Shown here piece by piece: positions 1-64,000 of a stretch of 64,000 nt of DNA. The position numbers and the translations under genes were made by a program. The stretch is taken from positions 62,001-126,000 of the forward strand of contig NZ_KE384083.1 of the NCBI RefSeq assembly GCF_000423705.1, in the 5' to 3' direction. Every line of letters starts with the position of its first letter. The first letter of the stretch is position 1. The notes under the pieces are model-generated. The model had not been told where the DNA came from. It did no database searches and saw nothing but the letters and a program-made list of their open reading frames with translations. The stretch is from Stappia stellulata DSM 5886 (GTDB taxonomy: Bacteria; Pseudomonadota; Alphaproteobacteria; Rhizobiales; Stappiaceae).

Positions 1-1313
1 AGCTCGGTATCGACGCCATCGTCGTCGACGACCAGAAACCTGGCGGCACCTGTTTGAACGTTGGCTGCATCCCCTCCAAGGCGCTGATCCACGCGGCCGA
101 GGAATTCCACAAGCTGACGCATTACAACGGGCGCTCGCCGCTCGGCATTCGCACGGAAAACCCGACGATCGACATGGCCCAGACAATTGCCTGGAAGGAC
201 GGCATCGTCAGCCGTCTAAACGCCGGGGTCGCCGGACTGCTGAAAAAGGCCGGAACGCGGCTCGTCACCGGCCGTGCCACCTTTCTCGACGGCAAGACCG
301 TGAAAGTGACCACCGGCGACAGCACGGTGCAGATCCGCGCGCAAACGGTCGTGATCGCGACAGGGTCGGAACCGGTGGAACTCCCGTTCCTGCCGTTTGG
401 AGGAAAGGTCATTTCCTCCAGCGAGGCGCTTGCGCTGACGAAGATGCCGGAACGCCTTTGCATCGTCGGCGCGGGCTACATCGGTCTGGAAATCGGCATC
501 GCCTTCGCCAAACTCGGGGCAAAGGTGTCCATCGTCGAGGCGGAGGGCCGTATCCTGCCGCAATACGACAGCGCCCTCACCCGACCGGTCATGAAGAACC
601 TGCATGCGCTCGGCATCGAGGTTCATCTTTCGACGAAGGCCAAGGGCGAGAACGGAGACGGCCTTGCAGTGGAAACCCCGGAAGGCGAAGACAAAGTCCT
701 TCCCGCCGACCGCATTCTCGTGACCGTCGGCAGGCGTCCGCGCTCCGACAGCGCAAATATCGCAAGCCTTGGGTTGGCAACCGACGGCCCGTTCCTGCGC
801 GTCGACGACAGCTGCCGCACTTCGATGAACGGCGTCTTCGCCATCGGCGATGTCACGGGAGAGCCGATGCTCGCGCATCGCGCCATGGCCCAGGGCGAGA
901 TGGTGGCGGAAATCGTCGCCGGACACCGCCGGTCCTGGGACAAGCGCTGCATCCCGGCGGTCTGCTTCACGGATCCGGAAATCGTCACCTGTGGCCTCGC
1001 GCCGGAAGATGCCAAAAGCGCCGGACTGGACGTTTCGACCGGACAGTTTCCCTTCAGCGCCAACGGCCGGGCCATGTCGATGGAGGCCGAGGACGGGTTC
1101 GTACGCGTTGTCGCGCGAAAGTCCGACGGGCTGATCGTCGGGCTGCAGGCTGTCGGAACCGGGGTATCCGAACTGTCCGCCGCCTTCGCCATCGCGATTG
1201 AAATGGGCGCGCGCACCGATGATCTCGGCGCCGTGATCCACGCCCATCCGACCCAGAGCGAAGGCTTGCAGGAAGCCTGTCTCGCGGCCCTCGGCCACGC
1301 CCTTCACATCTAG
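1..1313 (+). CDS. lpdA: Dihydrolipoamide dehydrogenase (E3), 5' end outside window
   Basis: FAD-dependent pyridine nucleotide disulfide oxidoreductase that reoxidises the dihydrolipoyl groups of 2-oxoacid dehydrogenase complexes (pyruvate, 2-oxoglutarate or branched-chain) with NAD+. The gene is open from the left edge in the frame starting at base 3. The redox-active disulfide motif GGTCLNVGCIPSK is encoded at about bases 42-80. It is followed by the NAD-binding GAGYIGLE motif, an FAD-contacting AIGDV segment and the dimerisation domain with the catalytic HAHPTQSE histidine near the C-terminus. Only the first few dozen residues (the FAD GxGxxG region) are missing. Bases 54-56 (TTG) are an internal codon, not the start. 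A strong terminator follows, so this is the last gene of an operon whose other members, probably E1/E2, lie to the left. Which complex it serves cannot be told from here. Confidence 0.93.
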   Translation, partial: LGIDAIVVDDQKPGGTCLNVGCIPSKALIHAAEEFHKLTHYNGRSPLGIRTENPTIDMAQTIAWKDGIVSRLNAGVAGLLKKAGTRLVTGRATFLDGKTVKVTTGDSTVQIRAQTVVIATGSEPVELPFLPFGGKVISSSEALALTKMPERLCIVGAGYIGLEIGIAFAKLGAKVSIVEAEGRILPQYDSALTRPVMKNLHALGIEVHLSTKAKGENGDGLAVETPEGEDKVLPADRILVTVGRRPRSDSANIASLGLATDGPFLRVDDSCRTSMNGVFAIGDVTGEPMLAHRAMAQGEMVAEIVAGHRRSWDKRCIPAVCFTDPEIVTCGLAPEDAKSAGLDVSTGQFPFSANGRAMSMEAEDGFVRVVARKSDGLIVGLQAVGTGVSELSAAFAIAIEMGARTDDLGAVIHAHPTQSEGLQEACLAALGHALHI

Positions 1314-1337
1314 CAGGCAAAACCGCGCTTCAAGGCG

Positions 1338-1365
1338 AAAGGCCCGGTCGCACGACCGGGCCTTT
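1338..1365 (+). terminator. Rho-independent terminator after lpdA
   Basis: A perfect inverted repeat (AAGGCCCGGTCG / CGACCGGGCCTT) with a 3-nt loop is followed by a short T-rich run (TTTTCTTC), 25 bases after the lpdA stop codon. It sits between lpdA and the convergent TRAP gene, and the A/T flanks suggest it may also work for the opposite strand. Confidence 0.85.
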
Positions 1366-1454
1366 TCTTCGTGTGCCACCTGCCGACGCTTAAAAAAATG
1401 GCCGGCACCCGTCTGTCGGGCACCGGCCAGGCGGGGAGCCCCTGTGGCCGAGGT

Positions 1455-2816
1455 TCAGTCGAACAGGAGGTTCGGCAACCACAGCGCCACTTTCGGAAAC
1501 GCCAGGACCAGTCCGAGTGCCAGCCCCTGCAGGAGAACGAAAGGAACGATGCCGCGGTAGATCTGCTTCAGGGTCACCAGCTTGCGCGCCGTGCCCTTGA
1601 GGTAAAACAACGCGAATCCGAAGGGCGGTGTCAGGAAACTTGTCTGGAGGTTGAGCGCCACCAGGATCGCGAACCAGTAGACCGCATCGCGCGGGGCGAC
1701 ATGGGTGCCGAAATCGAGAGCGCCGACGATCGGCGCGAAAATCGGCAGGATGATCAGCGTGATCTCGATCCAGTCGAAGAAGAACCCGAGCAGGAAAATC
1801 AGCAGCATCAGAACCGCCAGCACCCCCCAGGGTCCAAGGGCGGTCTGATCGACGAGCGACAACACGAAATGCTCGCCGCCAAACCGGCGAAAAAGATAGG
1901 AAAAGGCCGTCGCCCCGACAAAGATAAAGAAGATCATCGAGACGGTGTCGAGCGAGCGCGACAGCACATCGTTCAATGCCTTGAAATCGAGGCGCCTGCG
2001 CACGAGGGCAAGTACCAGCGCACCGAGCGCACCGACGCCGCTCGCTTCCGTCGGTGTGGCCCAGCCGCCGAGGATCGACCCGAGCACCAGCCCGATCAGC
2101 AGCGACGGGGGGACCAGTCCGCCACCGAGCTTGACCCAAAGCAGCCGCCTTTCCTCCGCCGTGAGCGGAGTCGAGGCGCGCGGTGCCAGTTGCGGCTTGA
2201 GGAAACTGGCCGTCACGATATAGAGCAAATACAGAACGGACAGCATCAAACCGGGCACAAGGGCCGCCATGAAGAGCTTGCCGACGGAAATCGTCAGCAG
2301 GTCGCCCATGATCACAAGCATGATCGATGGCGGGATCAGGATGCCAAGCGTCCCCGACGCCGCAATCGTGCCGGTGGCAAGCGACGGCGCATAGCCGGAG
2401 CGCAACATCATCGGCAGCGCAAGCAACGTCAGCATGGCGACGGACGCGCCGATGATGCCGGTCGAGGCCGCGAGGATGGTGCCCATCATGGTCACTGCAA
2501 TCGCAAGCCCCCCCGGCACGCGACGCATCAGGATCTGCAATCCGTCGAGCAGATCCTCCGCAATCCCGCTTTTTTCCAGAAGCGTCCCCATCAAAACGAA
2601 CATGGGGACGGCGACCATCACCGGGTTGGCGACAATACCGCTGAAAATACGATTGACCACCAGGGGCAAGTGCGCAAGCCGGATCTCTCCAAGCGCAAGG
2701 CCGAGAAGCGCGAAGAACAGCGAAACGCCGCCCAGCACGACCGCGACCGGAAGACCGGAGAATATGAACAAGACCAGCGTGACGAACATGAGCGCCGGCA
2801 AAAGGTCTACGAGCAT
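1455..2816 (-). CDS. TRAP transporter large permease (DctM family)
   Basis: About 453-residue, very hydrophobic protein with a dozen or so membrane segments, matching the DctM large subunit that forms the transport channel of tripartite ATP-independent periplasmic transporters driven by an ion gradient. Typical family signatures are visible, including the proline-rich loop GILIPPSIMLVIMGD and a C-terminal FLTPPFGFALFYLKG stretch. It is the last gene of the operon running leftward from position 9161. It lies directly downstream of the matching small permease and solute-binding protein genes, so the three form one transporter. The start is the ATG at 2816 with an AAGGA sequence a little upstream. 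The substrate is not evident from sequence. The CoA ligase and thiolase in the operon suggest a carboxylic acid. Confidence 0.93.
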   Translation of the reverse strand: MLVDLLPALMFVTLVLFIFSGLPVAVVLGGVSLFFALLGLALGEIRLAHLPLVVNRIFSGIVANPVMVAVPMFVLMGTLLEKSGIAEDLLDGLQILMRRVPGGLAIAVTMMGTILAASTGIIGASVAMLTLLALPMMLRSGYAPSLATGTIAASGTLGILIPPSIMLVIMGDLLTISVGKLFMAALVPGLMLSVLYLLYIVTASFLKPQLAPRASTPLTAEERRLLWVKLGGGLVPPSLLIGLVLGSILGGWATPTEASGVGALGALVLALVRRRLDFKALNDVLSRSLDTVSMIFFIFVGATAFSYLFRRFGGEHFVLSLVDQTALGPWGVLAVLMLLIFLLGFFFDWIEITLIILPIFAPIVGALDFGTHVAPRDAVYWFAILVALNLQTSFLTPPFGFALFYLKGTARKLVTLKQIYRGIVPFVLLQGLALGLVLAFPKVALWLPNLLFD

Positions 2817-2863
2817 TTTCGCAGGTTCCTTGTAATGAAGGGCAAAAGGAGACGGGCGGTCGC

Positions 2864-3394
2864 TCAGGCGTCACCGGCAAATGGCCATCCGGAACCGTCC
2901 TTTCGCCCCAGATACGCAATGCATCGCAACAGGACGGAAACGGCGGACAGAATGACCAGCGAGAAGCCAATGAACAAAAACGACTTTATGATCCAGCGAT
3001 TGGGCAGTCCTGCGCCGCCGACGGACCCTTCGCCCGACATGAAGGCGCGCATGGCATAATCGATGGAGAACCACGCAAGGGCTGCCACATAGGGGATCAG
3101 GAACGCCACAATGCCGAAGATCTCGAGCCGGATTTTCGTCCGGTCGGCGAAGTTTTCGCGAAACAGATCGACGCGCACATGGGCGTCACGCAGATAGGCC
3201 GCGCCAAACCCCAGCATCATCGCTGCGCCATGCAGATGCCATTGCAGATCCTGCAAGCGAATGGAGCCGGTGTTGTAGAATTTACGCCCGACCACGTCGT
3301 ATCCGATGACGAGCGCAAGCAGCAGAAGCAACCAGCCGCCGAATGCGTGCCCCGCACGCGGCAAGGCGGCAAAAAGCCGTGCCAGTGAAGTCAT
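2864..3394 (-). CDS. TRAP transporter small permease (DctQ family)
   Basis: Small membrane subunit of a TRAP transporter, about 176 residues, with four predicted membrane segments (around residues 20-40, 50-70, 90-110 and 130-155). An open frame continues upstream to 3586, but the extra N-terminus is arginine-rich and overlaps the preceding solute-binding protein gene. The ATG at 3394, preceded by GGAAAG, gives a protein of normal family length. It lies between the genes for the solute-binding protein and the large permease and would act with both in the inner membrane. The 164-base gap to the upstream gene shows no separate coding sequence. Confidence 0.88.
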   Translation of the reverse strand: MTSLARLFAALPRAGHAFGGWLLLLLALVIGYDVVGRKFYNTGSIRLQDLQWHLHGAAMMLGFGAAYLRDAHVRVDLFRENFADRTKIRLEIFGIVAFLIPYVAALAWFSIDYAMRAFMSGEGSVGGAGLPNRWIIKSFLFIGFSLVILSAVSVLLRCIAYLGRKDGSGWPFAGDA

Positions 3395-3558
3395 GTGAAC
3401 GCGCTTTCCGAAATGTTTGGATGCGGACGCAATGCACGCCCGCGCGAGACGGTCACGCCGCCGACCAGAAAAAGGATCGGCTTGTGTCGAGGCCAGCAGA
3501 CTCCAGCCGGCGGCGGCGCCGCCGCACCGGGACCGAACGGCCCGGCGCGGCGCAAACC

Positions 3559-4596
3559 TCAGCGCATGTAGCCGAGGGTCCGCCACTGCTCATGCGCGGA
3601 GCGGAAGTCGGAATAGGACTTCCACACCTTGGCAAAGTCCGCATCGGCGGAGAGTTCCTCGACCACCTCGCCCCAGGCATCTTCCATCGCGGCGAGAATT
3701 TCCGGCGACCACTTGTGCAGGGTCACGCCGGCTTCAGTCAGCTCCTGCAGGGCCTCGAACTGAATGGCCTCGCCCCAGGCAATAGATTCCGTCACGGCCG
3801 ACCGGCAAACTTCGTTGATCGCCAGCTTGTTGCGTTCGCTCAGTCCATCCCAGACATCACGGTTGATCAACAGCGCAAACAGCGAGGTCTGCTGGTGCCA
3901 GCCGGGGAAATAGTAATGCTTGGCGTAGGCCTGCATGCCCAGTTTCAGATCCAGCGCCGGCATCGATATTTCAGCCGCATCGATCGTCCCGAGTTCGAGC
4001 GCGGGAACCGTGTCGCCGACGGGAAGGGTTTGGGCGGACACGCCGAGCTTCTCCATCACCCGGGCACCGAGGCCGAAGAAGCGCATCTTCATGCCCTTCA
4101 GCTCCTCGACCGAATTGACCGGTTCGCGGAACCAGCCGGACGCTTCCGGCGGAAGGGTCGAGCACAACACGCTCTTGATGCCATGCTTGGCGGTGATTTC
4201 CTCCCAGATCTCCTCGCCGCCGCCACGGTAATACCAGGCGAGATACTCAGGCGCTTCCGGACCGAAAGGCACCGAGGTGAACATTGCGGCAGAGGGAATG
4301 ATCCCCTGCGCGAAGCCCGGCGAGTACCACGCCGCATCGACGGCGCCGGTGGACACCGCGTCCCAGGCTTCCGGAGCCGGAACAAGCGCGCCCGGTTCGT
4401 TGAAGACGAGGTTCAGATCGCCGTCGGTCAGGACAGAGATCCGCCGCCCGATGTCCTTGCCGATATCGCCGATGATCGGAAAGGATCCCGGATAGACGCT
4501 TGTCATTTCCAGGTCCCTGGCGACGGACGCGGAAGAGGCCCAAAGCAGGGCTGCCGCGGCGGTCGCGAGGGTCAGGGTAGCTTTCGTCGAGTTCAT
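3559..4596 (-). CDS. TRAP transporter solute-binding protein (DctP family)
   Basis: Periplasmic substrate-binding component, 345 residues. The N-terminus has a Sec signal peptide (short positive start, hydrophobic alanine-rich core, cleavage probably after SSASVARD or just before). The mature part carries DctP-family features such as the PVNSVEELKGMKMRFFGLGARVMEKLG region (written here only as landmarks: 'ELKGMKMRF' and the following helix), where the family's conserved arginine contacts a carboxylate ligand. It precedes the two permease genes of the same operon. The AMP-forming acyl-CoA synthetase upstream suggests import of an organic acid that is then activated to a CoA thioester. The exact ligand is unknown. 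Confidence 0.92.
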   Translation of the reverse strand: MNSTKATLTLATAAAALLWASSASVARDLEMTSVYPGSFPIIGDIGKDIGRRISVLTDGDLNLVFNEPGALVPAPEAWDAVSTGAVDAAWYSPGFAQGIIPSAAMFTSVPFGPEAPEYLAWYYRGGGEEIWEEITAKHGIKSVLCSTLPPEASGWFREPVNSVEELKGMKMRFFGLGARVMEKLGVSAQTLPVGDTVPALELGTIDAAEISMPALDLKLGMQAYAKHYYFPGWHQQTSLFALLINRDVWDGLSERNKLAINEVCRSAVTESIAWGEAIQFEALQELTEAGVTLHKWSPEILAAMEDAWGEVVEELSADADFAKVWKSYSDFRSAHEQWRTLGYMR

Positions 4597-4620
4597 TTTC
4601 TTTCCTCCCTTGGAAACAAG

Positions 4621-5403
4621 TCAGGTTCTGTCGGTGGCGTCGACACCGGCCGACAGATACCCTCCATCCACCGCCAGCACTTCGCCGGTGACGTAGCTTG
4701 CGGACGGTGAAACCAAAAAGCCGATTGCCTCGGCCAGTTCTCCGGGCTCCCCATAGCGCCGAAGCGGAATCCGCGCCGTCCATAGCGCCGCGAAATCCTC
4801 GGTGTGCAGCCCGGCGACCATCGGTGTGCGAACGGGGCCGGGCGAGACGGCATTGACACGAATGCCCATCGGCGCGAACTCCGTCGCCAGCACCTTTGTC
4901 AGGGCGATCACCGCGCCCTTAGAAGCGCCGTAGGCGGCGCGACCCGTGTTGCCGATCATGCCGGAAACAGAGGCCAGGTTGACAATGGCCGCCTCCGGCG
5001 CGCGCCAAGCCCCGGCAAACGCCTGGCAGGGAACGAAACTGCCGACGACATTGACGTCGAGCACATCGCGCATCGTCTGGGCGCTTGTGTCGAGCGAATG
5101 AAGATTGCGGGCGATGCCCGCCGAGTTGACGAGACCCGACAACGGCCGGTCGAAATGGTCGCAGGTTTGCGAGAATGCGGCTCTTACAGCCACCTCGTCG
5201 CAGACATCCGCAGCAAGCGCGACGACCCGCGACTGTGCATCCGCCAAAGCCTCGCGTGCGCCAGCCACGCGGTCCGCATCCACATCGATGAGAGCGACAT
5301 TCCCGCCGGCATCCAGAATCCACGCAGCCGTCGCCAGTCCGATGCCCGACGCACCTCCGGTGATGATATAGGTGCGATCAGCAAGCGCGCTCGTCATGCT
5401 CAT
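4621..5403 (-). CDS. SDR family oxidoreductase
   Basis: Classical short-chain dehydrogenase of about 260 residues. Visible motifs are the cofactor-binding TGGASGIG near the N-terminus, the NSAG motif, a catalytic serine in NLASVSG, and YxxxK in AAYGASKGAV. An Asp (ALIDVDAD) at the end of the second strand favours NAD(H). The C-terminal YVTGEVLAVDGGYL is typical of the FabG-like group. The ATG at 5403 overlaps the stop of the preceding gene as ATGA, indicating translational coupling. In the operon it may act as a 3-hydroxyacyl-CoA or alcohol dehydrogenase upstream of the thiolase step. This role is inferred from neighbours only. Confidence 0.9.
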   Translation of the reverse strand: MSMTSALADRTYIITGGASGIGLATAAWILDAGGNVALIDVDADRVAGAREALADAQSRVVALAADVCDEVAVRAAFSQTCDHFDRPLSGLVNSAGIARNLHSLDTSAQTMRDVLDVNVVGSFVPCQAFAGAWRAPEAAIVNLASVSGMIGNTGRAAYGASKGAVIALTKVLATEFAPMGIRVNAVSPGPVRTPMVAGLHTEDFAALWTARIPLRRYGEPGELAEAIGFLVSPSASYVTGEVLAVDGGYLSAGVDATDRT

Positions 5404-5816
5404 GCGCCTGCCGCTCCCGTCGCAGTGTCTGCGACAAGCCATTCCTCAAGCACGATCTCAAAGGTCACGCAAACCGGGTTCTGCCCGCGAATGAACCGTC
5501 CGCCGCAAATCCGACCGCCCGGTTCCGCAAGGACGCCGGTGACTGCGGCGACCGGATTGCCGTCCGCATCCGGACGAACCTCGCCGGACATGCCAACGAC
5601 CTCGACCGCCGGACCGCGAAGCACCTGAAGGGTTTCGTCGGACAGGCTCACACATGCATCGTTAAGACTGCCGAGACTTCCGCGCACGAAACAGCGGCTG
5701 ACCCCCTCCTGCAAACAGATCTTCTCGATCCCCTGCACGAGGTCCTCGTTGGGCCGGACACGGGCATAGATGATCCGGCCGGTTGTGCCCGTTTCGATAT
5801 CTGCTTGCAGGCTCAT
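5400..5816 (-). CDS. PPC (DUF296) domain protein, small
   Basis: 138-residue protein whose central region (RVRPNEDLVQGIEKICLQEG followed by 'GSLGSLNDACV') matches the PPC domain, also called DUF296, found in plant AT-hook proteins and in prokaryotic single-domain proteins of unclear function. The usual GGHL motif near the domain end appears here as GGRF, so a metal-binding histidine seen in many family members may be missing. The start at 5816 overlaps the previous gene as ATGA, and its own stop overlaps the SDR start. It is the second of two adjacent PPC-type proteins in a fatty- or aromatic-acid-like catabolic operon. The function is not known. Confidence 0.75.
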   Translation of the reverse strand: MSLQADIETGTTGRIIYARVRPNEDLVQGIEKICLQEGVSRCFVRGSLGSLNDACVSLSDETLQVLRGPAVEVVGMSGEVRPDADGNPVAAVTGVLAEPGGRICGGRFIRGQNPVCVTFEIVLEEWLVADTATGAAGA

Positions 5817-6379
5817 GCGCGCGCCTCCGAATGGCCGACGGGCGAAAAAATCGCATGATTGGTTTCCGCGTCCTCCACCTGACGGATCATCAGACCGCCA
5901 AGGACATCGATGCGCACGACCAGGCCGTCCGCGCCGATGTGCGTCGCGCATGTGTCGAGGTGACCGCCGCCGACGCGGCCGAGTTCCGGTTCCACGAACC
6001 AGGCATGGCAATGGACCATCGGATCGCCGGAAAGCGCGATGCCAAGGGTCGCCGACCCACCCAGCACCCGGACACGCCCGACGTCGCGCATCGGCGTGTA
6101 GGTCGCGACCGTGCGCCGGGTCGCATCCGGCGCGGCAAGACAATAGACGCAAGGCTCCAACGTGCCGCCAATCAGGGTGACCGCCGCAGCGCGGACCTCC
6201 CCGTTGCAGATCCGCCGCACGGCCTTATCGAGCGCGCCGACCAGGGTTTGTCCGCCGGCAAGACGCACCCGCGCCGTTTCGGAAGCGGTGTCGGACAGGA
6301 TCGAAAACCGTTCGCGCGCCACCGGCCCCGGGTGCCGCAACAGCCGGGACGATTCCCAGACCACCTGCTCCGGACTCAC
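5813..6379 (-). CDS. PPC (DUF296)-like protein
   Basis: 188-residue protein that resembles the PPC/DUF296 fold in its second half: a HCHAWF segment (residues about 122-127) and a GGHLDTC segment (about 137-143) fit the conserved histidines of that domain, which bind metal in some prokaryotic members. The first half is less typical. The start is a GTG at 6379 that overlaps the stop of the acyl-CoA synthetase gene (GTGA), so its expression is probably coupled. The pairing with a second, GGRF-bearing PPC protein immediately downstream suggests a hetero-oligomer. That is inference. A DNA-binding role is unlikely, because no AT-hook is visible. Confidence 0.65.
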   Translation of the reverse strand: MSPEQVVWESSRLLRHPGPVARERFSILSDTASETARVRLAGGQTLVGALDKAVRRICNGEVRAAAVTLIGGTLEPCVYCLAAPDATRRTVATYTPMRDVGRVRVLGGSATLGIALSGDPMVHCHAWFVEPELGRVGGGHLDTCATHIGADGLVVRIDVLGGLMIRQVEDAETNHAIFSPVGHSEARA

Positions 6380-7995
6380 TGTGCGGCCTCCCGCGTGGTC
6401 GTGCCGGCGTTGTCCGCCATCCGGCGGCGGAGGGCCTCACGCACGAGCGCCTTGGTGACCTTCCCGTATCCCGACTTCGGCAGGGCATCGAAGACCTCGA
6501 AGCGTTTCGGGATCTTGTAGCCGGCCAGACTTCCGGACAGGGCCGTCTTCAAGGCCGCGACATCGAGGTCCGCCCCAGGCGCGAGAACGAGCGCCGCGAC
6601 GCCGACCTCCCCCCATTTTTCGTCCTCCATCCCCACCACACAGGCCTCGACCACCGAGGGGCAGGCGACGAGCTTGTCCTCGATCTCCAGCGGATAGATG
6701 TTCGATCCGCCGGAAATGAACATGTCCGAGGCGCGGCCCGTGATGTAGAGATATCCCGCGTCGTCGAAGTGTCCGATGTCGCCGGTGCGAAACCACCCGT
6801 CGCGAAAGGCGGCCTCGTTGGCTGCGCGATTGCGGTAATAGCCGTTGAACACGGCCGGCCCGATCACGCAGATTTCCCCGTTTTCGAAGGGCGGCAACGC
6901 CTGTCCGGCGTCGTCCTGGATTTCGATCTGCATGCCCGTGCGGGTGACCCCGCAGGTGCCGATCCGCACGCCGGGGCCGTCTTGAAGCGCATGCAGCCGC
7001 GGCGGCAGCACCGTGATATTGCCGGTGACCTCCCCCAGCCCGAAATACTGCACAAGACACGGGCCCAGCTTGCCAAGGGCCGCCTTCTGGTGCTCGCGCA
7101 GCATCGGCGCGCCCGCATAGATCACATAGCGCAGCGATGCGTGATCATGCCTGTCAACGGCAGGGTCGCTCACCAGCGCGGTGAGAATGCTCGGGACGGT
7201 GAAGATATTGGTGACCTGATGCGTCTCGATCAGACGAAACACTTCGGATGCGTCGAGGCTGCGTGCGGTTGTCAACACGCTGGGAACCGCACGCGCGACC
7301 TGGATAAGCTGATGAATGCCGGCGCCATGCGACAAGGGAGCGACCACCAGCGACACATCGTTTTCCGTCATCCCGGGCATCAGGTCGGCCAGGTGATTGT
7401 TGATGACGAAGGCCATCTGGCCGTGGCTGAGCACCGCCGCCTTCGGCTTGCCGGTGCTTCCGGAGGTGAAGAAAAACCAGCACGGGTCATCCCGGTCGAC
7501 GGGGGCCGCGTTGAAATCGGCGCCGTGACCGGCCCGCACGAGATCCGCGTGGCTTTGCTCTCCGTCGCGCGGTTTGTCGAAACAGATGACGAGATCGGCG
7601 CCCGCGTCGCGGGCCGCATCGGCCTGATCCGCGAATTCGGCATCGTAGATGATCGCACGCGCACCGGAGGCTTCCGCGATATGTGCGACATCGGATGGCA
7701 GGATGCGGAAGTTTGTCGGCACCCAGACGGCACCGAGCTTGAACACCGCAAACATCGTTTCGAACATCTCGTGCGAGTTGCGCGCGTGAATGATCACCTT
7801 GTCGCCAGGGCCGATGCCGAGTTTCGCCAGCGAATTGGCGAACCCGTCGACACGGGCGTTCATCTCCGCCCAGCTCCAGGTGCGATCGCCATGGATCACC
7901 GCGGGACGCGCCGGAAAGCGGCGAGCCGCCTCGGTCAGGAGATCGCCAAGGTTCATGACCCGGTTCGACAGCCGTGCACGTCCCGACACGCTCAT
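6376..7995 (-). CDS. AMP-forming acyl-CoA synthetase / CoA ligase
   Basis: 539-residue class I adenylate-forming enzyme that activates a carboxylic acid with ATP and joins it to CoA. It shows the P-loop-like FTSGSTGKPKAAVLSH motif, a YFGLGEVTGN segment corresponding to the YGxTE region, the hinge motif YITGRASDMFISGG, and a C-terminal lysine in PKSGYGKVTK expected to act in adenylation. The length is normal for medium-chain or aromatic acyl-CoA ligases. Its ATG overlaps the stop of the thiolase gene (ATGA), and its own stop overlaps the next start. With the TRAP importer in the same operon it probably activates the imported acid. Substrate identity cannot be read from the sequence. Confidence 0.92.
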   Translation of the reverse strand: MSVSGRARLSNRVMNLGDLLTEAARRFPARPAVIHGDRTWSWAEMNARVDGFANSLAKLGIGPGDKVIIHARNSHEMFETMFAVFKLGAVWVPTNFRILPSDVAHIAEASGARAIIYDAEFADQADAARDAGADLVICFDKPRDGEQSHADLVRAGHGADFNAAPVDRDDPCWFFFTSGSTGKPKAAVLSHGQMAFVINNHLADLMPGMTENDVSLVVAPLSHGAGIHQLIQVARAVPSVLTTARSLDASEVFRLIETHQVTNIFTVPSILTALVSDPAVDRHDHASLRYVIYAGAPMLREHQKAALGKLGPCLVQYFGLGEVTGNITVLPPRLHALQDGPGVRIGTCGVTRTGMQIEIQDDAGQALPPFENGEICVIGPAVFNGYYRNRAANEAAFRDGWFRTGDIGHFDDAGYLYITGRASDMFISGGSNIYPLEIEDKLVACPSVVEACVVGMEDEKWGEVGVAALVLAPGADLDVAALKTALSGSLAGYKIPKRFEVFDALPKSGYGKVTKALVREALRRRMADNAGTTTREAAQ

Positions 7996-9161
7996 TTCAC
8001 GCGCTCCAGAACGGAAACATAGTTCGCAACGGCTGCGCCCCCCATATTGAACACGCCGGCAAGCCGGGCGTCATCCAACTGCATGTCGCCGGCATCCCCG
8101 GCAAGTTGCATCGCCGCCATGACGTGCTGGGAGACGCCCGTGGCCCCGATCGGGTGGCCCTTGGATTTCAATCCGCCCGAGGGATTGACGGGGAGACGGC
8201 CATCCCGGGACGAGACCCCTTCGTCGATGACGCGACGCCCCTGCCCCGGCGACGCCAGTCCCATCGCTTCGTATTCCATCAGCTCTGCAATGGTAAAACA
8301 ATCGTGGGTTTCCACGAAGGACAGGTCTTCAACCGAAATTCCGGCAGTGTCATAGGCCTTCGCCCAGGCCCGCGCGGCCCCTTCGAACGCGGTGCGGGAC
8401 CGGCGGCTCAACGGCAGGAAGTCGTTGATATGCTCGGCCGCCCGGAAATAGATCGCGCGCGGATCGGATGTAAGCGCCACGTCCAGGTCCGACAGCACGA
8501 CCGCGGCCGCACCGTCGGAAATGAGCGAACAGTCGGTGCGCCGGAGCGGCCCCGCAACGACCGGATTTTTCTCCGAAACCGTATTGCAGAACGCGAACCC
8601 GAAATCCTTGCGCATATGGGCGTAGGGGTTGCGGACACCGTTTTCATGGTTCTTGGCCGCAATCCGCGCGAGGCTCTCACGGCAGTCGCCATATTCCTGA
8701 AAGTAGGCCTGGGCGATGTTTGCAAAGACACCGGCGAACCCGCCGTCGATATCCGCCTCCTCCCGCCGGTAGGATGCCCCCAGAAGAATGTCGCCAACCT
8801 CCGCGGTCGGCGTCGCCGTCATCTTCTCCACCCCGACGACGAGAACGCGCCGGGCCCGACCGCTTTCGATCTGGCGCAACCCGGCGTGAAGCGCCGCGGA
8901 GCCGGTCGCGCAGGCGTTTTCAACGCGCGTCGCCGGTGTGAAACGCAAGGCCGGCTCCGCGAGAGCGACGAGAGATGCCTGAAAATCCTGCTTGGAAAAC
9001 CCGTTGTTGAACGCACCAACGAAAATCGCGTCTATGTCTTCCGCTTCCGTTTGGGCATGCTCCAAGCAATTTTTGACGACATCGGCAATCAAAATCTCAG
9101 AGGAATCAGCATCGGACTTTCCGAACACTGTATGCGCCCACCCCGTAATGCACGATCCCAT
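7992..9161 (-). CDS. Thiolase family protein (acetyl-CoA acyltransferase / SCP2-like)
   Basis: 389-residue thiolase-fold protein. The nucleophilic cysteine lies in ENACATGSAA (C84), and the C-terminal catalytic block GGLKSKGHPIGATG is intact. The ETHDCFTIAE motif is typical of the SCP2-type thiolase group that cleaves 3-ketoacyl-CoA. A much longer open frame exists upstream, but it runs through the promoter and the opposite-strand regulator. The ATG at 9161 has a strong GGGAGGGG ribosome site 6 bases upstream and gives the family length. It is the first gene of the minus-strand operon ending at 1455 and is transcribed divergently from an Lrp-type regulator, which is likely to control it. Confidence 0.92.
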   Translation of the reverse strand: MGSCITGWAHTVFGKSDADSSEILIADVVKNCLEHAQTEAEDIDAIFVGAFNNGFSKQDFQASLVALAEPALRFTPATRVENACATGSAALHAGLRQIESGRARRVLVVGVEKMTATPTAEVGDILLGASYRREEADIDGGFAGVFANIAQAYFQEYGDCRESLARIAAKNHENGVRNPYAHMRKDFGFAFCNTVSEKNPVVAGPLRRTDCSLISDGAAAVVLSDLDVALTSDPRAIYFRAAEHINDFLPLSRRSRTAFEGAARAWAKAYDTAGISVEDLSFVETHDCFTIAELMEYEAMGLASPGQGRRVIDEGVSSRDGRLPVNPSGGLKSKGHPIGATGVSQHVMAAMQLAGDAGDMQLDDARLAGVFNMGGAAVANYVSVLERVK

Positions 9162-9302
9162 TTGATCCCCTCCCGGAAACATGAAATCCGTTCGATGACC
9201 GGAATATATCGCCACCCTTTTAGCTATTCTTGCCTTTTTGAGCCGCGCGTATACGCTGACACGCATATTTCTCGCGCAATGGTAACGATCTGGAGTTTTT
9301 AC
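9162..9302. promoter_or_regulatory. Divergent promoter region, thiolase operon / Lrp-type regulator
   Basis: A 141-base spacer separates the divergent starts of the thiolase operon and the AsnC-type regulator. It is AT-richer than the flanking genes. AsnC/Lrp proteins usually bind such divergent regions, so autoregulation plus control of the operon is likely. No convincing -35/-10 pair was assigned. Confidence 0.5.
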
Positions 9303-9764
9303 ATGCAACCGCTCGACGAAACCGACCTCAAGATTCTCCGGGTGCTGCAACTGGACGGATCCCTCTCCGTCTCGGAGGTCGCCGAACGCGTCGGCCTGTC
9401 CCAGTCGCCCTGTTCGCGACGGATCAACAGGATGCAGGAGGACGGTGTCATCACCGGCCGGTCCGTACTGCTGGACCGTCGGAAGCTGGGCTTCGATGCC
9501 ACGATCCTCGTTCGCATCAAACTGTCGGGTCACGGCCGCCAGTCGATTTCCGTTTTTCAGGAAGCGGCAATGCGGATCCCCGAGGTTCAGGTGGTCCAGC
9601 TCATGCTCGGCGAATTCGATTTCAACCTGCGCGTGGTCGTGCGCGACATGGATCACTTTCAAACGCTTCTGCGGGACAAGCTTGTCATGCTCCCAGGGCT
9701 TCATGAAATCCAGAGCACAGTCATCCTTGAAGAAATGAAGTATACGGCACACCTCCCGATATGA
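9303..9764 (+). CDS. Lrp/AsnC family transcriptional regulator
   Basis: 153-residue regulator with an N-terminal AsnC-type helix-turn-helix (residues about 5-60; LDETDLKILRVLQLDG then SEVAERVGLSQSPCSRRINRM) and a C-terminal RAM ligand-binding domain containing the usual GEFDFNLRVVVRD block. Such proteins sense amino acids or small metabolites and bind DNA as dimers or octamers. It is divergently oriented to the thiolase/CoA-ligase/TRAP operon and is its most likely regulator. The ATG at 9303 is chosen because it starts exactly at the domain boundary. Longer upstream extensions would run through the divergent promoter. Confidence 0.92.
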   Translation: MQPLDETDLKILRVLQLDGSLSVSEVAERVGLSQSPCSRRINRMQEDGVITGRSVLLDRRKLGFDATILVRIKLSGHGRQSISVFQEAAMRIPEVQVVQLMLGEFDFNLRVVVRDMDHFQTLLRDKLVMLPGLHEIQSTVILEEMKYTAHLPI

Positions 9765-9928
9765 CTTCCAAAATCAAAAATCATTTTATTCATAATATCA
9801 AAATTCCAAAGGCCAATACTATCAACAAATCCGAATACAGACATTGAAACAGACCAACAACCCGATAACCTGAATGAAACATCGCCATCGAAAGCCATGC
9901 GGAAGTCATGACTTTCAGATTTTTTTGA

Positions 9929-10002
9929 GGCCTCGTGGCGGAATGGCGACGCAAGGGATTGCAACTCCCTACATCCTGGTTCGAATCCAGGCGAGGCCTC
10001 CA
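9929..10002 (+). tRNA. tRNA-Cys (GCA)
   Basis: A complete 74-nt cloverleaf including an encoded CCA. The 7-bp acceptor stem GGCCTCG/CGAGGCC, a D-arm, the anticodon stem AGGGA/TCCCT around TTGCAAC (anticodon GCA, cysteine), and the T-arm CCTGG/CCAGG with loop TTCGAAT are all present. A run of six T precedes it. It stands alone between convergent protein genes. I saw no duplicated 3' end nearby that would mark an integrated element. Confidence 0.95.
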
Positions 10003-10092
10003 ATTCCTCAAACCGGTGACCTGGTGAAGCGCGGCGGTATATCCCACGCCACCATCCGGCTGTCCCCGCGCGCCGGCTTGGGCCCGCCGCCC

Positions 10093-11697
10093 CTATGACG
10101 TTGCGGCTCCGGAAAGCTGCTCACGGGTCACTTGACCCTTGAGCGCCTGCCGGTCGAGCTTGCCGGTCGAGGTCTTCGGCAATGCCGACACGATCTCCAG
10201 CGTTTCAGGCGCCATATAGTTGGGCAAGCGCTCCGTGACGTGTCGCTTGAGCGCGCGCAGGGGCACGTCGGCGCCGCCCGCCGTTGCAATGACGGCGGCG
10301 AGGAAGCTTGTCCCGTCCTCGCCGACCCGGTCGATCACGGCGGCTTCGGCGACGTCCGGATGACTTGAAATCGCCTCCTCGACCTCGCGCAGATTGATCC
10401 GGTAGCCACGGATCTTCACTTGGGAGTCCCGACGCCCGACGTAAGCCAGCGCCCCGTCCCTGCGGATTTCGACCAGGTCGCCACTGCGATACACCGGGTC
10501 GTCGAAATCCCGATGCAACGGATTCTGCACGAATTTCCGTTCCGTCATATCAGGATCGCCCCAGTACCCCCGGGCGAGTGTCGGTCCACGGGCACAAAGT
10601 TCCCCGATACTGCCCGCAGCCGTCAGCGCGCGATCGTGCTCGTCGAGAACCAACAGATCCGCATGGCTGCATGGCCTGCCGATCGGCAGCGGGGCGTCGT
10701 CGGGAAGACGCTCGATCGCATGACACGTCACATCGTTGATTTCCGTGGCGCCGTAGATGTTGAAATACCGCGCCGCCGGGATCTTCGTCATGAGCTCGCG
10801 CAATGCCGGAGGCGGATAGGGTTCGCCGGCGAAGAAGATGACCCGCAACATCTCCAGCCCCCGCTGCCGCTCCTTGATATGCTTCTCGATGATCATCAGG
10901 ACCGAAGGCACCGACTGCCAGATCGTGACACGGCTGTCGGCGATGAACTTCACCAGATCGACCCCGAGAAAGCCGATCCCCTGCGGCACCAGACACACGG
11001 TCCCTCCGCGCGACAGGGTGGCGTAGAGATCGAACAGCGACAGGTCGAAGTGAAACGGGGCGTGCGACGACACCCGGTCCGCCGGTCCGACATCGAACTG
11101 CCGCACCGCCCATTCCACGAAGGCGACAATGTTGCGGTGGGTGATCATCACCCCCTTGGGCCGGCCGGTGGACCCCGACGTGTAGAGTATATAAGCCAGA
11201 TCCGTCTCGAGCGCGGTTCGCCCGGGGGCGGTGCCGGGCATTTGCGCAACCTGCGCGGAAGAAACGACGGCGACGCGCCGGTCGTCCAGTTCCAGCGGCT
11301 TGTCGCCGGCCACCACAACGGTCTCCAGCGTGCCCCCTTGCGCAAGGAAGCTCTCAAGACGTCCCTGCTTGTTGCCGCCGGCGATCAGGACGCGAATGCC
11401 GCAGTCGGCAACGATGAAGGCCAGGCGCGCCACCGGCCCCGTCGGATCGAGCGGCACGCAAACGGCATCCGCCTTCATGATGGCGATCAGGCTGGCGAGG
11501 GAAACGATGGACTTGTCGAGATAGACACCGACCCTGTCGCCCCGCCTGACACCGTTTGCGCGCAGGGCGTTGGCGATCCGGTTGCTTTCGGACATCAGCT
11601 CGCCGTGGGTCATTGAGGCCGTGCCGCAGGTCACGGCGATGGCGCTCGTGCGCAGGGCCTCGGCGTCTTCTAGCAACTGCGGAACGGTGCTGGCCAT
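10093..11697 (-). CDS. Stand-alone amino-acid adenylation enzyme (discrete A domain)
   Basis: 534-residue adenylate-forming enzyme of the nonribosomal-peptide type without an attached carrier domain. Core motifs in order: ILYTSGSTGRPKGV (about 170-183), the HAPFHFDLSLFDLY block (212-225), SVPSVLM (262-268), FAGEPYP (289-295), NIYGATEIN (313-321), GYRINLREVE and PKTSTGKLDR near the C-terminus. The HAPFHFDLS..FDLY, FAGEP and NIYGATE pattern resembles the discrete L-prolyl-AMP ligases (PltF, RedM, CloN4), as recalled; residue specificity was not computed. The start is the ATG at 11697 with an AGGAGG site. No carrier protein gene is adjacent, and the nearest one is at 22430. It may load that protein, or its target may lie elsewhere. 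It follows the kinase-fold-like gene in the same orientation. Confidence 0.88.
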   Translation of the reverse strand: MASTVPQLLEDAEALRTSAIAVTCGTASMTHGELMSESNRIANALRANGVRRGDRVGVYLDKSIVSLASLIAIMKADAVCVPLDPTGPVARLAFIVADCGIRVLIAGGNKQGRLESFLAQGGTLETVVVAGDKPLELDDRRVAVVSSAQVAQMPGTAPGRTALETDLAYILYTSGSTGRPKGVMITHRNIVAFVEWAVRQFDVGPADRVSSHAPFHFDLSLFDLYATLSRGGTVCLVPQGIGFLGVDLVKFIADSRVTIWQSVPSVLMIIEKHIKERQRGLEMLRVIFFAGEPYPPPALRELMTKIPAARYFNIYGATEINDVTCHAIERLPDDAPLPIGRPCSHADLLVLDEHDRALTAAGSIGELCARGPTLARGYWGDPDMTERKFVQNPLHRDFDDPVYRSGDLVEIRRDGALAYVGRRDSQVKIRGYRINLREVEEAISSHPDVAEAAVIDRVGEDGTSFLAAVIATAGGADVPLRALKRHVTERLPNYMAPETLEIVSALPKTSTGKLDRQALKGQVTREQLSGAATS

Positions 11698-11741
11698 AAT
11701 GCCCTCCTGCGGCGCAAACGAAAAGCGGGACAGATGCGTTG

Positions 11742-13088
11742 TCAAAGCGCCGGTTGGCGCATCAGGTAGGCGAAGTATTCGTAGCGCTCGCCGAGGAACC
11801 GTTCGGCCTTCGCCCACATCTCCTTCTCGGTGATCGAATGCGGGTATTTCTCTCCGACCAGCGAGCGCGCGAAAAGCGGACGCAGCGTCGTCATCGCCAG
11901 GATGTAGAAGAGGTCGTGATCCATCTTGTAGCTCTTGCGGCGGTCGCCATCCCAATCGTTGCGGATGGCGTCGCGGTGCTTCTTCAAAAGGAAGAGATGG
12001 GGAATGAAATAGCCCCAGAGCCGGCGCGACAGCGGACGGATTTCCTCCTCTGGAATGTCGGGGAAATAGCCGCTGATCTTGGCGGCGATCGGGTCGAATT
12101 CCAGCAGGTTTTCCAGCGTGTATTTGTCGAGCGCCGTCGGGTAACCGAACTTGCCGACCATGCGGTAGATTGCGCTGACGAGATCGCGCCACGCCTGCAT
12201 CGCCTTCGCCGGCGCCGGCAGGTGACCGATGTCCTGCACGCTGTCCAGATCGATCAGGAAAAGCTGTTTGCTCTCCACCGAATAGACGAAATTCCCCCAG
12301 TCCCCGGAGTAGCGGTACATTCCGGTCAGCGAGAAATCATGCAAGAGCTTGCCGGCCTCGCGCGCGAGCTTCCGGATAACCTCGAGCCGCACGCGTTCGT
12401 CGTCCGGATCGCCTTCCACGCCCAGGCTCTCGCGAATGCCGTCGTAATGGACGTCGAATGCGGGATCCGTGCCGCGCACCAGCCCGGCACCGAACAAAAT
12501 TTCCGAAATCCGGTAGGAGGCGGATCCAGGCGACAGCGTGATCACCGCGCCCATCGGCTGGTCCTGAAAGCGCAGGCTCTCGTCGTATTCGATCACCGCC
12601 AGCGGCGCGATGCTCGGCACGCCGTGCTTGATCAGCCGCTCCGACGACCAGTATTCGCGGTGCGCACGCTCATGCACGATGCCCCCGATCGGGCTCGGCG
12701 AGGAATAGGCGAACTTGTACTCGGCCTCGTTGGAAATGCCGAAATGCGGGTAGGTGACCAGATACTCCAGCAGATCCGTGAGCGGGGGGACCGGATCGTT
12801 GCTCGCGTCGTCATGCAGCTTGTTGGAGTATTCCGCATCGCCAGGAAGGATCGGGTTCCACAGGCCGACGCCCTTGAGTTTTGCCGCCTGAAAGGTGACC
12901 GAAGGATCGCTCTTCAACGCCACCGGCTCGTTCAGCTGCTCCCAGGCGCCACGTCCGCGGCGGGTAAAGGTCGGCACATGACCGTTCCAACTGGCAATAT
13001 CCAGGAGACGCCGGCGTTCCGCGTCCGAGATATCGAGGCCGTCGAAACTGTGGGTCACGGTGTAGTTGAGCTTGTGATGCATGTTCAT
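11742..13088 (-). CDS. Unknown protein with kinase-like (phosphotransferase-like) signature
   Basis: 448-residue soluble protein that I do not recognise by name. The middle part looks like a protein-kinase/aminoglycoside-phosphotransferase fold: an N-lobe-like segment ending in ERLIKHGVPSIAPLAVIEYD (about 150-169), then LHDFSL..YSGDWGNFVY (249-269) followed by LFLIDLDSV (276-284). This mimics the catalytic-loop D(x)4N and the metal-binding D of the DFG position. The C-terminal ~150 residues are helical and rich in aromatics. The start was taken at the ATG at 13088, with GGGG about 9 bases upstream; ATG 13082 is also possible. It lies between a YggS-type gene and an adenylation enzyme on the same strand, so phosphorylation of an amino acid or a small metabolite is a reasonable guess but no more. 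Confidence 0.6.
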   Translation of the reverse strand: MNMHHKLNYTVTHSFDGLDISDAERRRLLDIASWNGHVPTFTRRGRGAWEQLNEPVALKSDPSVTFQAAKLKGVGLWNPILPGDAEYSNKLHDDASNDPVPPLTDLLEYLVTYPHFGISNEAEYKFAYSSPSPIGGIVHERAHREYWSSERLIKHGVPSIAPLAVIEYDESLRFQDQPMGAVITLSPGSASYRISEILFGAGLVRGTDPAFDVHYDGIRESLGVEGDPDDERVRLEVIRKLAREAGKLLHDFSLTGMYRYSGDWGNFVYSVESKQLFLIDLDSVQDIGHLPAPAKAMQAWRDLVSAIYRMVGKFGYPTALDKYTLENLLEFDPIAAKISGYFPDIPEEEIRPLSRRLWGYFIPHLFLLKKHRDAIRNDWDGDRRKSYKMDHDLFYILAMTTLRPLFARSLVGEKYPHSITEKEMWAKAERFLGERYEYFAYLMRQPAL

Positions 13089-13114
13089 GGCAATGAACCC
13101 CAAAACGATAAAGG

Positions 13115-13795
13115 TCAGGCGTAGGTGCGGCTTCCGAAAATCGCGGCCCCGACACGCACGCTGCTGGCGCCGTGGCGAATGGCCGTCTCGTAGTCGCCGG
13201 ACATGCCCATCGAGCGGCGCGAAAGGCCGGCTTCATCCGTCAGCCGGGCGAGCAGGTCGAAATGCGGCGCCGGATCCTCGCCGGCGGGCGGAATGCACAT
13301 CAGGCCCTCGACCTCCAGACCGTGCACCTCCCGGCAGCGCGCGACAAAGGCGACCGCCTCGTCCGGATCGATGCCGGCCTTTTGCGGTTCGCGCCCGGTG
13401 TTCACCTGCACGTAGAGACGCGGCGCCCGGCCCTGTTTCCGGATTTCCCGGCCGAGCTCGGCGGCAAGCTTCTCCCGGTCGACCGTCTCGATGACGTCGA
13501 AGAGCGCAACGGCATCGCGCACTTTGTTGGTCTGCAACGGCCCGAGCAAACGCACCTCGAGACCGGGATATTGCTCCTTCAGGCCCGGCCATTTGTCCCT
13601 GGCCTCCTGCACCTTGTTTTCTCCGAAGACACGCGCGCCCGCCTCGATCACGGGGCGGATCTCGTCGGCGCTCCAGGTCTTGCTCACCGCGACGAGCGTG
13701 ACCGGGTCCCCGCCCGTCCGGCGCTCCTGTTCGGCAGCGGCGACCCTTGCCGTTACTGCATTCAGTCGTTCAACCGATTGGCTCATGGTCTTCAT
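13115..13795 (-). CDS. YggS/PROSC family PLP homeostasis protein
   Basis: 226-residue protein of the YggS/PLPBP family, which binds pyridoxal phosphate without known catalytic activity and balances free PLP and amino-acid pools. The PLP lysine is in VAVSKTWSADEI (K39). The family signatures FGENKVQEA, GPLQTNK, VNTGREPQKAG and the C-terminal SMGMSGDYETAI..GASSVRVGAAIFG are all present. The start at 13795 has AAGGA 8 bases upstream. In many bacteria this gene is next to proC or cell-division genes. Here it leads a gene set with the kinase-like and adenylation genes, which is unusual and suggests that these also deal with amino acids. Confidence 0.93.
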   Translation of the reverse strand: MKTMSQSVERLNAVTARVAAAEQERRTGGDPVTLVAVSKTWSADEIRPVIEAGARVFGENKVQEARDKWPGLKEQYPGLEVRLLGPLQTNKVRDAVALFDVIETVDREKLAAELGREIRKQGRAPRLYVQVNTGREPQKAGIDPDEAVAFVARCREVHGLEVEGLMCIPPAGEDPAPHFDLLARLTDEAGLSRRSMGMSGDYETAIRHGASSVRVGAAIFGSRTYA

Positions 13796-13845
13796 TCCAT
13801 CCTTGAATCCGGTCCCGGGCGCTGCGGCAGCGGCCGGCGAACCGA

Positions 13846-15129
13846 CTAGCCGGCCACGCCGAACATTCTTGGAACGGCCAGCGTGATTGCGGGGAAAATC
13901 GCCGCAAGCACGACGATCACGATGTGCGCACAGATGAAGGGCACCGCTTCCTTGACCGCGCCCTCATAGGGGGCGTTCGCGATCCGCGCCGCGGTCATCA
14001 GCGTGAGGCCGACGGGCGGCGTGATGTTTCCAAGGTTCAACGCAAGCAGCATCACCATGCCGGCATGCAGCGGGTCGAAGCCGAGCGCGACCAGGGCCGG
14101 CGCCAGCACGGGCACGGCGATGATGATGGCGGGAAGCACGTCGATGAACATGCCGATCACGACAAGAAGTCCGGCGACCGCCAGGATCTGGACATGCGGA
14201 TTGTCGCTCATCGTCGCGATCGTCTCTGCCGCATGCCGGGCGATCCCGGAGCGCGTCACGTACCAGCCAAGCACATTCGACGCGCCAAGCAGAAGGAACA
14301 CGACGCCGCTGAAGCTGACGGTTGACACCAGCGCTTCCCAGAGGTCGCGGCGGGAGAGTTTGCCATAGGCAAGGCCGCCGAGCGCAAGCGCGTAGATACA
14401 GGCGATCACCGAGGCTTCCGTAACGGTCGTCAGGCCGGTGAGCACGCCGACGATGATCACCACCGGGATGCCCATCGCAGCAAGCGCGCCGGTGCCCGCG
14501 CGCAAGATGACATTGAAGCGGACGGGTCCGTGCGCCCGGTAGCCGCGCCGCCAGCAAACGACACCGCTGACGAAAAGCATGCCCAGGCCCATCAGGATGC
14601 CGGGCAGGATCCCCGCGGCGAAGAGGCCCAGGATCGAGATGTCCCTCAGGGTGGCGGCATAGGCAATCATGATGATGCTTGGCGGAATGATCGGGCCGAC
14701 CATCGCCGAACAGGCCGTTACGGCGGCGCAATAGGACGCGCTGTAACCCTCGCGCCGCATGGAGGGGATCAGCGTGCGTCCGATGGCAGCGGTCTCGGTG
14801 ACCGCCGCCCCGGTGAGGCCCGCGAACATCAGGCAGGTGGTAACATTGACGTGCGACAGGGCGCCCGGCACGCGACCGAACAGGCTGCTGGCGAAGGAGA
14901 TCAGCCGGTCCGTCAGCCCCGCACGGTTCATGATCTCGGCGGTGATGATGAAATAGGGAACGGCAATCAGCACATAGCCGGAGACGCCTGCATAGAAACG
15001 ATCCGGCAGGATGCTCAAAAACTCCGGCCCGCCGATCGATACCGCGCCCGCCAGGCCGGCCGCCGTCAGGACCAGGCCGAGCGGCAGGCCTATGACCATC
15101 AAGAAGACGAAGACGAATGTCGGGCTCAT
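13846..15129 (-). CDS. TRAP transporter large permease (DctM family)
   Basis: 427-residue multi-spanning membrane protein, the channel subunit of a second TRAP transporter in this window. Family signatures include GPIIPPSIIMIAYA and LNLGNITPPVGLTLMTAARI near the C-terminus. The start is the ATG at 15129, which overlaps the stop of the small permease gene (ATGA). Open sequence further upstream is only the shadow of that gene. It is the last gene of the DctP-DctQ-DctM set. The substrate is unknown; the dehydratase upstream might point to a sugar acid, which is inference from position only. Confidence 0.94.
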   Translation of the reverse strand: MSPTFVFVFLMVIGLPLGLVLTAAGLAGAVSIGGPEFLSILPDRFYAGVSGYVLIAVPYFIITAEIMNRAGLTDRLISFASSLFGRVPGALSHVNVTTCLMFAGLTGAAVTETAAIGRTLIPSMRREGYSASYCAAVTACSAMVGPIIPPSIIMIAYAATLRDISILGLFAAGILPGILMGLGMLFVSGVVCWRRGYRAHGPVRFNVILRAGTGALAAMGIPVVIIVGVLTGLTTVTEASVIACIYALALGGLAYGKLSRRDLWEALVSTVSFSGVVFLLLGASNVLGWYVTRSGIARHAAETIATMSDNPHVQILAVAGLLVVIGMFIDVLPAIIIAVPVLAPALVALGFDPLHAGMVMLLALNLGNITPPVGLTLMTAARIANAPYEGAVKEAVPFICAHIVIVVLAAIFPAITLAVPRMFGVAG

Positions 15130-15806
15130 CGCGTCGCCTCCAGCGGCTTGTCGGTCGGGACATCCGCCCGGCCGGTTGCGGCATCCGGCGACGCATAGGC
15201 CCCCGCATCCCACGCCATGCCCCCTTCCGTCGCCGAGACAAGCTCATCGTCGAAAACGATGCCGGGATCGCGGTCCTCCAGCAGCGCGACGCCATCGACA
15301 AGATGGAGACACAAGACGAACCCGGCGACGGGAACGGACGCGGCCGTCCAGCGATGCGAAACCTGGATCGTTTCGGACACGATGAAGAGATGCGTCGCGC
15401 CCATGAAAAACTCCGCCCCGTACCACACGAGGGCCGCGGCAAAGACAGCGACAGCAAAGAGATTGACCGCCTGGGCGATCCGTCGCCCCCAGTCCGGCAA
15501 CGCTTTCGAGGCGGCCAGGATCGCGATGTGCTCGCCGTATTTGAAGGCGACGGTGATACTCAGCATCCCGAACCAGGGCAGGAACAATCGCAGGACAGAG
15601 GGCCGGGTGTTGGCATAGAGCCATGCGAGCGCGCCGCCGTCGAACAGATCGCGCTCGCCGACCGCGGAGAGCGACGAGGCAAGGACCTCCAGGGCCACGC
15701 CGATGGCGGAGATACAAAGCATCAGCAACAGGAGAACCGCACACACGGCAATCGTCGCCTTGTTCGCGACATCGCTTATCCGGTGCAGACGGTGTCTCAG
15801 GGTCAT
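15126..15806 (-). CDS. TRAP transporter small permease (DctQ family), with C-terminal extension
   Basis: About 226-residue membrane protein with four predicted membrane segments (roughly residues 15-45, 70-95, 110-135 and 150-175). It has a hydrophilic, acidic C-terminal tail of about 45 residues that is not usual for the family. The large N-terminal extension upstream of the ATG at 15806 is arginine-rich and not family-like, so I start at MTLRHRLHRI, with AAGGA further upstream. The stop overlaps the start of the large permease gene. It couples the binding protein to the channel subunit in the inner membrane. Confidence 0.85.
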   Translation of the reverse strand: MTLRHRLHRISDVANKATIAVCAVLLLLMLCISAIGVALEVLASSLSAVGERDLFDGGALAWLYANTRPSVLRLFLPWFGMLSITVAFKYGEHIAILAASKALPDWGRRIAQAVNLFAVAVFAAALVWYGAEFFMGATHLFIVSETIQVSHRWTAASVPVAGFVLCLHLVDGVALLEDRDPGIVFDDELVSATEGGMAWDAGAYASPDAATGRADVPTDKPLEATR

Positions 15807-15957
15807 TTCCAGAAGATCCTTGGATCGCGCAAGGGACAGGGGTCTCGAAAACAGGCGCGCGGGGACCGGCCACAAGATGTCGTATCCGGCGTGGACCCCG
15901 ATGGCTCAAACGTCGCTGTGCACGTGTCGCGACACGCGAAGACGACGATGCCGGGCG

Positions 15958-17067
15958 TCAGTCGAGATATCTTTCGATGCTGGCCCGACGCTGGCTTTGC
16001 TGGATGCGGTCGATTTCGGCGCGCATCTCGTCGAACAACGCAGCCTTCGGACCAAATTCCTCGACAAGCCAGTCACGGTAGATCGGCTGCGCGATGTCGC
16101 GCATGCGCGCCTTCTCCGCCTCGGGAAGCACATAGCATTCGTCGAACTTCTCGCAGGAATTCGCCCAGCCGATCACGGTGATCTGCGTTGCGATGCCGTG
16201 GGCCATGGCAATCGCCTCGCGGGCCGAGGTGACGATGATTTCCTGATACTCGCGCGGCAGATCCTTGAACCACGCCTCGCTCACGCTCCACGTGATCGTG
16301 TTGTAAACGTGCCCGCTCCACGTCGTGTAATCGGTGACGTCGTAGAGCTTGAAAATGTCGTTGACGCCCGGCGCATGAAAATGGCCGTCAACCAACCCTG
16401 TCGCCAGACCGGTCTGCAGCTCGCCCCAGGGCAGCGTCGTCGGGGACGCGCCGAGCGCGGTCATGATCGTCATATGCGCCTGGTTTTCCTCGACGCGAAT
16501 GCGCATTCCCTTGAGGTCCTCGACAGTCTTGATCAGCCGCTTGTTGTTGGCGAAGGCGACGAACCCGCCGCCGTCATCGAGCGTTCCGAGGTAGCGCAGG
16601 CCGCTTTCCCCAATCATCGGCTTCATGAAGTCCGCAAACCAGGCGGAATCGAAGAAGGCCCAGGCCGTGCGATAATCGGGAAAAAGAAACGGCGCCGTGA
16701 TCATCTCGTAGTTGCGATAGAAAGACGCCTGCGTTCCCGACCCCAGCATGACCGACTGGATGGTCTTGCCCGCGCGGGCCTGCTGGGCGACCTCGACCTC
16801 GCCGCCGAGCGCACCGTTGCCGAACACCTCGACGTCGACCGCGCCGTCTGTGGCGGCTTCGACCAGTTGCTCGAAATGCTTCAGAGCCGGCGCCGTCTCG
16901 TTGTTCTTGAGATCGTCCGGATAGAGATGCGCGATGGTCATCGTGTAGTCGGCCGCCTGCGTGGCCGACACCAGTCCGAAGAGCGAGACGAGAAGGCCGG
17001 CAACCAGTGCGCGGCGAAGGCGGGGTGTGACCGATTGCGTCCGCGCCGCGTCGAAGGCGATATCCAT
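15958..17067 (-). CDS. TRAP transporter solute-binding protein (DctP family)
   Basis: 369-residue periplasmic binding protein with an N-terminal signal peptide (arginine-rich start, hydrophobic core ALVAGLLVSLFGLVSA, likely cleavage after ATQAA). The mature part begins DYTMTIAHLYP and contains the DctP hallmark 'EDLKGMRIRVEEN' with the ligand-contacting arginine. The DYTTWSGHVYNTITWSVSEAWF segment is also characteristic. The start at 17067 has GGGGGG upstream; frame upstream of that is poor. It is the first gene of the second TRAP operon. The specificity is not evident. Confidence 0.92.
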   Translation of the reverse strand: MDIAFDAARTQSVTPRLRRALVAGLLVSLFGLVSATQAADYTMTIAHLYPDDLKNNETAPALKHFEQLVEAATDGAVDVEVFGNGALGGEVEVAQQARAGKTIQSVMLGSGTQASFYRNYEMITAPFLFPDYRTAWAFFDSAWFADFMKPMIGESGLRYLGTLDDGGGFVAFANNKRLIKTVEDLKGMRIRVEENQAHMTIMTALGASPTTLPWGELQTGLATGLVDGHFHAPGVNDIFKLYDVTDYTTWSGHVYNTITWSVSEAWFKDLPREYQEIIVTSAREAIAMAHGIATQITVIGWANSCEKFDECYVLPEAEKARMRDIAQPIYRDWLVEEFGPKAALFDEMRAEIDRIQQSQRRASIERYLD

Positions 17068-17351
17068 GAGGCCCCCCACGCCCCGACTCCGACACGTCTT
17101 ACCAGTGCTGGGACAAGACGTTGGCGCGGCGTCGATCATGGGCCCCTCCAGGTTTAAAAGACCGGCTGTAGGTGCAGCCTCTTCAAAACCTATTCAGCAA
17201 CCACAGGTCGGTCTAAGTCTATTTTTCTATTTTTGATGACACCCAAGTCATTCTTGCGGGATGAGCAATCCTTGAAACAAAATCCCACGCACAAGACGAC
17301 CGGCAGCCGGCTCGCTCCCGGTCGTCGTTTTCGCTGGGCAGCCCCCGCCCG
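17068..17351 (-). promoter_or_regulatory. Intergenic region: ilvD-like terminator side and TRAP-2 promoter
   Basis: This spacer of 284 bases holds an AT-rich stretch around 17205-17245 (runs of T) that probably contains the promoter of the second TRAP operon. Nearer the dehydratase gene lies a hairpin, listed separately. No open reading frame of note is present. Confidence 0.4.
17295..17326 (-). terminator. Hairpin downstream of the IlvD-family gene
   Basis: Perfect 9-bp inverted repeat GACGACCGG / CCGGTCGTC about 26 bases beyond the dehydratase stop codon. On the minus strand it is followed only by TTGTGCG, so the U-tract is weak. On the plus strand it is followed by GTTTT. It is likely to act as a terminator or as a 3'-end stabiliser. 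Confidence 0.5.
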
Positions 17352-19025
17352 CTATCCGCTCACGGCCCCCTTGCTCGCCGATGTCGCAAGTTGAGAATAC
17401 TTGCTCAAGACTCCTGACTTGTAACGCGATTCCGGCTGCCGCCAGGCGGCGGCCCGCCGATCGAGTTCCGCCTGATCGACGTTCAGCTGCAGGAGTTGGG
17501 TCGGCGCATCGATGGTGATGCTGTCGCCCTCGTGAACAAGCGCAATCGGCCCGCCGTCGAACGCCTCGGGGGTCACGTGCCCGACCAGCATGCCCCAGGA
17601 GCCGCCGGAAAACCGGCCATCGGTGATCAGCCCGACCTTGTCGCCCAGACCGCGTCCGATGATTGCAGACGTGGGAGCCAGCATCTCCGGCATTCCAGGT
17701 CCGCCTTTCGGCCCGAGATACCGCAACACCAGCACATCGCCGGGCCGGATCTGGTCCGACTGGATGGCATCCATCGCCGACTGCTCATCGTCGAAGACGC
17801 GAGCCGGGCCGGTGATCGACGTCGACTTGAGACCGGTGATCTTCGCAACCGACCCCTCCGGCGCCAGATTGCCGCGCAGGATCGCCAGATGCCCCTGGGA
17901 ATAGAGCGCCTGGTCGATCGGCCGGATGACATCCTGATCTGCCGGCGGCGCGTCCGGCACGCTCTCCAGTTCCTCCGCCAGGGTCCGACCGGTGATCGTC
18001 ATGCAATCGCCGTGCAACAGGCCGGCGTTGAGAAGGATCTTGAGCACCTGCGGGATTCCGCCCGCCTTGTGCAGATCGACGGCCATGTATTTGCCCGAGG
18101 GCTTGAGGTCGCAAATGACCGGAATCTTGCGGCGCACCCGCTCGAAATCGTCAAGGCTCCACTCGACCTCGGCGGCATGACAGATCGCGAGATAATGCAG
18201 CACGGCATTGGTGGAGCCGCCGGTTGCCATGACCAGCGCAATGGCGTTCTCCACGCTCTTGCGCGTGACGATGTCGCGTGGCTTCAGGCCTTTCTTGACG
18301 GCCTCGACAAGGACCCGCGCGGATTCCGCCGTGGACTCCTTTTTCTCCTGATCGATGTTGGCCATCGTCGAGGAATAGAACAATGCCATGCCGAGCGCCT
18401 CGAAGGACGAACTCATGGTATTGGCCGTGTACATCCCGCCGCAGGCCCCCGTTGTCGGGCAAGCGTTGCGCTCGATCCCCTCGAAGTCCTCCTGGCTCAT
18501 GCGCCCGGCCTTGATCGCGCCCACCGCCTCGAAGGCGGAAATCACGGACAGATCCTCGCCTTTCCATTTGCCCGGCTTGATCGTGCCGCCGTAGACGTAG
18601 ATCGCCGGAACATTGGCCCGGACAATGCCAATCATGCCGCCGGGCTTGTTCTTGTCGCAACCGCCGAGCACCAGCACGCCGTCCATCCATTGCCCCTGAA
18701 CCGTCGTTTCGACGCAGTCGGCAATCACCTCCCGGGAAATCAGGGAATACTTCATTCCTTCCGTCCCCATCGCCATTCCGTCGGAAATCGTCGGAACGCC
18801 AAAAATCTGCGGGTTGGCACCGGCTTCCTTGATCGCCGCAACGGCGATATCGGCCAGCGGCTGAATGCCCGCATTGCATGGCGTGATGGTCGAGTGACCA
18901 TTGGCAACGCCAATCATGGGATTGTCGAAATCTTCTTTCGTATAGCCGAGGCCGTAAAACATGGCCCTGTTCGGCGAACGCTCGATTCCTTGCGAAATCG
19001 TCTTCGAACGCTCGTTGTATGGCAC
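17352..19025 (-). CDS. ilvD: Dihydroxy-acid dehydratase (IlvD/Edd family)
   Basis: 557-residue Fe-S dehydratase. Three cluster-ligand cysteines are visible: C50 (STITPCNAG), C123 (GGCDKNKPG) and C195 ([16 protein letters not shown]), the pattern of dihydroxy-acid dehydratase and the related sugar-acid dehydratases. The C-terminal TDGRFSGG motif is present. The start is a GTG at 19025 with an AAGGAGG site; the product begins [20 protein letters not shown], characteristic of the IlvD branch active in branched-chain amino acid synthesis. If so it converts 2,3-dihydroxy-isovalerate to 2-oxoisovalerate. Position next to a TRAP transporter and a LysR gene makes a sugar-acid role possible, but the sequence start favours true IlvD. 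It could be a second copy. Confidence 0.88.
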
Positions 19026-19455
19026 CCGATATCCTCCTTGACGGGACTGTTTTTCTCTCACCCGGCGCGACGACCGTCCACATCCGCCCCGAACGGACGG
19101 TTTCAACCGCGCAGTCGAACATCGCGATCCTGCGCGCCTCGCCTGCCCGGGCGGTTCGCCCGGATCGGATTGGCAGCCCGCGCCCGCGACGCGGACGCGA
19201 GGCCGTCAGGCGGCCGTCGAATCCGGGAAAACCTGCTGGGATCCAGCAAAATGCACCCAACCCGCCTGTCTTGAGCAGGACCGCAATGCCACTGACCATT
19301 TCCCGCTTCGTCCCGAAGAAGCATTTGAGAAACCGACAGATTTCAGAAAGCTAACGCCCAGCCCCATATTTAAGAAATATATTTGTCATCATGAACTAGG
19401 TCGAAAATCATATCAAAAATCCTGCCGGGCGACACCCTGGTCGCCCGGCCGCTGC
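19026..19455 (-). promoter_or_regulatory. Intergenic region upstream of the IlvD-family gene
   Basis: 430 bases without a supportable gene. The half next to the dehydratase is GC-rich and untranslated-leader-like. The part at about 19330-19420 is AT-rich and likely to hold the promoter. A terminator for the LysR gene is at the right end. I saw no riboswitch or leader peptide with a run of Leu/Ile/Val codons. Confidence 0.4.
19417..19449 (-). terminator. Rho-independent terminator after the LysR gene
   Basis: 9-bp perfect inverted repeat GCCGGGCGA / TCGCCCGGC with an 8-nt loop. On the minus strand it is followed by AGGATTTTTGATATG, giving a U-tract. It lies just beyond the LysR stop codon at 19456. 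Confidence 0.75.
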
Positions 19456-20460
19456 CTATCCGTGTCCGTTCAAAAGCACGGCCGTGGCCCCTCTCGCGGC
19501 CGAACGCTCCGCAAACGCGGTGCCGGGCCCGCCGGTGTCCCCGGTCACGGAGGCGCCCTGCTCGCCGATCGTTTGCGAGATCTCGACAAGCCGGGTCACG
19601 GTCGGGGACGGATCGTCCCGGCGCCAGACCAGCCCGGTCTCGATCATCGGCGGTTCCCCGTCGAGCTCGACGTAGACCACACCGTCGCGGCCGAGACGCT
19701 TCAGCGATCCCGGCACGAGGGCGATACCCATCCCGGCCGACACGAGGCTGATGATGGTCTGCATCTGTATCGCTTCCTGCCCGATCGTCGGCTGGATCCC
19801 GTTGGTGACGAAATAGGTGGTGATGATGTCATGAAAGGCCGGCGCGCTTCTTCGCGGGAACAGCACCAGGGGGGCCTCCGCGACATCCTTCAGGCGCAAC
19901 CGGCCCTGCGCCAGTTCGATGCGCCCGCGACGCACCCACTCCTCCGGCACCGCCGCCACGAGCGGCTCGCGCAACAACGGCAGATAGGCAAGCGAAGCAT
20001 GGAGCGTCGCATGCAGCGGAATGATCAGTCCGGCGTTGATCTCCCCCTGCAGCAAGGCCTCGATCTGAAGATCGCTGGTCATTTCCTTCAGCGACACCTT
20101 CACGTCCGGATAGGTCGCCCCGTAGTGGCTGATCAGGTCGGGAAGGAGATTGTAATCCGCCGTGGTCACGAAGCCGAGCTTCAAACTCCCGATCTCGCCT
20201 CTGGACAGTTGCTTCGCCAGCCCCGGCAGGGCCTCCACATCCTCCAGCAGTCTCGTGACATGCGACAAGAGATGCTCGCCAACAGGGGTCAGTGCGACGT
20301 TGCGCTTCGTTCGCTTGAACAGCGTAACCGACAATTCCTCCTCCAACGCAAGAATGGCCTGGCTCAAGGGCGGCTGCGTCATGCAGAGCCGTTCGGCCGC
20401 CCGGCCGAAATGCAACTCTTCCGCTACCGCTACGAAAAACTTTAGCCTCCGGAGATTCAT
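19456..20460 (-). CDS. LysR family transcriptional regulator (divergent to carrier-protein cluster)
   Basis: 334-residue LysR-type regulator. The N-terminal winged helix-turn-helix (residues 1-60; AVAEELHFGRAAERLCMTQPPLSQ then 'LEEELSVTLFKRTKRNV') is followed by a periplasmic-binding-protein-like effector domain (about 90-295). It has a ~35-residue C-terminal tail rich in Gly/Ala that is longer than usual. The ELHFGRAAERL form is common in regulators of aromatic or acid catabolism (BenM/CatM-like group). It faces the flavoprotein gene across a 465-base AT-rich spacer, so it is the natural candidate to control the 20926-27766 cluster. Confidence 0.9.
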   Translation of the reverse strand: MNLRRLKFFVAVAEELHFGRAAERLCMTQPPLSQAILALEEELSVTLFKRTKRNVALTPVGEHLLSHVTRLLEDVEALPGLAKQLSRGEIGSLKLGFVTTADYNLLPDLISHYGATYPDVKVSLKEMTSDLQIEALLQGEINAGLIIPLHATLHASLAYLPLLREPLVAAVPEEWVRRGRIELAQGRLRLKDVAEAPLVLFPRRSAPAFHDIITTYFVTNGIQPTIGQEAIQMQTIISLVSAGMGIALVPGSLKRLGRDGVVYVELDGEPPMIETGLVWRRDDPSPTVTRLVEISQTIGEQGASVTGDTGGPGTAFAERSAARGATAVLLNGHG

Positions 20461-20925
20461 TGCTTGCCTTCTTCTATTTCAGGATCGCCGACCAACGGCC
20501 GATCTTCTCATTCGAGCTACGTCTTTTTCTTCTATGAAACATATCTTTTTGAACTCACGTGGAACGCATTATTAAAGTTGCATTTCAAATTAGTTTCTCG
20601 TGCTAACCACTCTTATAATACACGTAATATGATTTTGTCACTCGTATGACGATAATAACAATTATTAGACCCTTCACCACCGGCTAAAATCGTATACTAT
20701 TTTCGGATATGCAGAAAAAATTCGATTATTGATCGTATAATAGTTCACTATTAAAATATATATTTTCATTTTCAAGCATCTTGTATTTATAATAATTATT
20801 TATATTCAAATTTATCTTATAAATTTTTGAAGACCTGAAATAGAAAGGACATCGAACCCACCTCAAAATTGCTCCACCAGGAGCCCTCATTTGACCCGAC
20901 GACACCAGGCCGACAGGAGCGACCA
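20461..20925. promoter_or_regulatory. AT-rich divergent promoter region, LysR / carrier-protein cluster
   Basis: 465 bases with no gene. The composition drops sharply to very AT-rich between about 20560 and 20830, unlike the surrounding coding DNA. A perfect inverted repeat TAATAG-TTCA-CTATTA lies at 20738-20753 and is a candidate binding site. LysR-type regulators normally bind such divergent spacers. The flavoprotein's ribosome site (ACAGGAGCGACC) is at the right end. Confidence 0.5.
20738..20753. promoter_or_regulatory. Perfect inverted repeat in divergent spacer (candidate operator)
   Basis: TAATAG and CTATTA separated by TTCA form a perfect 6-4-6 inverted repeat in the spacer between the LysR gene and the flavoprotein gene. 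Its position about 170 bases before the flavoprotein start is compatible with a regulator site. In AT-rich DNA a repeat this short can occur by chance. Confidence 0.3.
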
Positions 20926-22074
20926 ATGGATTTCAGCTTTTCTCCCGAACAAGACGCCTTCAAGGAAACCGTCGCTGAATTCGCGAAAACGGAGCTGAAC
21001 GAGGGAGACCTGAAACACCGGGACGCCGAGTGCATCCTGTCCCGCGAGCTGTGGAAGAAGATTGCCGACTTCGGGATCCTCGGCCTGCCGTTCGACAAGA
21101 CCTATGGCGGGGGCGAAAAGGACATCATCACCACGGTTCTGGCGATGGAGGCTTTGGGCTACGGCTGCCGTGACAACGGACTGCTGTTCAGCATGAACGG
21201 GCAAATGTGGACCGTGCAGATGCCGATCGCGCAGTTCGGAACCGACGCACAGAAGGACAAATACCTGCGCGGCCTGATCAAGGGCGAGCTCATCGGCGCG
21301 CATGGCATCACGGAAGCGGAAGCCGGGTCGGACGTGATGGCGCTCGGGACCACCGCAACCCGCGACGGCGACGACTATGTGCTGAACGGTGCGAAAGTCT
21401 TCTGCACCAACGGGCCGGTTGCCGACGTCTTCGTGATCTTCGCCACCGTGGACAAGAGCGCCGGCTCGCTCGGGCTGACCGGCTTTGTCGTGGAGCGGGA
21501 CACGCCCGGCCTGATCGTCAGCGAGAACCGCAAGAAAATGGGACTTCGCACCTCTCCCATGGCCTGGCTGACGCTGGAGGACTGCCGCGTGCCGGCGACC
21601 GCAAGGATCGGCAAGGAGGGCCAGGGCGGCCGGATCTTCAACAATTCCATGGAGTGGGAACGCTCCTCGATCCTCGCCAATCTCGTCGGCGCGATGGAGC
21701 ACCAGGTGGAGGACTGCATCCGCCATGCAAACAAGCGCACGCAATTCAGAAAACCGATCGGCAAGTTCCAGTCGGTTTCGAACCGCATCGTCGACATGAA
21801 ACTGCGCCACGAGACGTCCCGGCTGCTGCTCTACAAGGTCGCCTGGCTGAAGAAGACCAAGGGAAACGCGGCGATGGAGGCGGCGCTGGCCAAGCTGTAT
21901 CTGAGCGAGGCGTGGGTGGCCTCCTGCCAGAACTCCGTGGTGATCCACGGCGGTTACGGATACATGGCCGACCAGGAGGTGGAGCGCGACTTTCGCGATG
22001 CCGTGGGAAGCCTGCTCTACTCCGGAACATCCGACATCCAGCGCACCATCGCCGCGCGCGCCCTGGGATTGTAA
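20926..22074 (+). CDS. Acyl-CoA-dehydrogenase-like flavoprotein, probably carrier-protein dependent
   Basis: 382-residue protein of the acyl-CoA dehydrogenase superfamily (FAD, helical N-domain about 1-115, beta-domain about 120-235, helical C-domain about 236-382). ITEAEAGSDV (128-137) and SGTSDIQR (366-373) are the family signatures. The glutamate of the usual YEGT motif is replaced by serine (YSGT, S366), so the base must lie elsewhere, possibly E245 in SMEWERSSI as in the isovaleryl-type or the prolyl-carrier dehydrogenases. The overall look (GFVVERDTPGL, NNSMEWER, RKPIGKFQSVSNRIVDMKLR) recalls PltE/RedW/CloN3, which oxidise carrier-bound proline to pyrrole-2-carboxyl. That match is from memory. 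It is the first gene of the cluster. The start at 20926 has a GGAG site. Confidence 0.85.
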   Translation: MDFSFSPEQDAFKETVAEFAKTELNEGDLKHRDAECILSRELWKKIADFGILGLPFDKTYGGGEKDIITTVLAMEALGYGCRDNGLLFSMNGQMWTVQMPIAQFGTDAQKDKYLRGLIKGELIGAHGITEAEAGSDVMALGTTATRDGDDYVLNGAKVFCTNGPVADVFVIFATVDKSAGSLGLTGFVVERDTPGLIVSENRKKMGLRTSPMAWLTLEDCRVPATARIGKEGQGGRIFNNSMEWERSSILANLVGAMEHQVEDCIRHANKRTQFRKPIGKFQSVSNRIVDMKLRHETSRLLLYKVAWLKKTKGNAAMEAALAKLYLSEAWVASCQNSVVIHGGYGYMADQEVERDFRDAVGSLLYSGTSDIQRTIAARALGL

Positions 22075-22429
22075 GTCCGCCCACGGACCTGAAACGCACA
22101 GGTCTCATTCAATATTTGAATTTCAACGTATGTTCATAGATTAAAATTGTAATTTCGATCAAAATAACAAAGGAATTCGTATTTTGTATCGATAAATATA
22201 AATATAGTATCTATAATACGTTGACTTAACTGATAATAAACGTATTCTTTTCTGTTATAGATGGAAATATATTCGAATAATAAAACCTGAGGTGGTTTTA
22301 TTCTCCGAAAGGCAGATTGCCGCAGGCAAGACTGTCCGGGGGCGTACATCCCGCATCGCAGGCTGTGAATGACGCAGGTCATCACGCAGGGGCGCGAGCG
22401 GTGTTGAACACAACAGACAGGAGGCCGCC
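22075..22429 (+). promoter_or_regulatory. AT-rich spacer with possible promoter and hairpin before carrier-protein gene
   Basis: 355 bases with no gene, strongly AT-rich from about 22110 to 22300. A possible promoter is TTGACT (22221-22226), 16 bases, TATTCT (22243-22248). A perfect hairpin AATAAAACC/GGTTTTATT lies downstream at 22279-22302. The carrier-protein gene may thus have its own promoter rather than being cotranscribed with the flavoprotein. Confidence 0.4.
22279..22302. promoter_or_regulatory. Perfect 9-bp inverted repeat upstream of carrier-protein gene
   Basis: AATAAAACC and GGTTTTATT flank a 6-base loop (TGAGGT). It could be an operator or a terminator for the flavoprotein transcript; there is only a short TT-C after the stem, so termination would be weak. 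Confidence 0.4.
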
Positions 22430-22708
22430 ATGGATGCGCAGACAATCGAGAACGACGAGGTTCACAAGAAAATCTACGACTATCTGGTGGAGAACGCCGG
22501 CGTGAATGTCTCGGGAGGGATCGACCCGGAGGAAAATCTTCTCGACAGCGGCATTCTCGACAGTCTCGGGATCGCGGAGATCACCGAATACGTTGAAAAG
22601 GAATTCGGTATCGAGATCGACGAAGACGAAATCACCTCGCAGAACTACCGCACGCTCACCGCGTTCACCGCCTTTTGTCGCGAGAAGATCGCCGCCTCGG
22701 CGACGTGA
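22430..22708 (+). CDS. Acyl/aminoacyl carrier protein
   Basis: 92-residue acidic carrier protein. The phosphopantetheine-attachment serine is S45 in ENLLDSGILDSLGIAEI, followed by the second and third helices (EYVEKEFGIEIDEDEI, NYRTLTAFTAFCREK). This type, with LLDSGILDSLG and a helix-3 pattern NYRTL, resembles the discrete carrier proteins used with stand-alone adenylation enzymes (CloN5, PltL, DltC-like) more than fatty-acid AcpP. It sits between an acyl-CoA-dehydrogenase-like gene and a radical SAM gene, so the intermediates of this cluster are presumably attached to it. A phosphopantetheinyl transferase is not present in the window. Confidence 0.93.
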   Translation: MDAQTIENDEVHKKIYDYLVENAGVNVSGGIDPEENLLDSGILDSLGIAEITEYVEKEFGIEIDEDEITSQNYRTLTAFTAFCREKIAASAT

Positions 22709-22752
22709 TCTGACTGATCTCCTCACCAGGGGCGAAAAGGGACAGACCGACC

Positions 22753-24477
22753 ATGTCAAGCAAAGTGAAGGCCGACCTCATTCTGATCCATGCGCCGGCC
22801 ATCTACGACTTCCGCGACCGCGACGATTTCGTGCTGGGCTGGTACGCCAGCCAGGAAAGCAGCAACGTCACGCCGATCTTCGAGATGCACCCTCTCGGCT
22901 TCCTGTCGATCAAGAGTTTCCTCGGCGAACGCGATCTCGACGTAAAGATCGTCAATGTCGCCTCCCTCATGCTCAAGCACCCGACGCTCGACGTGGAAAA
23001 GCTGCTCGAGCATCTCGACGCCCCGGTCATCGGTCTCGATCTGCACTGGCTGCCGCACTGTCAGGGCTCGATCGAAGTTGCGGGACTGGTGAAGAAGGTC
23101 CTCCCGGAGAGTTTCGTGGTCTTCGGCGGGATCGTCTCGACCTATTACGCCCGCGAGATGATGCAATATCCGCAGATCGACGGCGTCATTCGCGGCTACG
23201 ACACGCTGGAGCCGCTCGCGGAGCTCGTGGCGCAAGCCAAGCGCGGCGTGCGCGGACGCTTCAATGTCGAGAACATGATCTACAAGGACAAGGGCGAGGT
23301 GGTCGACAACGGTCACAGCTACACGCCCGAGGTGCTGAACGACGTCGCCATCGACTGGTCGAAAATGTTTCCCAAGACCTCCAGCCTTCTCAACATGCCG
23401 AACCTGATGGTGCTGCCCAACACCGGCTGCCAGCAGAGCTGCGGCTGGTGCTCCGGCTCCCGCTGGGCTTATCAGCGCATGATGAACGTGGAGAAGAAGA
23501 CGGTCTTCCACCGGCGCTCCGAACAGCTGGCGCGCGAGATCCTGACCTTCCCGAAGACGGAATCGCCGCTCAGCGTCTACACGCTCCAGGCCTATTCGGA
23601 ATCCTCCCCGCGCCTGCTCGACTATCTGGCCGCCGTTTCCGACAGCGGCGTGGTGAAATCGGTTTCCTTCGAGCAGTTCCGGCTGACGAAGATTTCGGTT
23701 CTCAAACAGATGGTGGAGGTCGCGCCGAACCTCGACATCTACATCAACCTCTCTCCCCAGTCTCACGACGTGGAGATCAGCCGCCTGACCGGGCGCGGCA
23801 CCTACACGAACGAGGAGATGGAGGAGTGGATCGCGGCCGCGATGGATATCGGCATCAAGGGCGTCTACCTCTGGTACACGATTGGAATGCCGAAGCAGAC
23901 GCATGAATCGGTGATGGAAACGGTCGCCTATTCGGCCCGGCTCATGGAGCGGTTTCCCAACGACAAGATCATCCCGACGATCTTCGGCATGGTGCCCTTC
24001 CTCGATCCCGGCTGCCAGTGGTTCGAGGAGCCGGACCAGCACGGCTACACGGTGTTCCACCGGGATCTGGAATCGCACCGCCAGTCGCTGACGCAGCCGC
24101 GCTGGCGCGACGCCATGAACTACGAGACCGAGTGGATGAAGCGCGACGAATTCCTGCCCAGCATGTATGAGGCGATGCAGGTTATGGCGAACCACAAGGC
24201 CGACTACGGCCGGATCACCAGGCGCAGCATCGACATCGTCAACGGACGGATCGACCACTTGCGCCATCTGACCGGATCGATCGACCGGGCGATGGAGACG
24301 GACGGGCGCCTGCCCGCCTCGCTCAAACGCGAGATCGGCGCGCACAACGACGAGATCCTGTCCTATGCGGCGGACGTCGCGCTGGTGAAAAAGCCGCTGT
24401 CCGGCCGCTGGTACGACGATCACACGGTGCCGCGCGAGATCATCGACGCCTGCGTGCGCGAACGCGCAGCCGCCTAG
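22753..24477 (+). CDS. B12-binding domain radical SAM enzyme (probable C-methyltransferase)
   Basis: 574-residue protein with an N-terminal cobalamin-binding-like Rossmann domain (about 1-165, with GLDLHWLPHCQGS and FGGIVSTYYA) and a radical SAM core beginning at LPNTGCQQSCGWCSG, whose CX3CX2C cysteines are C226, C230 and C233. About 190 C-terminal residues are of unknown role. The general layout resembles the 'Ta0216 family' of B12-binding radical SAM proteins, as I recall it. Class B enzymes of this type methylate unactivated carbons with methylcobalamin; CloN6/CouN6, which methylates C5 of the carrier-linked pyrrole, is the closest functional precedent given the neighbours. The gene lies 44 bases after the carrier-protein gene. 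A non-methylating reaction is possible. Confidence 0.88.
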   Translation: MSSKVKADLILIHAPAIYDFRDRDDFVLGWYASQESSNVTPIFEMHPLGFLSIKSFLGERDLDVKIVNVASLMLKHPTLDVEKLLEHLDAPVIGLDLHWLPHCQGSIEVAGLVKKVLPESFVVFGGIVSTYYAREMMQYPQIDGVIRGYDTLEPLAELVAQAKRGVRGRFNVENMIYKDKGEVVDNGHSYTPEVLNDVAIDWSKMFPKTSSLLNMPNLMVLPNTGCQQSCGWCSGSRWAYQRMMNVEKKTVFHRRSEQLAREILTFPKTESPLSVYTLQAYSESSPRLLDYLAAVSDSGVVKSVSFEQFRLTKISVLKQMVEVAPNLDIYINLSPQSHDVEISRLTGRGTYTNEEMEEWIAAAMDIGIKGVYLWYTIGMPKQTHESVMETVAYSARLMERFPNDKIIPTIFGMVPFLDPGCQWFEEPDQHGYTVFHRDLESHRQSLTQPRWRDAMNYETEWMKRDEFLPSMYEAMQVMANHKADYGRITRRSIDIVNGRIDHLRHLTGSIDRAMETDGRLPASLKREIGAHNDEILSYAADVALVKKPLSGRWYDDHTVPREIIDACVRERAAA

Positions 24478-24632
24478 TCTCGCCACGTTGTCGGGGCGGG
24501 CAAAGGCCTGCCCCTGCCCCGTTTCCCCAACCGGATGGCGTCGGCCAGGGTGGCTTTGCCGCGCCTCATGCCGCGCGCCGCATCCGGGCCAGGCCTGCGC
24601 CAGGGCCGGACCATCACCGAGAGACAACGGCC

Positions 24633-25622
24633 ATGACGAACGACAGCGTTGGAATACTCGCCGCCGCCCGGTTCCTGCCTCCCCGCAACCTCGCGCTCGA
24701 TGGAATCGCGCATGCGGAAAGCGGCGCTGCCGAACCGGAGACCCTGCGCGGTCTGGGCATCGAGAGCGTGCATGTGTTCGAAGGCGAAAGCCCGACGGAG
24801 ATGGCCGTTGCGGTCTCTCAATCCGCGATGAGCGAGGCCGGCCTCGGTCCGCTCGAGCTGGATGCGATCATCGACTTTTCCGTCATGCCGCAGCGCTATG
24901 TCGAACCCGCCTGGTCGATGAGCAACGAGCTGCAGGCGGAGCTTGGCGCGAAAAAGGCCTTCACCCTCGGGTTCAGCGGCGGCGGCTCAGGCAACATTCA
25001 TGCAGCGCTGAAATTCGCACGTGCATTGATCCGCGCCAACGACGATGTGAACACCATTCTTCTGGCCGCCGCCGACCGGGCGATCCCGGGAAACCGCGTG
25101 CTCAGCGCCGGCGAGGCGGTCACGGTCATCGGCGATGCGGCAACGGCCCTGATCGTGCAGCGCAACGCCCCGTCGGCAACCATTGTCGACACGATCTCCG
25201 CGTCCAACGGGGCGCTGCACGACGTGCTTAACATTCCCGGCGGCGGCATGGCCCATCCCACGCGGCTCGACCTCTACAAGCTGACCCTGGACGAGGCGAA
25301 ATACCGCTCCCGCGACCACATGGGGGAGCTGCGCGTGCTGACCGACAAGATGCTCGCGCGCAACGGGCTCGCCCGCGAAGGCATCGACCACTTTCTCACG
25401 GCCAACATCTCGGACGACGACACCGAGGCCTTTTCCCGCACCATGCAGACGAACGGTCGCCTCCACCGGGACAATCTGGGCGCCTGCGGTCACGTTCATT
25501 CCTGCGACCTGGTGCTGAACTACATGAGCCTGCGCGGCAATGGCGCGGCTCGCGGAGATCACGTGCTGATGGCCTCCCACGGGATGGGCTTCTTTCTCGG
25601 CGCGACACTGCTGAAACTGTGA
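24633..25622 (+). CDS. KASIII-like protein with Ser in place of the catalytic Cys
   Basis: 329-residue thiolase-fold protein of the 3-oxoacyl-ACP synthase III superfamily. Aligned without gaps to its neighbour, the nucleophile position is S119 (GFSGGGSGNIHAAL). The usual FabH histidine (PHQAN motif) is not seen, but the position of FabH's asparagine has H287, in GHVHSCD, with D292 five residues on. A Ser-His-Asp set of this kind is known from the KASIII-like acyltransferase DpsC of daunorubicin synthesis. The protein may therefore be an acyltransferase, or the non-catalytic half of a heterodimer with the next gene. The start is the ATG at 24633, about 155 bases after the radical SAM gene, within a GC-rich spacer. 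Confidence 0.82.
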   Translation: MTNDSVGILAAARFLPPRNLALDGIAHAESGAAEPETLRGLGIESVHVFEGESPTEMAVAVSQSAMSEAGLGPLELDAIIDFSVMPQRYVEPAWSMSNELQAELGAKKAFTLGFSGGGSGNIHAALKFARALIRANDDVNTILLAAADRAIPGNRVLSAGEAVTVIGDAATALIVQRNAPSATIVDTISASNGALHDVLNIPGGGMAHPTRLDLYKLTLDEAKYRSRDHMGELRVLTDKMLARNGLAREGIDHFLTANISDDDTEAFSRTMQTNGRLHRDNLGACGHVHSCDLVLNYMSLRGNGAARGDHVLMASHGMGFFLGATLLKL

Positions 25623-25636
25623 CAGGGACGAAAGCC

Positions 25637-26647
25637 ATGGATCACGTCGGAATTCTGTCGGAAGCCTTCTATCTTCCCCCGGACAAGAAGCGGGTCGAGG
25701 ACGTTTTCCGCGACGAGAGCGTCCCCTTCGGCACCCTGTCCAAGAACATCGACTTCCAGCGCGACATCGGCATCGAGGACATCCACGTCACCGACGAACT
25801 TCCGTCGGTGCTGGCGCTGGAAGCGGCAAGACGGGCGATGGACCAGGCGGGCGTCTCCGCCGAAGAAATCGATCTCGTCGTCGATTTCACCAGCATCCCC
25901 GAGGACTATGTCGGCCCGACCTGGTCGGCGGCAGGACTTGTCCAGCAGGAACTCGGCCTCGTCAACGCCTTCTCGACGGCGGTGAACACCGGCGGCTGCG
26001 CCAGCTACCACCTGGCGCTCAAATCGGTAATGGCGTTGATGCTCTGCGATGACGACGTGCAAACGGCACTTCTATTTGCCGGTGACCGCACCCCGGATCT
26101 CAACAAGACCTATTATCCGATCACCGTTGCCTCCGACGGCGGCAGCGCGCTGGTGCTGCGCAAGAACGCGGACCGCGGCCGGATCCTGGAGGTGGAAACC
26201 ATCTCCATCGGGCGCCTGCACGATGTCTGGTACGTGCCGGGCCTTCAAAACCGCAAGCCGAACGAGGAGGTGACCGAAAAGCTCCTGCACATGTACGCCA
26301 AGATGGACAAGTTCAACGAGGGCGTCATCCCGATCAATTTCCGCATGTTCGGCAAGGTGATGGACCGGCTTTTGAAGAAGCTCGACATGTCGCATGACGA
26401 CGTGGACTATTACATCTACCCGACCTTCTCGACTTGGGATCAGGCCTATTTCATGAAAAAATTCGGCCTCACGCCGGACAAGGTCTATACCAGCGCGCTC
26501 AGGCACCGTGGCCATGTCCAGGAAAGCGACATGGTGATCAATTACGCCGAAGCCGTGGATCAGGGGCTGATCAAGCCAGGCGACGCGGTGATGGTGGTGT
26601 CAAACGGCGCGGGCTTCGCCTGGTCGGCGGCGCTGATCCGTCACTGA
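25637..26647 (+). CDS. KASIII-like protein with catalytic Cys
   Basis: 336-residue KASIII-superfamily protein related to the preceding gene product. The nucleophile is C121 in NTGGCASYHLAL, followed by H293 and D298 in RHRGHVQESDMVINY. The FabH PHQAN histidine is replaced (YIYPTFST). The C-terminal GAGFAWSAALI is the family end. Such Cys-His-Asp KASIII homologues include acyltransferases that move an acyl group from a carrier to an alcohol or amine (CerJ-like); CloN2 in clorobiocin synthesis is a KASIII homologue needed for transfer of the pyrrole acyl group. The ATG at 25637 has AGGGAC upstream and lies 15 bases after the preceding stop. The two are probably translated together and may form a complex. 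Confidence 0.85.
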   Translation: MDHVGILSEAFYLPPDKKRVEDVFRDESVPFGTLSKNIDFQRDIGIEDIHVTDELPSVLALEAARRAMDQAGVSAEEIDLVVDFTSIPEDYVGPTWSAAGLVQQELGLVNAFSTAVNTGGCASYHLALKSVMALMLCDDDVQTALLFAGDRTPDLNKTYYPITVASDGGSALVLRKNADRGRILEVETISIGRLHDVWYVPGLQNRKPNEEVTEKLLHMYAKMDKFNEGVIPINFRMFGKVMDRLLKKLDMSHDDVDYYIYPTFSTWDQAYFMKKFGLTPDKVYTSALRHRGHVQESDMVINYAEAVDQGLIKPGDAVMVVSNGAGFAWSAALIRH

Positions 26648-26659
26648 CCCGTTGTGCGC

Positions 26660-27766
26660 ATGAGCGCCGGTCTCCACGACAGCACCGACGTCCTTTTGCG
26701 CCGGGACGGAATGGCCGGCCGGATCACGCTGAACCGGCCGCGGTCCCTCAATCTGCTCACCGGGGCGATGGTGCGCGCAATGCATGGCGCGCTCGATCTG
26801 TGGCGCGCCGATCCGGATGTCCATGTGCTGATCATCGATGCGCAAGGCCGGCGCGCCTTTTGTGCCGGCGGCGACATTGGGGAAGTCCATACCCATGTGG
26901 CCGCGGGCGATTTCTCCGCCGCACGGGCCCATGTGCGAGACGAATACCGGCTGGACCTCAAGATTGCCCGCTACCCGAAACCTGTGGTCGCCCTCATGGA
27001 CGGCCAGGTCATGGGCGGCGGCGTCGGACTCGGCTGCCACGCCAGCCATCCGGTCGTAACCGAGCGCTTCCGGCTCAGCCTTCCCGAATGCGCCATCGGA
27101 TGGGTCCCGGACTCCGGGTCGACGGCTCTGCTGGCCCGCACGCCGCATGCGGTCGCCGCGCTCATGGCGTTGACCGGATTGCCGATTGGCGCAGCCGATG
27201 CGCTCGACCTCGGTTTCATCCGGCATGTCATCGATGGCGACCGCCGCGACGAGCTGATCGCAACGCTGTGCGCCACGGGCGCCCCTTCCGCGCTCGGGCC
27301 CCTTTCCGCTCCGGGCGACGAACCGGCCCTGCGCCACCGGGCGGCGGCGCTCGCGCGCGATACCGCGATCACGTCCCCGGCCGATCTGGATCGCGTGCTC
27401 GCCGGCGTGACGCCCGAACATGAACTGCACGACTGGTGCCGAAAACTGCGAAAAGCGCTCGCGCGCGGCGCGCCACTTGCGCAGACGCTGGCCCTGCGTG
27501 CCCTCGAAATCCAACGACGACACAACACCGTCGGACGTGCCCTGGCGCTGGAACTGCGGATCGTCTCGCGTCTGATGAAACATCCGGACTTCAGCGAGGG
27601 CATTCGCGCGATGATGATCGACCGCGACAAGAGGCCAACCTGGTCCGTCTCGCCGGGCGAAACAATCTCGCGAACGGACACGGACGCATTTCTGGTTGCC
27701 AGCAGAAAAAGTCCGGCCTGCGCCGACAACGTCATACGAGGGGCATCCCGCTGGTCTGATTTTTGA
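26660..27766 (+). CDS. Enoyl-CoA hydratase/isomerase family, 3-hydroxyisobutyryl-CoA-hydrolase-like
   Basis: 368-residue crotonase-superfamily protein of the long HIBYL-CoA hydrolase type. Oxyanion-hole motifs are FCAGGDIGEVH (about 70-80) and MGGGVGLGCHASH. The acidic active-site pair lies in LPECAIGWVPDSGS, and the C-terminal DFSEGIRAMMIDRDKRPTW (about 314-332) is diagnostic of this subfamily. Known members cleave 3-hydroxyacyl-CoA thioesters. In this cluster it could release an acyl group from CoA or the carrier protein, or belong to valine catabolism by coincidence. The ATG at 26660 was chosen over a GTG at 26654; the gene is 12 bases from the previous one, so they are probably cotranscribed. 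Confidence 0.88.
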   Translation: MSAGLHDSTDVLLRRDGMAGRITLNRPRSLNLLTGAMVRAMHGALDLWRADPDVHVLIIDAQGRRAFCAGGDIGEVHTHVAAGDFSAARAHVRDEYRLDLKIARYPKPVVALMDGQVMGGGVGLGCHASHPVVTERFRLSLPECAIGWVPDSGSTALLARTPHAVAALMALTGLPIGAADALDLGFIRHVIDGDRRDELIATLCATGAPSALGPLSAPGDEPALRHRAAALARDTAITSPADLDRVLAGVTPEHELHDWCRKLRKALARGAPLAQTLALRALEIQRRHNTVGRALALELRIVSRLMKHPDFSEGIRAMMIDRDKRPTWSVSPGETISRTDTDAFLVASRKSPACADNVIRGASRWSDF

Positions 27767-27985
27767 CCAGCATCATCTTCTGGATCATGCGGATCTATCT
27801 GCCGATTGCCTCCAGGTCGTGCTTGGAATGTCCGCCTCCTCAGCCGGCCTCATGCTGATGCCGATGCCCCTTCCGCTGCTCCTGTTCGCACCGATTGGCG
27901 CCCGCCTCGAAGCGCCGATGAAAATCGGTGTGGGCGGCCTGATCGCCATCGCCTGGCTGCGGGTCTCATCGCCCACGGAAGCGCA
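27767..27985 (+). pseudogene. Remnant of an MFS (EmrB/QacA-type) transporter gene
   Basis: Frame-dependent translation of about 27770-27985 gives two stretches typical of DHA2-type MFS exporters: FWIMRIYLPI in one frame, and from about 27808 LQVVLGMSASSAGLMLMPM followed by LLLFAPIGARLE in the next. In intact proteins these are contiguous. Here the reading frame changes between them, and no start or downstream continuation exists. This looks like a decayed gene fragment. Its place directly behind the cluster suggests that an exporter was once part of it, or that the DNA was rearranged here. Confidence 0.5.
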
Positions 27986-28091
27986 GGAGCACCCGGCGAA
28001 CAGGCCTCTTGCGGCAACCGCAGCAAAAAGCGCGCTGCCGGACCGGGCGACGCGTTTCGATCCAACAGACGGTGCGGGGCCGAGGAAGCGC

Positions 28092-28865
28092 TCAGCTCCA
28101 GTAGGTCAACGGCTTGTCTTCGCCGCGATAGCCGACGAAGCAGGACGTGGTGACGCGCTGAGAACCGATGGCCGGCGTCACGCAGTGAATGAGCTGCGAG
28201 TTGAAGAGCACCAGATCGCCGTTGCCGGGACGGATCACCACCCGCGGCTCGCCGATCCCCTCTCGGTCGATCCCGTCGCGGGTCACCTGCTCCTCGTCCT
28301 GCTCGGGCGTCGGCTCGGTGAGCCAGAGCTCCAGGTCACCGCCGGCTTCCGACATTTCCAGATAGATGTTCACGGCAAGCTGGCCCGTCAGATCGGATGT
28401 TCCGTCGATCAGCATGCGGCCCAGGCGGTCGTTGTGCGGCAGCATGCGTGCCTCCGGCTCGATCACACGGCACGTGCCGACGAAACTCTTCTGACCGTCG
28501 ATGTTCTCGATCGTCGCGCCCGCCGGCCAGACCTCTTCCAAAAGCAGCCGGAAGTGATCCATCGGCGAGAGATGCGGATACATCATGTCGCGAATGCCCC
28601 AGATCGAGCGGACCGCCTCGCTGTGATAGCGGCTGGCGTTTTCCGTGCTCTTCTCGACATCGACATAGCCCATGCCGAGACGCTTCAGCGCGCTCTGGAT
28701 CTTGTAGGCCTCGAGTTCGGAATGGCTCGCAATGCGATGGGCGAACTCCGCCGAAAGGTCAGCCGGGTAAAACCCCGGCACGTGGATCGCATCGGTGGTC
28801 TGCTCGATCAGTTTGCGGATGCTGTCACGGGTCAGCTCCTTGGAGATCTCCACGGTCTTCAACAT
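28092..28865 (-). CDS. 2-oxoglutarate/Fe(II)-dependent oxygenase, prolyl-4-hydroxylase-like
   Basis: 257-residue protein. The iron-binding facial triad is visible as H144-x-D146 in LPHNDRLGR and H227 in SQLIHCVTP, with R237 (GSQRVTTS) positioned to bind the 2-oxoglutarate carboxylate. The intact HxD triad suggests a hydroxylase or desaturase rather than a halogenase (which lacks the acidic ligand). The start at 28865 has a GAGGAGCAGGA site. It is transcribed convergently toward the carrier-protein cluster and downstream of the ectoine-synthase-like cupin gene on the same strand. A proline or other amino-acid substrate would fit the context but is inference. Confidence 0.85.
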   Translation of the reverse strand: MLKTVEISKELTRDSIRKLIEQTTDAIHVPGFYPADLSAEFAHRIASHSELEAYKIQSALKRLGMGYVDVEKSTENASRYHSEAVRSIWGIRDMMYPHLSPMDHFRLLLEEVWPAGATIENIDGQKSFVGTCRVIEPEARMLPHNDRLGRMLIDGTSDLTGQLAVNIYLEMSEAGGDLELWLTEPTPEQDEEQVTRDGIDREGIGEPRVVIRPGNGDLVLFNSQLIHCVTPAIGSQRVTTSCFVGYRGEDKPLTYWS

Positions 28866-29191
28866 GTTCCTGCTCCTCACGGGTCACGTCGCGACGGGCA
28901 GTCAGCGGCAGCGCTCCGCCCGCTAGGGTAGGGATTATTTTCCCTTGCCCGGCCCGCGAGAACAAATATCGTTTTCGTCTATATTTCTGGCGCTTAACGG
29001 GACAGGCGAAAGCGCCCGCGCAACATCCTCTCCAGCGCGCGCCTCTCGCCCCTTGCGGGGAACACGCCGCCAGGTGCGGTGATCGTCTCGACGGTCCCAC
29101 CGGTGTCAAAGCGCGACGAAGCGCCAGGCGAAGCCGCCGACCGCGGCCACGCCACGCCTGGGCGCGCCCCCCCGTAGCGACCGGTTGGAGA
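28866..29191 (-). promoter_or_regulatory. Intergenic region between cupin and oxygenase genes
   Basis: 326 bases. No gene was found. A short AT-rich patch at about 28930-28995 (ATTATTTTCCC... ATATTTCTGG) may contain the promoter of the oxygenase gene. The remainder is GC-rich with no clear hairpin-plus-T terminator. Confidence 0.35.
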
Positions 29192-29929
29192 TCAGTAGGA
29201 CGAGGGCGCGTGCCCGGAAAAATCGTGGGATTCCGTGCCCTCGATCGGCGGCGTGAAGATGCTCAGACAGATGGAGGAATCCCGGACCACCATGCGATGG
29301 GCATCGTTGCGGTTCATGATGAAGACGGTGCCGCCGGCGCCATTGGTATCGATCGGGTGACGCCCCTGCTCCCAGACGTATTCGCCGCTGCCGGCAACAT
29401 AGTAACAGGACTCGAAGTGATGGCGGTACTGAAGGGGCGAGTCCGTTTCGGGATTGCCAAGCGTCTGACACAGGGCAAACCCGTAGCCGTCGCCGCGCAC
29501 AAGCAGCCGGCGACTCTGGCCGTTGCCCCAAAAGACATCGCGCGCGGTTCCAACGATATCGTCAACGCTGCGCACCATCGTTCCGGCCGTGACCTCCCGA
29601 GGGTCTCCGGCAAAAACCGAACACAGACGCATGTCCGTATCGGCAGCCACGCGAACCGTCGCCCCCGCCGGCGCGGCGACCAGGGTGTTCTCGACCAGCG
29701 GCCAACACTTGCCGTCGACGCAAATCGTGCCCTCTCCGGTCACGCAATAATGCGCTTGCGCCCCGAAATCGCCGCAGGCCCCATCGCGCACGCAATCGTC
29801 CCCACCCGCCGGAAACGCGGTATCGAACAGACTGTGCCCGACGTTGTCCCGTCCGGAGACGATCTCACGCGATGCGATCGTGCAAAAAACGGGCGCATCG
29901 CCCGCGGCCTTGAACGTTCTGACGATCAT
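29192..29929 (-). CDS. Tandem ectoine-synthase-like cupin (EctC-EctC fusion)
   Basis: 245-residue protein with two cupin modules. Residues 118-245 read like ectoine synthase EctC: MVRSVDDI, then DVFWGNGQSRRLLVRGDGYGF, QYRHHFESCYYVAGSGE, NDAHRMVV and FTPPIEGTESHD. Of the EctC iron ligands, the Glu (E173) and His (H211) are kept but the Tyr position is Phe (F203). Residues 1-117 are a second, degenerate copy (MIVRTFK, HYCVTGEGTICVDG, DTDMRLCSVF) in which the Glu ligand position is Gln (Q58). No ectA/ectB genes are nearby, so normal ectoine synthesis is unlikely. EctC-type enzymes also cyclise other amino acids, such as glutamine. The start at 29929 has a perfect AAGGAGG site. It probably works with the oxygenase downstream. 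Confidence 0.8.
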   Translation of the reverse strand: MIVRTFKAAGDAPVFCTIASREIVSGRDNVGHSLFDTAFPAGGDDCVRDGACGDFGAQAHYCVTGEGTICVDGKCWPLVENTLVAAPAGATVRVAADTDMRLCSVFAGDPREVTAGTMVRSVDDIVGTARDVFWGNGQSRRLLVRGDGYGFALCQTLGNPETDSPLQYRHHFESCYYVAGSGEYVWEQGRHPIDTNGAGGTVFIMNRNDAHRMVVRDSSICLSIFTPPIEGTESHDFSGHAPSSY

Positions 29930-30523
29930 TGCAGACCTCCTTCGTGCCGGACCATCGGTCCCTTCGGGTGCCAGGGATTGCATCCGGCATGTTGCCGCGC
30001 CGCCGATCCCCGGCCGCGGACTTCAAATCGCCGCCGGATTCCGCAAGATCGAAGCCAGACAATCTTTCAGAGATGTCAGCGAACCGACCCCGAACTTCAA
30101 ATAAAAATTGCAACCAAAGATTTTATACGATCATCGTTCTTCGTAATTCATCAGAATACAAATACTTAATTTCAATCAATTCATCATGGACAAGATATCT
30201 CCTGCCCGCCGCCTTATTGCCGACAGGCGTTCAGGCTCCGGGCATGAAGCGAAAGAGCGATGTCGGACGACAACGTCCGCAGCGCGCGGGACCGGGCCGG
30301 CGCGCATGCCGCGAGCGTATCCGGGCCCCGCGCCCTTGCAACGGAGCCGCCTCCCGACGCTTTGCTGTCCCGAAAAATCGGCACGCGAAACGCCTGTCAC
30401 GAAGCGGCCGGCGAGGACCGCAGGGCAAAGCGTCGGTGACGGGCGGGGCAGGTCCGGCGACGCCCTGACGAAAACGCCCTATCGCTGCCGGCACTGAGGC
30501 CTGCCCGCCCGGAGACATGAGAC
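29930..30523. other. Intergenic region without recognised gene
   Basis: 594 bases between the divergent-sided cupin and hydantoinase genes (both on the minus strand). Bases 30100-30190 are AT-rich and probably hold the cupin promoter. The rest is GC-rich; short open frames occur on both strands, but none has family features or a convincing ribosome site. Nothing else is seen in it. Confidence 0.4.
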
Positions 30524-31945
30524 CTAAACAACCGGCTCGCGCGCCATCATGGCAGCGCTCTTTTGCATCTCGACGCGCTGACCGCGCCCCGGCCGCGCCA
30601 GAATGGCCCCATCCTCGACGATCACCTCGCCCCGCGACAGGACCGTGGTCGGCCAACCGGTGACCTCGCGACCCGCAAACGGATTGTAGCCAACATTGTC
30701 ATGCAGATCGTTGTCTCCGAAGACCCTGCGAACGGCCGGATCCCAGATCGCGATATCGGCATCGGCGCCCGGCGACAAATGTCCCTTGTTTGCAAGGCCG
30801 AAGATGCGGGCGGGGGCGGTGGACGTCAGCTCGACGAACTTCTCCGCGCCAAGCCTGTCGCCGTGAACCATCGCATCGAACATCAGCGGAAGCCGAAGCT
30901 CCAGCCCCGGCAAGCCGTTGGCGATGCGATTGAAAGGGGCGGCCGCGCCATTGGCGAACTTGCCCGTCTCATCCATCCGGTAAGGCGCGTGATCGGACGT
31001 CACAAGCTGGAGATCGCCAAGCGCCAGTGCCTGCCAGAGGGCGTCCTGATCCTCAGCCAGCCGCTGGGGCGGGCTGCACATGACACTGGCGGCCTCGCGG
31101 CCCGGGCGATCCAGCACATCCTGCGTCATGAACAGATAATGCGGGCAGGTTTCCGCAAAGACCGGCACACCGCGTGCCCGCGCCGCACGCACAATTGCAA
31201 TGCCCTCCTTCGTGGAGACATGAAACAACATCACCGGCTGTCCGGTCGCCTCGGCGAAGCGGCAGACACGCTCAAGTGCCTCCAGTTCGGCAAGGCGCGG
31301 ATGGGACGCGGCGTGATACTTCGGCTCGCTCTTGCCGGCATCCAGCAGCCGCGCGGTTGCCCAGCGGATGAGCCCGTCGTTTTCCGCGTGAAAACAGACC
31401 ATCGCCCCATGGGCGCGGGCGACATCCAGGACATTGAGAATCGAGAGGTCGTCGAGGCGCACCTTGTCATAAGTGGTGAAGATCTTGATCGAGCGATGGC
31501 CCGCCTCGATGAGACGGGCGACGTCGTCGAGGTTCTCGCCGGACGTATCGGCCACGATCATGTGATAGGCGTGATCGGTCAGCGCGCCGCGCTCGGCAAG
31601 CTGCGCATAGTCGGCCAGGACCTTGGAAATGCGCATGCCCGGATGCTGGGCGGCGAAGGAGACCGTCGTGGTCGTTCCGCCAAAAGCCGCCGAACGGGTC
31701 GCGGTCTCGAAGGTGTCGGCATTCATCAGACCCGCACCGGACAGCTGCTCGATGTGGCAATGGGTATCGACCCCGCCCGGCATCACCAGACGATCGCTCG
31801 CGTCGATCTCGCTGCGCCCCGGCGCCAACCCGTGACCGAGCGCGGCGACCCGCCCCCCACTTATGGCTACATCGGCCTTGAAGCGGCCTCCGGCCGTTAC
31901 GACGGTTCCGTTTCGGATCACCGTGTCATAGGCAGTTTCGGTCAT
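30524..31945 (-). CDS. Dihydropyrimidinase / hydantoinase-type amidohydrolase
   Basis: 473-residue cyclic-amide hydrolase of the dihydropyrimidinase family. It shows the metal-binding HxH (H62, H64 in GGVDTHCHIE), the lysine that is carbamylated to bridge two zincs (K154 in RSIKIFTTY), further histidines at CFHAEN and HVSTKEG, and the metal-binding aspartate in VTSDHAPY. It opens rings such as dihydrouracil or 5-substituted hydantoins. The start at 31945 has an AAAGGAGG site. It is transcribed divergently from a GntR regulator, with a perfect inverted repeat in the spacer that is a likely operator. Substrate specificity is not deducible. Confidence 0.92.
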   Translation of the reverse strand: MTETAYDTVIRNGTVVTAGGRFKADVAISGGRVAALGHGLAPGRSEIDASDRLVMPGGVDTHCHIEQLSGAGLMNADTFETATRSAAFGGTTTTVSFAAQHPGMRISKVLADYAQLAERGALTDHAYHMIVADTSGENLDDVARLIEAGHRSIKIFTTYDKVRLDDLSILNVLDVARAHGAMVCFHAENDGLIRWATARLLDAGKSEPKYHAASHPRLAELEALERVCRFAEATGQPVMLFHVSTKEGIAIVRAARARGVPVFAETCPHYLFMTQDVLDRPGREAASVMCSPPQRLAEDQDALWQALALGDLQLVTSDHAPYRMDETGKFANGAAAPFNRIANGLPGLELRLPLMFDAMVHGDRLGAEKFVELTSTAPARIFGLANKGHLSPGADADIAIWDPAVRRVFGDNDLHDNVGYNPFAGREVTGWPTTVLSRGEVIVEDGAILARPGRGQRVEMQKSAAMMAREPVV

Positions 31946-31971
31946 GATGCCTCCTTTCATTGCCCATTTGA

Positions 31972-31986
31972 TATACACACTGTATA
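31972..31986. promoter_or_regulatory. Inverted repeat, likely GntR operator
   Basis: TATACA-CAC-TGTATA is a perfect 6-3-6 inverted repeat between the divergent hydantoinase and GntR genes, 27 bases before the hydantoinase start. A GTATAC core is also found at 32803-32810 (GGTATACC) upstream of the next gene set. FCD-type GntR proteins commonly bind palindromes with this core. Confidence 0.55.
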
Positions 31987-32090
31987 CCGACACTGACAAC
32001 GGGCTCCATTGCCGATAGAGTAGGCAATGAGCAATGGTTGGGAAATGTGTCCGGGACAAGCGTCCGGCGGACCCGCGCGGAGCACAATGA

Positions 32091-32744
32091 ATGAGCAGCA
32101 CCGAACCCGGACAAACGCTGGCCGAATCCACGCACGACCGCTTGCGGAAAATGATCGTCAGCGGCGAGCTTCCAGCTGGAACGCGGCTGCAGGAAAAACC
32201 CTTCGCGGACCGTTTGGGCGTGTCGCGTACACCCGTACGCGAGGCGATTGCCCGGCTTGTGTCGGAAGGTCTCGTCACGCGATCGCTGGGTGGCGTGCCG
32301 GTGGTGAACCAGATTTCCATCTCGGAAATCATTGAAATCCTTCACGTTCGGCGTCTACTGGAATGCGAGGCGGCCCGCCAGGCGGCAAGCGTCAACTCTC
32401 CTGTCGAGCCGCTTCTGGAGCTTCGCGCCCGCACCCAGGCCGCGCTTGAGGGCCCTCGGCCCGGCCCCGGGGAACACGCGGAACTCGATGAGGACCTCCA
32501 CAGCACGATCGCGCGGATCGCGGGCTCGAAACTGCTCACGGAACTCGTTCAAAGCCTGAAGCTGAAGACCCGCATCTTCGACAAGGGCTTCATTCCCGAC
32601 CGCTTCGAGCCGGGTCTGCACGAGCACCTGGAGATTCTGGACGCGATTCTCGCGCGGAATCCCGACCGGGCCGGCGAAGCGATGCGCCGCCATCTGGACA
32701 ACGTGCGCGAAGCGATTCTTACCCATATCCACCGTTTGTACTGA
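32091..32744 (+). CDS. GntR family regulator, FCD (FadR-like) type
   Basis: 217-residue regulator: N-terminal winged helix (about 10-75; 'RLQEKPFADRLGVSRTPVREAIARL') and a C-terminal FCD helical domain (about 80-210) with the metal-ligand-type residues D138-E-D-L-H and the HEHLEIL, RRHLDN histidines. FCD regulators bind organic acids or metal-chelated metabolites and usually act as repressors. It is divergent from the hydantoinase gene and upstream of the VOC/ABC transporter set. Sites with a GTATAC core lie on both sides, so it probably controls both. Confidence 0.92.
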   Translation: MSSTEPGQTLAESTHDRLRKMIVSGELPAGTRLQEKPFADRLGVSRTPVREAIARLVSEGLVTRSLGGVPVVNQISISEIIEILHVRRLLECEAARQAASVNSPVEPLLELRARTQAALEGPRPGPGEHAELDEDLHSTIARIAGSKLLTELVQSLKLKTRIFDKGFIPDRFEPGLHEHLEILDAILARNPDRAGEAMRRHLDNVREAILTHIHRLY

Positions 32745-32802
32745 CGTCGCGCCAGCTATCGACGGCAGCGTCGACGCACGCCCATTGACACTGCATTCAT
32801 AC

Positions 32803-32810
32803 GGTATACC
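32803..32810. promoter_or_regulatory. GGTATACC palindrome upstream of VOC gene
   Basis: An 8-base perfect palindrome that shares the GTATAC core of the inverted repeat in the 31946-32090 spacer. It lies about 12 bases after a TTGACA hexamer (32785-32790) and 35 bases before the VOC gene start, where a bound regulator would block RNA polymerase. Confidence 0.45.
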
Positions 32811-32844
32811 ATCAGCATGCTATCAGACCAAAGGAAGAGCGCCC

Positions 32845-33243
32845 ATGACTGACACTCCCGCCGTCCAGCGCCCGGAAGGCGAAGCGCAGCTCACCATCAC
32901 CTTTCTCTATTACCGCGACATTCCGCGAGCCCAGGCCTTCTACGAGACGGTTCTCGGCCTGACGCTCGCCATCGATCAGGGCTGGTCGAAGATCTACAGG
33001 ATCGCAGGCACCGGTCACGTCGGCCTGGTCGACGAGACGCGAGGCGCGCATCGCGCGGCCGACACCAAGCCCGTCCAGTTGTGCCTGCGGGTCGATGACG
33101 TCGACGCCTGGCATGCCTGGGTGAAAAGCTGTGGCGTCGCCAATCTGACCGAGGCCAAGGACAGCCCGTCGCTCAAGATCCGCGCCTTCATGTTCGACGA
33201 TCCGGAAGGCTACCAGATCGAGATCCAGACGCCCCTCGCCTGA
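32845..33243 (+). CDS. VOC family (glyoxalase/bleomycin-resistance fold) protein
   Basis: 132-residue single vicinal-oxygen-chelate domain. The signature ITFLYYRDIPRAQAFYETVLGL is at about residues 19-40 and DDPEGYQIEIQTPL is at the C-terminus. Family members include dioxygenases, isomerases and resistance proteins, and the metal-ligand set cannot be settled from the sequence. The ATG at 32845 has an AAGGAAGAG site. It is the first gene after the putative GntR operator and precedes the ABC transporter, so it probably acts on the imported compound. Confidence 0.85.
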   Translation: MTDTPAVQRPEGEAQLTITFLYYRDIPRAQAFYETVLGLTLAIDQGWSKIYRIAGTGHVGLVDETRGAHRAADTKPVQLCLRVDDVDAWHAWVKSCGVANLTEAKDSPSLKIRAFMFDDPEGYQIEIQTPLA

Positions 33244-33321
33244 TCGTCCGTTTTTCCTCGAAACAACCAGCAAACGAGGGCGGCCCACCGCCCCGCAACA
33301 CCACCGGATGGGAGTCCCCCG

Positions 33322-34875
33322 ATGACACTGCATACCGATTTCAAGCATCTTCTTGCCTCCGTCGCCGTCGTGGCCATGACCGCGACGGGCGCCATTGCCG
33401 CCGACAAGTCCCTGACTGTCGGCCTCACCTCCGACGCGGTTCACATGGACCCGCAGGCGGGCGAAGAGCTCAGCTCCAACATCATGTACTACCACCTCTA
33501 CGACCCGCTGGTGCGCCGCGACGCCGAGCTGCAGTTCGGTCCCGGCCTGGCGGAGAGCTGGGAGCTTACCGACGACGTCACCTGGGTCTTTACCCTGCGC
33601 GACGGCGTGACCTTCCATGACGGCGACACGCTCAAGGCTTCCGACGTGGTCTTCACGCTCGACCGGCTGAAGGGCTCGCTGATGGCCAATCTCGCAGCCA
33701 ATATCGAGAGCTTCCGCGCCATCGACGACAGCACGGTCGAGATCAAGACATTCCGCCCCTATGCGGCACTGCCGAACGACCTGGCCGCCATCCTGATCCT
33801 CTCCGAGGATCACGTGAAGAAGGTCGGCGACGACCTCGACCGCCAGCCGATGGGCACTGGCCCCTACAAGCTGGTGGAGTGGGTCAAGGAAGACCGCATC
33901 GCACTCGAAGCCTTCGACGATTACTATATGGGCGAAGCCGAGATCGAGACTGTCACCTTCCGCCCGATCACCAATCCGGCGACCCGCACGGCGGCGCTCC
34001 TGACCGGCGAAGTCGACATCGTGCAGGATCTCGCGGTGCGCGACGTCGACCGGGTGAAGCGCTCGGAAGGCTATGAAATCATTACACGTCCGAGCCTGCT
34101 GAACCTGGTGCTGGCACTCGACATGCGCGCCAAGAGCCCGACGATCGAGGGCGACAACCCGATGACCGACCGCCGCGTGCGCGAAGCCATGGCGCGGGCG
34201 ATCGACGTCGACACGATCTCCAAGATCATCATGAACGGCCTGTCGACGCCCTCCGCGCAATATGTGCCGGAAAGCCACGTCGGACATGTCGACGGCGAGA
34301 ACTTCCACGAGATCTATCCGTTCGACGTGGAAAAGGCCAAGGCGCTGATGGCGGAGGCGGGCTACGCGGACGGCTTCACGATGACGCTGGATGCAACCAA
34401 CAACCGCTATGTGAACGATGCACAGATCGCCCAGGCGCTCGCCTCGATGCTGGCGAAGATCAACATCGATCTGAAGCTGAACCTGATGCCCAAGTCGAAC
34501 TTCTTCGGCTACATCCGGGTGCCGTCCGACCAGTCTAGCTTCATCATGTCGGGCTGGGACGTCCCTTCCGGCGACGCTGGCTCGATGTATGGCGTGATGT
34601 TCTATTCGCGCGACAAGAAGGACGGCTACGGCCAGGTCAACCGCGGCTCCTACTCCAACCCGGAGGTGGATGCGCTGATCGACAAGGCCGACAGCACCCC
34701 GCGCGTGGAAGAGCGCGACGCCCATCTGCAGGAGGTCACCAAGATCCTGCTGAAGGACATCCCGATGATCCCGGTTCACTACGAGCAGGACATCTACGGG
34801 GCGAGCACGGCGGTGGACTTCACGCCGCGCACGGACAAGTTCCTGTGGGCCTACGACATGGATATCGAGGGCTGA
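33322..34875 (+). CDS. Dipeptide/oligopeptide-type ABC transporter solute-binding protein
   Basis: 517-residue SBP family 5 protein. It has a signal peptide (residues 1-27; hydrophobic stretch VAVVAMTATGAIAA, cleavage before DKSLTVG) and the family signature around YDPLVRRDAELQFGPGLAESWELTDD, with FTLRDGVTFHDGD following. Family 5 proteins bind peptides, nickel, glutathione or other small compounds, so the family alone does not fix the substrate. It is the first of five consecutive transporter genes. A GC-rich hairpin follows the stop codon, which would leave more copies of this mRNA than of the permease mRNA, as is common for binding proteins. Confidence 0.93.
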   Translation: MTLHTDFKHLLASVAVVAMTATGAIAADKSLTVGLTSDAVHMDPQAGEELSSNIMYYHLYDPLVRRDAELQFGPGLAESWELTDDVTWVFTLRDGVTFHDGDTLKASDVVFTLDRLKGSLMANLAANIESFRAIDDSTVEIKTFRPYAALPNDLAAILILSEDHVKKVGDDLDRQPMGTGPYKLVEWVKEDRIALEAFDDYYMGEAEIETVTFRPITNPATRTAALLTGEVDIVQDLAVRDVDRVKRSEGYEIITRPSLLNLVLALDMRAKSPTIEGDNPMTDRRVREAMARAIDVDTISKIIMNGLSTPSAQYVPESHVGHVDGENFHEIYPFDVEKAKALMAEAGYADGFTMTLDATNNRYVNDAQIAQALASMLAKINIDLKLNLMPKSNFFGYIRVPSDQSSFIMSGWDVPSGDAGSMYGVMFYSRDKKDGYGQVNRGSYSNPEVDALIDKADSTPRVEERDAHLQEVTKILLKDIPMIPVHYEQDIYGASTAVDFTPRTDKFLWAYDMDIEG

Positions 34876-34889
34876 TCCCTCTTCCATCG

Positions 34890-34919
34890 AACCGGCGGTG
34901 CGTCAGCGCCGCCGGTTTT
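34890..34919 (+). terminator. Intercistronic hairpin between SBP and permease genes
   Basis: Perfect 9-bp stem AACCGGCGG / CCGCCGGTT with a 10-nt loop and TTTT at its end (34916-34919). It stands 15 bases after the SBP stop and 33 bases before the permease start. Probably a partial terminator or an RNA-stabilising stem that raises SBP over permease expression. Confidence 0.6.
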
Positions 34920-34952
34920 CCTACCTGAGACAGCCAACCAGGGATTGCGCGC

Positions 34953-35918
34953 GTGCTCGGTTACACGATCAAACGTCTCTTGCAGATGGTCTTCGTTCTC
35001 TGGATCGTATCCGTCATCGTCTTCTTGATGATGAGCTTTACCGGCGATCCGGTTTTCATGGTCATCCCCATCGATTCAACCCAGGCGGAGATCGACCAGG
35101 CGCGCCGGATCCTCGGCCTCGATCGCTCCTTGTTCGAGCAGTATCTCGTCTTCATGAAGGGGATGCTCCAGGGCGACTTCGGCCGGTCCTACGTCTACCG
35201 CCAGCCGGCGATGGACCTGATCCTGGAACGCCTGCCCGCAACGATGGAAATCGTCGTCGTGGCGATGATCTTCGCGGCCCTGGTGGCCGTTCCGCTCGGC
35301 GTCTACGCCGGCGCCAACCCCAACCGCACGACCAGCCGCGCCATCATGTCCGGCTCGCTGCTCGGCATTTCGCTCCCCAGCTTCTGGGTCGGCATGATGC
35401 TGATCTTCCTCCTGGCGGTCCAATGGCAGATCTTCCCGTCCTCGGGACGGGGCGAAACGGTCGACTTCCTGGGACTGAAGCTGTCGATCCTGACGCTAGA
35501 CGGGTGGTATCACATCATCCTGCCGTCGCTGACGCTGTCGCTTGCGACAATGGCGATCATCCTGCGCATCACCCGCGCCGGCATGATGGAGGTCATGCGC
35601 CAGGACTACATGAAGTTCGCCCGCGCCAAGGGCGTCTCGCGTCGTGGCGTGCTCTACGGGCACGGATTGCGCAATGCGCTGATCCCGGTCGTCACGATTT
35701 TCGGCCTCCAGCTCGGCGACCTGATTGCCTTCGCGACGATTACGGAAACCATCTTCGCCTGGCCCGGCCTCGGCAAGCTGCTGATCGATTCCATCTATCG
35801 CGCCGACCGCCCGGTGATCGTGGTCTATCTGATGCTGGTCGCCTTCATCTTCGTCGTGATCAACTTCCTCGTCGACATGGTCTACACCTGGATCGACCCG
35901 CGCATTACGGTGAAATGA
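34953..35918 (+). CDS. ABC transporter permease (DppB-like)
   Basis: 321-residue inner-membrane permease, with six membrane segments. The N-terminal MLGYTIKRLLQMVFVLWIVSV-type helix is followed by the binding-protein-dependent transport signature in 'YMKFARAKGVSRRGVLYGHGLRN', the EAA loop that contacts the ATPases. It starts at GTG 34953. The gene is followed after one base by the second permease gene. With DppC-like and two ATPase genes it forms a complete importer. Confidence 0.93.
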   Translation: MLGYTIKRLLQMVFVLWIVSVIVFLMMSFTGDPVFMVIPIDSTQAEIDQARRILGLDRSLFEQYLVFMKGMLQGDFGRSYVYRQPAMDLILERLPATMEIVVVAMIFAALVAVPLGVYAGANPNRTTSRAIMSGSLLGISLPSFWVGMMLIFLLAVQWQIFPSSGRGETVDFLGLKLSILTLDGWYHIILPSLTLSLATMAIILRITRAGMMEVMRQDYMKFARAKGVSRRGVLYGHGLRNALIPVVTIFGLQLGDLIAFATITETIFAWPGLGKLLIDSIYRADRPVIVVYLMLVAFIFVVINFLVDMVYTWIDPRITVK

Positions 35919-35919
35919 C

Positions 35920-36795
35920 ATGAGCGCGACCTTCCTCTCCTCTGAATTCTTCCACAACTACAAGCGCAACGCCTCGGCGATTACCGGCAGCATTGTCCTC
36001 CTGGTCTTCACGGTGATCGTGGTGGCCGGCCCGCTCTTCGTGGCGCAGGACCCCTATGACGTCGGCCAGTTGAACCTGCTCGACAGCTACAAGCCGCCGG
36101 TCTGGCTGGAGGGCGGCGATCCGCGCTTTCTGCTCGGCACCGACGGCCAGGGACGCGGCGTGCTCGCCGGTATCCTCTACGGCACCCGGGTTTCGGTGAT
36201 GATCGGCGTCACGGCCATGCTGATGTCGTGCCTCATCGGAACGACGGCCGGGCTTCTCGCCGGCTTCTACGGCGGGCGGCTGGATGCGACGATCATGCGC
36301 ATCGCCGACATCCAGCTCTCCTTTCCCTCCATGCTGATCGCGCTGTTCCTGATGTCCGCCTTCGGCACCGGGATCGACAAGGTGCTGATCGCGCTGACCG
36401 CCGTCGGCTGGGTGGTTTACGCCAGAACCGTGCGCGGCTCGACGCTGTCGGAAGTGCAGAAGGAATATGTGCAGGCGGCCCGCGTCGCCGGCCTTCGCGA
36501 TGGCAAGATCATCCGCCGTCACGTCCTGCCCAATGTCATGACACCGCTGATCGTCGTTGCCACCGTTCAGGTCGGCACCTTCATCCTGATCGAGGCGAGC
36601 CTGTCGTTCCTGGGCGTCGGCGTGCCGATCACCCAGCCGTCGCTCGGCCTCTTGATCAAGAACGGCTTCGACGTCCTGTTCTCCGGGCTGTGGTGGACCT
36701 CCGTCTTCCCGGGCCTCTTCATCATGGCGCTGGTGTTCGGGATCAACCTGTTCGGCGATTTCCTGCGTGACGAACTGAATCCGAGGTTGAAGTAA
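35920..36795 (+). CDS. ABC transporter permease (DppC-like)
   Basis: 291-residue permease of the same importer. An N-terminal cytoplasmic and membrane segment (about 1-45, [18 protein letters not shown]) is followed by a periplasmic stretch and five membrane segments. The EAA loop is '[24 protein letters not shown]'. The start at 35920 lies two bases beyond the stop of the preceding permease. Its stop TAA overlaps the next ATG by one base. Confidence 0.93.
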
Positions 36796-37801
36796 TGGCC
36801 GAAGCAAAACCGGCAAACGCCGCGGCACCGGAAACGCTGCTGCGCGTGGAGGATCTGCGCACCTGGTTCCACACGTTCTCCGGAACGGTGAAGGCGGTCG
36901 ACGGCGTGAGCTTCTCCGTCAAGCGGGGCGAGATCATGGGCCTCGTCGGCGAAAGCGGCGGCGGCAAGTCCGTCGTCGGCTTCTCGATCCTCGGCCTGAT
37001 CGACCCTCCGGGAAAGATCGAGAGCGGCGCGATCGAGTTCAACGGCGAGAACCTGAAGGACGCCGGCGACGCACGGCTGCGCGACATTCGCGGCCGCGAC
37101 ATCGCGATGGTCTTCCAGGATCCGATGACCTCGCTCAACCCGCTGCACACCGTCGGCGAGCAGATGGACGAAATGCTTCGTCTGCACACGGACATGGATG
37201 CAGGCCAGCGTCAGGCACGCTGCGTGCAGGTGCTGGAGGATGTCGGCATCTCGCGGGCGGCCGACCGTTTGAAGTCCTATCCGCACCAGTTTTCCGGCGG
37301 CATGCGCCAGCGCGTGGTGATCGCCATCGCGATGCTGGCACAGCCCAAGCTCGTGATCGCGGACGAACCGACGACGGCGCTCGACGTCACCATCCAGGCA
37401 CAGATCCTGAAACTGATGCGCCGGCAGATCCGCGACAACGGCGCCTCGATGATCCTGGTGACGCACGACCTTGCCGTTGTTTCGGAGATGGCCGACCACA
37501 TCACCGTTCTCTACTGCGGCAAGGTGGTGGAACGTGGGCCGACCGACGATGTCATCCGCCGTCCGTCACATCCCTACACCCGCGGGCTGATCGACAGCAT
37601 CCCAAATCCGGCGCACCGCATGGCTCGGCTCAAGCAGATCCCCGGCGCCGTGCCGGACATCCGCAAGCTGCCGAAGGGCTGCAACTTTCAGGACCGCTGC
37701 CCGCGCGTCGGCACGCTGTGCCGCGAAAGCGAGCCGCCGCTGGTTGCGACCGGCGCGCGCGCCCATGCCTGCCATTTCCCGCTGAAGGAAGGGGAAACCG
37801 A

Positions 37802-37805
<4 letters not shown>
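36795..37805 (+). CDS. ABC transporter ATP-binding protein (DppD-like)
   Basis: 336-residue ATPase subunit. Walker A GESGGGKS at about residues 52-59, the Q-loop [11 protein letters not shown], the signature [12 protein letters not shown], Walker [13 protein letters not shown] and the H-loop THDL are present. The C-terminal oligopeptide/dipeptide region with four cysteines ([19 protein letters not shown]...ACHFPL) is typical of DppD/OppD and may bind an Fe-S cluster. The gene overlaps the neighbouring genes at both ends. Confidence 0.94.
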
Positions 37806-38820
<1,015 letters not shown>

Positions 38821-38824
<4 letters not shown>

Positions 38825-40287
38825 CCTATGCTGACGCCGCCCCCGTGGCGATCGCCCTGCCCCGCCTGCCGCTTGGCGATCCGCATGACTGCACCGACGC
38901 CAACGACGAGCTGACGCTCTATCAGACCTTCTACGACACGCTGGTGAAGCGTCGCGAGGGCGCCTACCACCCGCATCTCGCCGACGGCTGGCGGGTGAGC
39001 GACGATGCTCGCACCTGGACCTTCGACATCCGCGCGGGCGTGGCGTTTCACGACGGCACGGCCTGCGACGCTGCCGCGGTTGCAAAGTCGCTCGAGCGCA
39101 TGGCGCGTGAGGACAAGGGCTATACGCTGGGGTCCCCCGCCGTGTGGCGCCAGTATCTGGGCGGCGCGGAGATCGAGGCCGACGGCCTGACGCTCACGGT
39201 CCGTCTGACGGCGCCGATGGCCGACCTTCTCGACGTTCTTGTCCAGGGCTTCATCGTCGCGCCGTCCGTGTTCGACCGCCTCGATGCCGGTGAAACATCC
39301 GTCATCTGCGGCACCGGCCCCTACCGACTGGAGAGCGCGGCCGACGACAGGGTGACGGCAACCCGCAACCCGGATCATTTCGCGGATGGCTCGAAGAACG
39401 ACACGCTCGTCTTCGTCCTCGAAAAGGACGCCGAGGAGCGGGTGCGCATGCTCGCCGACGGGCGGGCACAGGTCGCCAACTCGCTCGATCCGCATCTCGG
39501 CGCGGTTCCCGGCGCGACCCTGGTGCGCTTCACCGCACCGGTCGCGATCATCTATCTGCTGAACTCCGCCAAGGGTCCGCTGCAGGATGGCCGCGTGCGG
39601 CGTGCGCTGTCGCTTGCCGTCGACCGCGAGGCCCTGATCGACACGGTCCTCGACGGCGCCGCCGATCCGCTGCACGGCTTCGTCAGCCCGCGCCATTATG
39701 GTGCCGGAAGCGATCCCGTCCCCGGCCCGGATGTCGCAGCGGCGCGCGCCCTTCTTGCCGAGGCGGGATATCCCGACGGCCTCACGCTGACCCTCGACTG
39801 CCCGACCCGCCTGCCCGACGAGGCACAAAAGCTCACCGCCGACCTCGGCGCGCAGCTTTCCGCCATCGGCGTTACCTTCGACGTGCGCATCCACGAGGAC
39901 CGCGAGGCCTATGCCCACATGGTGCGGCGCAAGGAGATCGGCGACCTCTGCGTGTTCGATTCCAGCCCGATGTCCACCTTCCGCGTACTTTACGAGAAGA
40001 TCGACTCCCGCACGGCCGGCGCCTGGTGGCAGGGCTATCGAAACGAGGCCATCGAAGCACTGATCGACGCGGGACGGGTCACGACGGACACGAAGGCCCG
40101 CGCAGCACTCTACCGCAAGGCCTATGCGGAACTGCAAAACGATCCGGCGTGGCTGACGCTCTACAATCCGCATCGCGCGGTTGGCCTGCGCGGCGATCAT
40201 CCCGACTTCAAAATGCGCGAAGACGGTGTGATCGACGTCGCCGACCTTCCCGCCTTCACCACCGACACGGAGACCGCCAATGGCTGA
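38821..40287 (+). CDS. SBP family 5-like protein without signal peptide
   Basis: 488-residue homologue of dipeptide-type solute-binding proteins: 'YHPHLADGWRVSDDARTWTFDIRAGVAFHDG' (landmarks), ICGTGPYRLES and LLNSAKGPLQDGRVRRALSLAVDREAL are characteristic of family 5. Its N-terminus (MTYADAAPVAIALPRLPLG) is not hydrophobic and has no charged-hydrophobic-cleavage layout, so it should stay in the cytoplasm. Its ATG overlaps the stop of the ATPase gene (ATGA) and its own stop overlaps the amidohydrolase gene by 8 bases, so a missed upstream start that could restore a signal is excluded. It may serve as a cytosolic substrate carrier or sensor, or be exported by a non-Sec route. Unusual. Confidence 0.85.
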
Positions 40288-41728
40288 TCTCATCGTCACC
40301 GGCGGAACCGTCATCGCAATCGATGCGGAGCGTCGCATCATCGAAAACGGCGCCGTTGCCATATCCGACGGGCGCATCGTCGCCGTCGGTCCGGCAGCGG
40401 AGGTCGCGGAGCGCTATCCAGACGCGGAAACGCTGGACGCGACCGGCAAGGTGGTCATGCCCGGACTGATCGACGTGCATGCCCATGCCGGCCACGGATT
40501 GATCAAGACGATGGGCATGGACAGCGGCAACCGCTGGGAAGAGATCTGCGGTGAGGTCTACACCACCGGCTCGACGCCCGAGTTCTGGCATGCCGAAGCA
40601 CGGCTTGCGGCGCTGGAGCGGCTCACCTTCGGCGTCACCACCGGCGTGTCGCTGCTTGGCGGCGGCGACACCATCATGCGCACCGACGACCCCGTCTATG
40701 GCGCGGCCCACGCACGCGGCGTGCTGGAGGTCGGCACGCGCTCCATGATCGCCGTCGGGCCGACACGCGCCCCGCATCCGCGCACCTATGCCAATGGCGG
40801 GGCGGATCCGAAGCCGGTCACCTTCGAAACCCAGCTCCAGACCTGCGAACGGCTTTTGGCGGACTGGCACGGCGCCGGCGACAACCGTGTGACGATCGCC
40901 CTGCTCTACCCCGTGTTGCGCAACGAGCATGAAAACGACATGCCGCGCGCCGACTACGCAGAGGCGATCCGCCAGGCACAGGCAACCCGCGCGCTGTCGC
41001 GCGAGGCGAAGGTCGTCTTCACCCAGGACGGCCATTGGCGCGGATCCGTGGCACGCGCCAAGGATCTCGGCCTGCTCGGCCCCGACGCGCTGCTGTCGCA
41101 TGCCATCGACATCACCGAGGAAGAAATCGCGATCTGCGCCGAGACGAACACCCGTATCGCGCACAACCCCTCCGCCGTCGCCTCGATCATGGGCCGGTGC
41201 CCGGCCATCGAGCTGATGGAAGCCGGCGTCACCGTCGGTCTCGGTTCGGACGCGACCGCGCCGGACCGCTCCTCCGACATGTTTCGCCACATGCAGCAGG
41301 CGATGCACTACCATCGTCGGCACTTCCGCGACCCGAGCGTGCTGCCGCCTGGCAAGGTGCTGGAAATGGCGACCATCGACGCGGCCAGGGCGCTCGGCCT
41401 CGACGCGGAGATCGGCTCGCTTGAACCGGGCAAACGTGCCGACATGATCCTCGTCGACATGCAGCGGCCGCATCTGGCGCCCGACAACATGGCGGCCCAC
41501 CGCGTGGTGAATTTCGCCAACGGTAATGACGTCGATACGGTGATCGTCGGCGGCGAAATCTGCCTGAAGGACCGCAAGCCGACGCGCGTCTCTAGCGCTA
41601 CGATCCTCGCCGAGGCCGAACGCGAGACCAAGGCCATGATCGACCGCATCGGCGCGGCGGCCGATCTGGAGATGCAGGCCGGCTTCTGGAAAGAGCCGCG
41701 CCCGCGCAAGACGGAGGCCCTGCCATGA
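40280..41728 (+). CDS. Amidohydrolase superfamily protein (deaminase/chlorohydrolase-like)
   Basis: 482-residue metal-dependent hydrolase of the AtzA/TrzN/cytosine-deaminase-like group. Metal ligands are seen as HxH in GLIDVHAHAGHG (residues about 62-64), a histidine in ALLSHAIDITEEE, and an aspartate in GLGSDATAPDRSSDMF. The C-terminal LEPGKRADMILVDM is typical. Members deaminate, dechlorinate or open amidine groups of small N-heterocycles. The gene is embedded in an operon of a dipeptide-type ABC importer, racemase and lyase, so it probably acts on the imported nitrogen compound. Confidence 0.88.
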   Translation: MADLIVTGGTVIAIDAERRIIENGAVAISDGRIVAVGPAAEVAERYPDAETLDATGKVVMPGLIDVHAHAGHGLIKTMGMDSGNRWEEICGEVYTTGSTPEFWHAEARLAALERLTFGVTTGVSLLGGGDTIMRTDDPVYGAAHARGVLEVGTRSMIAVGPTRAPHPRTYANGGADPKPVTFETQLQTCERLLADWHGAGDNRVTIALLYPVLRNEHENDMPRADYAEAIRQAQATRALSREAKVVFTQDGHWRGSVARAKDLGLLGPDALLSHAIDITEEEIAICAETNTRIAHNPSAVASIMGRCPAIELMEAGVTVGLGSDATAPDRSSDMFRHMQQAMHYHRRHFRDPSVLPPGKVLEMATIDAARALGLDAEIGSLEPGKRADMILVDMQRPHLAPDNMAAHRVVNFANGNDVDTVIVGGEICLKDRKPTRVSSATILAEAERETKAMIDRIGAAADLEMQAGFWKEPRPRKTEALP

Positions 41729-42384
41729 CCCTGCATATTCTCAACCCGAACTCCTCGCGCGTCGTCACCGACGGGATAGATGACGCCATCGATCCGATGC
41801 GCGCGGGCGCGGGCGTCGACATCCACTGCCATCTGCTCGCCGAGGGGCCGGCGGGGATCGAGACGCAGGCCCATGTCGACGGCGTCGTCCTGCCGCTGCT
41901 CGCCCAGGCGCGCGCGCTTGAGGCGGAGGCCTCCGCCTTCGTCGTCGCCTGTTTCTCCGATCCCGGCCTTGCAGCACTTCGCGAGCAAAGCGCCCGTCCG
42001 GTGCTCGGCATCGGCGAGAGCGCCTATCTCACCGCGCTGACGATGGGCCAGCGTTTCGGCATCCTCTCGATCAAGCGCGGCTCGGTCGCGCGTCACATCA
42101 AGACGCTCGGCGCCATGGGTATCCTCGACCGGCTGGCGGCCGACCGTCCGATCGATCTCGGCGTTGCGGAACTCTCCGACGAGGACCGGACCCGTGCACG
42201 CCTGAACGAAGTGGGCACGCAACTTCGCGACACGGACGGCGCCGACGTTCTCATCCTCGGCTGCGCCGGCATGGCGCGTTACCGGCGGGACCTTCAGCAA
42301 ACCTTCGGCATTCCGGTCATCGACCCGTGCCAGGCGGCAACCGCGATGGCGCTCGGCCGCATCGCGCTTGCCCGCTGCGATTGA
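41725..42384 (+). CDS. Asp/Glu/hydantoin racemase family protein
   Basis: 219-residue member of the Asp/Glu/hydantoin racemase family, which uses two cysteines for proton abstraction and donation. They are visible as FVVACFSDPG (about residue 75) and LILGCAGMA (about residue 175). The N-terminal LHILNPNSS is also typical. In hydantoin pathways such enzymes racemise 5-substituted hydantoins. Others racemise or isomerise aspartate-like compounds or act as maleate isomerases. The start ATG overlaps the stop of the amidohydrolase gene (ATGA). Confidence 0.9.
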   Translation: MTLHILNPNSSRVVTDGIDDAIDPMRAGAGVDIHCHLLAEGPAGIETQAHVDGVVLPLLAQARALEAEASAFVVACFSDPGLAALREQSARPVLGIGESAYLTALTMGQRFGILSIKRGSVARHIKTLGAMGILDRLAADRPIDLGVAELSDEDRTRARLNEVGTQLRDTDGADVLILGCAGMARYRRDLQQTFGIPVIDPCQAATAMALGRIALARCD

Positions 42385-42406
42385 ACTTGAAAAGGAAAAG
42401 ATCAAG

Positions 42407-43330
42407 ATGATGAGACTGAGCGAAGACGCACGCGGCGTCTATGTCATTGCCGTCACGCCATTTGCCGACACGGGCGCGCTCGACCTGGAGGGCTGTGACA
42501 AGCTTGTCGACTTCTATCTGGAGGCCGGCGCGACCGGCCTGACGGTGCTTGGCATGATGGGCGAAGCGCCCAAGCTCACGGTCGAGGAATCGCGCCAGGT
42601 CGTCGGGCGGATCCTGAAACGCGTCGACGGACGCGTTCCAGTCGTCGCAGGCGTCTCTGCGCCCGGCTTCGCCCAGATCGACGCGCTGACCAGGATGGTG
42701 ATGGGCGACGGCGCCGCCGGCGTGATGATCGCCCCTCCGGGGAGCTTGCGCACCGACGACCAGATCGTCGGCTATTACACGCAAGTTGCGGAACTGATCG
42801 GCGACGTGCCCTTCGTGCTGCAGGATTTCCCGCTCGCAACGAACGTGCAGATGTCGGTCTCGACCATCGCGCGGATCGTCAACACGCTTCCCGGCTGCGT
42901 CTGCCTGAAGCACGAGGACTGGCCGGGGCTTGCCAAGATCACCGCATTGCGCAAGGCGGGAACGCTGGATCGGCGCATTTCGATCCTCTGCGGCAACGGC
43001 GGGTTGTTCCTGCCGGAGGAGATGGAGCGCGGCGCCGACGGCGCGATGACCGGCTTTGCCTATCCGGAGATGATGGCAACCGTGGTCGAACACCATGAGA
43101 AAGGCGACATGGAGCGGGCCCGCGATCTGTTCGACGCCTATCTGCCGCTCGCGCGCTTCGAGCAGCAGCCGGGCCTCGGCCTTGCCATTCGCAAATACAC
43201 CCTCGCCAAGCGCGGGATTATTGCCACACCTGCCCTGCGCAAGCCGGGCAACGCGCTGGACGCGACGACGCGAGGCGAAGTCGACCGCCTGATCGCGCGC
43301 CAGGAAAACCGTTTGAAGGAGCTGAACTGA
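42407..43330 (+). CDS. Dihydrodipicolinate synthase (DapA) family aldolase/lyase
   Basis: 307-residue TIM-barrel protein of the DHDPS/NAL family. The Schiff-base lysine is K168 (CVCLKHEDW). The Tyr of the usual YNxP motif is replaced by Gln (VLQDFP, Q139), so the proton relay of classical DHDPS is altered and true dihydrodipicolinate synthase activity is unlikely. Such sequences act on 2-oxo acids (aldolase, dehydratase or decarboxylase roles). The start was set at MMRLSED with an AAAAGGAAAAG site. Located between a racemase and an SDR in the ABC operon. Confidence 0.88.
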   Translation: MMRLSEDARGVYVIAVTPFADTGALDLEGCDKLVDFYLEAGATGLTVLGMMGEAPKLTVEESRQVVGRILKRVDGRVPVVAGVSAPGFAQIDALTRMVMGDGAAGVMIAPPGSLRTDDQIVGYYTQVAELIGDVPFVLQDFPLATNVQMSVSTIARIVNTLPGCVCLKHEDWPGLAKITALRKAGTLDRRISILCGNGGLFLPEEMERGADGAMTGFAYPEMMATVVEHHEKGDMERARDLFDAYLPLARFEQQPGLGLAIRKYTLAKRGIIATPALRKPGNALDATTRGEVDRLIARQENRLKELN

Positions 43331-44106
43331 TGGATCTGGGTCTCGCCGACAAGACAGCGCTGGTGCTCGGCGCAAGCCGTGGCCTCGGCCGCGCGATTGC
43401 CGAAACGCTGGCAGCGGAAGGCGCGCATGTGATCGCCGCCGCCCGCAACGCCGACACCATCCGAGACTGGGCCGCCGATCTGCCGGCCGGCAAGGTCGAG
43501 GCGCTCGCGCTCGATCTCACCGACATCGCAGCCATCGACAAGGCCGTCGACGAGCTGCTGGCCAAGGGTGGCGTCGACGTGCTGGTGAACAACATCGGCG
43601 GCCCGCCCCCGGGCACCGCACAGGCGGCAAAGCGCGGCGACTGGATCTCCCAGTTCGAGGGCATGGCGGCAAACCTCTTCCACATCACCGGCCGCCTCCT
43701 GCCGAAGATGCAGGAACGCGGCTTCGGCCGGGTGATCACCATCACCTCGTCGGGCGTGGAACAGCCGATCCCGAACCTCGCGCTTTCCAACGGCATTCGC
43801 GCCGCCGTCGTCGGCTGGTCGAAGACGCTTTCCAACGAAGTCGCCAGGGACGGCGTGACCGTCAACGTGGTGCTACCGGGCCGAATCCACACCGCCCGCG
43901 TCGACGAGCTGGACGCAGCCGCGGCCAAGCGCACCGGCAAGCCGGTGGAAGACGTCGCGACCGCCTCGGCCGCCGCAATCCCCGCCGGCCGTTACGGCAA
44001 GCCGCAGGAGTTCGCCGATGTCGTCACCTTCCTCGCCTCGACGCGCGCCAGCTACGTCACCGGCAGCCGCATCCGCATCGACGGCGGTTCGATCAAGGGA
44101 ATCTGA
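43330..44106 (+). CDS. SDR family protein with atypical active site
   Basis: 258-residue Rossmann-fold protein. The cofactor motif is GASRGLG (14-20), the NNIG motif is at 87-90 and the serine of the active site is in TITSSGV (S140/S141). The YxxxK motif is not present; the matching place reads S153-NGI-R157 (LALSNGIRAAV), which occurs in a known SDR subfamily that has the form SNTxR. The catalytic mechanism must therefore differ. The start overlaps the stop of the preceding gene (TGATG). It probably oxidises or reduces a carbonyl intermediate of the pathway. Confidence 0.86.
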   Translation: MDLGLADKTALVLGASRGLGRAIAETLAAEGAHVIAAARNADTIRDWAADLPAGKVEALALDLTDIAAIDKAVDELLAKGGVDVLVNNIGGPPPGTAQAAKRGDWISQFEGMAANLFHITGRLLPKMQERGFGRVITITSSGVEQPIPNLALSNGIRAAVVGWSKTLSNEVARDGVTVNVVLPGRIHTARVDELDAAAAKRTGKPVEDVATASAAAIPAGRYGKPQEFADVVTFLASTRASYVTGSRIRIDGGSIKGI

Positions 44107-44199
44107 GGCGGGTTGGTCCGCTTCGTCCGATGAAATAAAAGAGCCGGAGCGCGACATGCGCTCCGGCTGCGAGTGATGACAACGCCTTTGAAAGACGTC

Positions 44200-44232
44200 A
44201 TCCCGGACTCCGCACAAGCGGACATCCGGGAT
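44200..44232. repeat. Imperfect palindromic element with GTCATCCC core
   Basis: ATCCCGGA (44200-44207) pairs with TCCGGGAT (44225-44232). The left flank GTCATCCC matches the other elements of this region, so it may be a diverged copy of the same repeat family. Confidence 0.5.
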
Positions 44233-44291
44233 CGCGGAGGCCCTGCCGTCGGCTTCCATTGGCTTGAAGAAACACACTTTTGGGCTCCCCG

Positions 44292-44329
44292 ATCCCGGGT
44301 AGTGGCTCGCACCTTTCCCGGGATTTTTT
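44292..44329 (+). terminator. Rho-independent-like terminator in repeat region
   Basis: ATCCCGGG (44292-44299) pairs with CCCGGGAT (44317-44324) and is followed by TTTTT, so it should terminate the plus-strand ABC/SDR operon. It lies 186 bases past the last gene. The loop of 17 bases is long. Confidence 0.6.
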
Positions 44330-44418
44330 GTTTCCCGCAATGTTATGGGAAGGATTCTCACCGGGCCCTCACGGCAACGCGAGAGCAGGAAACCACAGAC
44401 ACCACCACTCCCTCCGCC

Positions 44419-44446
44419 GTCATCCCGACTTAATCGGGGATCCATT
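44419..44446. repeat. Palindromic intergenic repeat, copy 1
   Basis: 28 bases GTCATCCCGACTTA... to ATCC ATT; it contains CCCGA / TCGGG arms. It is an inverted, near-identical copy of 44603-44631 (one base inserted and one base different). Confidence 0.7.
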
Positions 44447-44602
44447 GGCACCCTCGGCAAGGTCGCGAGCGTCGAGACGAAGACGAGCTGTGTCGCTTTC
44501 AAAACGGCCGGCAAGGCCTGGCCGGTCCCCACGCTCCGCTTCGCGGCCAGGGAACGGTCACCAGGTGGATGACCGCAACACCCCGCATTCGCTCTGCAAA
44601 CG

Positions 44603-44631
44603 AATGGATCCCCGATCAAGTCGGGGATGAC
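44603..44631. repeat. Palindromic intergenic repeat, copy 2 (inverted)
   Basis: 29 bases whose reverse complement begins GTCATCCCCGACTTGATC and ends GGGGATCCATT. With copy 1 it flanks a segment of about 156 bases. Together they could be the ends of a small MITE-like element, or two members of a family of intergenic palindromes common in alphaproteobacteria. Confidence 0.7.
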
Positions 44632-44733
44632 GCGGGGTGCTTGTTTGCCTTTGTCAGCCACCTCAAGCCGGGGCGGTCCGACCGCGCCGACTTTGTTGTT
44701 CCCGCGCCACGCAATGTCAGCGCCCGGAAAACC

Positions 44734-46146
44734 TCACCGAAACAGGCTGCTCTGCCCGCGCGGGAGGTAGGCGCCCTGCCCCTTTTGCGCGACCAGTTCG
44801 CCGTTCTCCACCGCGACGTCGCCGCGCAGCAGGACCGTGACCGGGCGTCCGGTGATCTCCATGCCCTCATAGGGCGTGTAGTCGGCGCCGTGCTGGAGAT
44901 CCGCGTTGCGGATCGTGCCCTTTGCCGTCGGATCCCAGATCGCGATGTCGGCGTCGGATCCGACAGCAATCGTGCCCTTTTGCGGGTAGAGGCCGTAGAG
45001 CTTGGCGTGGTTGGTGGCGGTCAGTTCGACGAAGCGGTTGACGTCGATGCGGCCCGTGGCGACGCCTTGCGAGAACAGGATCTGCAGCCGCGTGCCGACA
45101 CCCGGAATGCCGTTCGGGATCCAGCGGAAGGACTGTTTGCCCTTCTCCGTCTTCTTGCCTTCGCTGTCCTCGAAACGGAACGGGCAATGGTCGGAGGAAA
45201 AGAGATCGAAGACGCCGGTCTCCAGCCCCTGCCAGCAGGCGTCCTGGCTCGGCTTGTCGCGCGGCGGCGGCGAGCAGACGTATTTCGCGCCCTCGAAATC
45301 CTCCGTGTCGAGATCCTCGGCGGTGAGCACCAGATATTGCGGGCAGGTCTCGCCGGCAATTTTCTGACCGCGCATCCGCGCGCGACCGACCTCCTCCATC
45401 GCCTCGCGGTTGGAAACATGGACGATGACGATGGGGGTGTCGACGATTTCGGCCAGCGACAGCGCGCGGTGGGTTGCCTCGCGTTCGGCGGCGATCGGCC
45501 GGCTGGTCGCATGGTGATAGGGCGCGGTGTCGCCGTCCTCCTCGCGCCGCCCGATCAGATAGCGGATCGCGTCCTCGTTCTCGCAATGGACCAGCACGAC
45601 CTGCTTGGAGCGGCGGGCAGAATCGAGCGTTGCCAGGATCTCGTCGTCGCGCAGGCGCAAGCCCTCGTAGGTCATGAAGACCTTGATCGAGGTGTAGCCT
45701 TCCTCGGCGAGCGCCGGCATCTCCTGCCCCAAAACCGTCGGCGTCGGGTCGGAGACGATCAGGTGGAAGCTGACGTCGGTGTAGCAGTTTCCTTCCGCGA
45801 GGGCGTGATAGCCGTTGAGCGCCTCGCGCAGGCCGACGCCCTTTTGCTGCAGGCAGAACGGCATCACCGTGGTGTTGCCGCCAAGAAGCGCGGAGCGCGT
45901 CGCGCTTTCGAAATCATCCGCCATGACGATGCCGTCGCCAGACGGCTGGGCGATGTGAACGTGACTGTCGATGCCGCCCGGCATGACCAGCAGACCGCGC
46001 GCATCGATCTCGCGCGCCCCTTGCGCCAAATCCGAACCGAGGGCGACGATCCTGCCGTCGCGAATACCGACGTCGCAGGGAACCGCATCGGCGGCGGTCA
46101 CCACCGTGCCGCCGCGAATGACCGTGTCGAAGGCGGGCGCGCTCAT
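44734..46146 (-). CDS. Dihydropyrimidinase / hydantoinase-type amidohydrolase (second copy)
   Basis: 470-residue paralogue of the hydantoinase at 30524. Metal ligands H62 and H64 (GGIDSHVHIA), the carbamylated lysine K155 (YTSIKVFMTY), histidine motifs VLVHCEN and IVHVSNREAM, and the aspartate of FSSDHCPF are intact. The start at 46146 overlaps the stop of the aminotransferase gene (ATGA). An upstream extension through that gene is rejected. Transcribed with the aminotransferase and ABC importer genes on the minus strand; it opens a cyclic amide, with unknown specificity. No N-carbamoyl-amino-acid amidohydrolase is seen in this window. Confidence 0.92.
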   Translation of the reverse strand: MSAPAFDTVIRGGTVVTAADAVPCDVGIRDGRIVALGSDLAQGAREIDARGLLVMPGGIDSHVHIAQPSGDGIVMADDFESATRSALLGGNTTVMPFCLQQKGVGLREALNGYHALAEGNCYTDVSFHLIVSDPTPTVLGQEMPALAEEGYTSIKVFMTYEGLRLRDDEILATLDSARRSKQVVLVHCENEDAIRYLIGRREEDGDTAPYHHATSRPIAAEREATHRALSLAEIVDTPIVIVHVSNREAMEEVGRARMRGQKIAGETCPQYLVLTAEDLDTEDFEGAKYVCSPPPRDKPSQDACWQGLETGVFDLFSSDHCPFRFEDSEGKKTEKGKQSFRWIPNGIPGVGTRLQILFSQGVATGRIDVNRFVELTATNHAKLYGLYPQKGTIAVGSDADIAIWDPTAKGTIRNADLQHGADYTPYEGMEITGRPVTVLLRGDVAVENGELVAQKGQGAYLPRGQSSLFR

Positions 46147-47429
46147 GCGGCGCCTCCCTGCGCCAGCTTGCCGCCGGCGCGGGCCGCATCGAGAACGGCG
46201 TCCAGCTCCCGCGTCATGCGGTCGAGCTCTTCCAGCGTGTTGTAGTGGACCATGGAGACGCGCACGACGCCGCCGGCTTCGGCCAGTCCGAGCTCCTCGA
46301 TCAGGCGTCGGGAATGGAAGTCGCCATGACGGATGGCAATGCCCTTCGGATCCATCTCGCGGCACAGCGCTTCCGGCGTCCAGCCGTCCACGGTGAAGGC
46401 GATGGTCGGAATGCGCGTCGAGCCGGGGGTATTCTCGCCCTGACCGACAAGATGGACGTCGTCCCGGCCGTTGGCCCAGGCGAGCAGACGGTCGACCAAG
46501 GTGTTTTCCTGCGCGGTGATTGCCGCAAAGGCCGCCTCGATCCGTTCGCGCGGCGATGCGTCCGCCGCACCGGCGCGGCGGCCAAGCTCCTGCAGATATT
46601 CGGTGATCCCGAGGATCGAATAGGCCAGCTCGTAGTTCGGATTGCCCGGCTCAAGTTTCCCCGGCACTTTGTCCTTGCCGTAGAAATAGTGATAGAGCGT
46701 GTCGAGCTCGAGCAGATGGGAATGCTTGCCGTACATCAGCGCGGTATGCGGACCGTAGGTCTTGTAGAGACTGAAGGCATAGTAATCGACATCGAGCGCC
46801 TGAACGTCGATGGCGCGATGCGGGGCATAGGCGACGGCGTCGACGCAGATCCTTGCGCCGCGCGCATGCACGAAATCGGCGATCTCGCGGATCGGGTTGA
46901 TTTCGCCCAGGATGTTAGAGACGTGATGCACGCACACGAGACGCGTGCGCTCGCTCATCAGGGGTTCGAGATCCGACAGCTCCAGCCTCAGGGTCTCGCG
47001 GTTGATCGGCCAGGTCTTGATGACGATGCCGAACTCGCTGAGCCGGTCCCAGGGGCCGATGTTGCTTTCGTGATCGGCCACGCAGATGACGACCTCGTCG
47101 CCGGGCGACAGCTGGCCGCGCATCGCGGCGGCGAGATTCTGCATCAGGACCGTGGTCGAGGCGCCGAAGACGATCTCGTCGGAGCGATCCGCGTTCACCA
47201 GAATCTGCGCCGCCTCGCGGGCTTCCTGAAGGGCCCCGGCTGCCGCCTGGGAGACCTCGTAACTGCCGCCGATCTGGACGTTCTTTTCGTAGAGGAACGT
47301 GTTGATGCGCTCCACCGCGCCTTTCAGGATCTGCGACCCGCCGGCATTGTCAAAAAACACCCAGCCGCTTTGCAGGCCGGGAAACTGGGCGCGGACATAC
47401 TCCATGTCGAGCGGCGCATTGGTGAGCAT
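46143..47429 (-). CDS. Class V aminotransferase / cysteine-desulfurase-like PLP enzyme
   Basis: 428-residue PLP enzyme of fold type I. The PLP lysine is K223 (SLYKTYGPH), the ring-stacking histidine is H120 (VADHESNIGPWDRL), and the cofactor-binding aspartate is D197 (CVDAVAYAPH). The SufS catalytic cysteine loop is not apparent, so the protein is more likely a class V aminotransferase, lyase or desulfurase-like enzyme than a true sulfur donor. The start was taken at the ATG at 47429, with CGGAGA upstream. An upstream TTG start is rejected. It overlaps the hydantoinase gene and follows the GlnQ-type ATPase gene after 29 bases. Confidence 0.88.
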   Translation of the reverse strand: MLTNAPLDMEYVRAQFPGLQSGWVFFDNAGGSQILKGAVERINTFLYEKNVQIGGSYEVSQAAAGALQEAREAAQILVNADRSDEIVFGASTTVLMQNLAAAMRGQLSPGDEVVICVADHESNIGPWDRLSEFGIVIKTWPINRETLRLELSDLEPLMSERTRLVCVHHVSNILGEINPIREIADFVHARGARICVDAVAYAPHRAIDVQALDVDYYAFSLYKTYGPHTALMYGKHSHLLELDTLYHYFYGKDKVPGKLEPGNPNYELAYSILGITEYLQELGRRAGAADASPRERIEAAFAAITAQENTLVDRLLAWANGRDDVHLVGQGENTPGSTRIPTIAFTVDGWTPEALCREMDPKGIAIRHGDFHSRRLIEELGLAEAGGVVRVSMVHYNTLEELDRMTRELDAVLDAARAGGKLAQGGAA

Positions 47430-47458
47430 AACTGTCTCCGAAACTGTCGTATGTGAGA

Positions 47459-48196
47459 TCAATGATTGAGGACCGCGCTGAGAAAGTCACGGGTCCGAGG
47501 TTCCTTCGGCGCGTCGAAGATGACTTCCGGCTTGCCGGTTTCCACGATCTTGCCGCCGTTCATGAAGATCACCCGGTCGGCAACCTGGCGGGCAAAGCCC
47601 ATCTCGTGGGTCACGACGATCATGGTCACGCCGGTTCCCGCGAGATCGCGCATGACGTCGAGCACCTCGCCGACCATCTCGGGGTCGAGTGCGGAGGTCG
47701 GCTCGTCGAAGAGCAGCACGCGCGGCTCCATCGCAAGCGCCCGGGCGATGGCAACGCGCTGCTGCTGTCCGCCGGAGAGCTGGCCCGGGTATTTCTCGGC
47801 CTGTTCGCCAATGCCGACGCGGTCGAGCAACTCGCGCGCCTTCTTTTCCGCCTTTGCCTCGGACAGCCCGCGAACCCGCAGCGGCGCCAGCATGATGTTG
47901 CGAAGAACCGTCATATGCGGAAACAGGTTGAAGGACTGGAACACCATGCCGACCTCGGCGCGCACCTGGGCCAGATGCTTGCCCGGCTCCACCGGGATCT
48001 TGTCGACGAGGATGGTGCTCTCTTTCGAAAAGCTCTCCAGCAGGTTGATGCAGCGGATCAGCGTCGATTTGCCGGAACCCGACGGACCGATGACGCAGAC
48101 CACCTCGCCCTCGGCGATGTCGAGGTCGATGTCGGTGAGCGCTGCGAAGGCGCCATAGTGCTTGTTGAGATTGCGGATCTCGATGAAGGACGACAT
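47459..48196 (-). CDS. Polar amino acid ABC transporter ATP-binding protein (GlnQ-like)
   Basis: 245-residue ATPase: Walker [10 protein letters not shown] (about 38-46), Q-loop [12 protein letters not shown], signature [15 protein letters not shown], Walker [13 protein letters not shown] and H-loop THEM. All features are of the PAAT (His/Glu/Gln) family. It starts at 48196 and overlaps the permease gene stop by one base. Works with the permease and binding-protein genes immediately upstream. Confidence 0.94.
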
Positions 48197-48870
48197 CAGC
48201 GTGCTCCCCTTTGTCCCATGTGACGTTCGAAGCGGGACACCAGTGCCACCAGCGGCCACAGGAATGCCAGATAGATCAGGGCTGCCCCGATCAGCGGGCT
48301 GGGATTGGCGGCGAGCGCCTGCGCCTGCGTCGCCTGTTTCAAGAGATCCGGCATGGCGACGACGGAGGCAAGTGCCGTGTCCTTCATGACGTTGATGCAG
48401 TTGTTGGTCAGTGGCGGGATCACGATCTTGACCGCCTGCGGCAGGACGACATCGACCATCATGTGCCGGTAGCTCAAGCCCAATGCGCGCGAGGCCTCGA
48501 ACTGACCCGACGGGATCGCCTCGATGCCGGCACGGAAAATCTCCGCGGTATAGGCGCCGGACACAAGTGTCAGCGCCACGACGGCGGAGAAGAACGGCGA
48601 CAACCGGATGCCAACGAAGGGCAGCGCGTAATAGACGACGATAAGCAGGACGAGCAGAGGGATCGAGCGGAAGATGTCGATGTAGATCCGGGCGATGAAG
48701 ACAAGCGGCTTGGCGGCGTAGAGGCGGATCAGCGAGAGAAACAGGCCGAGCACGAGGCCGGCGATGATGCTGGTGGCGCCGATCTGGATCGTGATCCACA
48801 AGCCCGACATCAGCATCGGAAAGGTGCGGATCAGGATCGGAACGTTAAAGAAGGTATCGAGCAGGTCCAT
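48196..48870 (-). CDS. Polar amino acid ABC transporter permease (HisM/GlnP-like)
   Basis: 224-residue inner-membrane permease of the His/Glu/Gln/Arg family with about five membrane helices. The EAA-type loop is '[25 protein letters not shown]'. There is one permease gene only, so the transporter presumably uses a homodimer. It lies 78 bases after the binding-protein gene. Confidence 0.92.
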
Positions 48871-48948
48871 GGAGCGTCCGAAGGTGCGGGGCCTGAAAGA
48901 AAGACGCGGGGAGCGATGGAAACCGCACCCCGCGCCCTGCCGGAATGC

Positions 48949-49749
48949 TTATTTCAGGCTCGGCATGTCGAGAACCTTCACGGTCGAGGTGGTGTCTTCC
49001 GGCGTTGCGCCGAACCACTTCTCGTGCAGCTTGGCGATCACGCCCTCTTCCTTGAGGGTGGTGAGCACCCCATTGACCTCGGTTGCAAGCGGTGCGTCCT
49101 TGGCGAACATCATCGAATACTTCTCGCCCGTCTCGATGCGTTGGATCACGGCGAGGTTCGGCTTGTCCTTGGTGTAATAGAGAAGGGCCGGAATATCGCT
49201 GATGTAGCCGTCGATGCGCCCTGCCGCGAGGTCGAGCATCGCGGGTGCCAGACCCTCGTAGCGGCGGATTTCGGAGAAGCCGTATGTGTCGATGTTCTCG
49301 GTCGCCCACATGTCGCCGGTCGACCCGGTGTCGACGCCGATCGCCTTGCCCTTCATGTCGTCGAGCGACTTGAGGCCGCTGGCGGTCGTCGCGGTCAGCG
49401 ACTGGTCGCTGTCGTAATAGGGCTGCGCGAAGGTCACCGATTCCAGACGCTTGTCGGTGATGGTGATCGAGGAGACGGCGATGTCGATCCGGCCGGACTG
49501 GACGGCGGAGAACAGGCCGTTAAAGGGGATGTTCTCGAAGGCGACGGTCTTGTCGAGACGGCCGGCAACCTCGTTGATCAGATCGATCTCGAAGCCGACG
49601 GTCTTGCCGGTTTCATCCTGGAATTCCCACGGCACGTTGCCGATGTTGGCGCCGACGGTCAGATCGGCGGCAAGGACCGGCGCGCTGCCGGCAGCGACGG
49701 TCATGAAGCCGGCAAAGGCGGCGGATTTGAGCAATGAACGGATTTTCAT
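48949..49749 (-). CDS. Polar amino acid ABC transporter solute-binding protein
   Basis: 266-residue family 3 binding protein. A signal peptide (KIRSLLKSAAFAGFMTVAAGSAPVLAA) is followed by LTVGANIGNVPWEFQDETGKTVGFEIDL, with the hydrophobic and acidic ligand-pocket pattern of the family, and VSSITITDKRLESVTFAQPYYDS is the usual second signature. It binds an amino acid or related zwitterion in the periplasm; the ligand could be a hydantoin- or carbamoyl-derived amino acid, as suggested by the downstream hydantoinase. The gene is divergent from a GntR regulator with a 35-base palindrome between them. Confidence 0.94.
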   Translation of the reverse strand: MKIRSLLKSAAFAGFMTVAAGSAPVLAADLTVGANIGNVPWEFQDETGKTVGFEIDLINEVAGRLDKTVAFENIPFNGLFSAVQSGRIDIAVSSITITDKRLESVTFAQPYYDSDQSLTATTASGLKSLDDMKGKAIGVDTGSTGDMWATENIDTYGFSEIRRYEGLAPAMLDLAAGRIDGYISDIPALLYYTKDKPNLAVIQRIETGEKYSMMFAKDAPLATEVNGVLTTLKEEGVIAKLHEKWFGATPEDTTSTVKVLDMPSLK

Positions 49750-49778
49750 GTGAAGTCCCCTGGTGGCGCGTGTTTTTG

Positions 49779-49813
49779 ATTTGGTCTAACTGGTCTGACC
49801 AGTTAGACCAAAT
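49779..49813. promoter_or_regulatory. Perfect 35-bp palindrome, operator candidate for the FCD-GntR
   Basis: A 17-base arm ending in GTCTAACTGGTC pairs perfectly with its inverted copy around a single central base (position 49796). The core CTGGTCTGACCAG has the TGGT-N3-ACCA form bound by FCD-type GntR proteins. It lies in the 178-base spacer between the divergent ABC-transporter and GntR genes, about 30 bases upstream of the SBP start on the minus strand. Likely to repress both promoters. Confidence 0.75.
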
Positions 49814-49927
49814 AACCGCTTTGCAGCGAAGAGTGCAAGGTGGAATGTTGAGCCGCACCGACAGGCACGCAGCGCGTGCCGCGTTCGGCGCACATGCGCG
49901 CATAAGGACAAAAAGGCGAAACTGCGG

Positions 49928-50647
49928 ATGTTCACGCGGATCCCGGTGCCACAGGGTGTGGCCCGAAAGCTCCAGACGATGATTCTGGACGGCGAACTGA
50001 AGACCGGGGAGAAAATCCCCTCCCAGCGCGAGCTGTCCGAGAAATTCGGGGTGAGCCGCGCGTCCCTGCGCGAGGCGCTGATGACGCTGGAGACGATCGG
50101 CCTCGTCAAGACGGAGGCCGGTCGCGGCACCTTCGTCGTCGGAACCTCGCCGGCGTCGGCCAGGACGATGGCCGAATGGCGGTACTCCCACAGCTACGCG
50201 CTCAAGGAGGTTTTCGAAACGCGGCTTATGCTCGAAGGCGAGATCGCCGCCCGCGCGGCCGGTCGCGTCGTGGACGACGACATTCAGGCGCTGACGGATC
50301 TCACCGACGACATGGAACGCTCCTGGGCGGCGCGCGACTATCTGGCGAATGTCGAGGCGGACCTGAAGTTCCACGCGATCATTGCTCGGGCCTGCGGCAA
50401 CAAGATGCTGAGCGAGCTCTACGGCCAGGTGCGGGACCAGGTCACGGAAACCCAGCGCCAGCCGATCCCGATCACCGACCCCAAGCGCATGGAAGCCTCC
50501 GTGAGCGAACACCGGCGGCTGATCGATGCCCTTGCCCGCGGCGATTCCATTGGCGCGCGTCGCGCCATGACCGACCATGTGATCAACACCGCCGCCTGTG
50601 CCGGCTACGACATCCTGGAGGCGGGCGTGGCACATTCGCACGGCTGA
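49928..50647 (+). CDS. GntR family regulator, FCD type (controls ABC/hydantoinase operon)
   Basis: 239-residue regulator: N-terminal winged helix with 'KIPSQRELSEKFGVSRASLREALMTLETIGLV' and a C-terminal FCD domain containing the EADLKFHAII, SEHRRLIDAL and TDHVINT motifs that provide metal or ligand contacts. The start is the ATG at 49928. It is divergent from the polar amino acid transporter operon, with a 35-base perfect palindrome in the spacer. This is the second FCD regulator of the region and is probably specific for the transporter/aminotransferase/hydantoinase set. Confidence 0.93.
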   Translation: MFTRIPVPQGVARKLQTMILDGELKTGEKIPSQRELSEKFGVSRASLREALMTLETIGLVKTEAGRGTFVVGTSPASARTMAEWRYSHSYALKEVFETRLMLEGEIAARAAGRVVDDDIQALTDLTDDMERSWAARDYLANVEADLKFHAIIARACGNKMLSELYGQVRDQVTETQRQPIPITDPKRMEASVSEHRRLIDALARGDSIGARRAMTDHVINTAACAGYDILEAGVAHSHG

Positions 50648-50709
50648 TCCGGAGTCCACAAACGATCAGAAGGCGCCCCTCGGCGAGAGACGAGACGAAA
50701 CCGCCCGGG

Positions 50710-51594
50710 TCAGGACGCAAACCCGGCGACCAGATGGTCGATGAGCAGGCGGACCCGGCGCGGAACCGCCTTTCCGCCCGGATAGACGACCTGAAGCCGC
50801 GCTTCCTCGCCCAGATGCGCTTCGAAGAGCGCCACCAACGCCCCCGATTGAAGATCGTCTCGCACGTCGCAATGGGCTTTCAGGGCAATGCCGTGACCGG
50901 CCCGGCACCACTCGCGCACCAACCCGCCGTCATTGGCGATCCGGTTCCCCGATACCACGACGGAAACCGCACGACCGTCGATCCGGAACCGCCAGTGATT
51001 GTCCAGCGCCTGCCCGAACCGCATCAGGATGCAGTTGTGATCGATCAGCGCGCCGGGATCTGCGGGGGCCCCGTGGCGTGCCAAATAAGCCGGAGAGGCG
51101 CACACCAGCCGCCTGTTGTCCGCGAGTTTCCGCACCCGCAGTCCGCTGTCGGCCAGAGCGCCATAGCGGATCGCCAGATCGATCCCGTGGCGGGGCAGGT
51201 CGCTGTAGCCGTCCGACAGCTCCAGATCGACGCTCACATGCGGGTGCTCTCCCAGGAACGTGTCGATCAACGGCGCAATCCGGCTCCGTCCGAGATCGAC
51301 CGGGACGCTCAGGCGGACCGGTCCGCTGACCTGCTCCATGCCGAGGCGAACCCGTGCGTCGAGATCGCTCGCCTCCGCGATCAGCCGGCCGGCACCTTCC
51401 GCGAGCACCCGTCCCTCCTCGGTCAGGCTCACCGAGCGCGTTGTCCGGTTGAGCAGCGTTGCGCCGAAATGCGTCTCCAGCGCAGCCAGCCGTTGCGAAA
51501 CGCTCGTGGGCGACAAGCCGACCTCGCGTCCCGCGGCGGCAAGGCCGCCCTTTTCCACAATCTTGAGAAACAGCGCGAGGTTGTCGAGGTTCAT
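50710..51594 (-). CDS. LysR family transcriptional regulator
   Basis: 294-residue LysR protein. The helix-turn-helix comprises residues about 1-60 (LALFLKIVEKGGLAAAGREVGLSPTSVSQ, LETHFGATLLNRTTRSV) and the effector domain about 90-290. It is of the group that controls small reductase or stress-response genes. The start at 51594 is the first in-frame ATG of the domain; the open frame upstream is rejected. The OYE operon begins at 51774, divergent, so the LysR is likely to regulate it. Confidence 0.92.
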   Translation of the reverse strand: MNLDNLALFLKIVEKGGLAAAGREVGLSPTSVSQRLAALETHFGATLLNRTTRSVSLTEEGRVLAEGAGRLIAEASDLDARVRLGMEQVSGPVRLSVPVDLGRSRIAPLIDTFLGEHPHVSVDLELSDGYSDLPRHGIDLAIRYGALADSGLRVRKLADNRRLVCASPAYLARHGAPADPGALIDHNCILMRFGQALDNHWRFRIDGRAVSVVVSGNRIANDGGLVREWCRAGHGIALKAHCDVRDDLQSGALVALFEAHLGEEARLQVVYPGGKAVPRRVRLLIDHLVAGFAS

Positions 51595-51773
51595 TATCCG
51601 TAATTCCCAAATTGTCATTTTGATTTTGAGCGGATTATCTCTTCTTAGCAAACAAGGCATGTTGGCGAAACAACCGCTTCTCACAACGCCTGCCGTCGCG
51701 AGAAGCCCACGTTCTCCCGGGCGATGTCCGCCTCGGCCTCCGGGAGCCCGCACTTCATCAAGGACCGCCTGCC

Positions 51774-52871
51774 ATGACCATGATTTTCAATGCACTCACT
51801 CTGGGAGCACTTGCCCTTCCAAACCGCATCGTGATGGCGCCGATGACGCGGGCGCGGACGGATCAGCCCGGCAATGTTCCGAATGCAATGATGGCCGAGT
51901 ATTACTCCCAACGCGCCAGTGCCGGCCTGATCGTCTCCGAAGCCACGCAGGTCAGCCCGCAGGGACAGGGCTACTCTTTTACCCCCGGCATCCACTCACG
52001 CGCGCAGATCGCCGGCTGGCGCAAGGTCACGGACGCGGTTCACGCCGCCGGCGGACGCATGTTCCTGCAGCTCTGGCATGTGGGGCGAATGAGCCACGAG
52101 AGCTTTCATGCGGACGGCCTTCCGGTCGCGCCATCCGCATTGTCCCCGGATGCCTCGGTCTGGGTTGCCGACCCTGAAACCGGCGAGGGCAAGATGTTGC
52201 CCTCGCCTCTCCCCAGGGCACTGGAAACCGATGAAATCCCCGGGATTGTCGACCAGTTCCGGCAAGCGGCCGCCAATGCCGCGGAGGCGGGCTTCGACGG
52301 CGTCGAAATCCATGGGGCGAACGGCTATCTGGTCGACCAGTTTCTGCGCCGCTCCTCCAACCTGCGCACGGACCGCTATGGCGGGCCTCAGGAAAACAGG
52401 ATCCGGTTTCTGGTCGAGGTCGCGGAAGCGGTCGCCGGCGAAATCGGTGCGGGACGAACCGGCATCCGGCTGTCGCCCTACATAACCCAGCGCAACATGG
52501 AAGACGCGGAAATCATCCCGACCATCTTGCGGGCGGCAAGGGAAATCGAGCGGATCGGCCTTGCCTATATTCATCTGTCGGAAGCCGACTGGGACGATGC
52601 GCCCGTCATTCCCGAAAGGTTTCGCGAAGACCTGCGCGCAACCTACTCGGGGACTTTGATCGTCGCGGGGAAATACGACAAGGCACGGGCGGAGCGCATC
52701 CTCGCGGAGGGGCTTGCCGACCTCGTGGCCTTCGGACGTCCCTTCGTTGCCAATCCCGACCTGCCCGACCGGTTGCGCCGCCACGCACCGCTTGCCGCTT
52801 TCGATCCGGCAACGCTCTTCGGCGGAGGTACGCGCGGGTACTCCGACTACCCCGCGCTGAGCCCGGCATGA
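51774..52871 (+). CDS. Old Yellow Enzyme family alkene reductase (NemA-like)
   Basis: 365-residue FMN-dependent ene-reductase. MAPMTRARTD (FMN-binding N-terminus), 'HGANGYLVDQFLRRSSNLR' with the H-N pair that binds the carbonyl of the substrate and the tyrosine proton donor, RTDRYGG, and FGRPFVANPDLPDRL are all present. It reduces activated alkenes such as N-ethylmaleimide, enones and nitro compounds with NAD(P)H. First gene of an operon with a cupin and an alcohol dehydrogenase; the stop overlaps the next start (ATGA). The LysR gene is divergent. Confidence 0.93.
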   Translation: MTMIFNALTLGALALPNRIVMAPMTRARTDQPGNVPNAMMAEYYSQRASAGLIVSEATQVSPQGQGYSFTPGIHSRAQIAGWRKVTDAVHAAGGRMFLQLWHVGRMSHESFHADGLPVAPSALSPDASVWVADPETGEGKMLPSPLPRALETDEIPGIVDQFRQAAANAAEAGFDGVEIHGANGYLVDQFLRRSSNLRTDRYGGPQENRIRFLVEVAEAVAGEIGAGRTGIRLSPYITQRNMEDAEIIPTILRAAREIERIGLAYIHLSEADWDDAPVIPERFREDLRATYSGTLIVAGKYDKARAERILAEGLADLVAFGRPFVANPDLPDRLRRHAPLAAFDPATLFGGGTRGYSDYPALSPA

Positions 52872-53233
52872 GCGGGCCGCACCAGTTGACTCCGGCAGAG
52901 GTTGAACGGGGCCGGACAAACGACCGGATCGGCACAAGGCGCGTGCACGCCACCGCGGGATTTTCCCTCTGGCATATTCGCCTGCAGCCGGGGGAAACGC
53001 TCCCGGCGCACCGCCACGACCGCCCCTACATCTGGACCGTGTTGAGCGATGGCAAGGCGCGCGCACGGCGCGATGACGGCACGGTCACCAAGGTGAGCTA
53101 TCGCGCCGGCGACACCACCCACCATTCGCAACTCTCGCCGGAGACGGCCTTCGTCCACGATCTTACAAACACCGGCTCCGCCGAGCTTGTGTTCGTCACC
53201 ATCGAATTCAACCGGGAAGGATCCCATTCATGA
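52868..53233 (+). CDS. Cupin domain protein
   Basis: 121-residue single cupin barrel. The metal-ligand-type region is FSLWHIRLQPGETLPAHRHDRPYIWTVLSDG (about 30-60), with HxH (H52-H54), and THHSQLSPETAF provides a further histidine pair. No enzymatic role can be assigned; a quencher, isomerase or sensor is possible. Start and stop overlap with neighbouring genes as ATGA. Works in the OYE operon. Confidence 0.85.
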   Translation: MSGPHQLTPAEVERGRTNDRIGTRRVHATAGFSLWHIRLQPGETLPAHRHDRPYIWTVLSDGKARARRDDGTVTKVSYRAGDTTHHSQLSPETAFVHDLTNTGSAELVFVTIEFNREGSHS

Positions 53234-54267
53234 AAGCCGTTGCCCTCACACGATATCTTCCTGTCAGTGACCCGAATGCCTTCATCGACGTCACGCTCGA
53301 AAGACCTGTTGCAAAGGGGCGGGACATCCTGGTCCAGGTCGCGGCGGTCGCGGTCAACCCCGTCGACACCAAGGTGCGCGCGCCCAAGGACAAGGTCGAG
53401 GAACACCCCAGGGTGCTTGGCTGGGATGCCAGCGGAACGGTCGTGGCCGTGGGACCGGAGGCGACCCTCTTCAAACCGGGCGACGCCGTCTACTACGCGG
53501 GCGACATCACCCGCCAGGGATCCAACCAGGAGTACCAGCTGGTCGACGAGCGCATCGTCGGCCACAAGCCGGAGACGCTTTCCCACGCCCAGGCTGCCGC
53601 CCTGCCCCTGACCACCATCACCGCCTATGAATGCTTCTTCACGCGGCTGAGGATCGACCGGGACGGCGGCAACGCCGGTCAGAGCGTCCTGATCATCGGC
53701 GGCGCCGGCGGTGTCGGCTCCATCGCCATCCAGCTTGCCAAACGCGCCGGCCTGACGGTGATCGCAACCGCGTCGCGGCCCGAGACCACCGCATGGGTCA
53801 AGGACCTAGGCGCCGACCACGTGGTGAACCACCGCGACCCAATGGTGCCGCAGGTGCGCGCCCTGGGCTTTGAGCATGTCGACCATATCGCGATCTTCAA
53901 CGACATGCGCCATTGGGCGGAGGCGGTCGAACTGATCCGCCCGCAAGGCGGAATCGTGACCATCGACGACACGCACCACCCGATGCCGATGGAGCTGATG
54001 AAGACGAAGGCGGCAAGCCTGCACTGGGAGCTGATGTTCACACGCGCCATGTTCCAGACACCGGACATGATCGAGCAGCACAAGCTTCTGACATTCGTTG
54101 CCGGGGAAATCGACGCCGGGCGGCTGCGCACCACGCTCGACACGGTGCTCGGCCCGATCAATGCCGAGACGATCCGCGAGGCGCACCGCCTTGTCGAGAC
54201 GGGGGCGGCCCGCGGCAAGATCGTGATCGCGGGATTTGGAGACGCCCCCGAAGCCGGCGCGGCGTGA
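53230..54267 (+). CDS. Zinc-binding-type alcohol dehydrogenase (quinone oxidoreductase-like)
   Basis: 345-residue MDR superfamily protein of the zinc-type ADH family 1 (TIGR02817-like) without the usual zinc ligands. N-terminal GroES-like domain (about 1-130), Rossmann domain with GGAGGVGSIAIQLAK (about 155-170), and a C-terminal GAARGKIVIAGFG. Functions probably as NADPH-dependent quinone or enone reductase. The start overlaps the cupin gene stop. With OYE it suggests handling of electrophilic carbonyls. Confidence 0.9.
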   Translation: MKAVALTRYLPVSDPNAFIDVTLERPVAKGRDILVQVAAVAVNPVDTKVRAPKDKVEEHPRVLGWDASGTVVAVGPEATLFKPGDAVYYAGDITRQGSNQEYQLVDERIVGHKPETLSHAQAAALPLTTITAYECFFTRLRIDRDGGNAGQSVLIIGGAGGVGSIAIQLAKRAGLTVIATASRPETTAWVKDLGADHVVNHRDPMVPQVRALGFEHVDHIAIFNDMRHWAEAVELIRPQGGIVTIDDTHHPMPMELMKTKAASLHWELMFTRAMFQTPDMIEQHKLLTFVAGEIDAGRLRTTLDTVLGPINAETIREAHRLVETGAARGKIVIAGFGDAPEAGAA

Positions 54268-54288
54268 GCCGGGACGAGAGCCGAAAGG

Positions 54289-54326
54289 GCCTTGTCGGCG
54301 GGAGAGCGATTTCCTGCCGACAAGGC
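54289..54326 (+). terminator. Hairpin after OYE operon
   Basis: GCCTTGTCGGC pairs with GCCGACAAGGC, loop of 16 bases. No T-tract follows, so it may be only a stabilising stem or a factor-dependent terminator. It lies 22 bases after the last gene of the operon. Confidence 0.4.
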
Positions 54327-54431
54327 TCGCATCCCTCGGGAGACCACGTCCGGTTCAGACGACGTGCCGCCGGCCTTCGGTCGAGAGGATCGTGCGCAAC
54401 CGGTCGAGAACGGACGGACTGAATGCAGTCC

Positions 54432-54539
54432 CTAGCGCACCGCAAAAGCCAGAAGTGCGAAAACGACAAGTCCGTTCAGCGCCCAGAATACGATCAGGCC
54501 GCGTACCCTGGTTCCGTGTTTGCGCGGCCCGTCAATCAT
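54432..54539 (-). CDS. Small single-membrane-span peptide (35 aa), coupled to flavocytochrome gene
   Basis: 35-codon open frame starting at the ATG at 54539, which overlaps the last codons of the ferric-reductase-like gene by 8 bases. The product begins MIDGPRKHGTRVRG, a basic N-terminus, and continues as one hydrophobic span (LIVFWALNGLVVFALLAFAVR, about residues 15-35). The positive-inside pattern and the translational coupling argue that it is real. It might be an accessory subunit of the membrane flavocytochrome. No family is recognised; it is short enough that a chance frame cannot be excluded. Confidence 0.55.
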   Translation of the reverse strand: MIDGPRKHGTRVRGLIVFWALNGLVVFALLAFAVR

Positions 54540-55851
54540 AGCGGAACCTCTCGGCCAGGATCGTCCGGGAGGAAACGCCGATCTCGAGCAAGGTTTCCTC
54601 GACCGTTTCCATCATCGCCGGCGGGCCGCAGAGGACGAAGAGCCAGTCGCGATACTGTTCTTCCCCGAAAAGCGCCCGGATGCGCGCGGCATCGATGATG
54701 CCCACCTCGCCGCTCCAGTCCGGCGGCGGACCGCTCAACACCTGCACGACCTGCGTCTTGTGGACCCGCCGCAACCTGGCCAGTTCATCGCCAAGGGCGA
54801 TCTGATCGGCGGCGCGATTGCCGTAAACAAGCACGGTGGGTCGCGGGTCTCCGTCATGAGCAAGCTGGCCGAGCAGAGACAGCATCGGCGCGATCCCGAC
54901 ACCACCCGCGATGAACGCGATGCCCGGAGCGGAGCGGCCCTGCAGCGTCAAATGTCCGTGCGGCCCATCCAGATGGGCCTGCGTGCCCGGGCGAATCCGC
55001 GACAGACTGCCTGTAAAATCTCCCAATTCCTTGATCAGAAACCGGAGCTCGCGTCCCTCCGCAGGCGACGAACAGATTGAAAACGGGTTTTCATCGAGCG
55101 AAAACGGACTATGACCGATATTGATCCACGCGAACTGCCCCGCGCGATAAGTCAGGCCATCGTGGCCATCGGGCGCGATCGTCAGTTCCCATGTGCGCTC
55201 CGCCACCTGCCGCACACCGCTCACATGCCATCCGCGTCGCAATTGCAGCAGCGGTTTGAAGACATAAACAACGAGCAACGACAGGACGGCGAGACCGAGC
55301 AATCCGCTCCAAAAACCGCGCAACATCCAGTCCTGACTGTAGCGGCCTGCCTCCACCGCATGCAGATAGACCAGACCGGCGACGGCAAGCGCGCCGATCC
55401 CATGCATGAACCGCCAGGTTTCATAGCGAAACGGCAGCTTGTCCCGGCCGATGGACAGGATCACAAGTGACGGCAGCAGGAGAAAGGCCAGGACACCGGT
55501 GACGAGCCCCTCGCCCTCGAAGGTGAGGGTCAGTTGCCGCGTCGGGTCGTAAGGCAGCGGCCGGTTGAAAGGCAACGTGTAGAGAAAGGGATGGACCATC
55601 GCGAGCGCCAGCGCCGTGCGCGCCAGCAACTGATGAAACCGCATCGTCACGTCCATGCCGACCCGCCCCGAAATCGCACGAAATCTGCCCGACAGCAGGA
55701 ATTCCGCAAGCAGGATCGCAAATGCGACGAGAGCGGCGCCGGTGGCAAGTTCATCGAGGATCGGACGGGGAGGACGAGCGCTTGCAACCGCAAGACCGAG
55801 CGGCGCAAACGCGACCGCAAGGTAAAGACCTATCAATGCAATTGCTGGCAT
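54532..55851 (-). CDS. Ferric-reductase-like membrane flavocytochrome (NOX/FRE-type)
   Basis: 439-residue membrane protein. N-terminal half has about six membrane segments with histidines (FHQLLARTALALAMVHPF, FMHGIGALAVAGLVYLHAVE) that could bind two hemes as in the ferric reductase domain. The C-terminal half (about 210-439) is an FAD/NAD(P)H oxidoreductase module with NPFSICSSP, a GGVGIAPMLSLL segment that binds NADP, and LCGPPAMMETVEETL. It moves electrons from NAD(P)H across the membrane to iron or another acceptor. The start at 55851 has GGAG upstream. Confidence 0.88.
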   Translation of the reverse strand: MPAIALIGLYLAVAFAPLGLAVASARPPRPILDELATGAALVAFAILLAEFLLSGRFRAISGRVGMDVTMRFHQLLARTALALAMVHPFLYTLPFNRPLPYDPTRQLTLTFEGEGLVTGVLAFLLLPSLVILSIGRDKLPFRYETWRFMHGIGALAVAGLVYLHAVEAGRYSQDWMLRGFWSGLLGLAVLSLLVVYVFKPLLQLRRGWHVSGVRQVAERTWELTIAPDGHDGLTYRAGQFAWINIGHSPFSLDENPFSICSSPAEGRELRFLIKELGDFTGSLSRIRPGTQAHLDGPHGHLTLQGRSAPGIAFIAGGVGIAPMLSLLGQLAHDGDPRPTVLVYGNRAADQIALGDELARLRRVHKTQVVQVLSGPPPDWSGEVGIIDAARIRALFGEEQYRDWLFVLCGPPAMMETVEETLLEIGVSSRTILAERFRYD

Positions 55852-55966
55852 CCAGGCTCCGTCGATGGTCGCGGGCAAATGCGGACAGCCGGCCACCGAC
55901 TGCCCACCGATAGAGCCACACGGCCCCGCCCGATGCAACTGCGGGCAAGCGGACCGGCGAGGTGTG

Positions 55967-56680
55967 TCAGGCCGAACGCAGGCGCGCGGGAAGCCGCGTG
56001 AGCGCCTCCCCGAGGTCGTCGAGACTGTCGATCACACAATCCGCGCCCAGTTCCTCCACGGCGATATTGGTATAGCCGCCCCGGACCGCGATGCTGGGAA
56101 AGCCGCCCGCCAGCGCGGCATTGACATCGGCCGGACTGTCACCGACCAGGATGGCGTCTTCCGGCGCGACGCCGAGCTCGCGGCAGGCGTGAAACAGCAT
56201 CTGCGGATCTGGCTTGCGGGTGGCGCAAGTGTCGCCCCCGACCACCACCGTGAACATCTTGTCCAGGCCGAAGTGTTCCACGATCTCGCGCGAAAAGGCT
56301 TCCGGCTTGTTGGTGACGACGGCAAGGCGATGCCCGCGTTGATGAAGCCACGCGGCAGCCGCCGCGGCGCCGGGCATAAGCACCGTCGCAACGGTGAGGC
56401 CCTTGGCATAGACCTCCATCATGCGGTCGGTCATCCTGGCCAGTTCGTCCCCCGCCAGCGGCTTGCCAGATGCAGCAAAGGCACGTTCGACCAGCTTCTG
56501 GATCCCATTGCCGATCATCTTGCGCACATCCGCGATCTCAAGCGCGGGAAATCCCTCCGCGACGAGCACCGTGTTGATGGCGTCGGCAATGTCGGGAACG
56601 CTGTCGACAAGGGTGCCATCGAGATCGAAGAGCATCGCACGCGGCCAGGCGGTATCGGCAAGCTTTGCGTCAGTGGACAA
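55967..56680 (-). CDS. gph: Phosphoglycolate phosphatase-like HAD hydrolase
   Basis: 237-residue HAD superfamily phosphatase. Motif I DLDGTLVDS, motif II VVTNKPE, and motif III KPDP followed by motif IV GDSPADVNAA are intact, with the insertion domain between. Matches Gph, which dephosphorylates 2-phosphoglycolate. The start is a TTG at 56680 with an AAGGA site 7 bases upstream, which keeps the residues LSTDAKLADTAWPRAM ahead of the DLDG strand. The first ATG (close to the motif) would leave almost no N-terminus. Confidence 0.88.
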   Translation of the reverse strand: MSTDAKLADTAWPRAMLFDLDGTLVDSVPDIADAINTVLVAEGFPALEIADVRKMIGNGIQKLVERAFAASGKPLAGDELARMTDRMMEVYAKGLTVATVLMPGAAAAAAWLHQRGHRLAVVTNKPEAFSREIVEHFGLDKMFTVVVGGDTCATRKPDPQMLFHACRELGVAPEDAILVGDSPADVNAALAGGFPSIAVRGGYTNIAVEELGADCVIDSLDDLGEALTRLPARLRSA

Positions 56681-57407
56681 GCGGTATCCTTCCAGGTTGC
56701 GGGCAAAACGGCATTGCGGGAACCTCCGGCAACGCCGCGAAGCGCCGGGAAGGCTTTCCGCTTTTACGACAAAGACTTCCAACGGGCAATTCAGACACCG
56801 CTCAGCACAGGAACCGTCCGCACCGGTTTTCGATCACATTCGCACAAAGGTGCAGCGGCGCCCGGTCCCGGCCTTTCGGGACCGGGCGTATTGCGCGGCT
56901 CATTCTTCCCGAGTCCCTTCGTTTTCCCGTGATTGTCCGTGTTGAAAGGAAGGTTCCACCTGACCACACCTGCGGTCCGGTCGCGGGTTCGTATCCATCC
57001 AGGCATCGAGACGATATGCACATGTTTTGCGCAGCGGTTTGCGCTGCTGCCATGAATATGCCAGTTTCAGCGCGGTTTCGCACAGCGAGGGGCTGGGGCC
57101 GATCGTCATGCGAACAAGGTTGCCGGCGTCGAGAGTGCAAAAAGCGCCGCAGGGCCGCTTGGGGTGGATGACACAACCGATGCCGGTCCAGCAGCTCCAC
57201 GCACCGGTGGTTCGACGACGTATTCTGCCGCCTTGGCGCATCGTTTGCCTGCTTGTCCCGGAATGACGACACCCCCTCTTGCCTTGCGCCCCGCCGCAGG
57301 GAGAGAGTCGGATTTTGACAACGCGACGACGCCCGGAGAAAGTCGAGAGACGTAAATCGGGCGTTTAATTAAAATAAAATCCAAACACGGAGGTGCGAGA
57401 CACCAGG
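56681..57407. other. Long intergenic region before uspA-like gene
   Basis: 727 bases without a supportable gene. A GC hairpin (CGCCCGGTCCC/GGGACCGGGCG at 56859-56888) is near the left end. At about 57252-57271 the sequence GCTTGTCCCGGAATGACGAC resembles one arm of the GTCAT-CCCGG intergenic palindromes seen at 44200-44630. AT-rich DNA at 57355-57385 directly precedes the UspA gene and may be its promoter. Confidence 0.45.
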
Positions 57408-57827
57408 ATGTACAAGAAAATTATTGTTCCGGTCGATCTGGCGCATGCCGGAAAGCTGGCGAAAGCACTGAAAACGGCTGCCGACCTCGCGCGCCATTAT
57501 CAAGTTCCAGTTTGCTATGTTGGTGTGACCACGGAGACGCCGGGCTCGGTCGCGCATACGCCGAAGGAGTACGCCGGCAAGCTCGAGTCCTTTGCCAAGG
57601 AACAGGGCGCGGCGAACGGCATCGAAGCTTCGAGCCACATGGTCGTGGCCCACGATCCGAGCATCGATCTCGACCCGGCGCTCCTCAAGGCAATCGATGA
57701 CGTCGGGGCCGACCTCGTGGTCATGGCATCGCATGTGCCGAATGTCGCGGACTACCTCTGGCCGTCCAACGGCGGCACCGTGGCCGGCAGGTCGAAAGCC
57801 TCCGTCTTCGTCGTGCGCGAGGGCTGA
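57408..57827 (+). CDS. Universal stress protein (UspA family)
   Basis: 139-residue single UspA domain. The N-terminal MYKKIIVPVDLAHAGK and the C-terminal MASHVPN..WPSNGGTVAGRSKASVFVV fit the family; the usual ATP-binding G-2x-G-9x-G(S/T) pattern is not complete. It is encoded just ahead of a BCCT transporter, as small Usp proteins often accompany osmolyte transporters (the TeaD/TeaABC pair is an example with a TRAP system). It may control transporter activity. The ATG at 57408 lies behind a GAGG sequence and a weakly spaced CAGG. Confidence 0.9.
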   Translation: MYKKIIVPVDLAHAGKLAKALKTAADLARHYQVPVCYVGVTTETPGSVAHTPKEYAGKLESFAKEQGAANGIEASSHMVVAHDPSIDLDPALLKAIDDVGADLVVMASHVPNVADYLWPSNGGTVAGRSKASVFVVREG

Positions 57828-57884
57828 GCCGGTACCAACAGTTCAGCGGCAACGGCATCCGCACAAATCAAACAGGGACAAACA

Positions 57885-59522
57885 ATGACAGATCAAGGCA
57901 GCACAGGGATCCCGGATCCCGAAGGCGCGTCCGACATCATCGATACCGAGTTCGAGATCGGCCAGGACAATCTCGAGGGCAACGTCGGACCGTTCGGCTT
58001 CGACATCCACAATCCGGTCTTTCTTGTCTCCGGGCTGTCGGTCATCGCCTTCGTCATCTATGCGCTGTTGGCCCCGGAACAGGCCGGCAGCTTCTTCGGC
58101 TGGCTACGCCCCACCCTTACCAGCACGTTCGACTGGTTCTTCCTGAGCGCCGCCAACGTCTTCGTGATCTTCTGCCTGGTGCTGATCTTCAGCCCCTGGG
58201 GCAGTGTCCGGCTCGGAGGAAAGGAAGCCTCGCCCGACTACAGCTATATCGGCTGGTTCGCGATGCTCTTTGCCGCCGGCATGGGCATCGGGCTGATGTT
58301 CTTCGGTGTGCTTGAGCCGGTCTACCACATGGCGATTTCCGAGCCGCTCGGCGTTGCATCGCCGATCGCCGAGGACGGATCGATCATCGCCGAGAATGTC
58401 GACGCGGCCAAGAAGATGGGCCTCGCCGCCACGATTTACCACTGGGGCCTGCATCCCTGGGCGATCTATGCCGTCGTCGCGCTCGCTCTGGCGCTGTTCA
58501 GCTTCAACAAGGGCCTGCCGCTGTCGATCCGCTCCGCCTTCTATCCGATCTTCGGAGAACGCGTGTGGGGCTGGACCGGCCATGTCATCGATATTCTCGC
58601 GGTCTTCGCAACGCTGTTCGGGCTGGCCACCTCACTCGGTCTCGGCGCCCAGCAGGCGAATGCCGGTCTTGAGTATGTCTATGGTGTTCCGAACACGGTC
58701 ACCGTTCAGGTGGTCCTGATCATCGGCATCACCGCAGTTGCGCTGATTTCGGTGCTTCGCGGCCTCGATGGCGGCGTCAAGGTGCTGTCGGAAATCAACA
58801 TGGGCATTGCGTCCCTTCTGCTTCTCTTCGTGCTTATCGCCGGACCGACGGCAGCGATCTTCTCCGACTTCCTGAGCGGCCTGACGGCCTATGCCACCGA
58901 TCTCGTGGCGCTTTCCAACCCGGTCGGACGCGAGGATGACGGTTATCGGCAGGGCTGGACGGCCTTCTACTGGGCCTGGTGGATCAGCTGGTCCCCGTTC
59001 GTTGGAATGTTCATCGCACGCGTCAGCCGCGGCCGCACCGTGCGCGAGTTCCTCACCTGCGTGCTGATCATCCCCTCGCTCGTCTGTGTGCTTTGGATGG
59101 CCGTTTTCGGCGGCGTCGCCATCGATCAGGTTCTTTCGGACCCGCTGACCAGCGCGGTGAAGGCGAATGTGATCGACGCCTATCGCCCCGAGCTTTCGCT
59201 TTTCGCGATGCTCGAAGGCCTGCCGCTCGCCGCGATCACGTCGACAATCGGCATCGTGCTCGTCATCGTGTTCTTCGTGACCTCCTCCGACTCCGGCTCG
59301 CTCGTTATCGACACGATCACCGCCGGCGGCAAGGTGGATGCTCCGGTGCCCCAGCGCGTGTTCTGGTGCACCTTCGAGGGGCTGGTGGCCATCGTGCTGC
59401 TGATCGGCGGCGGGCTCGGCTCGCTTCAGGCGATGGTGATTTCCACCGGCCTGCCCTTTACGCTCGTGCTGCTGTTGATGTGCTGGGCGATCTTCAAGGG
59501 TCTCCTCACCGAGGAAAGATGA
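57885..59522 (+). CDS. BCCT family betaine/carnitine/choline-type transporter
   Basis: 545-residue secondary transporter with 12 membrane segments. Signatures: GMGIGLMFFGVLEPVYHM (about 130-147), YHWGLHPWAIYAVVALALALFSFNKG and WWISWSPFVGMFIARVSRGRTVREF. The motif that forms the substrate box with tryptophans is intact. It is sodium- or proton-driven uptake of compatible solutes with trimethylammonium or dimethylsulfonium groups. An acidic N-terminal tail of about 40 residues precedes the first helix. The neighbouring UspA gene suggests osmotic or stress control. Confidence 0.94.
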   Translation: MTDQGSTGIPDPEGASDIIDTEFEIGQDNLEGNVGPFGFDIHNPVFLVSGLSVIAFVIYALLAPEQAGSFFGWLRPTLTSTFDWFFLSAANVFVIFCLVLIFSPWGSVRLGGKEASPDYSYIGWFAMLFAAGMGIGLMFFGVLEPVYHMAISEPLGVASPIAEDGSIIAENVDAAKKMGLAATIYHWGLHPWAIYAVVALALALFSFNKGLPLSIRSAFYPIFGERVWGWTGHVIDILAVFATLFGLATSLGLGAQQANAGLEYVYGVPNTVTVQVVLIIGITAVALISVLRGLDGGVKVLSEINMGIASLLLLFVLIAGPTAAIFSDFLSGLTAYATDLVALSNPVGREDDGYRQGWTAFYWAWWISWSPFVGMFIARVSRGRTVREFLTCVLIIPSLVCVLWMAVFGGVAIDQVLSDPLTSAVKANVIDAYRPELSLFAMLEGLPLAAITSTIGIVLVIVFFVTSSDSGSLVIDTITAGGKVDAPVPQRVFWCTFEGLVAIVLLIGGGLGSLQAMVISTGLPFTLVLLLMCWAIFKGLLTEER

Positions 59523-59542
59523 TAGCCTGACCCTTCGGTCTT

Positions 59543-59575
59543 TCCGGGCGCGGCCGCGGTCGCGCCCGGACTTTC
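59543..59575 (+). terminator. Terminator after BCCT gene
   Basis: 10-bp perfect stem TCCGGGCGCG / CGCGCCCGGA with an 8-nt loop (59553-59560) followed by CTTTC. It is 20 bases after the stop codon. Short T run, so termination may be partial. Confidence 0.6.
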
Positions 59576-59607
59576 ACGGACGTCTCTGCCGAAAGGGCCC
59601 TTTCGCA

Positions 59608-60054
59608 ATGACGCACCTGCTGATCCCGCCCGTCCTCTGGCTGATTTTGCTGCTTTCGATGGTGGGCATACGCGTGGCAACGCCCGGCTATGTCCTGGCC
59701 GACGCCGCCGCACAGGTATCGGGATGGGTTGCAATCGCCGCAGGCCTTGCGCTTCAGGGCATCGCCGCCGGGCAATTCATCAAGGCCCGCACCAATCTCC
59801 ACGCCTTCCGCGATCCGGACCAGCTCATCACCACCGGGGTTTTCGCGTTCAGTCGCAACCCGATGTATCTCGGCTTCGTGCTGACGCTTTTGGGCGCGGC
59901 GCTGCTTCTCAACACGCCGCTCGCCTTCGCCGGACCGCTGATCTTCTTCGCGGTCGCAAGCCTTTGGTACATCCCGCGAGAGGAACGCATCGCGGAGGAT
60001 CTCTTCGGCGACCTCTATCGCGACTATCGTGCAAGGGTCCGTCGTTGGCTGTAA
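59608..60054 (+). CDS. Isoprenylcysteine carboxyl methyltransferase-like membrane protein
   Basis: 148-residue membrane protein with about four membrane segments. The conserved block LITTGVFAFSRNPMYLGFVLTLLG and WYIPREERIAEDLFGDLYRDY is characteristic of the ICMT/phospholipid methyltransferase (NnrU/PEMT-like) family, where it binds S-adenosylmethionine. The methyl acceptor is unknown; lipids or small hydrophobic compounds are possible. The start is the ATG at 59608. It is probably transcribed separately from the BCCT gene and converges with the V-ATPase operon. Confidence 0.9.
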   Translation: MTHLLIPPVLWLILLLSMVGIRVATPGYVLADAAAQVSGWVAIAAGLALQGIAAGQFIKARTNLHAFRDPDQLITTGVFAFSRNPMYLGFVLTLLGAALLLNTPLAFAGPLIFFAVASLWYIPREERIAEDLFGDLYRDYRARVRRWL

Positions 60055-60069
60055 GCGACGGGCCGTCCG

Positions 60070-61908
60070 TCAAGCGCCCGCACGGTGTTTGGGGGCCGCG
60101 GCAAGCGACGCTGCGATATCCGCCAGAAGTTCCGGGCGCCGCGGGCTCTTCGCCGCGGTGTAGTTCAGGTTCCGGAACAGCCCTGTCAGCTGAATGAAAA
60201 AGGTGCGCGCCGCCTCCTTGTCATCGAAGGAGAAAGAATGGCTGACCGCGCTGAAGACCAGATTGAATGTCTCGCGTTGCCGTGCCAGTGGCGCCGACAT
60301 GTCGACATCGTCGAAAGCATCCTGTTGCAGATAGACCATGTCGACGAAAAGCGCCTTTTGCTGCGTGACGAAATCGTCGATCGTCACGCCGTCCTCGCCC
60401 GTCACCTGCATCATGCGCGCGATCTCGTCTCCCTTGTGCAACAGGGAAATCACCGCATCGACCTGCCCCGCCCAGTCAGGCCCGAGCTCGCGCGCAAACC
60501 AGTCGGCAAGCTGCGTGCGATACCGTGACCAGGAAATCAGCGGATCGACCGCCGGATAGAACCGCTTGTAGGCGCGGTCGTAGGACAGTCCCAGAAACGC
60601 CTTCACGGTACCAAGCGTCGACTGGGTCACCGGTTCCTCGAAGTTTCCGCCCGCCGGCGACACGGTTCCCATCACCGTCAGGCTTCCGACCGAGCCGTCC
60701 GGCGTGCGCATGACGCCTGCCCGCTCGTAGACGCCGCGGATCGCGGAATCGAGATAGGCCGGAAACGCCTCCTCGCCGGGGATTTCCTCAAGCCGTCCGG
60801 AGGTCTCGCGCATTGCCTGCGCCCAGCGCGAGGTGGAATCGGCGATCAGGAGAACGTCCAGACCCATCTGACGATAGTATTCGCCAAGCGTGATGCCGGT
60901 GTAGATCGAGGCTTCCCGCGCGGCGACCGGCATGGACGAGGTGTTGCACACCAGCACCGTGCGCTCCATCAGCGTACCGTCGCCGGACGGATCCGGCTGG
61001 TTGGGAAACTCGGTGATCGTCTCCACCACCTCGCCGGCACGTTCGCCGCAGGCCACCACGATCACCACATCGACGTCGGAAAACCGGGAGATCAGCGACT
61101 GGAGCACGGTTTTGCCGGCGCCGAAGGGGCCGGGAATGCACCCGGTTCCGCCGCGGGCAATCGGAAAAAACGTATCGATCAAGCGGATGGTGGTCACGAG
61201 CGGGTCTCGCGGATACAGCCGCTCGCCGCGCCCGGCGCGCTTCAGCGTTTCCGGGATCGGACGGCGCACCGGCCAGCGTTGCGACATGGTGAGTTCGTGC
61301 AAGCGCCCGCTTTCGTCCCGTAGGGTGGCAATCACCTCGTCGATCGTATGCGCCCCTTCGCGAATGCGCTCCACGGCGAGACCGCCGCGCAGCGCGAACG
61401 GAACCATGACCTTGTGCGCGAACCGCCCTTCCGGAACGGTTCCCAGAACGTCTCCGGCGCGCACCGTGTCCCCCGACCGAACGGACGGCGAGAATGCCCA
61501 TTTGCGGCGAGTGTCGAGCGCGGGAATGACGATGCCGCGCGGCAGGAAAAAGCCATGATCGGAGGCGACATCGGCAAGCGGCGTCTGCAATCCGTCGAAG
61601 ACCCCGCCAAGCAGCCCCGGCGCCAGCGTGACGGAGAGCATTTCGCCGGTCTGGATCACCTTGTCGCCGATCCTCACACCCTGCGTGCTCTCGAACACCT
61701 GTGCATCGGCGGTCGCCCCGCGCACGCGCAATACCTCGGCGCGAAGGTATTCCTCGCGCCCGCCGCCGCGCTTCGGGCCGTGGGGAATAATGTAGACCAC
61801 CTCGTTCTTCATGAGGGGGCTGTCGCCCGTCGGGACGATCGTCACCAGATCGTCCTGGACCGCCGCGATTTCCGCGCTCGGTGCCGGAAGTCCCGAAACC
61901 TGTGTCAT
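60070..61908 (-). CDS. V/A-type ATPase catalytic subunit A
   Basis: 612-residue catalytic A subunit with the non-homologous insert (about 110-205) that distinguishes it from F-type beta. Walker A GPFGAGKT is at 260-267, followed by GERAGEVVETITEFPNQ, LLIADSTSRWAQAMRE and the GTVSPAGGNFEEPVT region. It works in hydrolysis or synthesis of ATP coupled to ion flow. The ATG overlaps the stop of the DUF2764 gene (ATGA). It is the last gene of the visible operon; the downstream neighbour is convergent, so B and D subunits are not encoded next to it. Confidence 0.94.
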   Translation of the reverse strand: MTQVSGLPAPSAEIAAVQDDLVTIVPTGDSPLMKNEVVYIIPHGPKRGGGREEYLRAEVLRVRGATADAQVFESTQGVRIGDKVIQTGEMLSVTLAPGLLGGVFDGLQTPLADVASDHGFFLPRGIVIPALDTRRKWAFSPSVRSGDTVRAGDVLGTVPEGRFAHKVMVPFALRGGLAVERIREGAHTIDEVIATLRDESGRLHELTMSQRWPVRRPIPETLKRAGRGERLYPRDPLVTTIRLIDTFFPIARGGTGCIPGPFGAGKTVLQSLISRFSDVDVVIVVACGERAGEVVETITEFPNQPDPSGDGTLMERTVLVCNTSSMPVAAREASIYTGITLGEYYRQMGLDVLLIADSTSRWAQAMRETSGRLEEIPGEEAFPAYLDSAIRGVYERAGVMRTPDGSVGSLTVMGTVSPAGGNFEEPVTQSTLGTVKAFLGLSYDRAYKRFYPAVDPLISWSRYRTQLADWFARELGPDWAGQVDAVISLLHKGDEIARMMQVTGEDGVTIDDFVTQQKALFVDMVYLQQDAFDDVDMSAPLARQRETFNLVFSAVSHSFSFDDKEAARTFFIQLTGLFRNLNYTAAKSPRRPELLADIAASLAAAPKHRAGA

Positions 61909-62618
61909 TGCGCCAAACCCCTTTCCGCCCCGACGCTGGATCGCTCGGCTCCGGCCAGTGTCTCACCGAGCAGGGTCTCCAGCCTGCTCCGCGCCCGCTC
62001 CGTGTCATAGCGCTGCCACCGCTCGATCACCTGAAAGCGCAGGACATAAAGGGCAACCGCCTCGAAATCGAAGCGGTGATGCGCCGACATGCGGTCGAGC
62101 TGTCGATAGATCTCCGTCAACACCGCACGCTCCAGCCCGATATGGTCCCCACGTGCCGTCAAGGCCTGGGCATCGCGAAGCCAGGGACGGGCCCGCCCCA
62201 GCCCGAAGGTCGGCTCACTCCAGTTGGCACGAATGGCGCGGGCGACGCTGCCGCGTCCCCATGTCGCGACAGGTGCGGGATCTCCGCCGCCGTCCCGTCG
62301 CAAACGAAGCGCGGCAACGAGCATCCGCGATTCCAGCCGTTCCCGCAGAAGCTCCATGAGCGCCGGATAGGGCTGAACGGCATCGCACGCCTCTTCGAAA
62401 AGCGCGAACACCTCGGCGTCCGCGCTGCACCCGGCGACCCCTGGCCACGACACCACATGCGTGAGCCGCTCGAGACGCTGCCGATCCGCCGCCTCCAGCA
62501 TCGAAAGCCTTTGCTCCAGCCGGTAGCGCGACATGGGAAGATGTGCGCTCGAAAAAAGCGGCCCCAGATACGGAAGACTGGCAACGAGGGTGATGTAGCG
62601 GAAGGAGGCGTCAGACAT
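61905..62618 (-). CDS. V-ATPase-associated DUF2764 family protein
   Basis: 237-residue protein whose N-terminus (SFRYITLVASLPYLGPLFSSAHLPMS) matches the DUF2764 family found between the E and A subunit genes in V-type ATPase operons of some bacteria (Chlamydia, Borrelia and others). It probably takes the place of the C (d-type) subunit that connects the rotary stalk to the membrane ring. The mostly helical pattern rich in Leu/Arg fits. It starts 3 bases after the E gene and overlaps the A gene. Confidence 0.8.
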   Translation of the reverse strand: MSDASFRYITLVASLPYLGPLFSSAHLPMSRYRLEQRLSMLEAADRQRLERLTHVVSWPGVAGCSADAEVFALFEEACDAVQPYPALMELLRERLESRMLVAALRLRRDGGGDPAPVATWGRGSVARAIRANWSEPTFGLGRARPWLRDAQALTARGDHIGLERAVLTEIYRQLDRMSAHHRFDFEAVALYVLRFQVIERWQRYDTERARSRLETLLGETLAGAERSSVGAERGLAQ

Positions 62619-62621
62619 CGC

Positions 62622-63347
62622 TTAGCGCACCACCCCTTCCATGACCGCCCGGAAACGCGGCTGCAGATGCTTCATCAGCAAGGGCGCGATTGCCTCTTCG
62701 GTCACATCCACCTCAAGATCCCGGTCGCGCAACCGGATGCGGATGCCCTCGAACCCCGCCCCGGCCGAAAACGTCACACCGTCGCGCAGCACATTGGCGG
62801 CAAGCGAGACCACCAGATGGGTCAGGGTGCCTTCGGTCACCGTCTCCGGGTCGGCCTTCAGTTCCTCGAAGGTGACGACCTTCTCCGGCAGGACGATCTC
62901 CAGCTCGGCCGTTTCATCGAGACCCGCGTCGGCGCGCACCTTGCCGGCGAGCGCAAGCACCAGGCGCTTGAGAAAGCTCTCGTCGGCAAAGGCCTCCCGC
63001 AGCAACCGGGACGTCTCCTTGTCGATGCGCGCGGCAATCTCGTTGCGCAACGACAGGACGACGTCGCGGGCGGCGATCTTCAGCGCGTCTTGCGTCGCCC
63101 CGCGTTCCGCGTGTGCGTCGCGTCGCGCGCTGTCGCGGATGTCCGCGGCGCTTGCCTCGGCTTCGGCAATCAGGGCGTCGGCCTTTTCACGGGCGGCGGC
63201 CAAAAGCGCATTTGCCTCGCGCTCGCCCCGATCGACCCCCTCCTGCCTCAGGCGGTCGATCAGGGCCTGAACCCCCGCCCCGGCAGAGTGGACATCGGCG
63301 CCTTCCCCCGGTGGCGACCCGGCGCCCGTTTCGGATGTCGAACCCAT
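62622..63347 (-). CDS. V/A-type ATPase subunit E (peripheral stalk)
   Basis: 241-residue subunit with a long heptad-like helix (ALIDRLRQEGVDRGEREANALLAAAREKADALIAEAEASAADIRDSAR) in the N-terminal half and a globular C-terminal half, the layout of subunit E in the peripheral stalk. The start was taken at the ATG at 63347, which has a GGGAGA site; an ATG at 63374 that overlaps the K gene stop as ATGA is an alternative that would add 9 residues. It is the third gene of the visible operon. Confidence 0.83.
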   Translation of the reverse strand: MGSTSETGAGSPPGEGADVHSAGAGVQALIDRLRQEGVDRGEREANALLAAAREKADALIAEAEASAADIRDSARRDAHAERGATQDALKIAARDVVLSLRNEIAARIDKETSRLLREAFADESFLKRLVLALAGKVRADAGLDETAELEIVLPEKVVTFEELKADPETVTEGTLTHLVVSLAANVLRDGVTFSAGAGFEGIRIRLRDRDLEVDVTEEAIAPLLMKHLQPRFRAVMEGVVR

Positions 63348-63370
63348 ATCAGATCTCCCGCTTGAAGCCG

Positions 63371-63820
63371 TCATCCCGGAATGGTGCCGCTGAGAACGAG
63401 GGCGAAGACCAGCGCGAACACCGCGAACCCTTCGAGCACGGCGGCCGGCGCGAGCGAAATTCCGAAGATCTCCGGCTTTGCCTTGGCCGCCACGATGGCG
63501 GAGGCAAGCACTTCGCCCTGGCGAATGCCGACATAAAGCAGCGCGACGCCCGCAAGCAGGCCGACACCGAAAACACCGGCGGCCGCTTCCGCGGTCATCG
63601 GATCGCGTTGCAGGGAAAACATGATGACGATGCCGTAGATCACCTGCGACGAGGGCATCAGCGACGCGCCGATGAACCGTCCGTAGCCGGTTTCGGTGTC
63701 GAGCATGGCACCGATGGCAGCAGAGCCGGCGCGCGCGCAGCCGATGCTGCTGCCGATGGCGCCGAATGCGACGGGTGCGAAGAGGCCGAACCAGCCAAGT
63801 ACAAGAACCAGGTCAGTCAC
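63371..63820 (-). CDS. V/A-type ATPase membrane ring subunit K
   Basis: 149-residue proteolipid with four membrane segments, that is two fused hairpins. The second hairpin carries the ion-binding carboxylate (AAVLEGFAVFAL). The first has the QxxxY pattern of Na+-type rings (SSQVIYGIVI) but serine where a glutamate would be, so the subunit has one carboxylate per four helices, as in eukaryal and enterococcal K subunits. The start is a GTG at 63820 with an AAGGAGGAG site, overlapping the stop of the I gene (GTGA). Confidence 0.9.
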   Translation of the reverse strand: MTDLVLVLGWFGLFAPVAFGAIGSSIGCARAGSAAIGAMLDTETGYGRFIGASLMPSSQVIYGIVIMFSLQRDPMTAEAAAGVFGVGLLAGVALLYVGIRQGEVLASAIVAAKAKPEIFGISLAPAAVLEGFAVFALVFALVLSGTIPG

Positions 63821-64000
63821 AAGCGTGTCTCCTCCTTGCGGAACGGTCTGAAGGGGCGCCCCTCGCCTTTGAGGCCCCAATTGAAGAATTCGATGACGTT
63901 GAGCCGCAGACCGTGAACGGTGCCCGCGACAATCCCCAGCCCCATGTTGACGGCATGGCCGATCAAAAGCACGGCGATGGCGACCAACACCCCGACGCCG
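63817..64000 (-). CDS. V/A-type ATPase subunit I, C-terminal part (runs off window)
   Basis: The last about 60 codons of the membrane subunit I (a-type) are visible: a hydrophobic helix (VLVAIAVLLIGHAVNMGLGIV), then HGLRLNVIEFFNWGLKGEGRPFRPF, the highly conserved C-terminus of subunit I, and the stop TGA overlapping the K start. The 5' part lies beyond the right edge. The I subunit forms the stator half-channel for ion flow. Confidence 0.88.
   Translation of the reverse strand, partial: GVGVLVAIAVLLIGHAVNMGLGIVAGTVHGLRLNVIEFFNWGLKGEGRPFRPFRKEETRL

What the first reader, a model, noticed from the sequence alone, without database searches (positions are those of the whole stretch)
20926..26647. 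Carrier-protein cluster with the enzyme set of CloN/CouN 5-methylpyrrole-2-carboxyl biosynthesis
Seen directly: an acyl-CoA-dehydrogenase-like flavoprotein, a discrete carrier protein (DSL serine), a B12-binding radical SAM enzyme (CX3CX2C) and two KASIII-like proteins in a row, with a stand-alone adenylation enzyme at 10093-11697 in the same window. Known: in clorobiocin and coumermycin A1 pathways CloN4 (A domain), CloN5 (PCP), CloN3 (dehydrogenase), CloN6 (B12-radical SAM methyltransferase) and CloN2/CloN7 (acyl transfer) make and transfer a 5-methylpyrrole-2-carboxyl group from proline. Inferred: this alphaproteobacterium makes a related methylated pyrrole, pyrroline or other amino-acid-derived acyl group and transfers it to an unknown acceptor. 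I do not know of this arrangement in alphaproteobacteria.
Basis: partly seen in the sequence, partly recalled or inferred. Interest (0 to 1): 0.92.

Follow-up and report, generated by a model that had tools for sequence, protein, structure and literature searches.

The report
Retuned carrier-protein amino-acid pathway
A rare, laterally spread bacterial gene cluster appears to load an amino acid onto a small carrier protein, oxidise it and alter it with a vitamin-B12 radical enzyme; it descends from enzymes that handle proline, but its substrate pockets have changed, so its product is probably new.

Summary
The observed genes are there, and the adenylation (A) enzyme 11 kb away belongs with them. 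The flavoprotein is in the prolyl-carrier-protein dehydrogenase clade (best PDB match AnaB), not the CoA clade. In 6 of 6 block A enzymes the pocket reads D(L/I)FQ(F/L)(A/S)IDV; prolyl-type A enzymes read DL(F/L)Y(L/I/A)AL(V/A)C. The dehydrogenase has Gly92-Gln93 in 10 of 10 block copies, against Ala92-His93 beside prolyl-type A enzymes (8 of 8). Both enzymes descend from prolyl-type ancestors but their pockets differ together, so the likely substrate is a polar proline analogue or another polar amino acid. The unit is larger: A enzyme, an orphan, perhaps kinase-like protein, second copies of YggS and of dihydroxy-acid dehydratase (IlvD), a TRAP transporter and LysR. It was found in Stappia (and a near-identical MAG), one Mesorhizobium (1 of 146 genomes of its genus) and one Salinarimonadaceae MAG. 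The dedicated IlvD could be a pathway enzyme or, boldly, a self-resistance copy marking an IlvD inhibitor. Product unknown.

The parts
20926..22074 (+). ACAD: acyl-CoA-dehydrogenase-fold flavoprotein of the prolyl-carrier-protein dehydrogenase clade; Glu245 in the base position; pocket Gly92-Gln93, Gly127
   Evidence: PDB best match 4irn AnaB 437 bits, then 6cxt_B and 5zw0; corrected tree; pocket residues
22430..22708 (+). PCP: discrete type II peptidyl carrier protein, GILDSL phosphopantetheine site
   Evidence: PF00550; nearest PDB chains are peptidyl carrier proteins 2my5/2my6, PltL and 6cxt_A; alignment
22753..24477 (+). B12-binding radical SAM enzyme, TIGR04190-like
   Evidence: 383 bits to TIGR04190, cut-off 500; CX3CX2C invariant 9 of 9; top Foldseek hits TokK and CysS with a low-confidence model
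24633..25622 (+). KASa: KASIII-like protein, nucleophile Ser or Cys, FabH His and Asn replaced
   Evidence: PF08541; alignments
25619..26647 (+). KASb: KASIII-like protein, Cys in 5 of 5 aligned, FabH His and Asn replaced, GHxxxxD motif
   Evidence: PF08541; alignments; PDB list incl. DpsC 4xs7
26654..27766 (+). ECH_2 / 3-hydroxyisobutyryl-CoA hydrolase-like protein, least conserved (43-63%); possible thioester hydrolase
   Evidence: PF16113 291 bits, NF004127 above cut-off; 8 of 9 loci, absent in L019; identities
10093..11697 (-). Stand-alone adenylation enzyme; pocket DLFQFAIDV(K)
   Evidence: TIGR01733 above cut-off; homologue in 9 of 9 block genomes; 4 of 249 genomes of the order; code; tree
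11742..13088 (-). Orphan 448-aa protein, possibly kinase-like; no Pfam, PDB-sequence, PADLOC or plasmid match
   Evidence: 4 of 249 genomes of the order, all block-bearing; weak kinase-like fold hits, low-confidence model
13115..13795 (-). Second, block-specific YggS-family PLP-binding protein
   Evidence: TIGR00044 above cut-off; 2 copies in 4 of 4 block genomes, 1 in 3 of 3 relatives searched
13846..15213 (-). TRAP transporter large permease DctM
   Evidence: PF06808; conserved
15126..15875 (-). TRAP small permease (DctQ position)
   Evidence: position and conservation only; not scanned against families
15958..17139 (-). TRAP solute-binding protein DctP
   Evidence: PF03480
17352..19040 (-). 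Second, block-specific dihydroxy-acid dehydratase (PRK00911-type IlvD; the ORF reaches 19106)
   Evidence: NF002068 840 bits and TIGR00110 739 bits, both above cut-off; 84-100% in 4 of 4 block genomes, at most 40% in the other 6 searched; canonical long IlvD also in the genome (L081)
19456..20460 (-). LysR-type regulator, divergent from ACAD
   Evidence: PF00126/PF03466; conserved in 8 of 9 loci

Best explanation
A laterally spread biosynthetic cluster for a carrier-protein-tethered, desaturated and radical-modified amino acid. The A enzyme (10093-11697) activates an amino acid that is probably not plain proline (a polar proline analogue or another polar amino acid) and loads it on the PCP. 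The ACAD removes the C-alpha proton with Glu245 and desaturates the aminoacyl thioester on the PCP. The B12-radical SAM enzyme methylates, or otherwise modifies, a carbon of the tethered unit. KASa and KASb move the acyl group to another carrier or acceptor, or condense it, and the ECH_2 protein may hydrolyse a thioester. The TRAP transporter, a second IlvD, a second YggS and an orphan, perhaps kinase-like protein belong to the same unit; they supply or handle the precursor or protect the host. Shown: gene content, linkage, clade of the A enzyme and ACAD, coordinated pocket differences, block-specific extra IlvD and YggS. Inferred: every reaction, their order and the product.
For: ACAD: the best PDB matches are AnaB (437 bits), 6cxt_B (313; Bmp3 according to a legend in PMC11177257) and L-prolyl-PCP dehydrogenases (290, 288), ahead of the first CoA enzyme at 272 bits; in the corrected tree the 19 PCP-type rows stand apart (98/100) from 15 rows (14 distinct) of paralogues of the same genome, and the block is sister to Microvirga and AnaB (94/91). 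Glu245 is in the base position described for AnaB/Bmp3 (passages of PMC11177257). PCP: PltL and 6cxt_A among nearest PDB chains. A enzyme: about 11-14 kb from the rSAM gene in 8 of 9 block genomes; absent at E<=1e-90 from the other 245 of 249 genomes of the order. Pocket differences; the A tree puts the block with prolyl-type enzymes (81/97, moderate), apart from the DLLQ group (100/99). MAG contig: IlvD-dctP-dctQ-dctM-YggS-orphan-ACAD contiguous and co-directional. rSAM: top five Foldseek hits TokK and CysS. KAS: FabH His and Asn replaced in both.
Against: No reaction is tested. Pocket reading rests on alignment positions whose GrsA numbering I recall; a changed pocket does not exclude proline. 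Glu245 is not diagnostic: 4 of the 14 distinct paralogues have Glu there too. Both predicted models are poor (pLDDT 56 and 59). The independent occurrences are only three lineages. In the MAG the A enzyme is on another contig, the PCP-rSAM-KAS part lies about 26 kb from ACAD, and ECH_2 is absent there. The ACAD falls below the PigA and RedW curated cut-offs (418 of 500, 390 of 650), as does the Microvirga enzyme beside a prolyl-code A domain.
Confidence: 0.6

Rival explanations
1. One reading: L-proline is loaded, oxidised to pyrrolyl-PCP, C-methylated by a CloN6-like enzyme and transferred, giving a 5-methylpyrrole-2-carboxyl group.
For: Enzyme classes fit; ACAD and A enzyme descend from prolyl-type lineages; the L-proline-carrier ligase 6o6e_B is the best PDB match of the A enzyme made of one stretch (279 bits); rSAM model nearest to B12-radical methylases.
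Against: A pocket Q278/D330 in 6 of 6 and ACAD Gly92-Gln93 in 10 of 10, against the prolyl pattern. No CloN7-like hydrolase among the block genes scanned. CloN6 itself could not be compared.
Confidence: 0.17
2. A second IlvD and a second YggS are self-protection genes: the cluster makes an amino-acid-derived inhibitor of dihydroxy-acid dehydratase (or of PLP enzymes).
For: A bona fide IlvD in addition to the canonical one, block-specific and 84-90% conserved; precedent: aspterric acid with the resistant DHAD AstD (abstract of PMC11528067); second YggS.
Against: IlvD sits with transporter genes and a LysR like a metabolic enzyme; it may make or use a pathway intermediate. No inhibition data.
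Confidence: 0.15
3. An ordinary CoA-based fatty-acid or branched-chain catabolic locus.
For: ECH_2/3-hydroxyisobutyryl-CoA hydrolase, IlvD, TRAP transporter, LysR; methylmalonate-semialdehyde dehydrogenase gene upstream of IlvD in the MAG.
Against: Discrete PCP, stand-alone A enzyme, PCP-type ACAD and B12-rSAM are not expected in such a locus; distribution is sporadic.
Confidence: 0.05

Closest known systems
CloN/CouN 5-methylpyrrole-2-carboxyl pathway (clorobiocin, coumermycin A1)
   Same: A enzyme, PCP, PCP-dehydrogenase, B12-radical SAM enzyme, KASIII-like protein (set recalled; CloN3 and CloN6 roles also in passages of PMC11177257)
   Different: A and ACAD pockets not prolyl-type; two KASIII-like proteins, no CloN7-like hydrolase found among the block genes scanned; IlvD, YggS, TRAP, orphan protein added; CloN6 sequence not compared
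AnaB/AnaC/AnaD prolyl-ACP module of anatoxin-a (PDB 4irn)
   Same: Closest solved dehydrogenase (52% identity)
   Different: Ala-His pocket motif in AnaB, Gly-Gln here; AnaC and AnaD and the polyketide synthase are recalled, not compared
Type II A/PCP/dehydrogenase trio of Microvirga sp. VF16 plasmid (L056)
   Same: ACAD 53%, A enzyme about 40% identical, discrete PCP
   Different: Prolyl code DLFYLALVC and Ala-His; no match to rSAM or KAS in the 25-kb stretch
Ectoine-synthase/Trp-like clusters with A code DLLQxTxDS (Streptomyces, Nonomuraea plasmid records)
   Same: A enzyme with Q278 and D330 plus PCP-type ACAD
   Different: A enzymes form a separate clade (100/99); ACAD has Thr92; cupin and trp-like genes; no radical SAM protein named in the annotated tables seen
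TokK and CysS (B12-radical SAM methylases)
   Same: Best Foldseek matches of the rSAM model; entry titles name pantetheine-linked ligands for both
   Different: Low-confidence model; no convincing sequence-level PDB match

Membership tests
CloN/CouN pathway | Prolyl-specific stand-alone A enzyme | tested here: not met
   Pocket D(L/I)FQ(F/L)(A/S)IDV in 6 of 6 against DLFYLALVC-type in prolyl-linked enzymes; prediction only, no assay
CloN/CouN pathway | Discrete PCP | tested here: met
CloN/CouN pathway | PCP-dehydrogenase of the prolyl clade | tested here: met
   Clade met; pocket motif differs
CloN/CouN pathway | CloN6 orthologue | not testable with these tools
   No CloN6 sequence in reach; block protein is TIGR04190-like
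CloN/CouN pathway | CloN2-like KASIII and CloN7-like alpha/beta-hydrolase acyltransferases | tested here: inconclusive
   Two KASIII-like proteins present, orthology to CloN2 not tested; no alpha/beta hydrolase among the block genes scanned
L-prolyl-PCP dehydrogenase (NF045652 RedW / NF053553 PigA) | Score above curated cut-off | tested here: not met
   390 of 650 and 418 of 500 bits
L-prolyl-PCP dehydrogenase clade | Catalytic Glu in base position | tested here: met
   E245 in the block and all six prolyl-linked comparators; not diagnostic, since 4 of 14 distinct CoA-type paralogues have it too
L-prolyl-PCP dehydrogenase clade | Ala-His at positions 92-93 | tested here: not met
TIGR04190 B12-binding/radical SAM family | Score above curated cut-off of 500 bits | tested here: not met
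   383, 389 and 409 bits in three members scanned
Cobalamin-dependent radical SAM methylase | B12 domain plus CX3CX2C radical SAM domain | tested here: met
Cobalamin-dependent radical SAM methylase | Methyl transfer activity | not testable with these tools
   needs an assay
Decarboxylating FabH-type KASIII | Cys-His-Asn triad | tested here: not met
   His and Asn replaced in KASa and KASb; KASa nucleophile Ser in 4 and Cys in 3 of 7
Dihydroxy-acid dehydratase (IlvD) | Above TIGR00110 cut-off | tested here: met
   739 bits, cut-off 618

The most novel reading that the evidence does not exclude
The cluster makes a new carrier-protein-built, radical-modified amino acid that poisons branched-chain amino-acid or PLP metabolism, and the block's second IlvD (with the second YggS) is its self-resistance copy: a bacterial counterpart of the aspterric acid/AstD pair, found in marine and plant-root alphaproteobacteria.
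Probability: 0.13. Interest if true: 0.87.

Novelty: new variant of a known kind. Interest (0 to 1): 0.62.

Why it matters
Type II A/PCP/dehydrogenase trios are readily read as proline-to-pyrrole machinery. Here both substrate pockets differ together within that lineage, which predicts that the trio can be re-aimed at another amino acid and gives a short residue signature for spotting it. The block adds a B12-radical SAM enzyme from a family without a reaction known to me, an orphan protein, and duplicate IlvD and YggS genes whose role (pathway or self-protection) is directly testable. An IlvD inhibitor would also matter as a herbicide or antibacterial lead.

Tried and rejected
Plain CoA catabolism was rejected because the ACAD is in the PCP clade and A/PCP genes are linked. 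Proline as substrate was lowered, not excluded. The idea that the A enzyme shares descent with the DLLQ (ectoine-synthase-linked) group because both have Q278 and D330 was rejected: the tree keeps them apart, so the likeness looks convergent. The idea that block IlvD is the only IlvD of the genome was rejected: a canonical long IlvD is present (L081). A cobalamin riboswitch: Rfam at gathering scores finds only tRNA-Cys in the window. Two structure predictions gave poor models; the fold hits are suggestive only. Plasmid searches: rSAM gave 3 weak records (21.8-24.8% identity), KASb 31 records below 60% (the 20 rows listed 24-28%), the orphan none. TIGR04190 in 299 genomes of the phylum: 10 reach E<=1e-20, the own genome with 382 bits and the others with 75-88 bits, none over cut-off. 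Paper searches: TIGR04190, a five-term search and DLLYLALV returned nothing; the AnaB search was swamped by unrelated words; ectoine synthase with carrier protein and related terms gave five papers, of which I saw the listing only; Stappia with adenylation domain or radical SAM led to PMC12997852, of which I saw 12 of 15 passages (none shown mentions this block; the terms pyrrole and acyl-CoA dehydrogenase have no hit). PMC11177257: passages only. PMC11528067: abstract and outline. Of 1195 plasmid records with an ACAD match I fetched 17, by choice among the 40 rows listed, so counts are of those 17.

A fault mended: in the first ACAD tree 10 of the 16 paralogue rows of the own genome were taken in a wrong reading frame, which also spoiled two of the four paralogue rows. 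One search failed to find frames (a bad option) and gave a tree of 19 rows without paralogues. One search repeats it with 15 paralogue rows in the right frame (L054 dropped as the same frame as L053; the L055 row came out identical to L043, so 14 are distinct). The clade holds better than before; the claim that Glu245 is absent from CoA-type paralogues fell and is withdrawn.
Full report
WHAT IS THERE. The five genes of the finding are real and at the stated coordinates: ACAD 20926-22074, PCP 22430-22708, B12-binding radical SAM 22753-24477, KASa 24633-25622, KASb 25619-26647. An ECH_2 protein (26654-27766) follows. The A enzyme is at 10093-11697 on the other strand. The host is Stappia-like (inferred): the search for related loci with the rSAM protein gave 9 loci, six named Stappia, one Rhodobacteraceae MAG (97% identical), one Salinarimonadaceae MAG and Mesorhizobium sp. 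Root554. The order ACAD-PCP-rSAM-KASa-KASb-ECH is in 8 of these 9.

THE UNIT IS LARGER. The A enzyme has a homologue in 9 of 9 block-bearing genomes searched (the own genome and eight others); the five other copies aligned are 48-79% identical to the window's. In 8 of 9 genomes it lies about 11-14 kb from the rSAM gene (my subtraction), and in the MAG it is on a separate short contig. Between A and ACAD lie, in the same order in Stappia and Mesorhizobium, an orphan protein, YggS, dctM, dctQ, dctP, IlvD and LysR; Mesorhizobium has a further TRAP-like set between LysR and ACAD. In the MAG one contig carries IlvD-dctP-dctQ-dctM-YggS-orphan-ACAD head to tail; the PCP-rSAM-KASa-KASb part lies on a contig of the same length (44,786 bases), about 26 kb away if it is the same contig. 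So ACAD is tied to the upstream genes in one lineage and to the PCP-rSAM genes in the others.

DISTRIBUTION. In the class sample rSAM was found in 1 of 385 genomes (the own genome, E<=1e-30); in the order sample in 5 of 397, all of the same genus; in the genus of Root554 in 1 of 146. In 249 genomes of the order the orphan protein (E<=1e-10) and the A enzyme (E<=1e-90) each occur in 4, the same 4, all block-bearing. These are few independent events (three lineages), so the agreement is strong for linkage but not a large statistical sample. The scatter suggests lateral transfer.

DEDICATED IlvD AND YggS. The block IlvD passes the curated cut-offs of NF002068 (840 bits, cut-off 644) and TIGR00110 (739, cut-off 618). 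It is 84-100% identical in 4 of 4 block genomes searched, and the best match in the other 6 is at most 40%. The own genome and Root554 also carry the canonical long type (NF009103, 1172 and 1180 bits). YggS is likewise doubled: 2 copies in G000, G807, G1014 and G1015, 1 in G620, G756 and G944.

DEHYDROGENASE. The best PDB matches are AnaB prolyl-ACP dehydrogenase (4irn, 437 bits), 6cxt_B (313; listed as butyryl-CoA dehydrogenase, but named Bmp3 in a figure legend of PMC11177257) and L-prolyl-PCP dehydrogenases (5zw0 290, 6af6 288); the first CoA-type enzyme follows at 272. NCBIfam ranks PigA and RedW first, below their cut-offs; the Microvirga enzyme beside a prolyl-code A enzyme also falls below them. 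In the corrected tree 19 PCP-type rows form a group (98/100) apart from 15 rows (14 distinct) of paralogues of the own genome, and the ten block rows (100/100) are sister to Microvirga plus AnaB (94/91) (it replaces, in which 10 of 16 paralogue rows were in a wrong frame). Glu245 is in the position described as the catalytic base of AnaB and Bmp3 (passages of PMC11177257); 4 of the 14 distinct paralogues have Glu there too, so it is not diagnostic.

POCKETS. Reading the nine A-pocket positions (GrsA numbering recalled; positions set on the alignment) gives D(L/I)FQ(F/L)(A/S)IDV in 6 of 6 block enzymes. In the 17 plasmid loci fetched, eight have a prolyl-type reading: DLFYLALVC in Microvirga, S. 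clavuligerus, Methylocystis, Mycetohabitans (two pieces) and S. microflavus, DLLYLALVC in Brasilonema, DLFYAALAC in Thioclava, and a partial DLFYIA in Pseudoalteromonas. That this is the proline code is recalled; the Pseudoalteromonas locus is annotated with PigD, in line with prodigiosin-type use of proline. All eight partner ACADs have Ala92-His93. The block ACADs have Gly92-Gln93 and Gly127 in 10 of 10. Pseudohalocynthiibacter (A code DIFFIGSMC) shares Gly-Gln and Gly127. Seven loci have A codes DLLQxTxDS (six) or DLLHLAIDT (Aliiroseovarius), all with Thr92 in the ACAD; NBC_00557 is a further odd one (DLFFLCL, Asn-His). The block A enzyme groups with the prolyl-type enzymes of S. clavuligerus, Brasilonema, Microvirga and S. 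microflavus and with Pseudohalocynthiibacter (81/97, moderate); Methylocystis and Thioclava form their own branch, and the DLLQ group another (100/99) (26 rows; the Mycetohabitans and Pseudoalteromonas A enzymes were left out). So the pocket with Gln278 and Asp330 probably arose inside a prolyl-type lineage. An acidic residue at 330 and Gln at 278 suggest a polar or cationic side group; this is inference.

RADICAL SAM. The protein is nearest TIGR04190 (383 bits; cut-off 500) and far from other named families (next 41 bits). No PDB sequence match with the single protein; the profile gives four weak hits at E 0.019-0.48 that look like chance. A low-confidence model (pLDDT 59) matches TokK and CysS best (ranks 1-5, Foldseek E 3e-9 to 4e-6, TM about 0.25), then MiaB and many unrelated TIM barrels. 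TokK and CysS are B12-radical methylases (recalled) whose entry titles name pantetheine-linked ligands. This fits a PCP-bound substrate, but is weak. CloN6 could not be compared.

KAS PROTEINS. KASb keeps the Cys in all five copies aligned; KASa has Ser in 4 and Cys in 3 of 7. Both lack the FabH His of HQAN and the Asn, and carry GHxxxxD as DpsC does; DpsC itself keeps a His near the HQAN position. Acyl transfer is more likely than decarboxylative condensation; this is inference.

ORPHAN PROTEIN. No Pfam match at E<=1e-5, PDB (one chance hit at E 0.61), PADLOC or plasmid match. The model is poor (pLDDT 56); the first hits are SelO/YdiU, maltokinase, RNase L and WaaP, none under E 0.02. Kinase-like is a guess.

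VERDICT. It is a new variant of the type II A/PCP/dehydrogenase kind. The product, the substrate and the reason for the second IlvD and YggS are open and testable.

Noticed in passing
L112, L113, L114, L116, L118 (also unannotated L110, L119): Plasmid clusters with A enzyme (code DLLQxTxDS or DLLHLAIDT), PCP-type ACAD and, in the five annotated loci, an ectoine-synthase-like cupin, in four of them (not L118) with TrpA-, TrpC-, TrpF- or TrpD-like genes: looks like a thiotemplated route to a tryptophan or indole analogue.
   Followed up: partly
L056:10054-13146 and L057:7564-11741: PCP/A/ACAD sets in Microvirga and Pseudohalocynthiibacter beside polysaccharide-type genes (annotated in L057; in L056 by my reading of ORF starts only): perhaps an aminoacyl-derived decoration of a polysaccharide.
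   Followed up: no
window 28095-28880 (-): WelO5-like / 2OG-Fe(II) oxygenase (PF22814, 50 bits), conserved downstream in the Stappia-type loci with enough flank, no match in L019 or L020.
   Followed up: no
window 29195-29983 (-): 263-aa protein with a C-terminal ectoine-synthase domain near the block in Stappia-type loci, no match in L019 or L020.
   Followed up: no
window 1455-9752: A second TRAP-like set, PCC-domain protein, AMP-ligase and thiolase next to the A gene, found in L030 and in part in L027 and L029, not in the Mesorhizobium stretch L026.
   Followed up: partly
window about 20460-20870 and 22100-22300: Strikingly AT-rich gaps before ACAD and between ACAD and PCP in a region of about 64% GC; no Rfam match.
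   Followed up: no
L107:3154-4836: Methylmalonate-semialdehyde dehydrogenase gene (TIGR01722 above cut-off) directly upstream of the block IlvD in the Salinarimonadaceae MAG.
   Followed up: no
L109:11118-15125 and L059:7140-11116: KASIII-ACP-A-ACAD mini-clusters with prolyl-type A code in S. microflavus and Mycetohabitans; the Mycetohabitans A gene is annotated in two pieces.
   Followed up: partly
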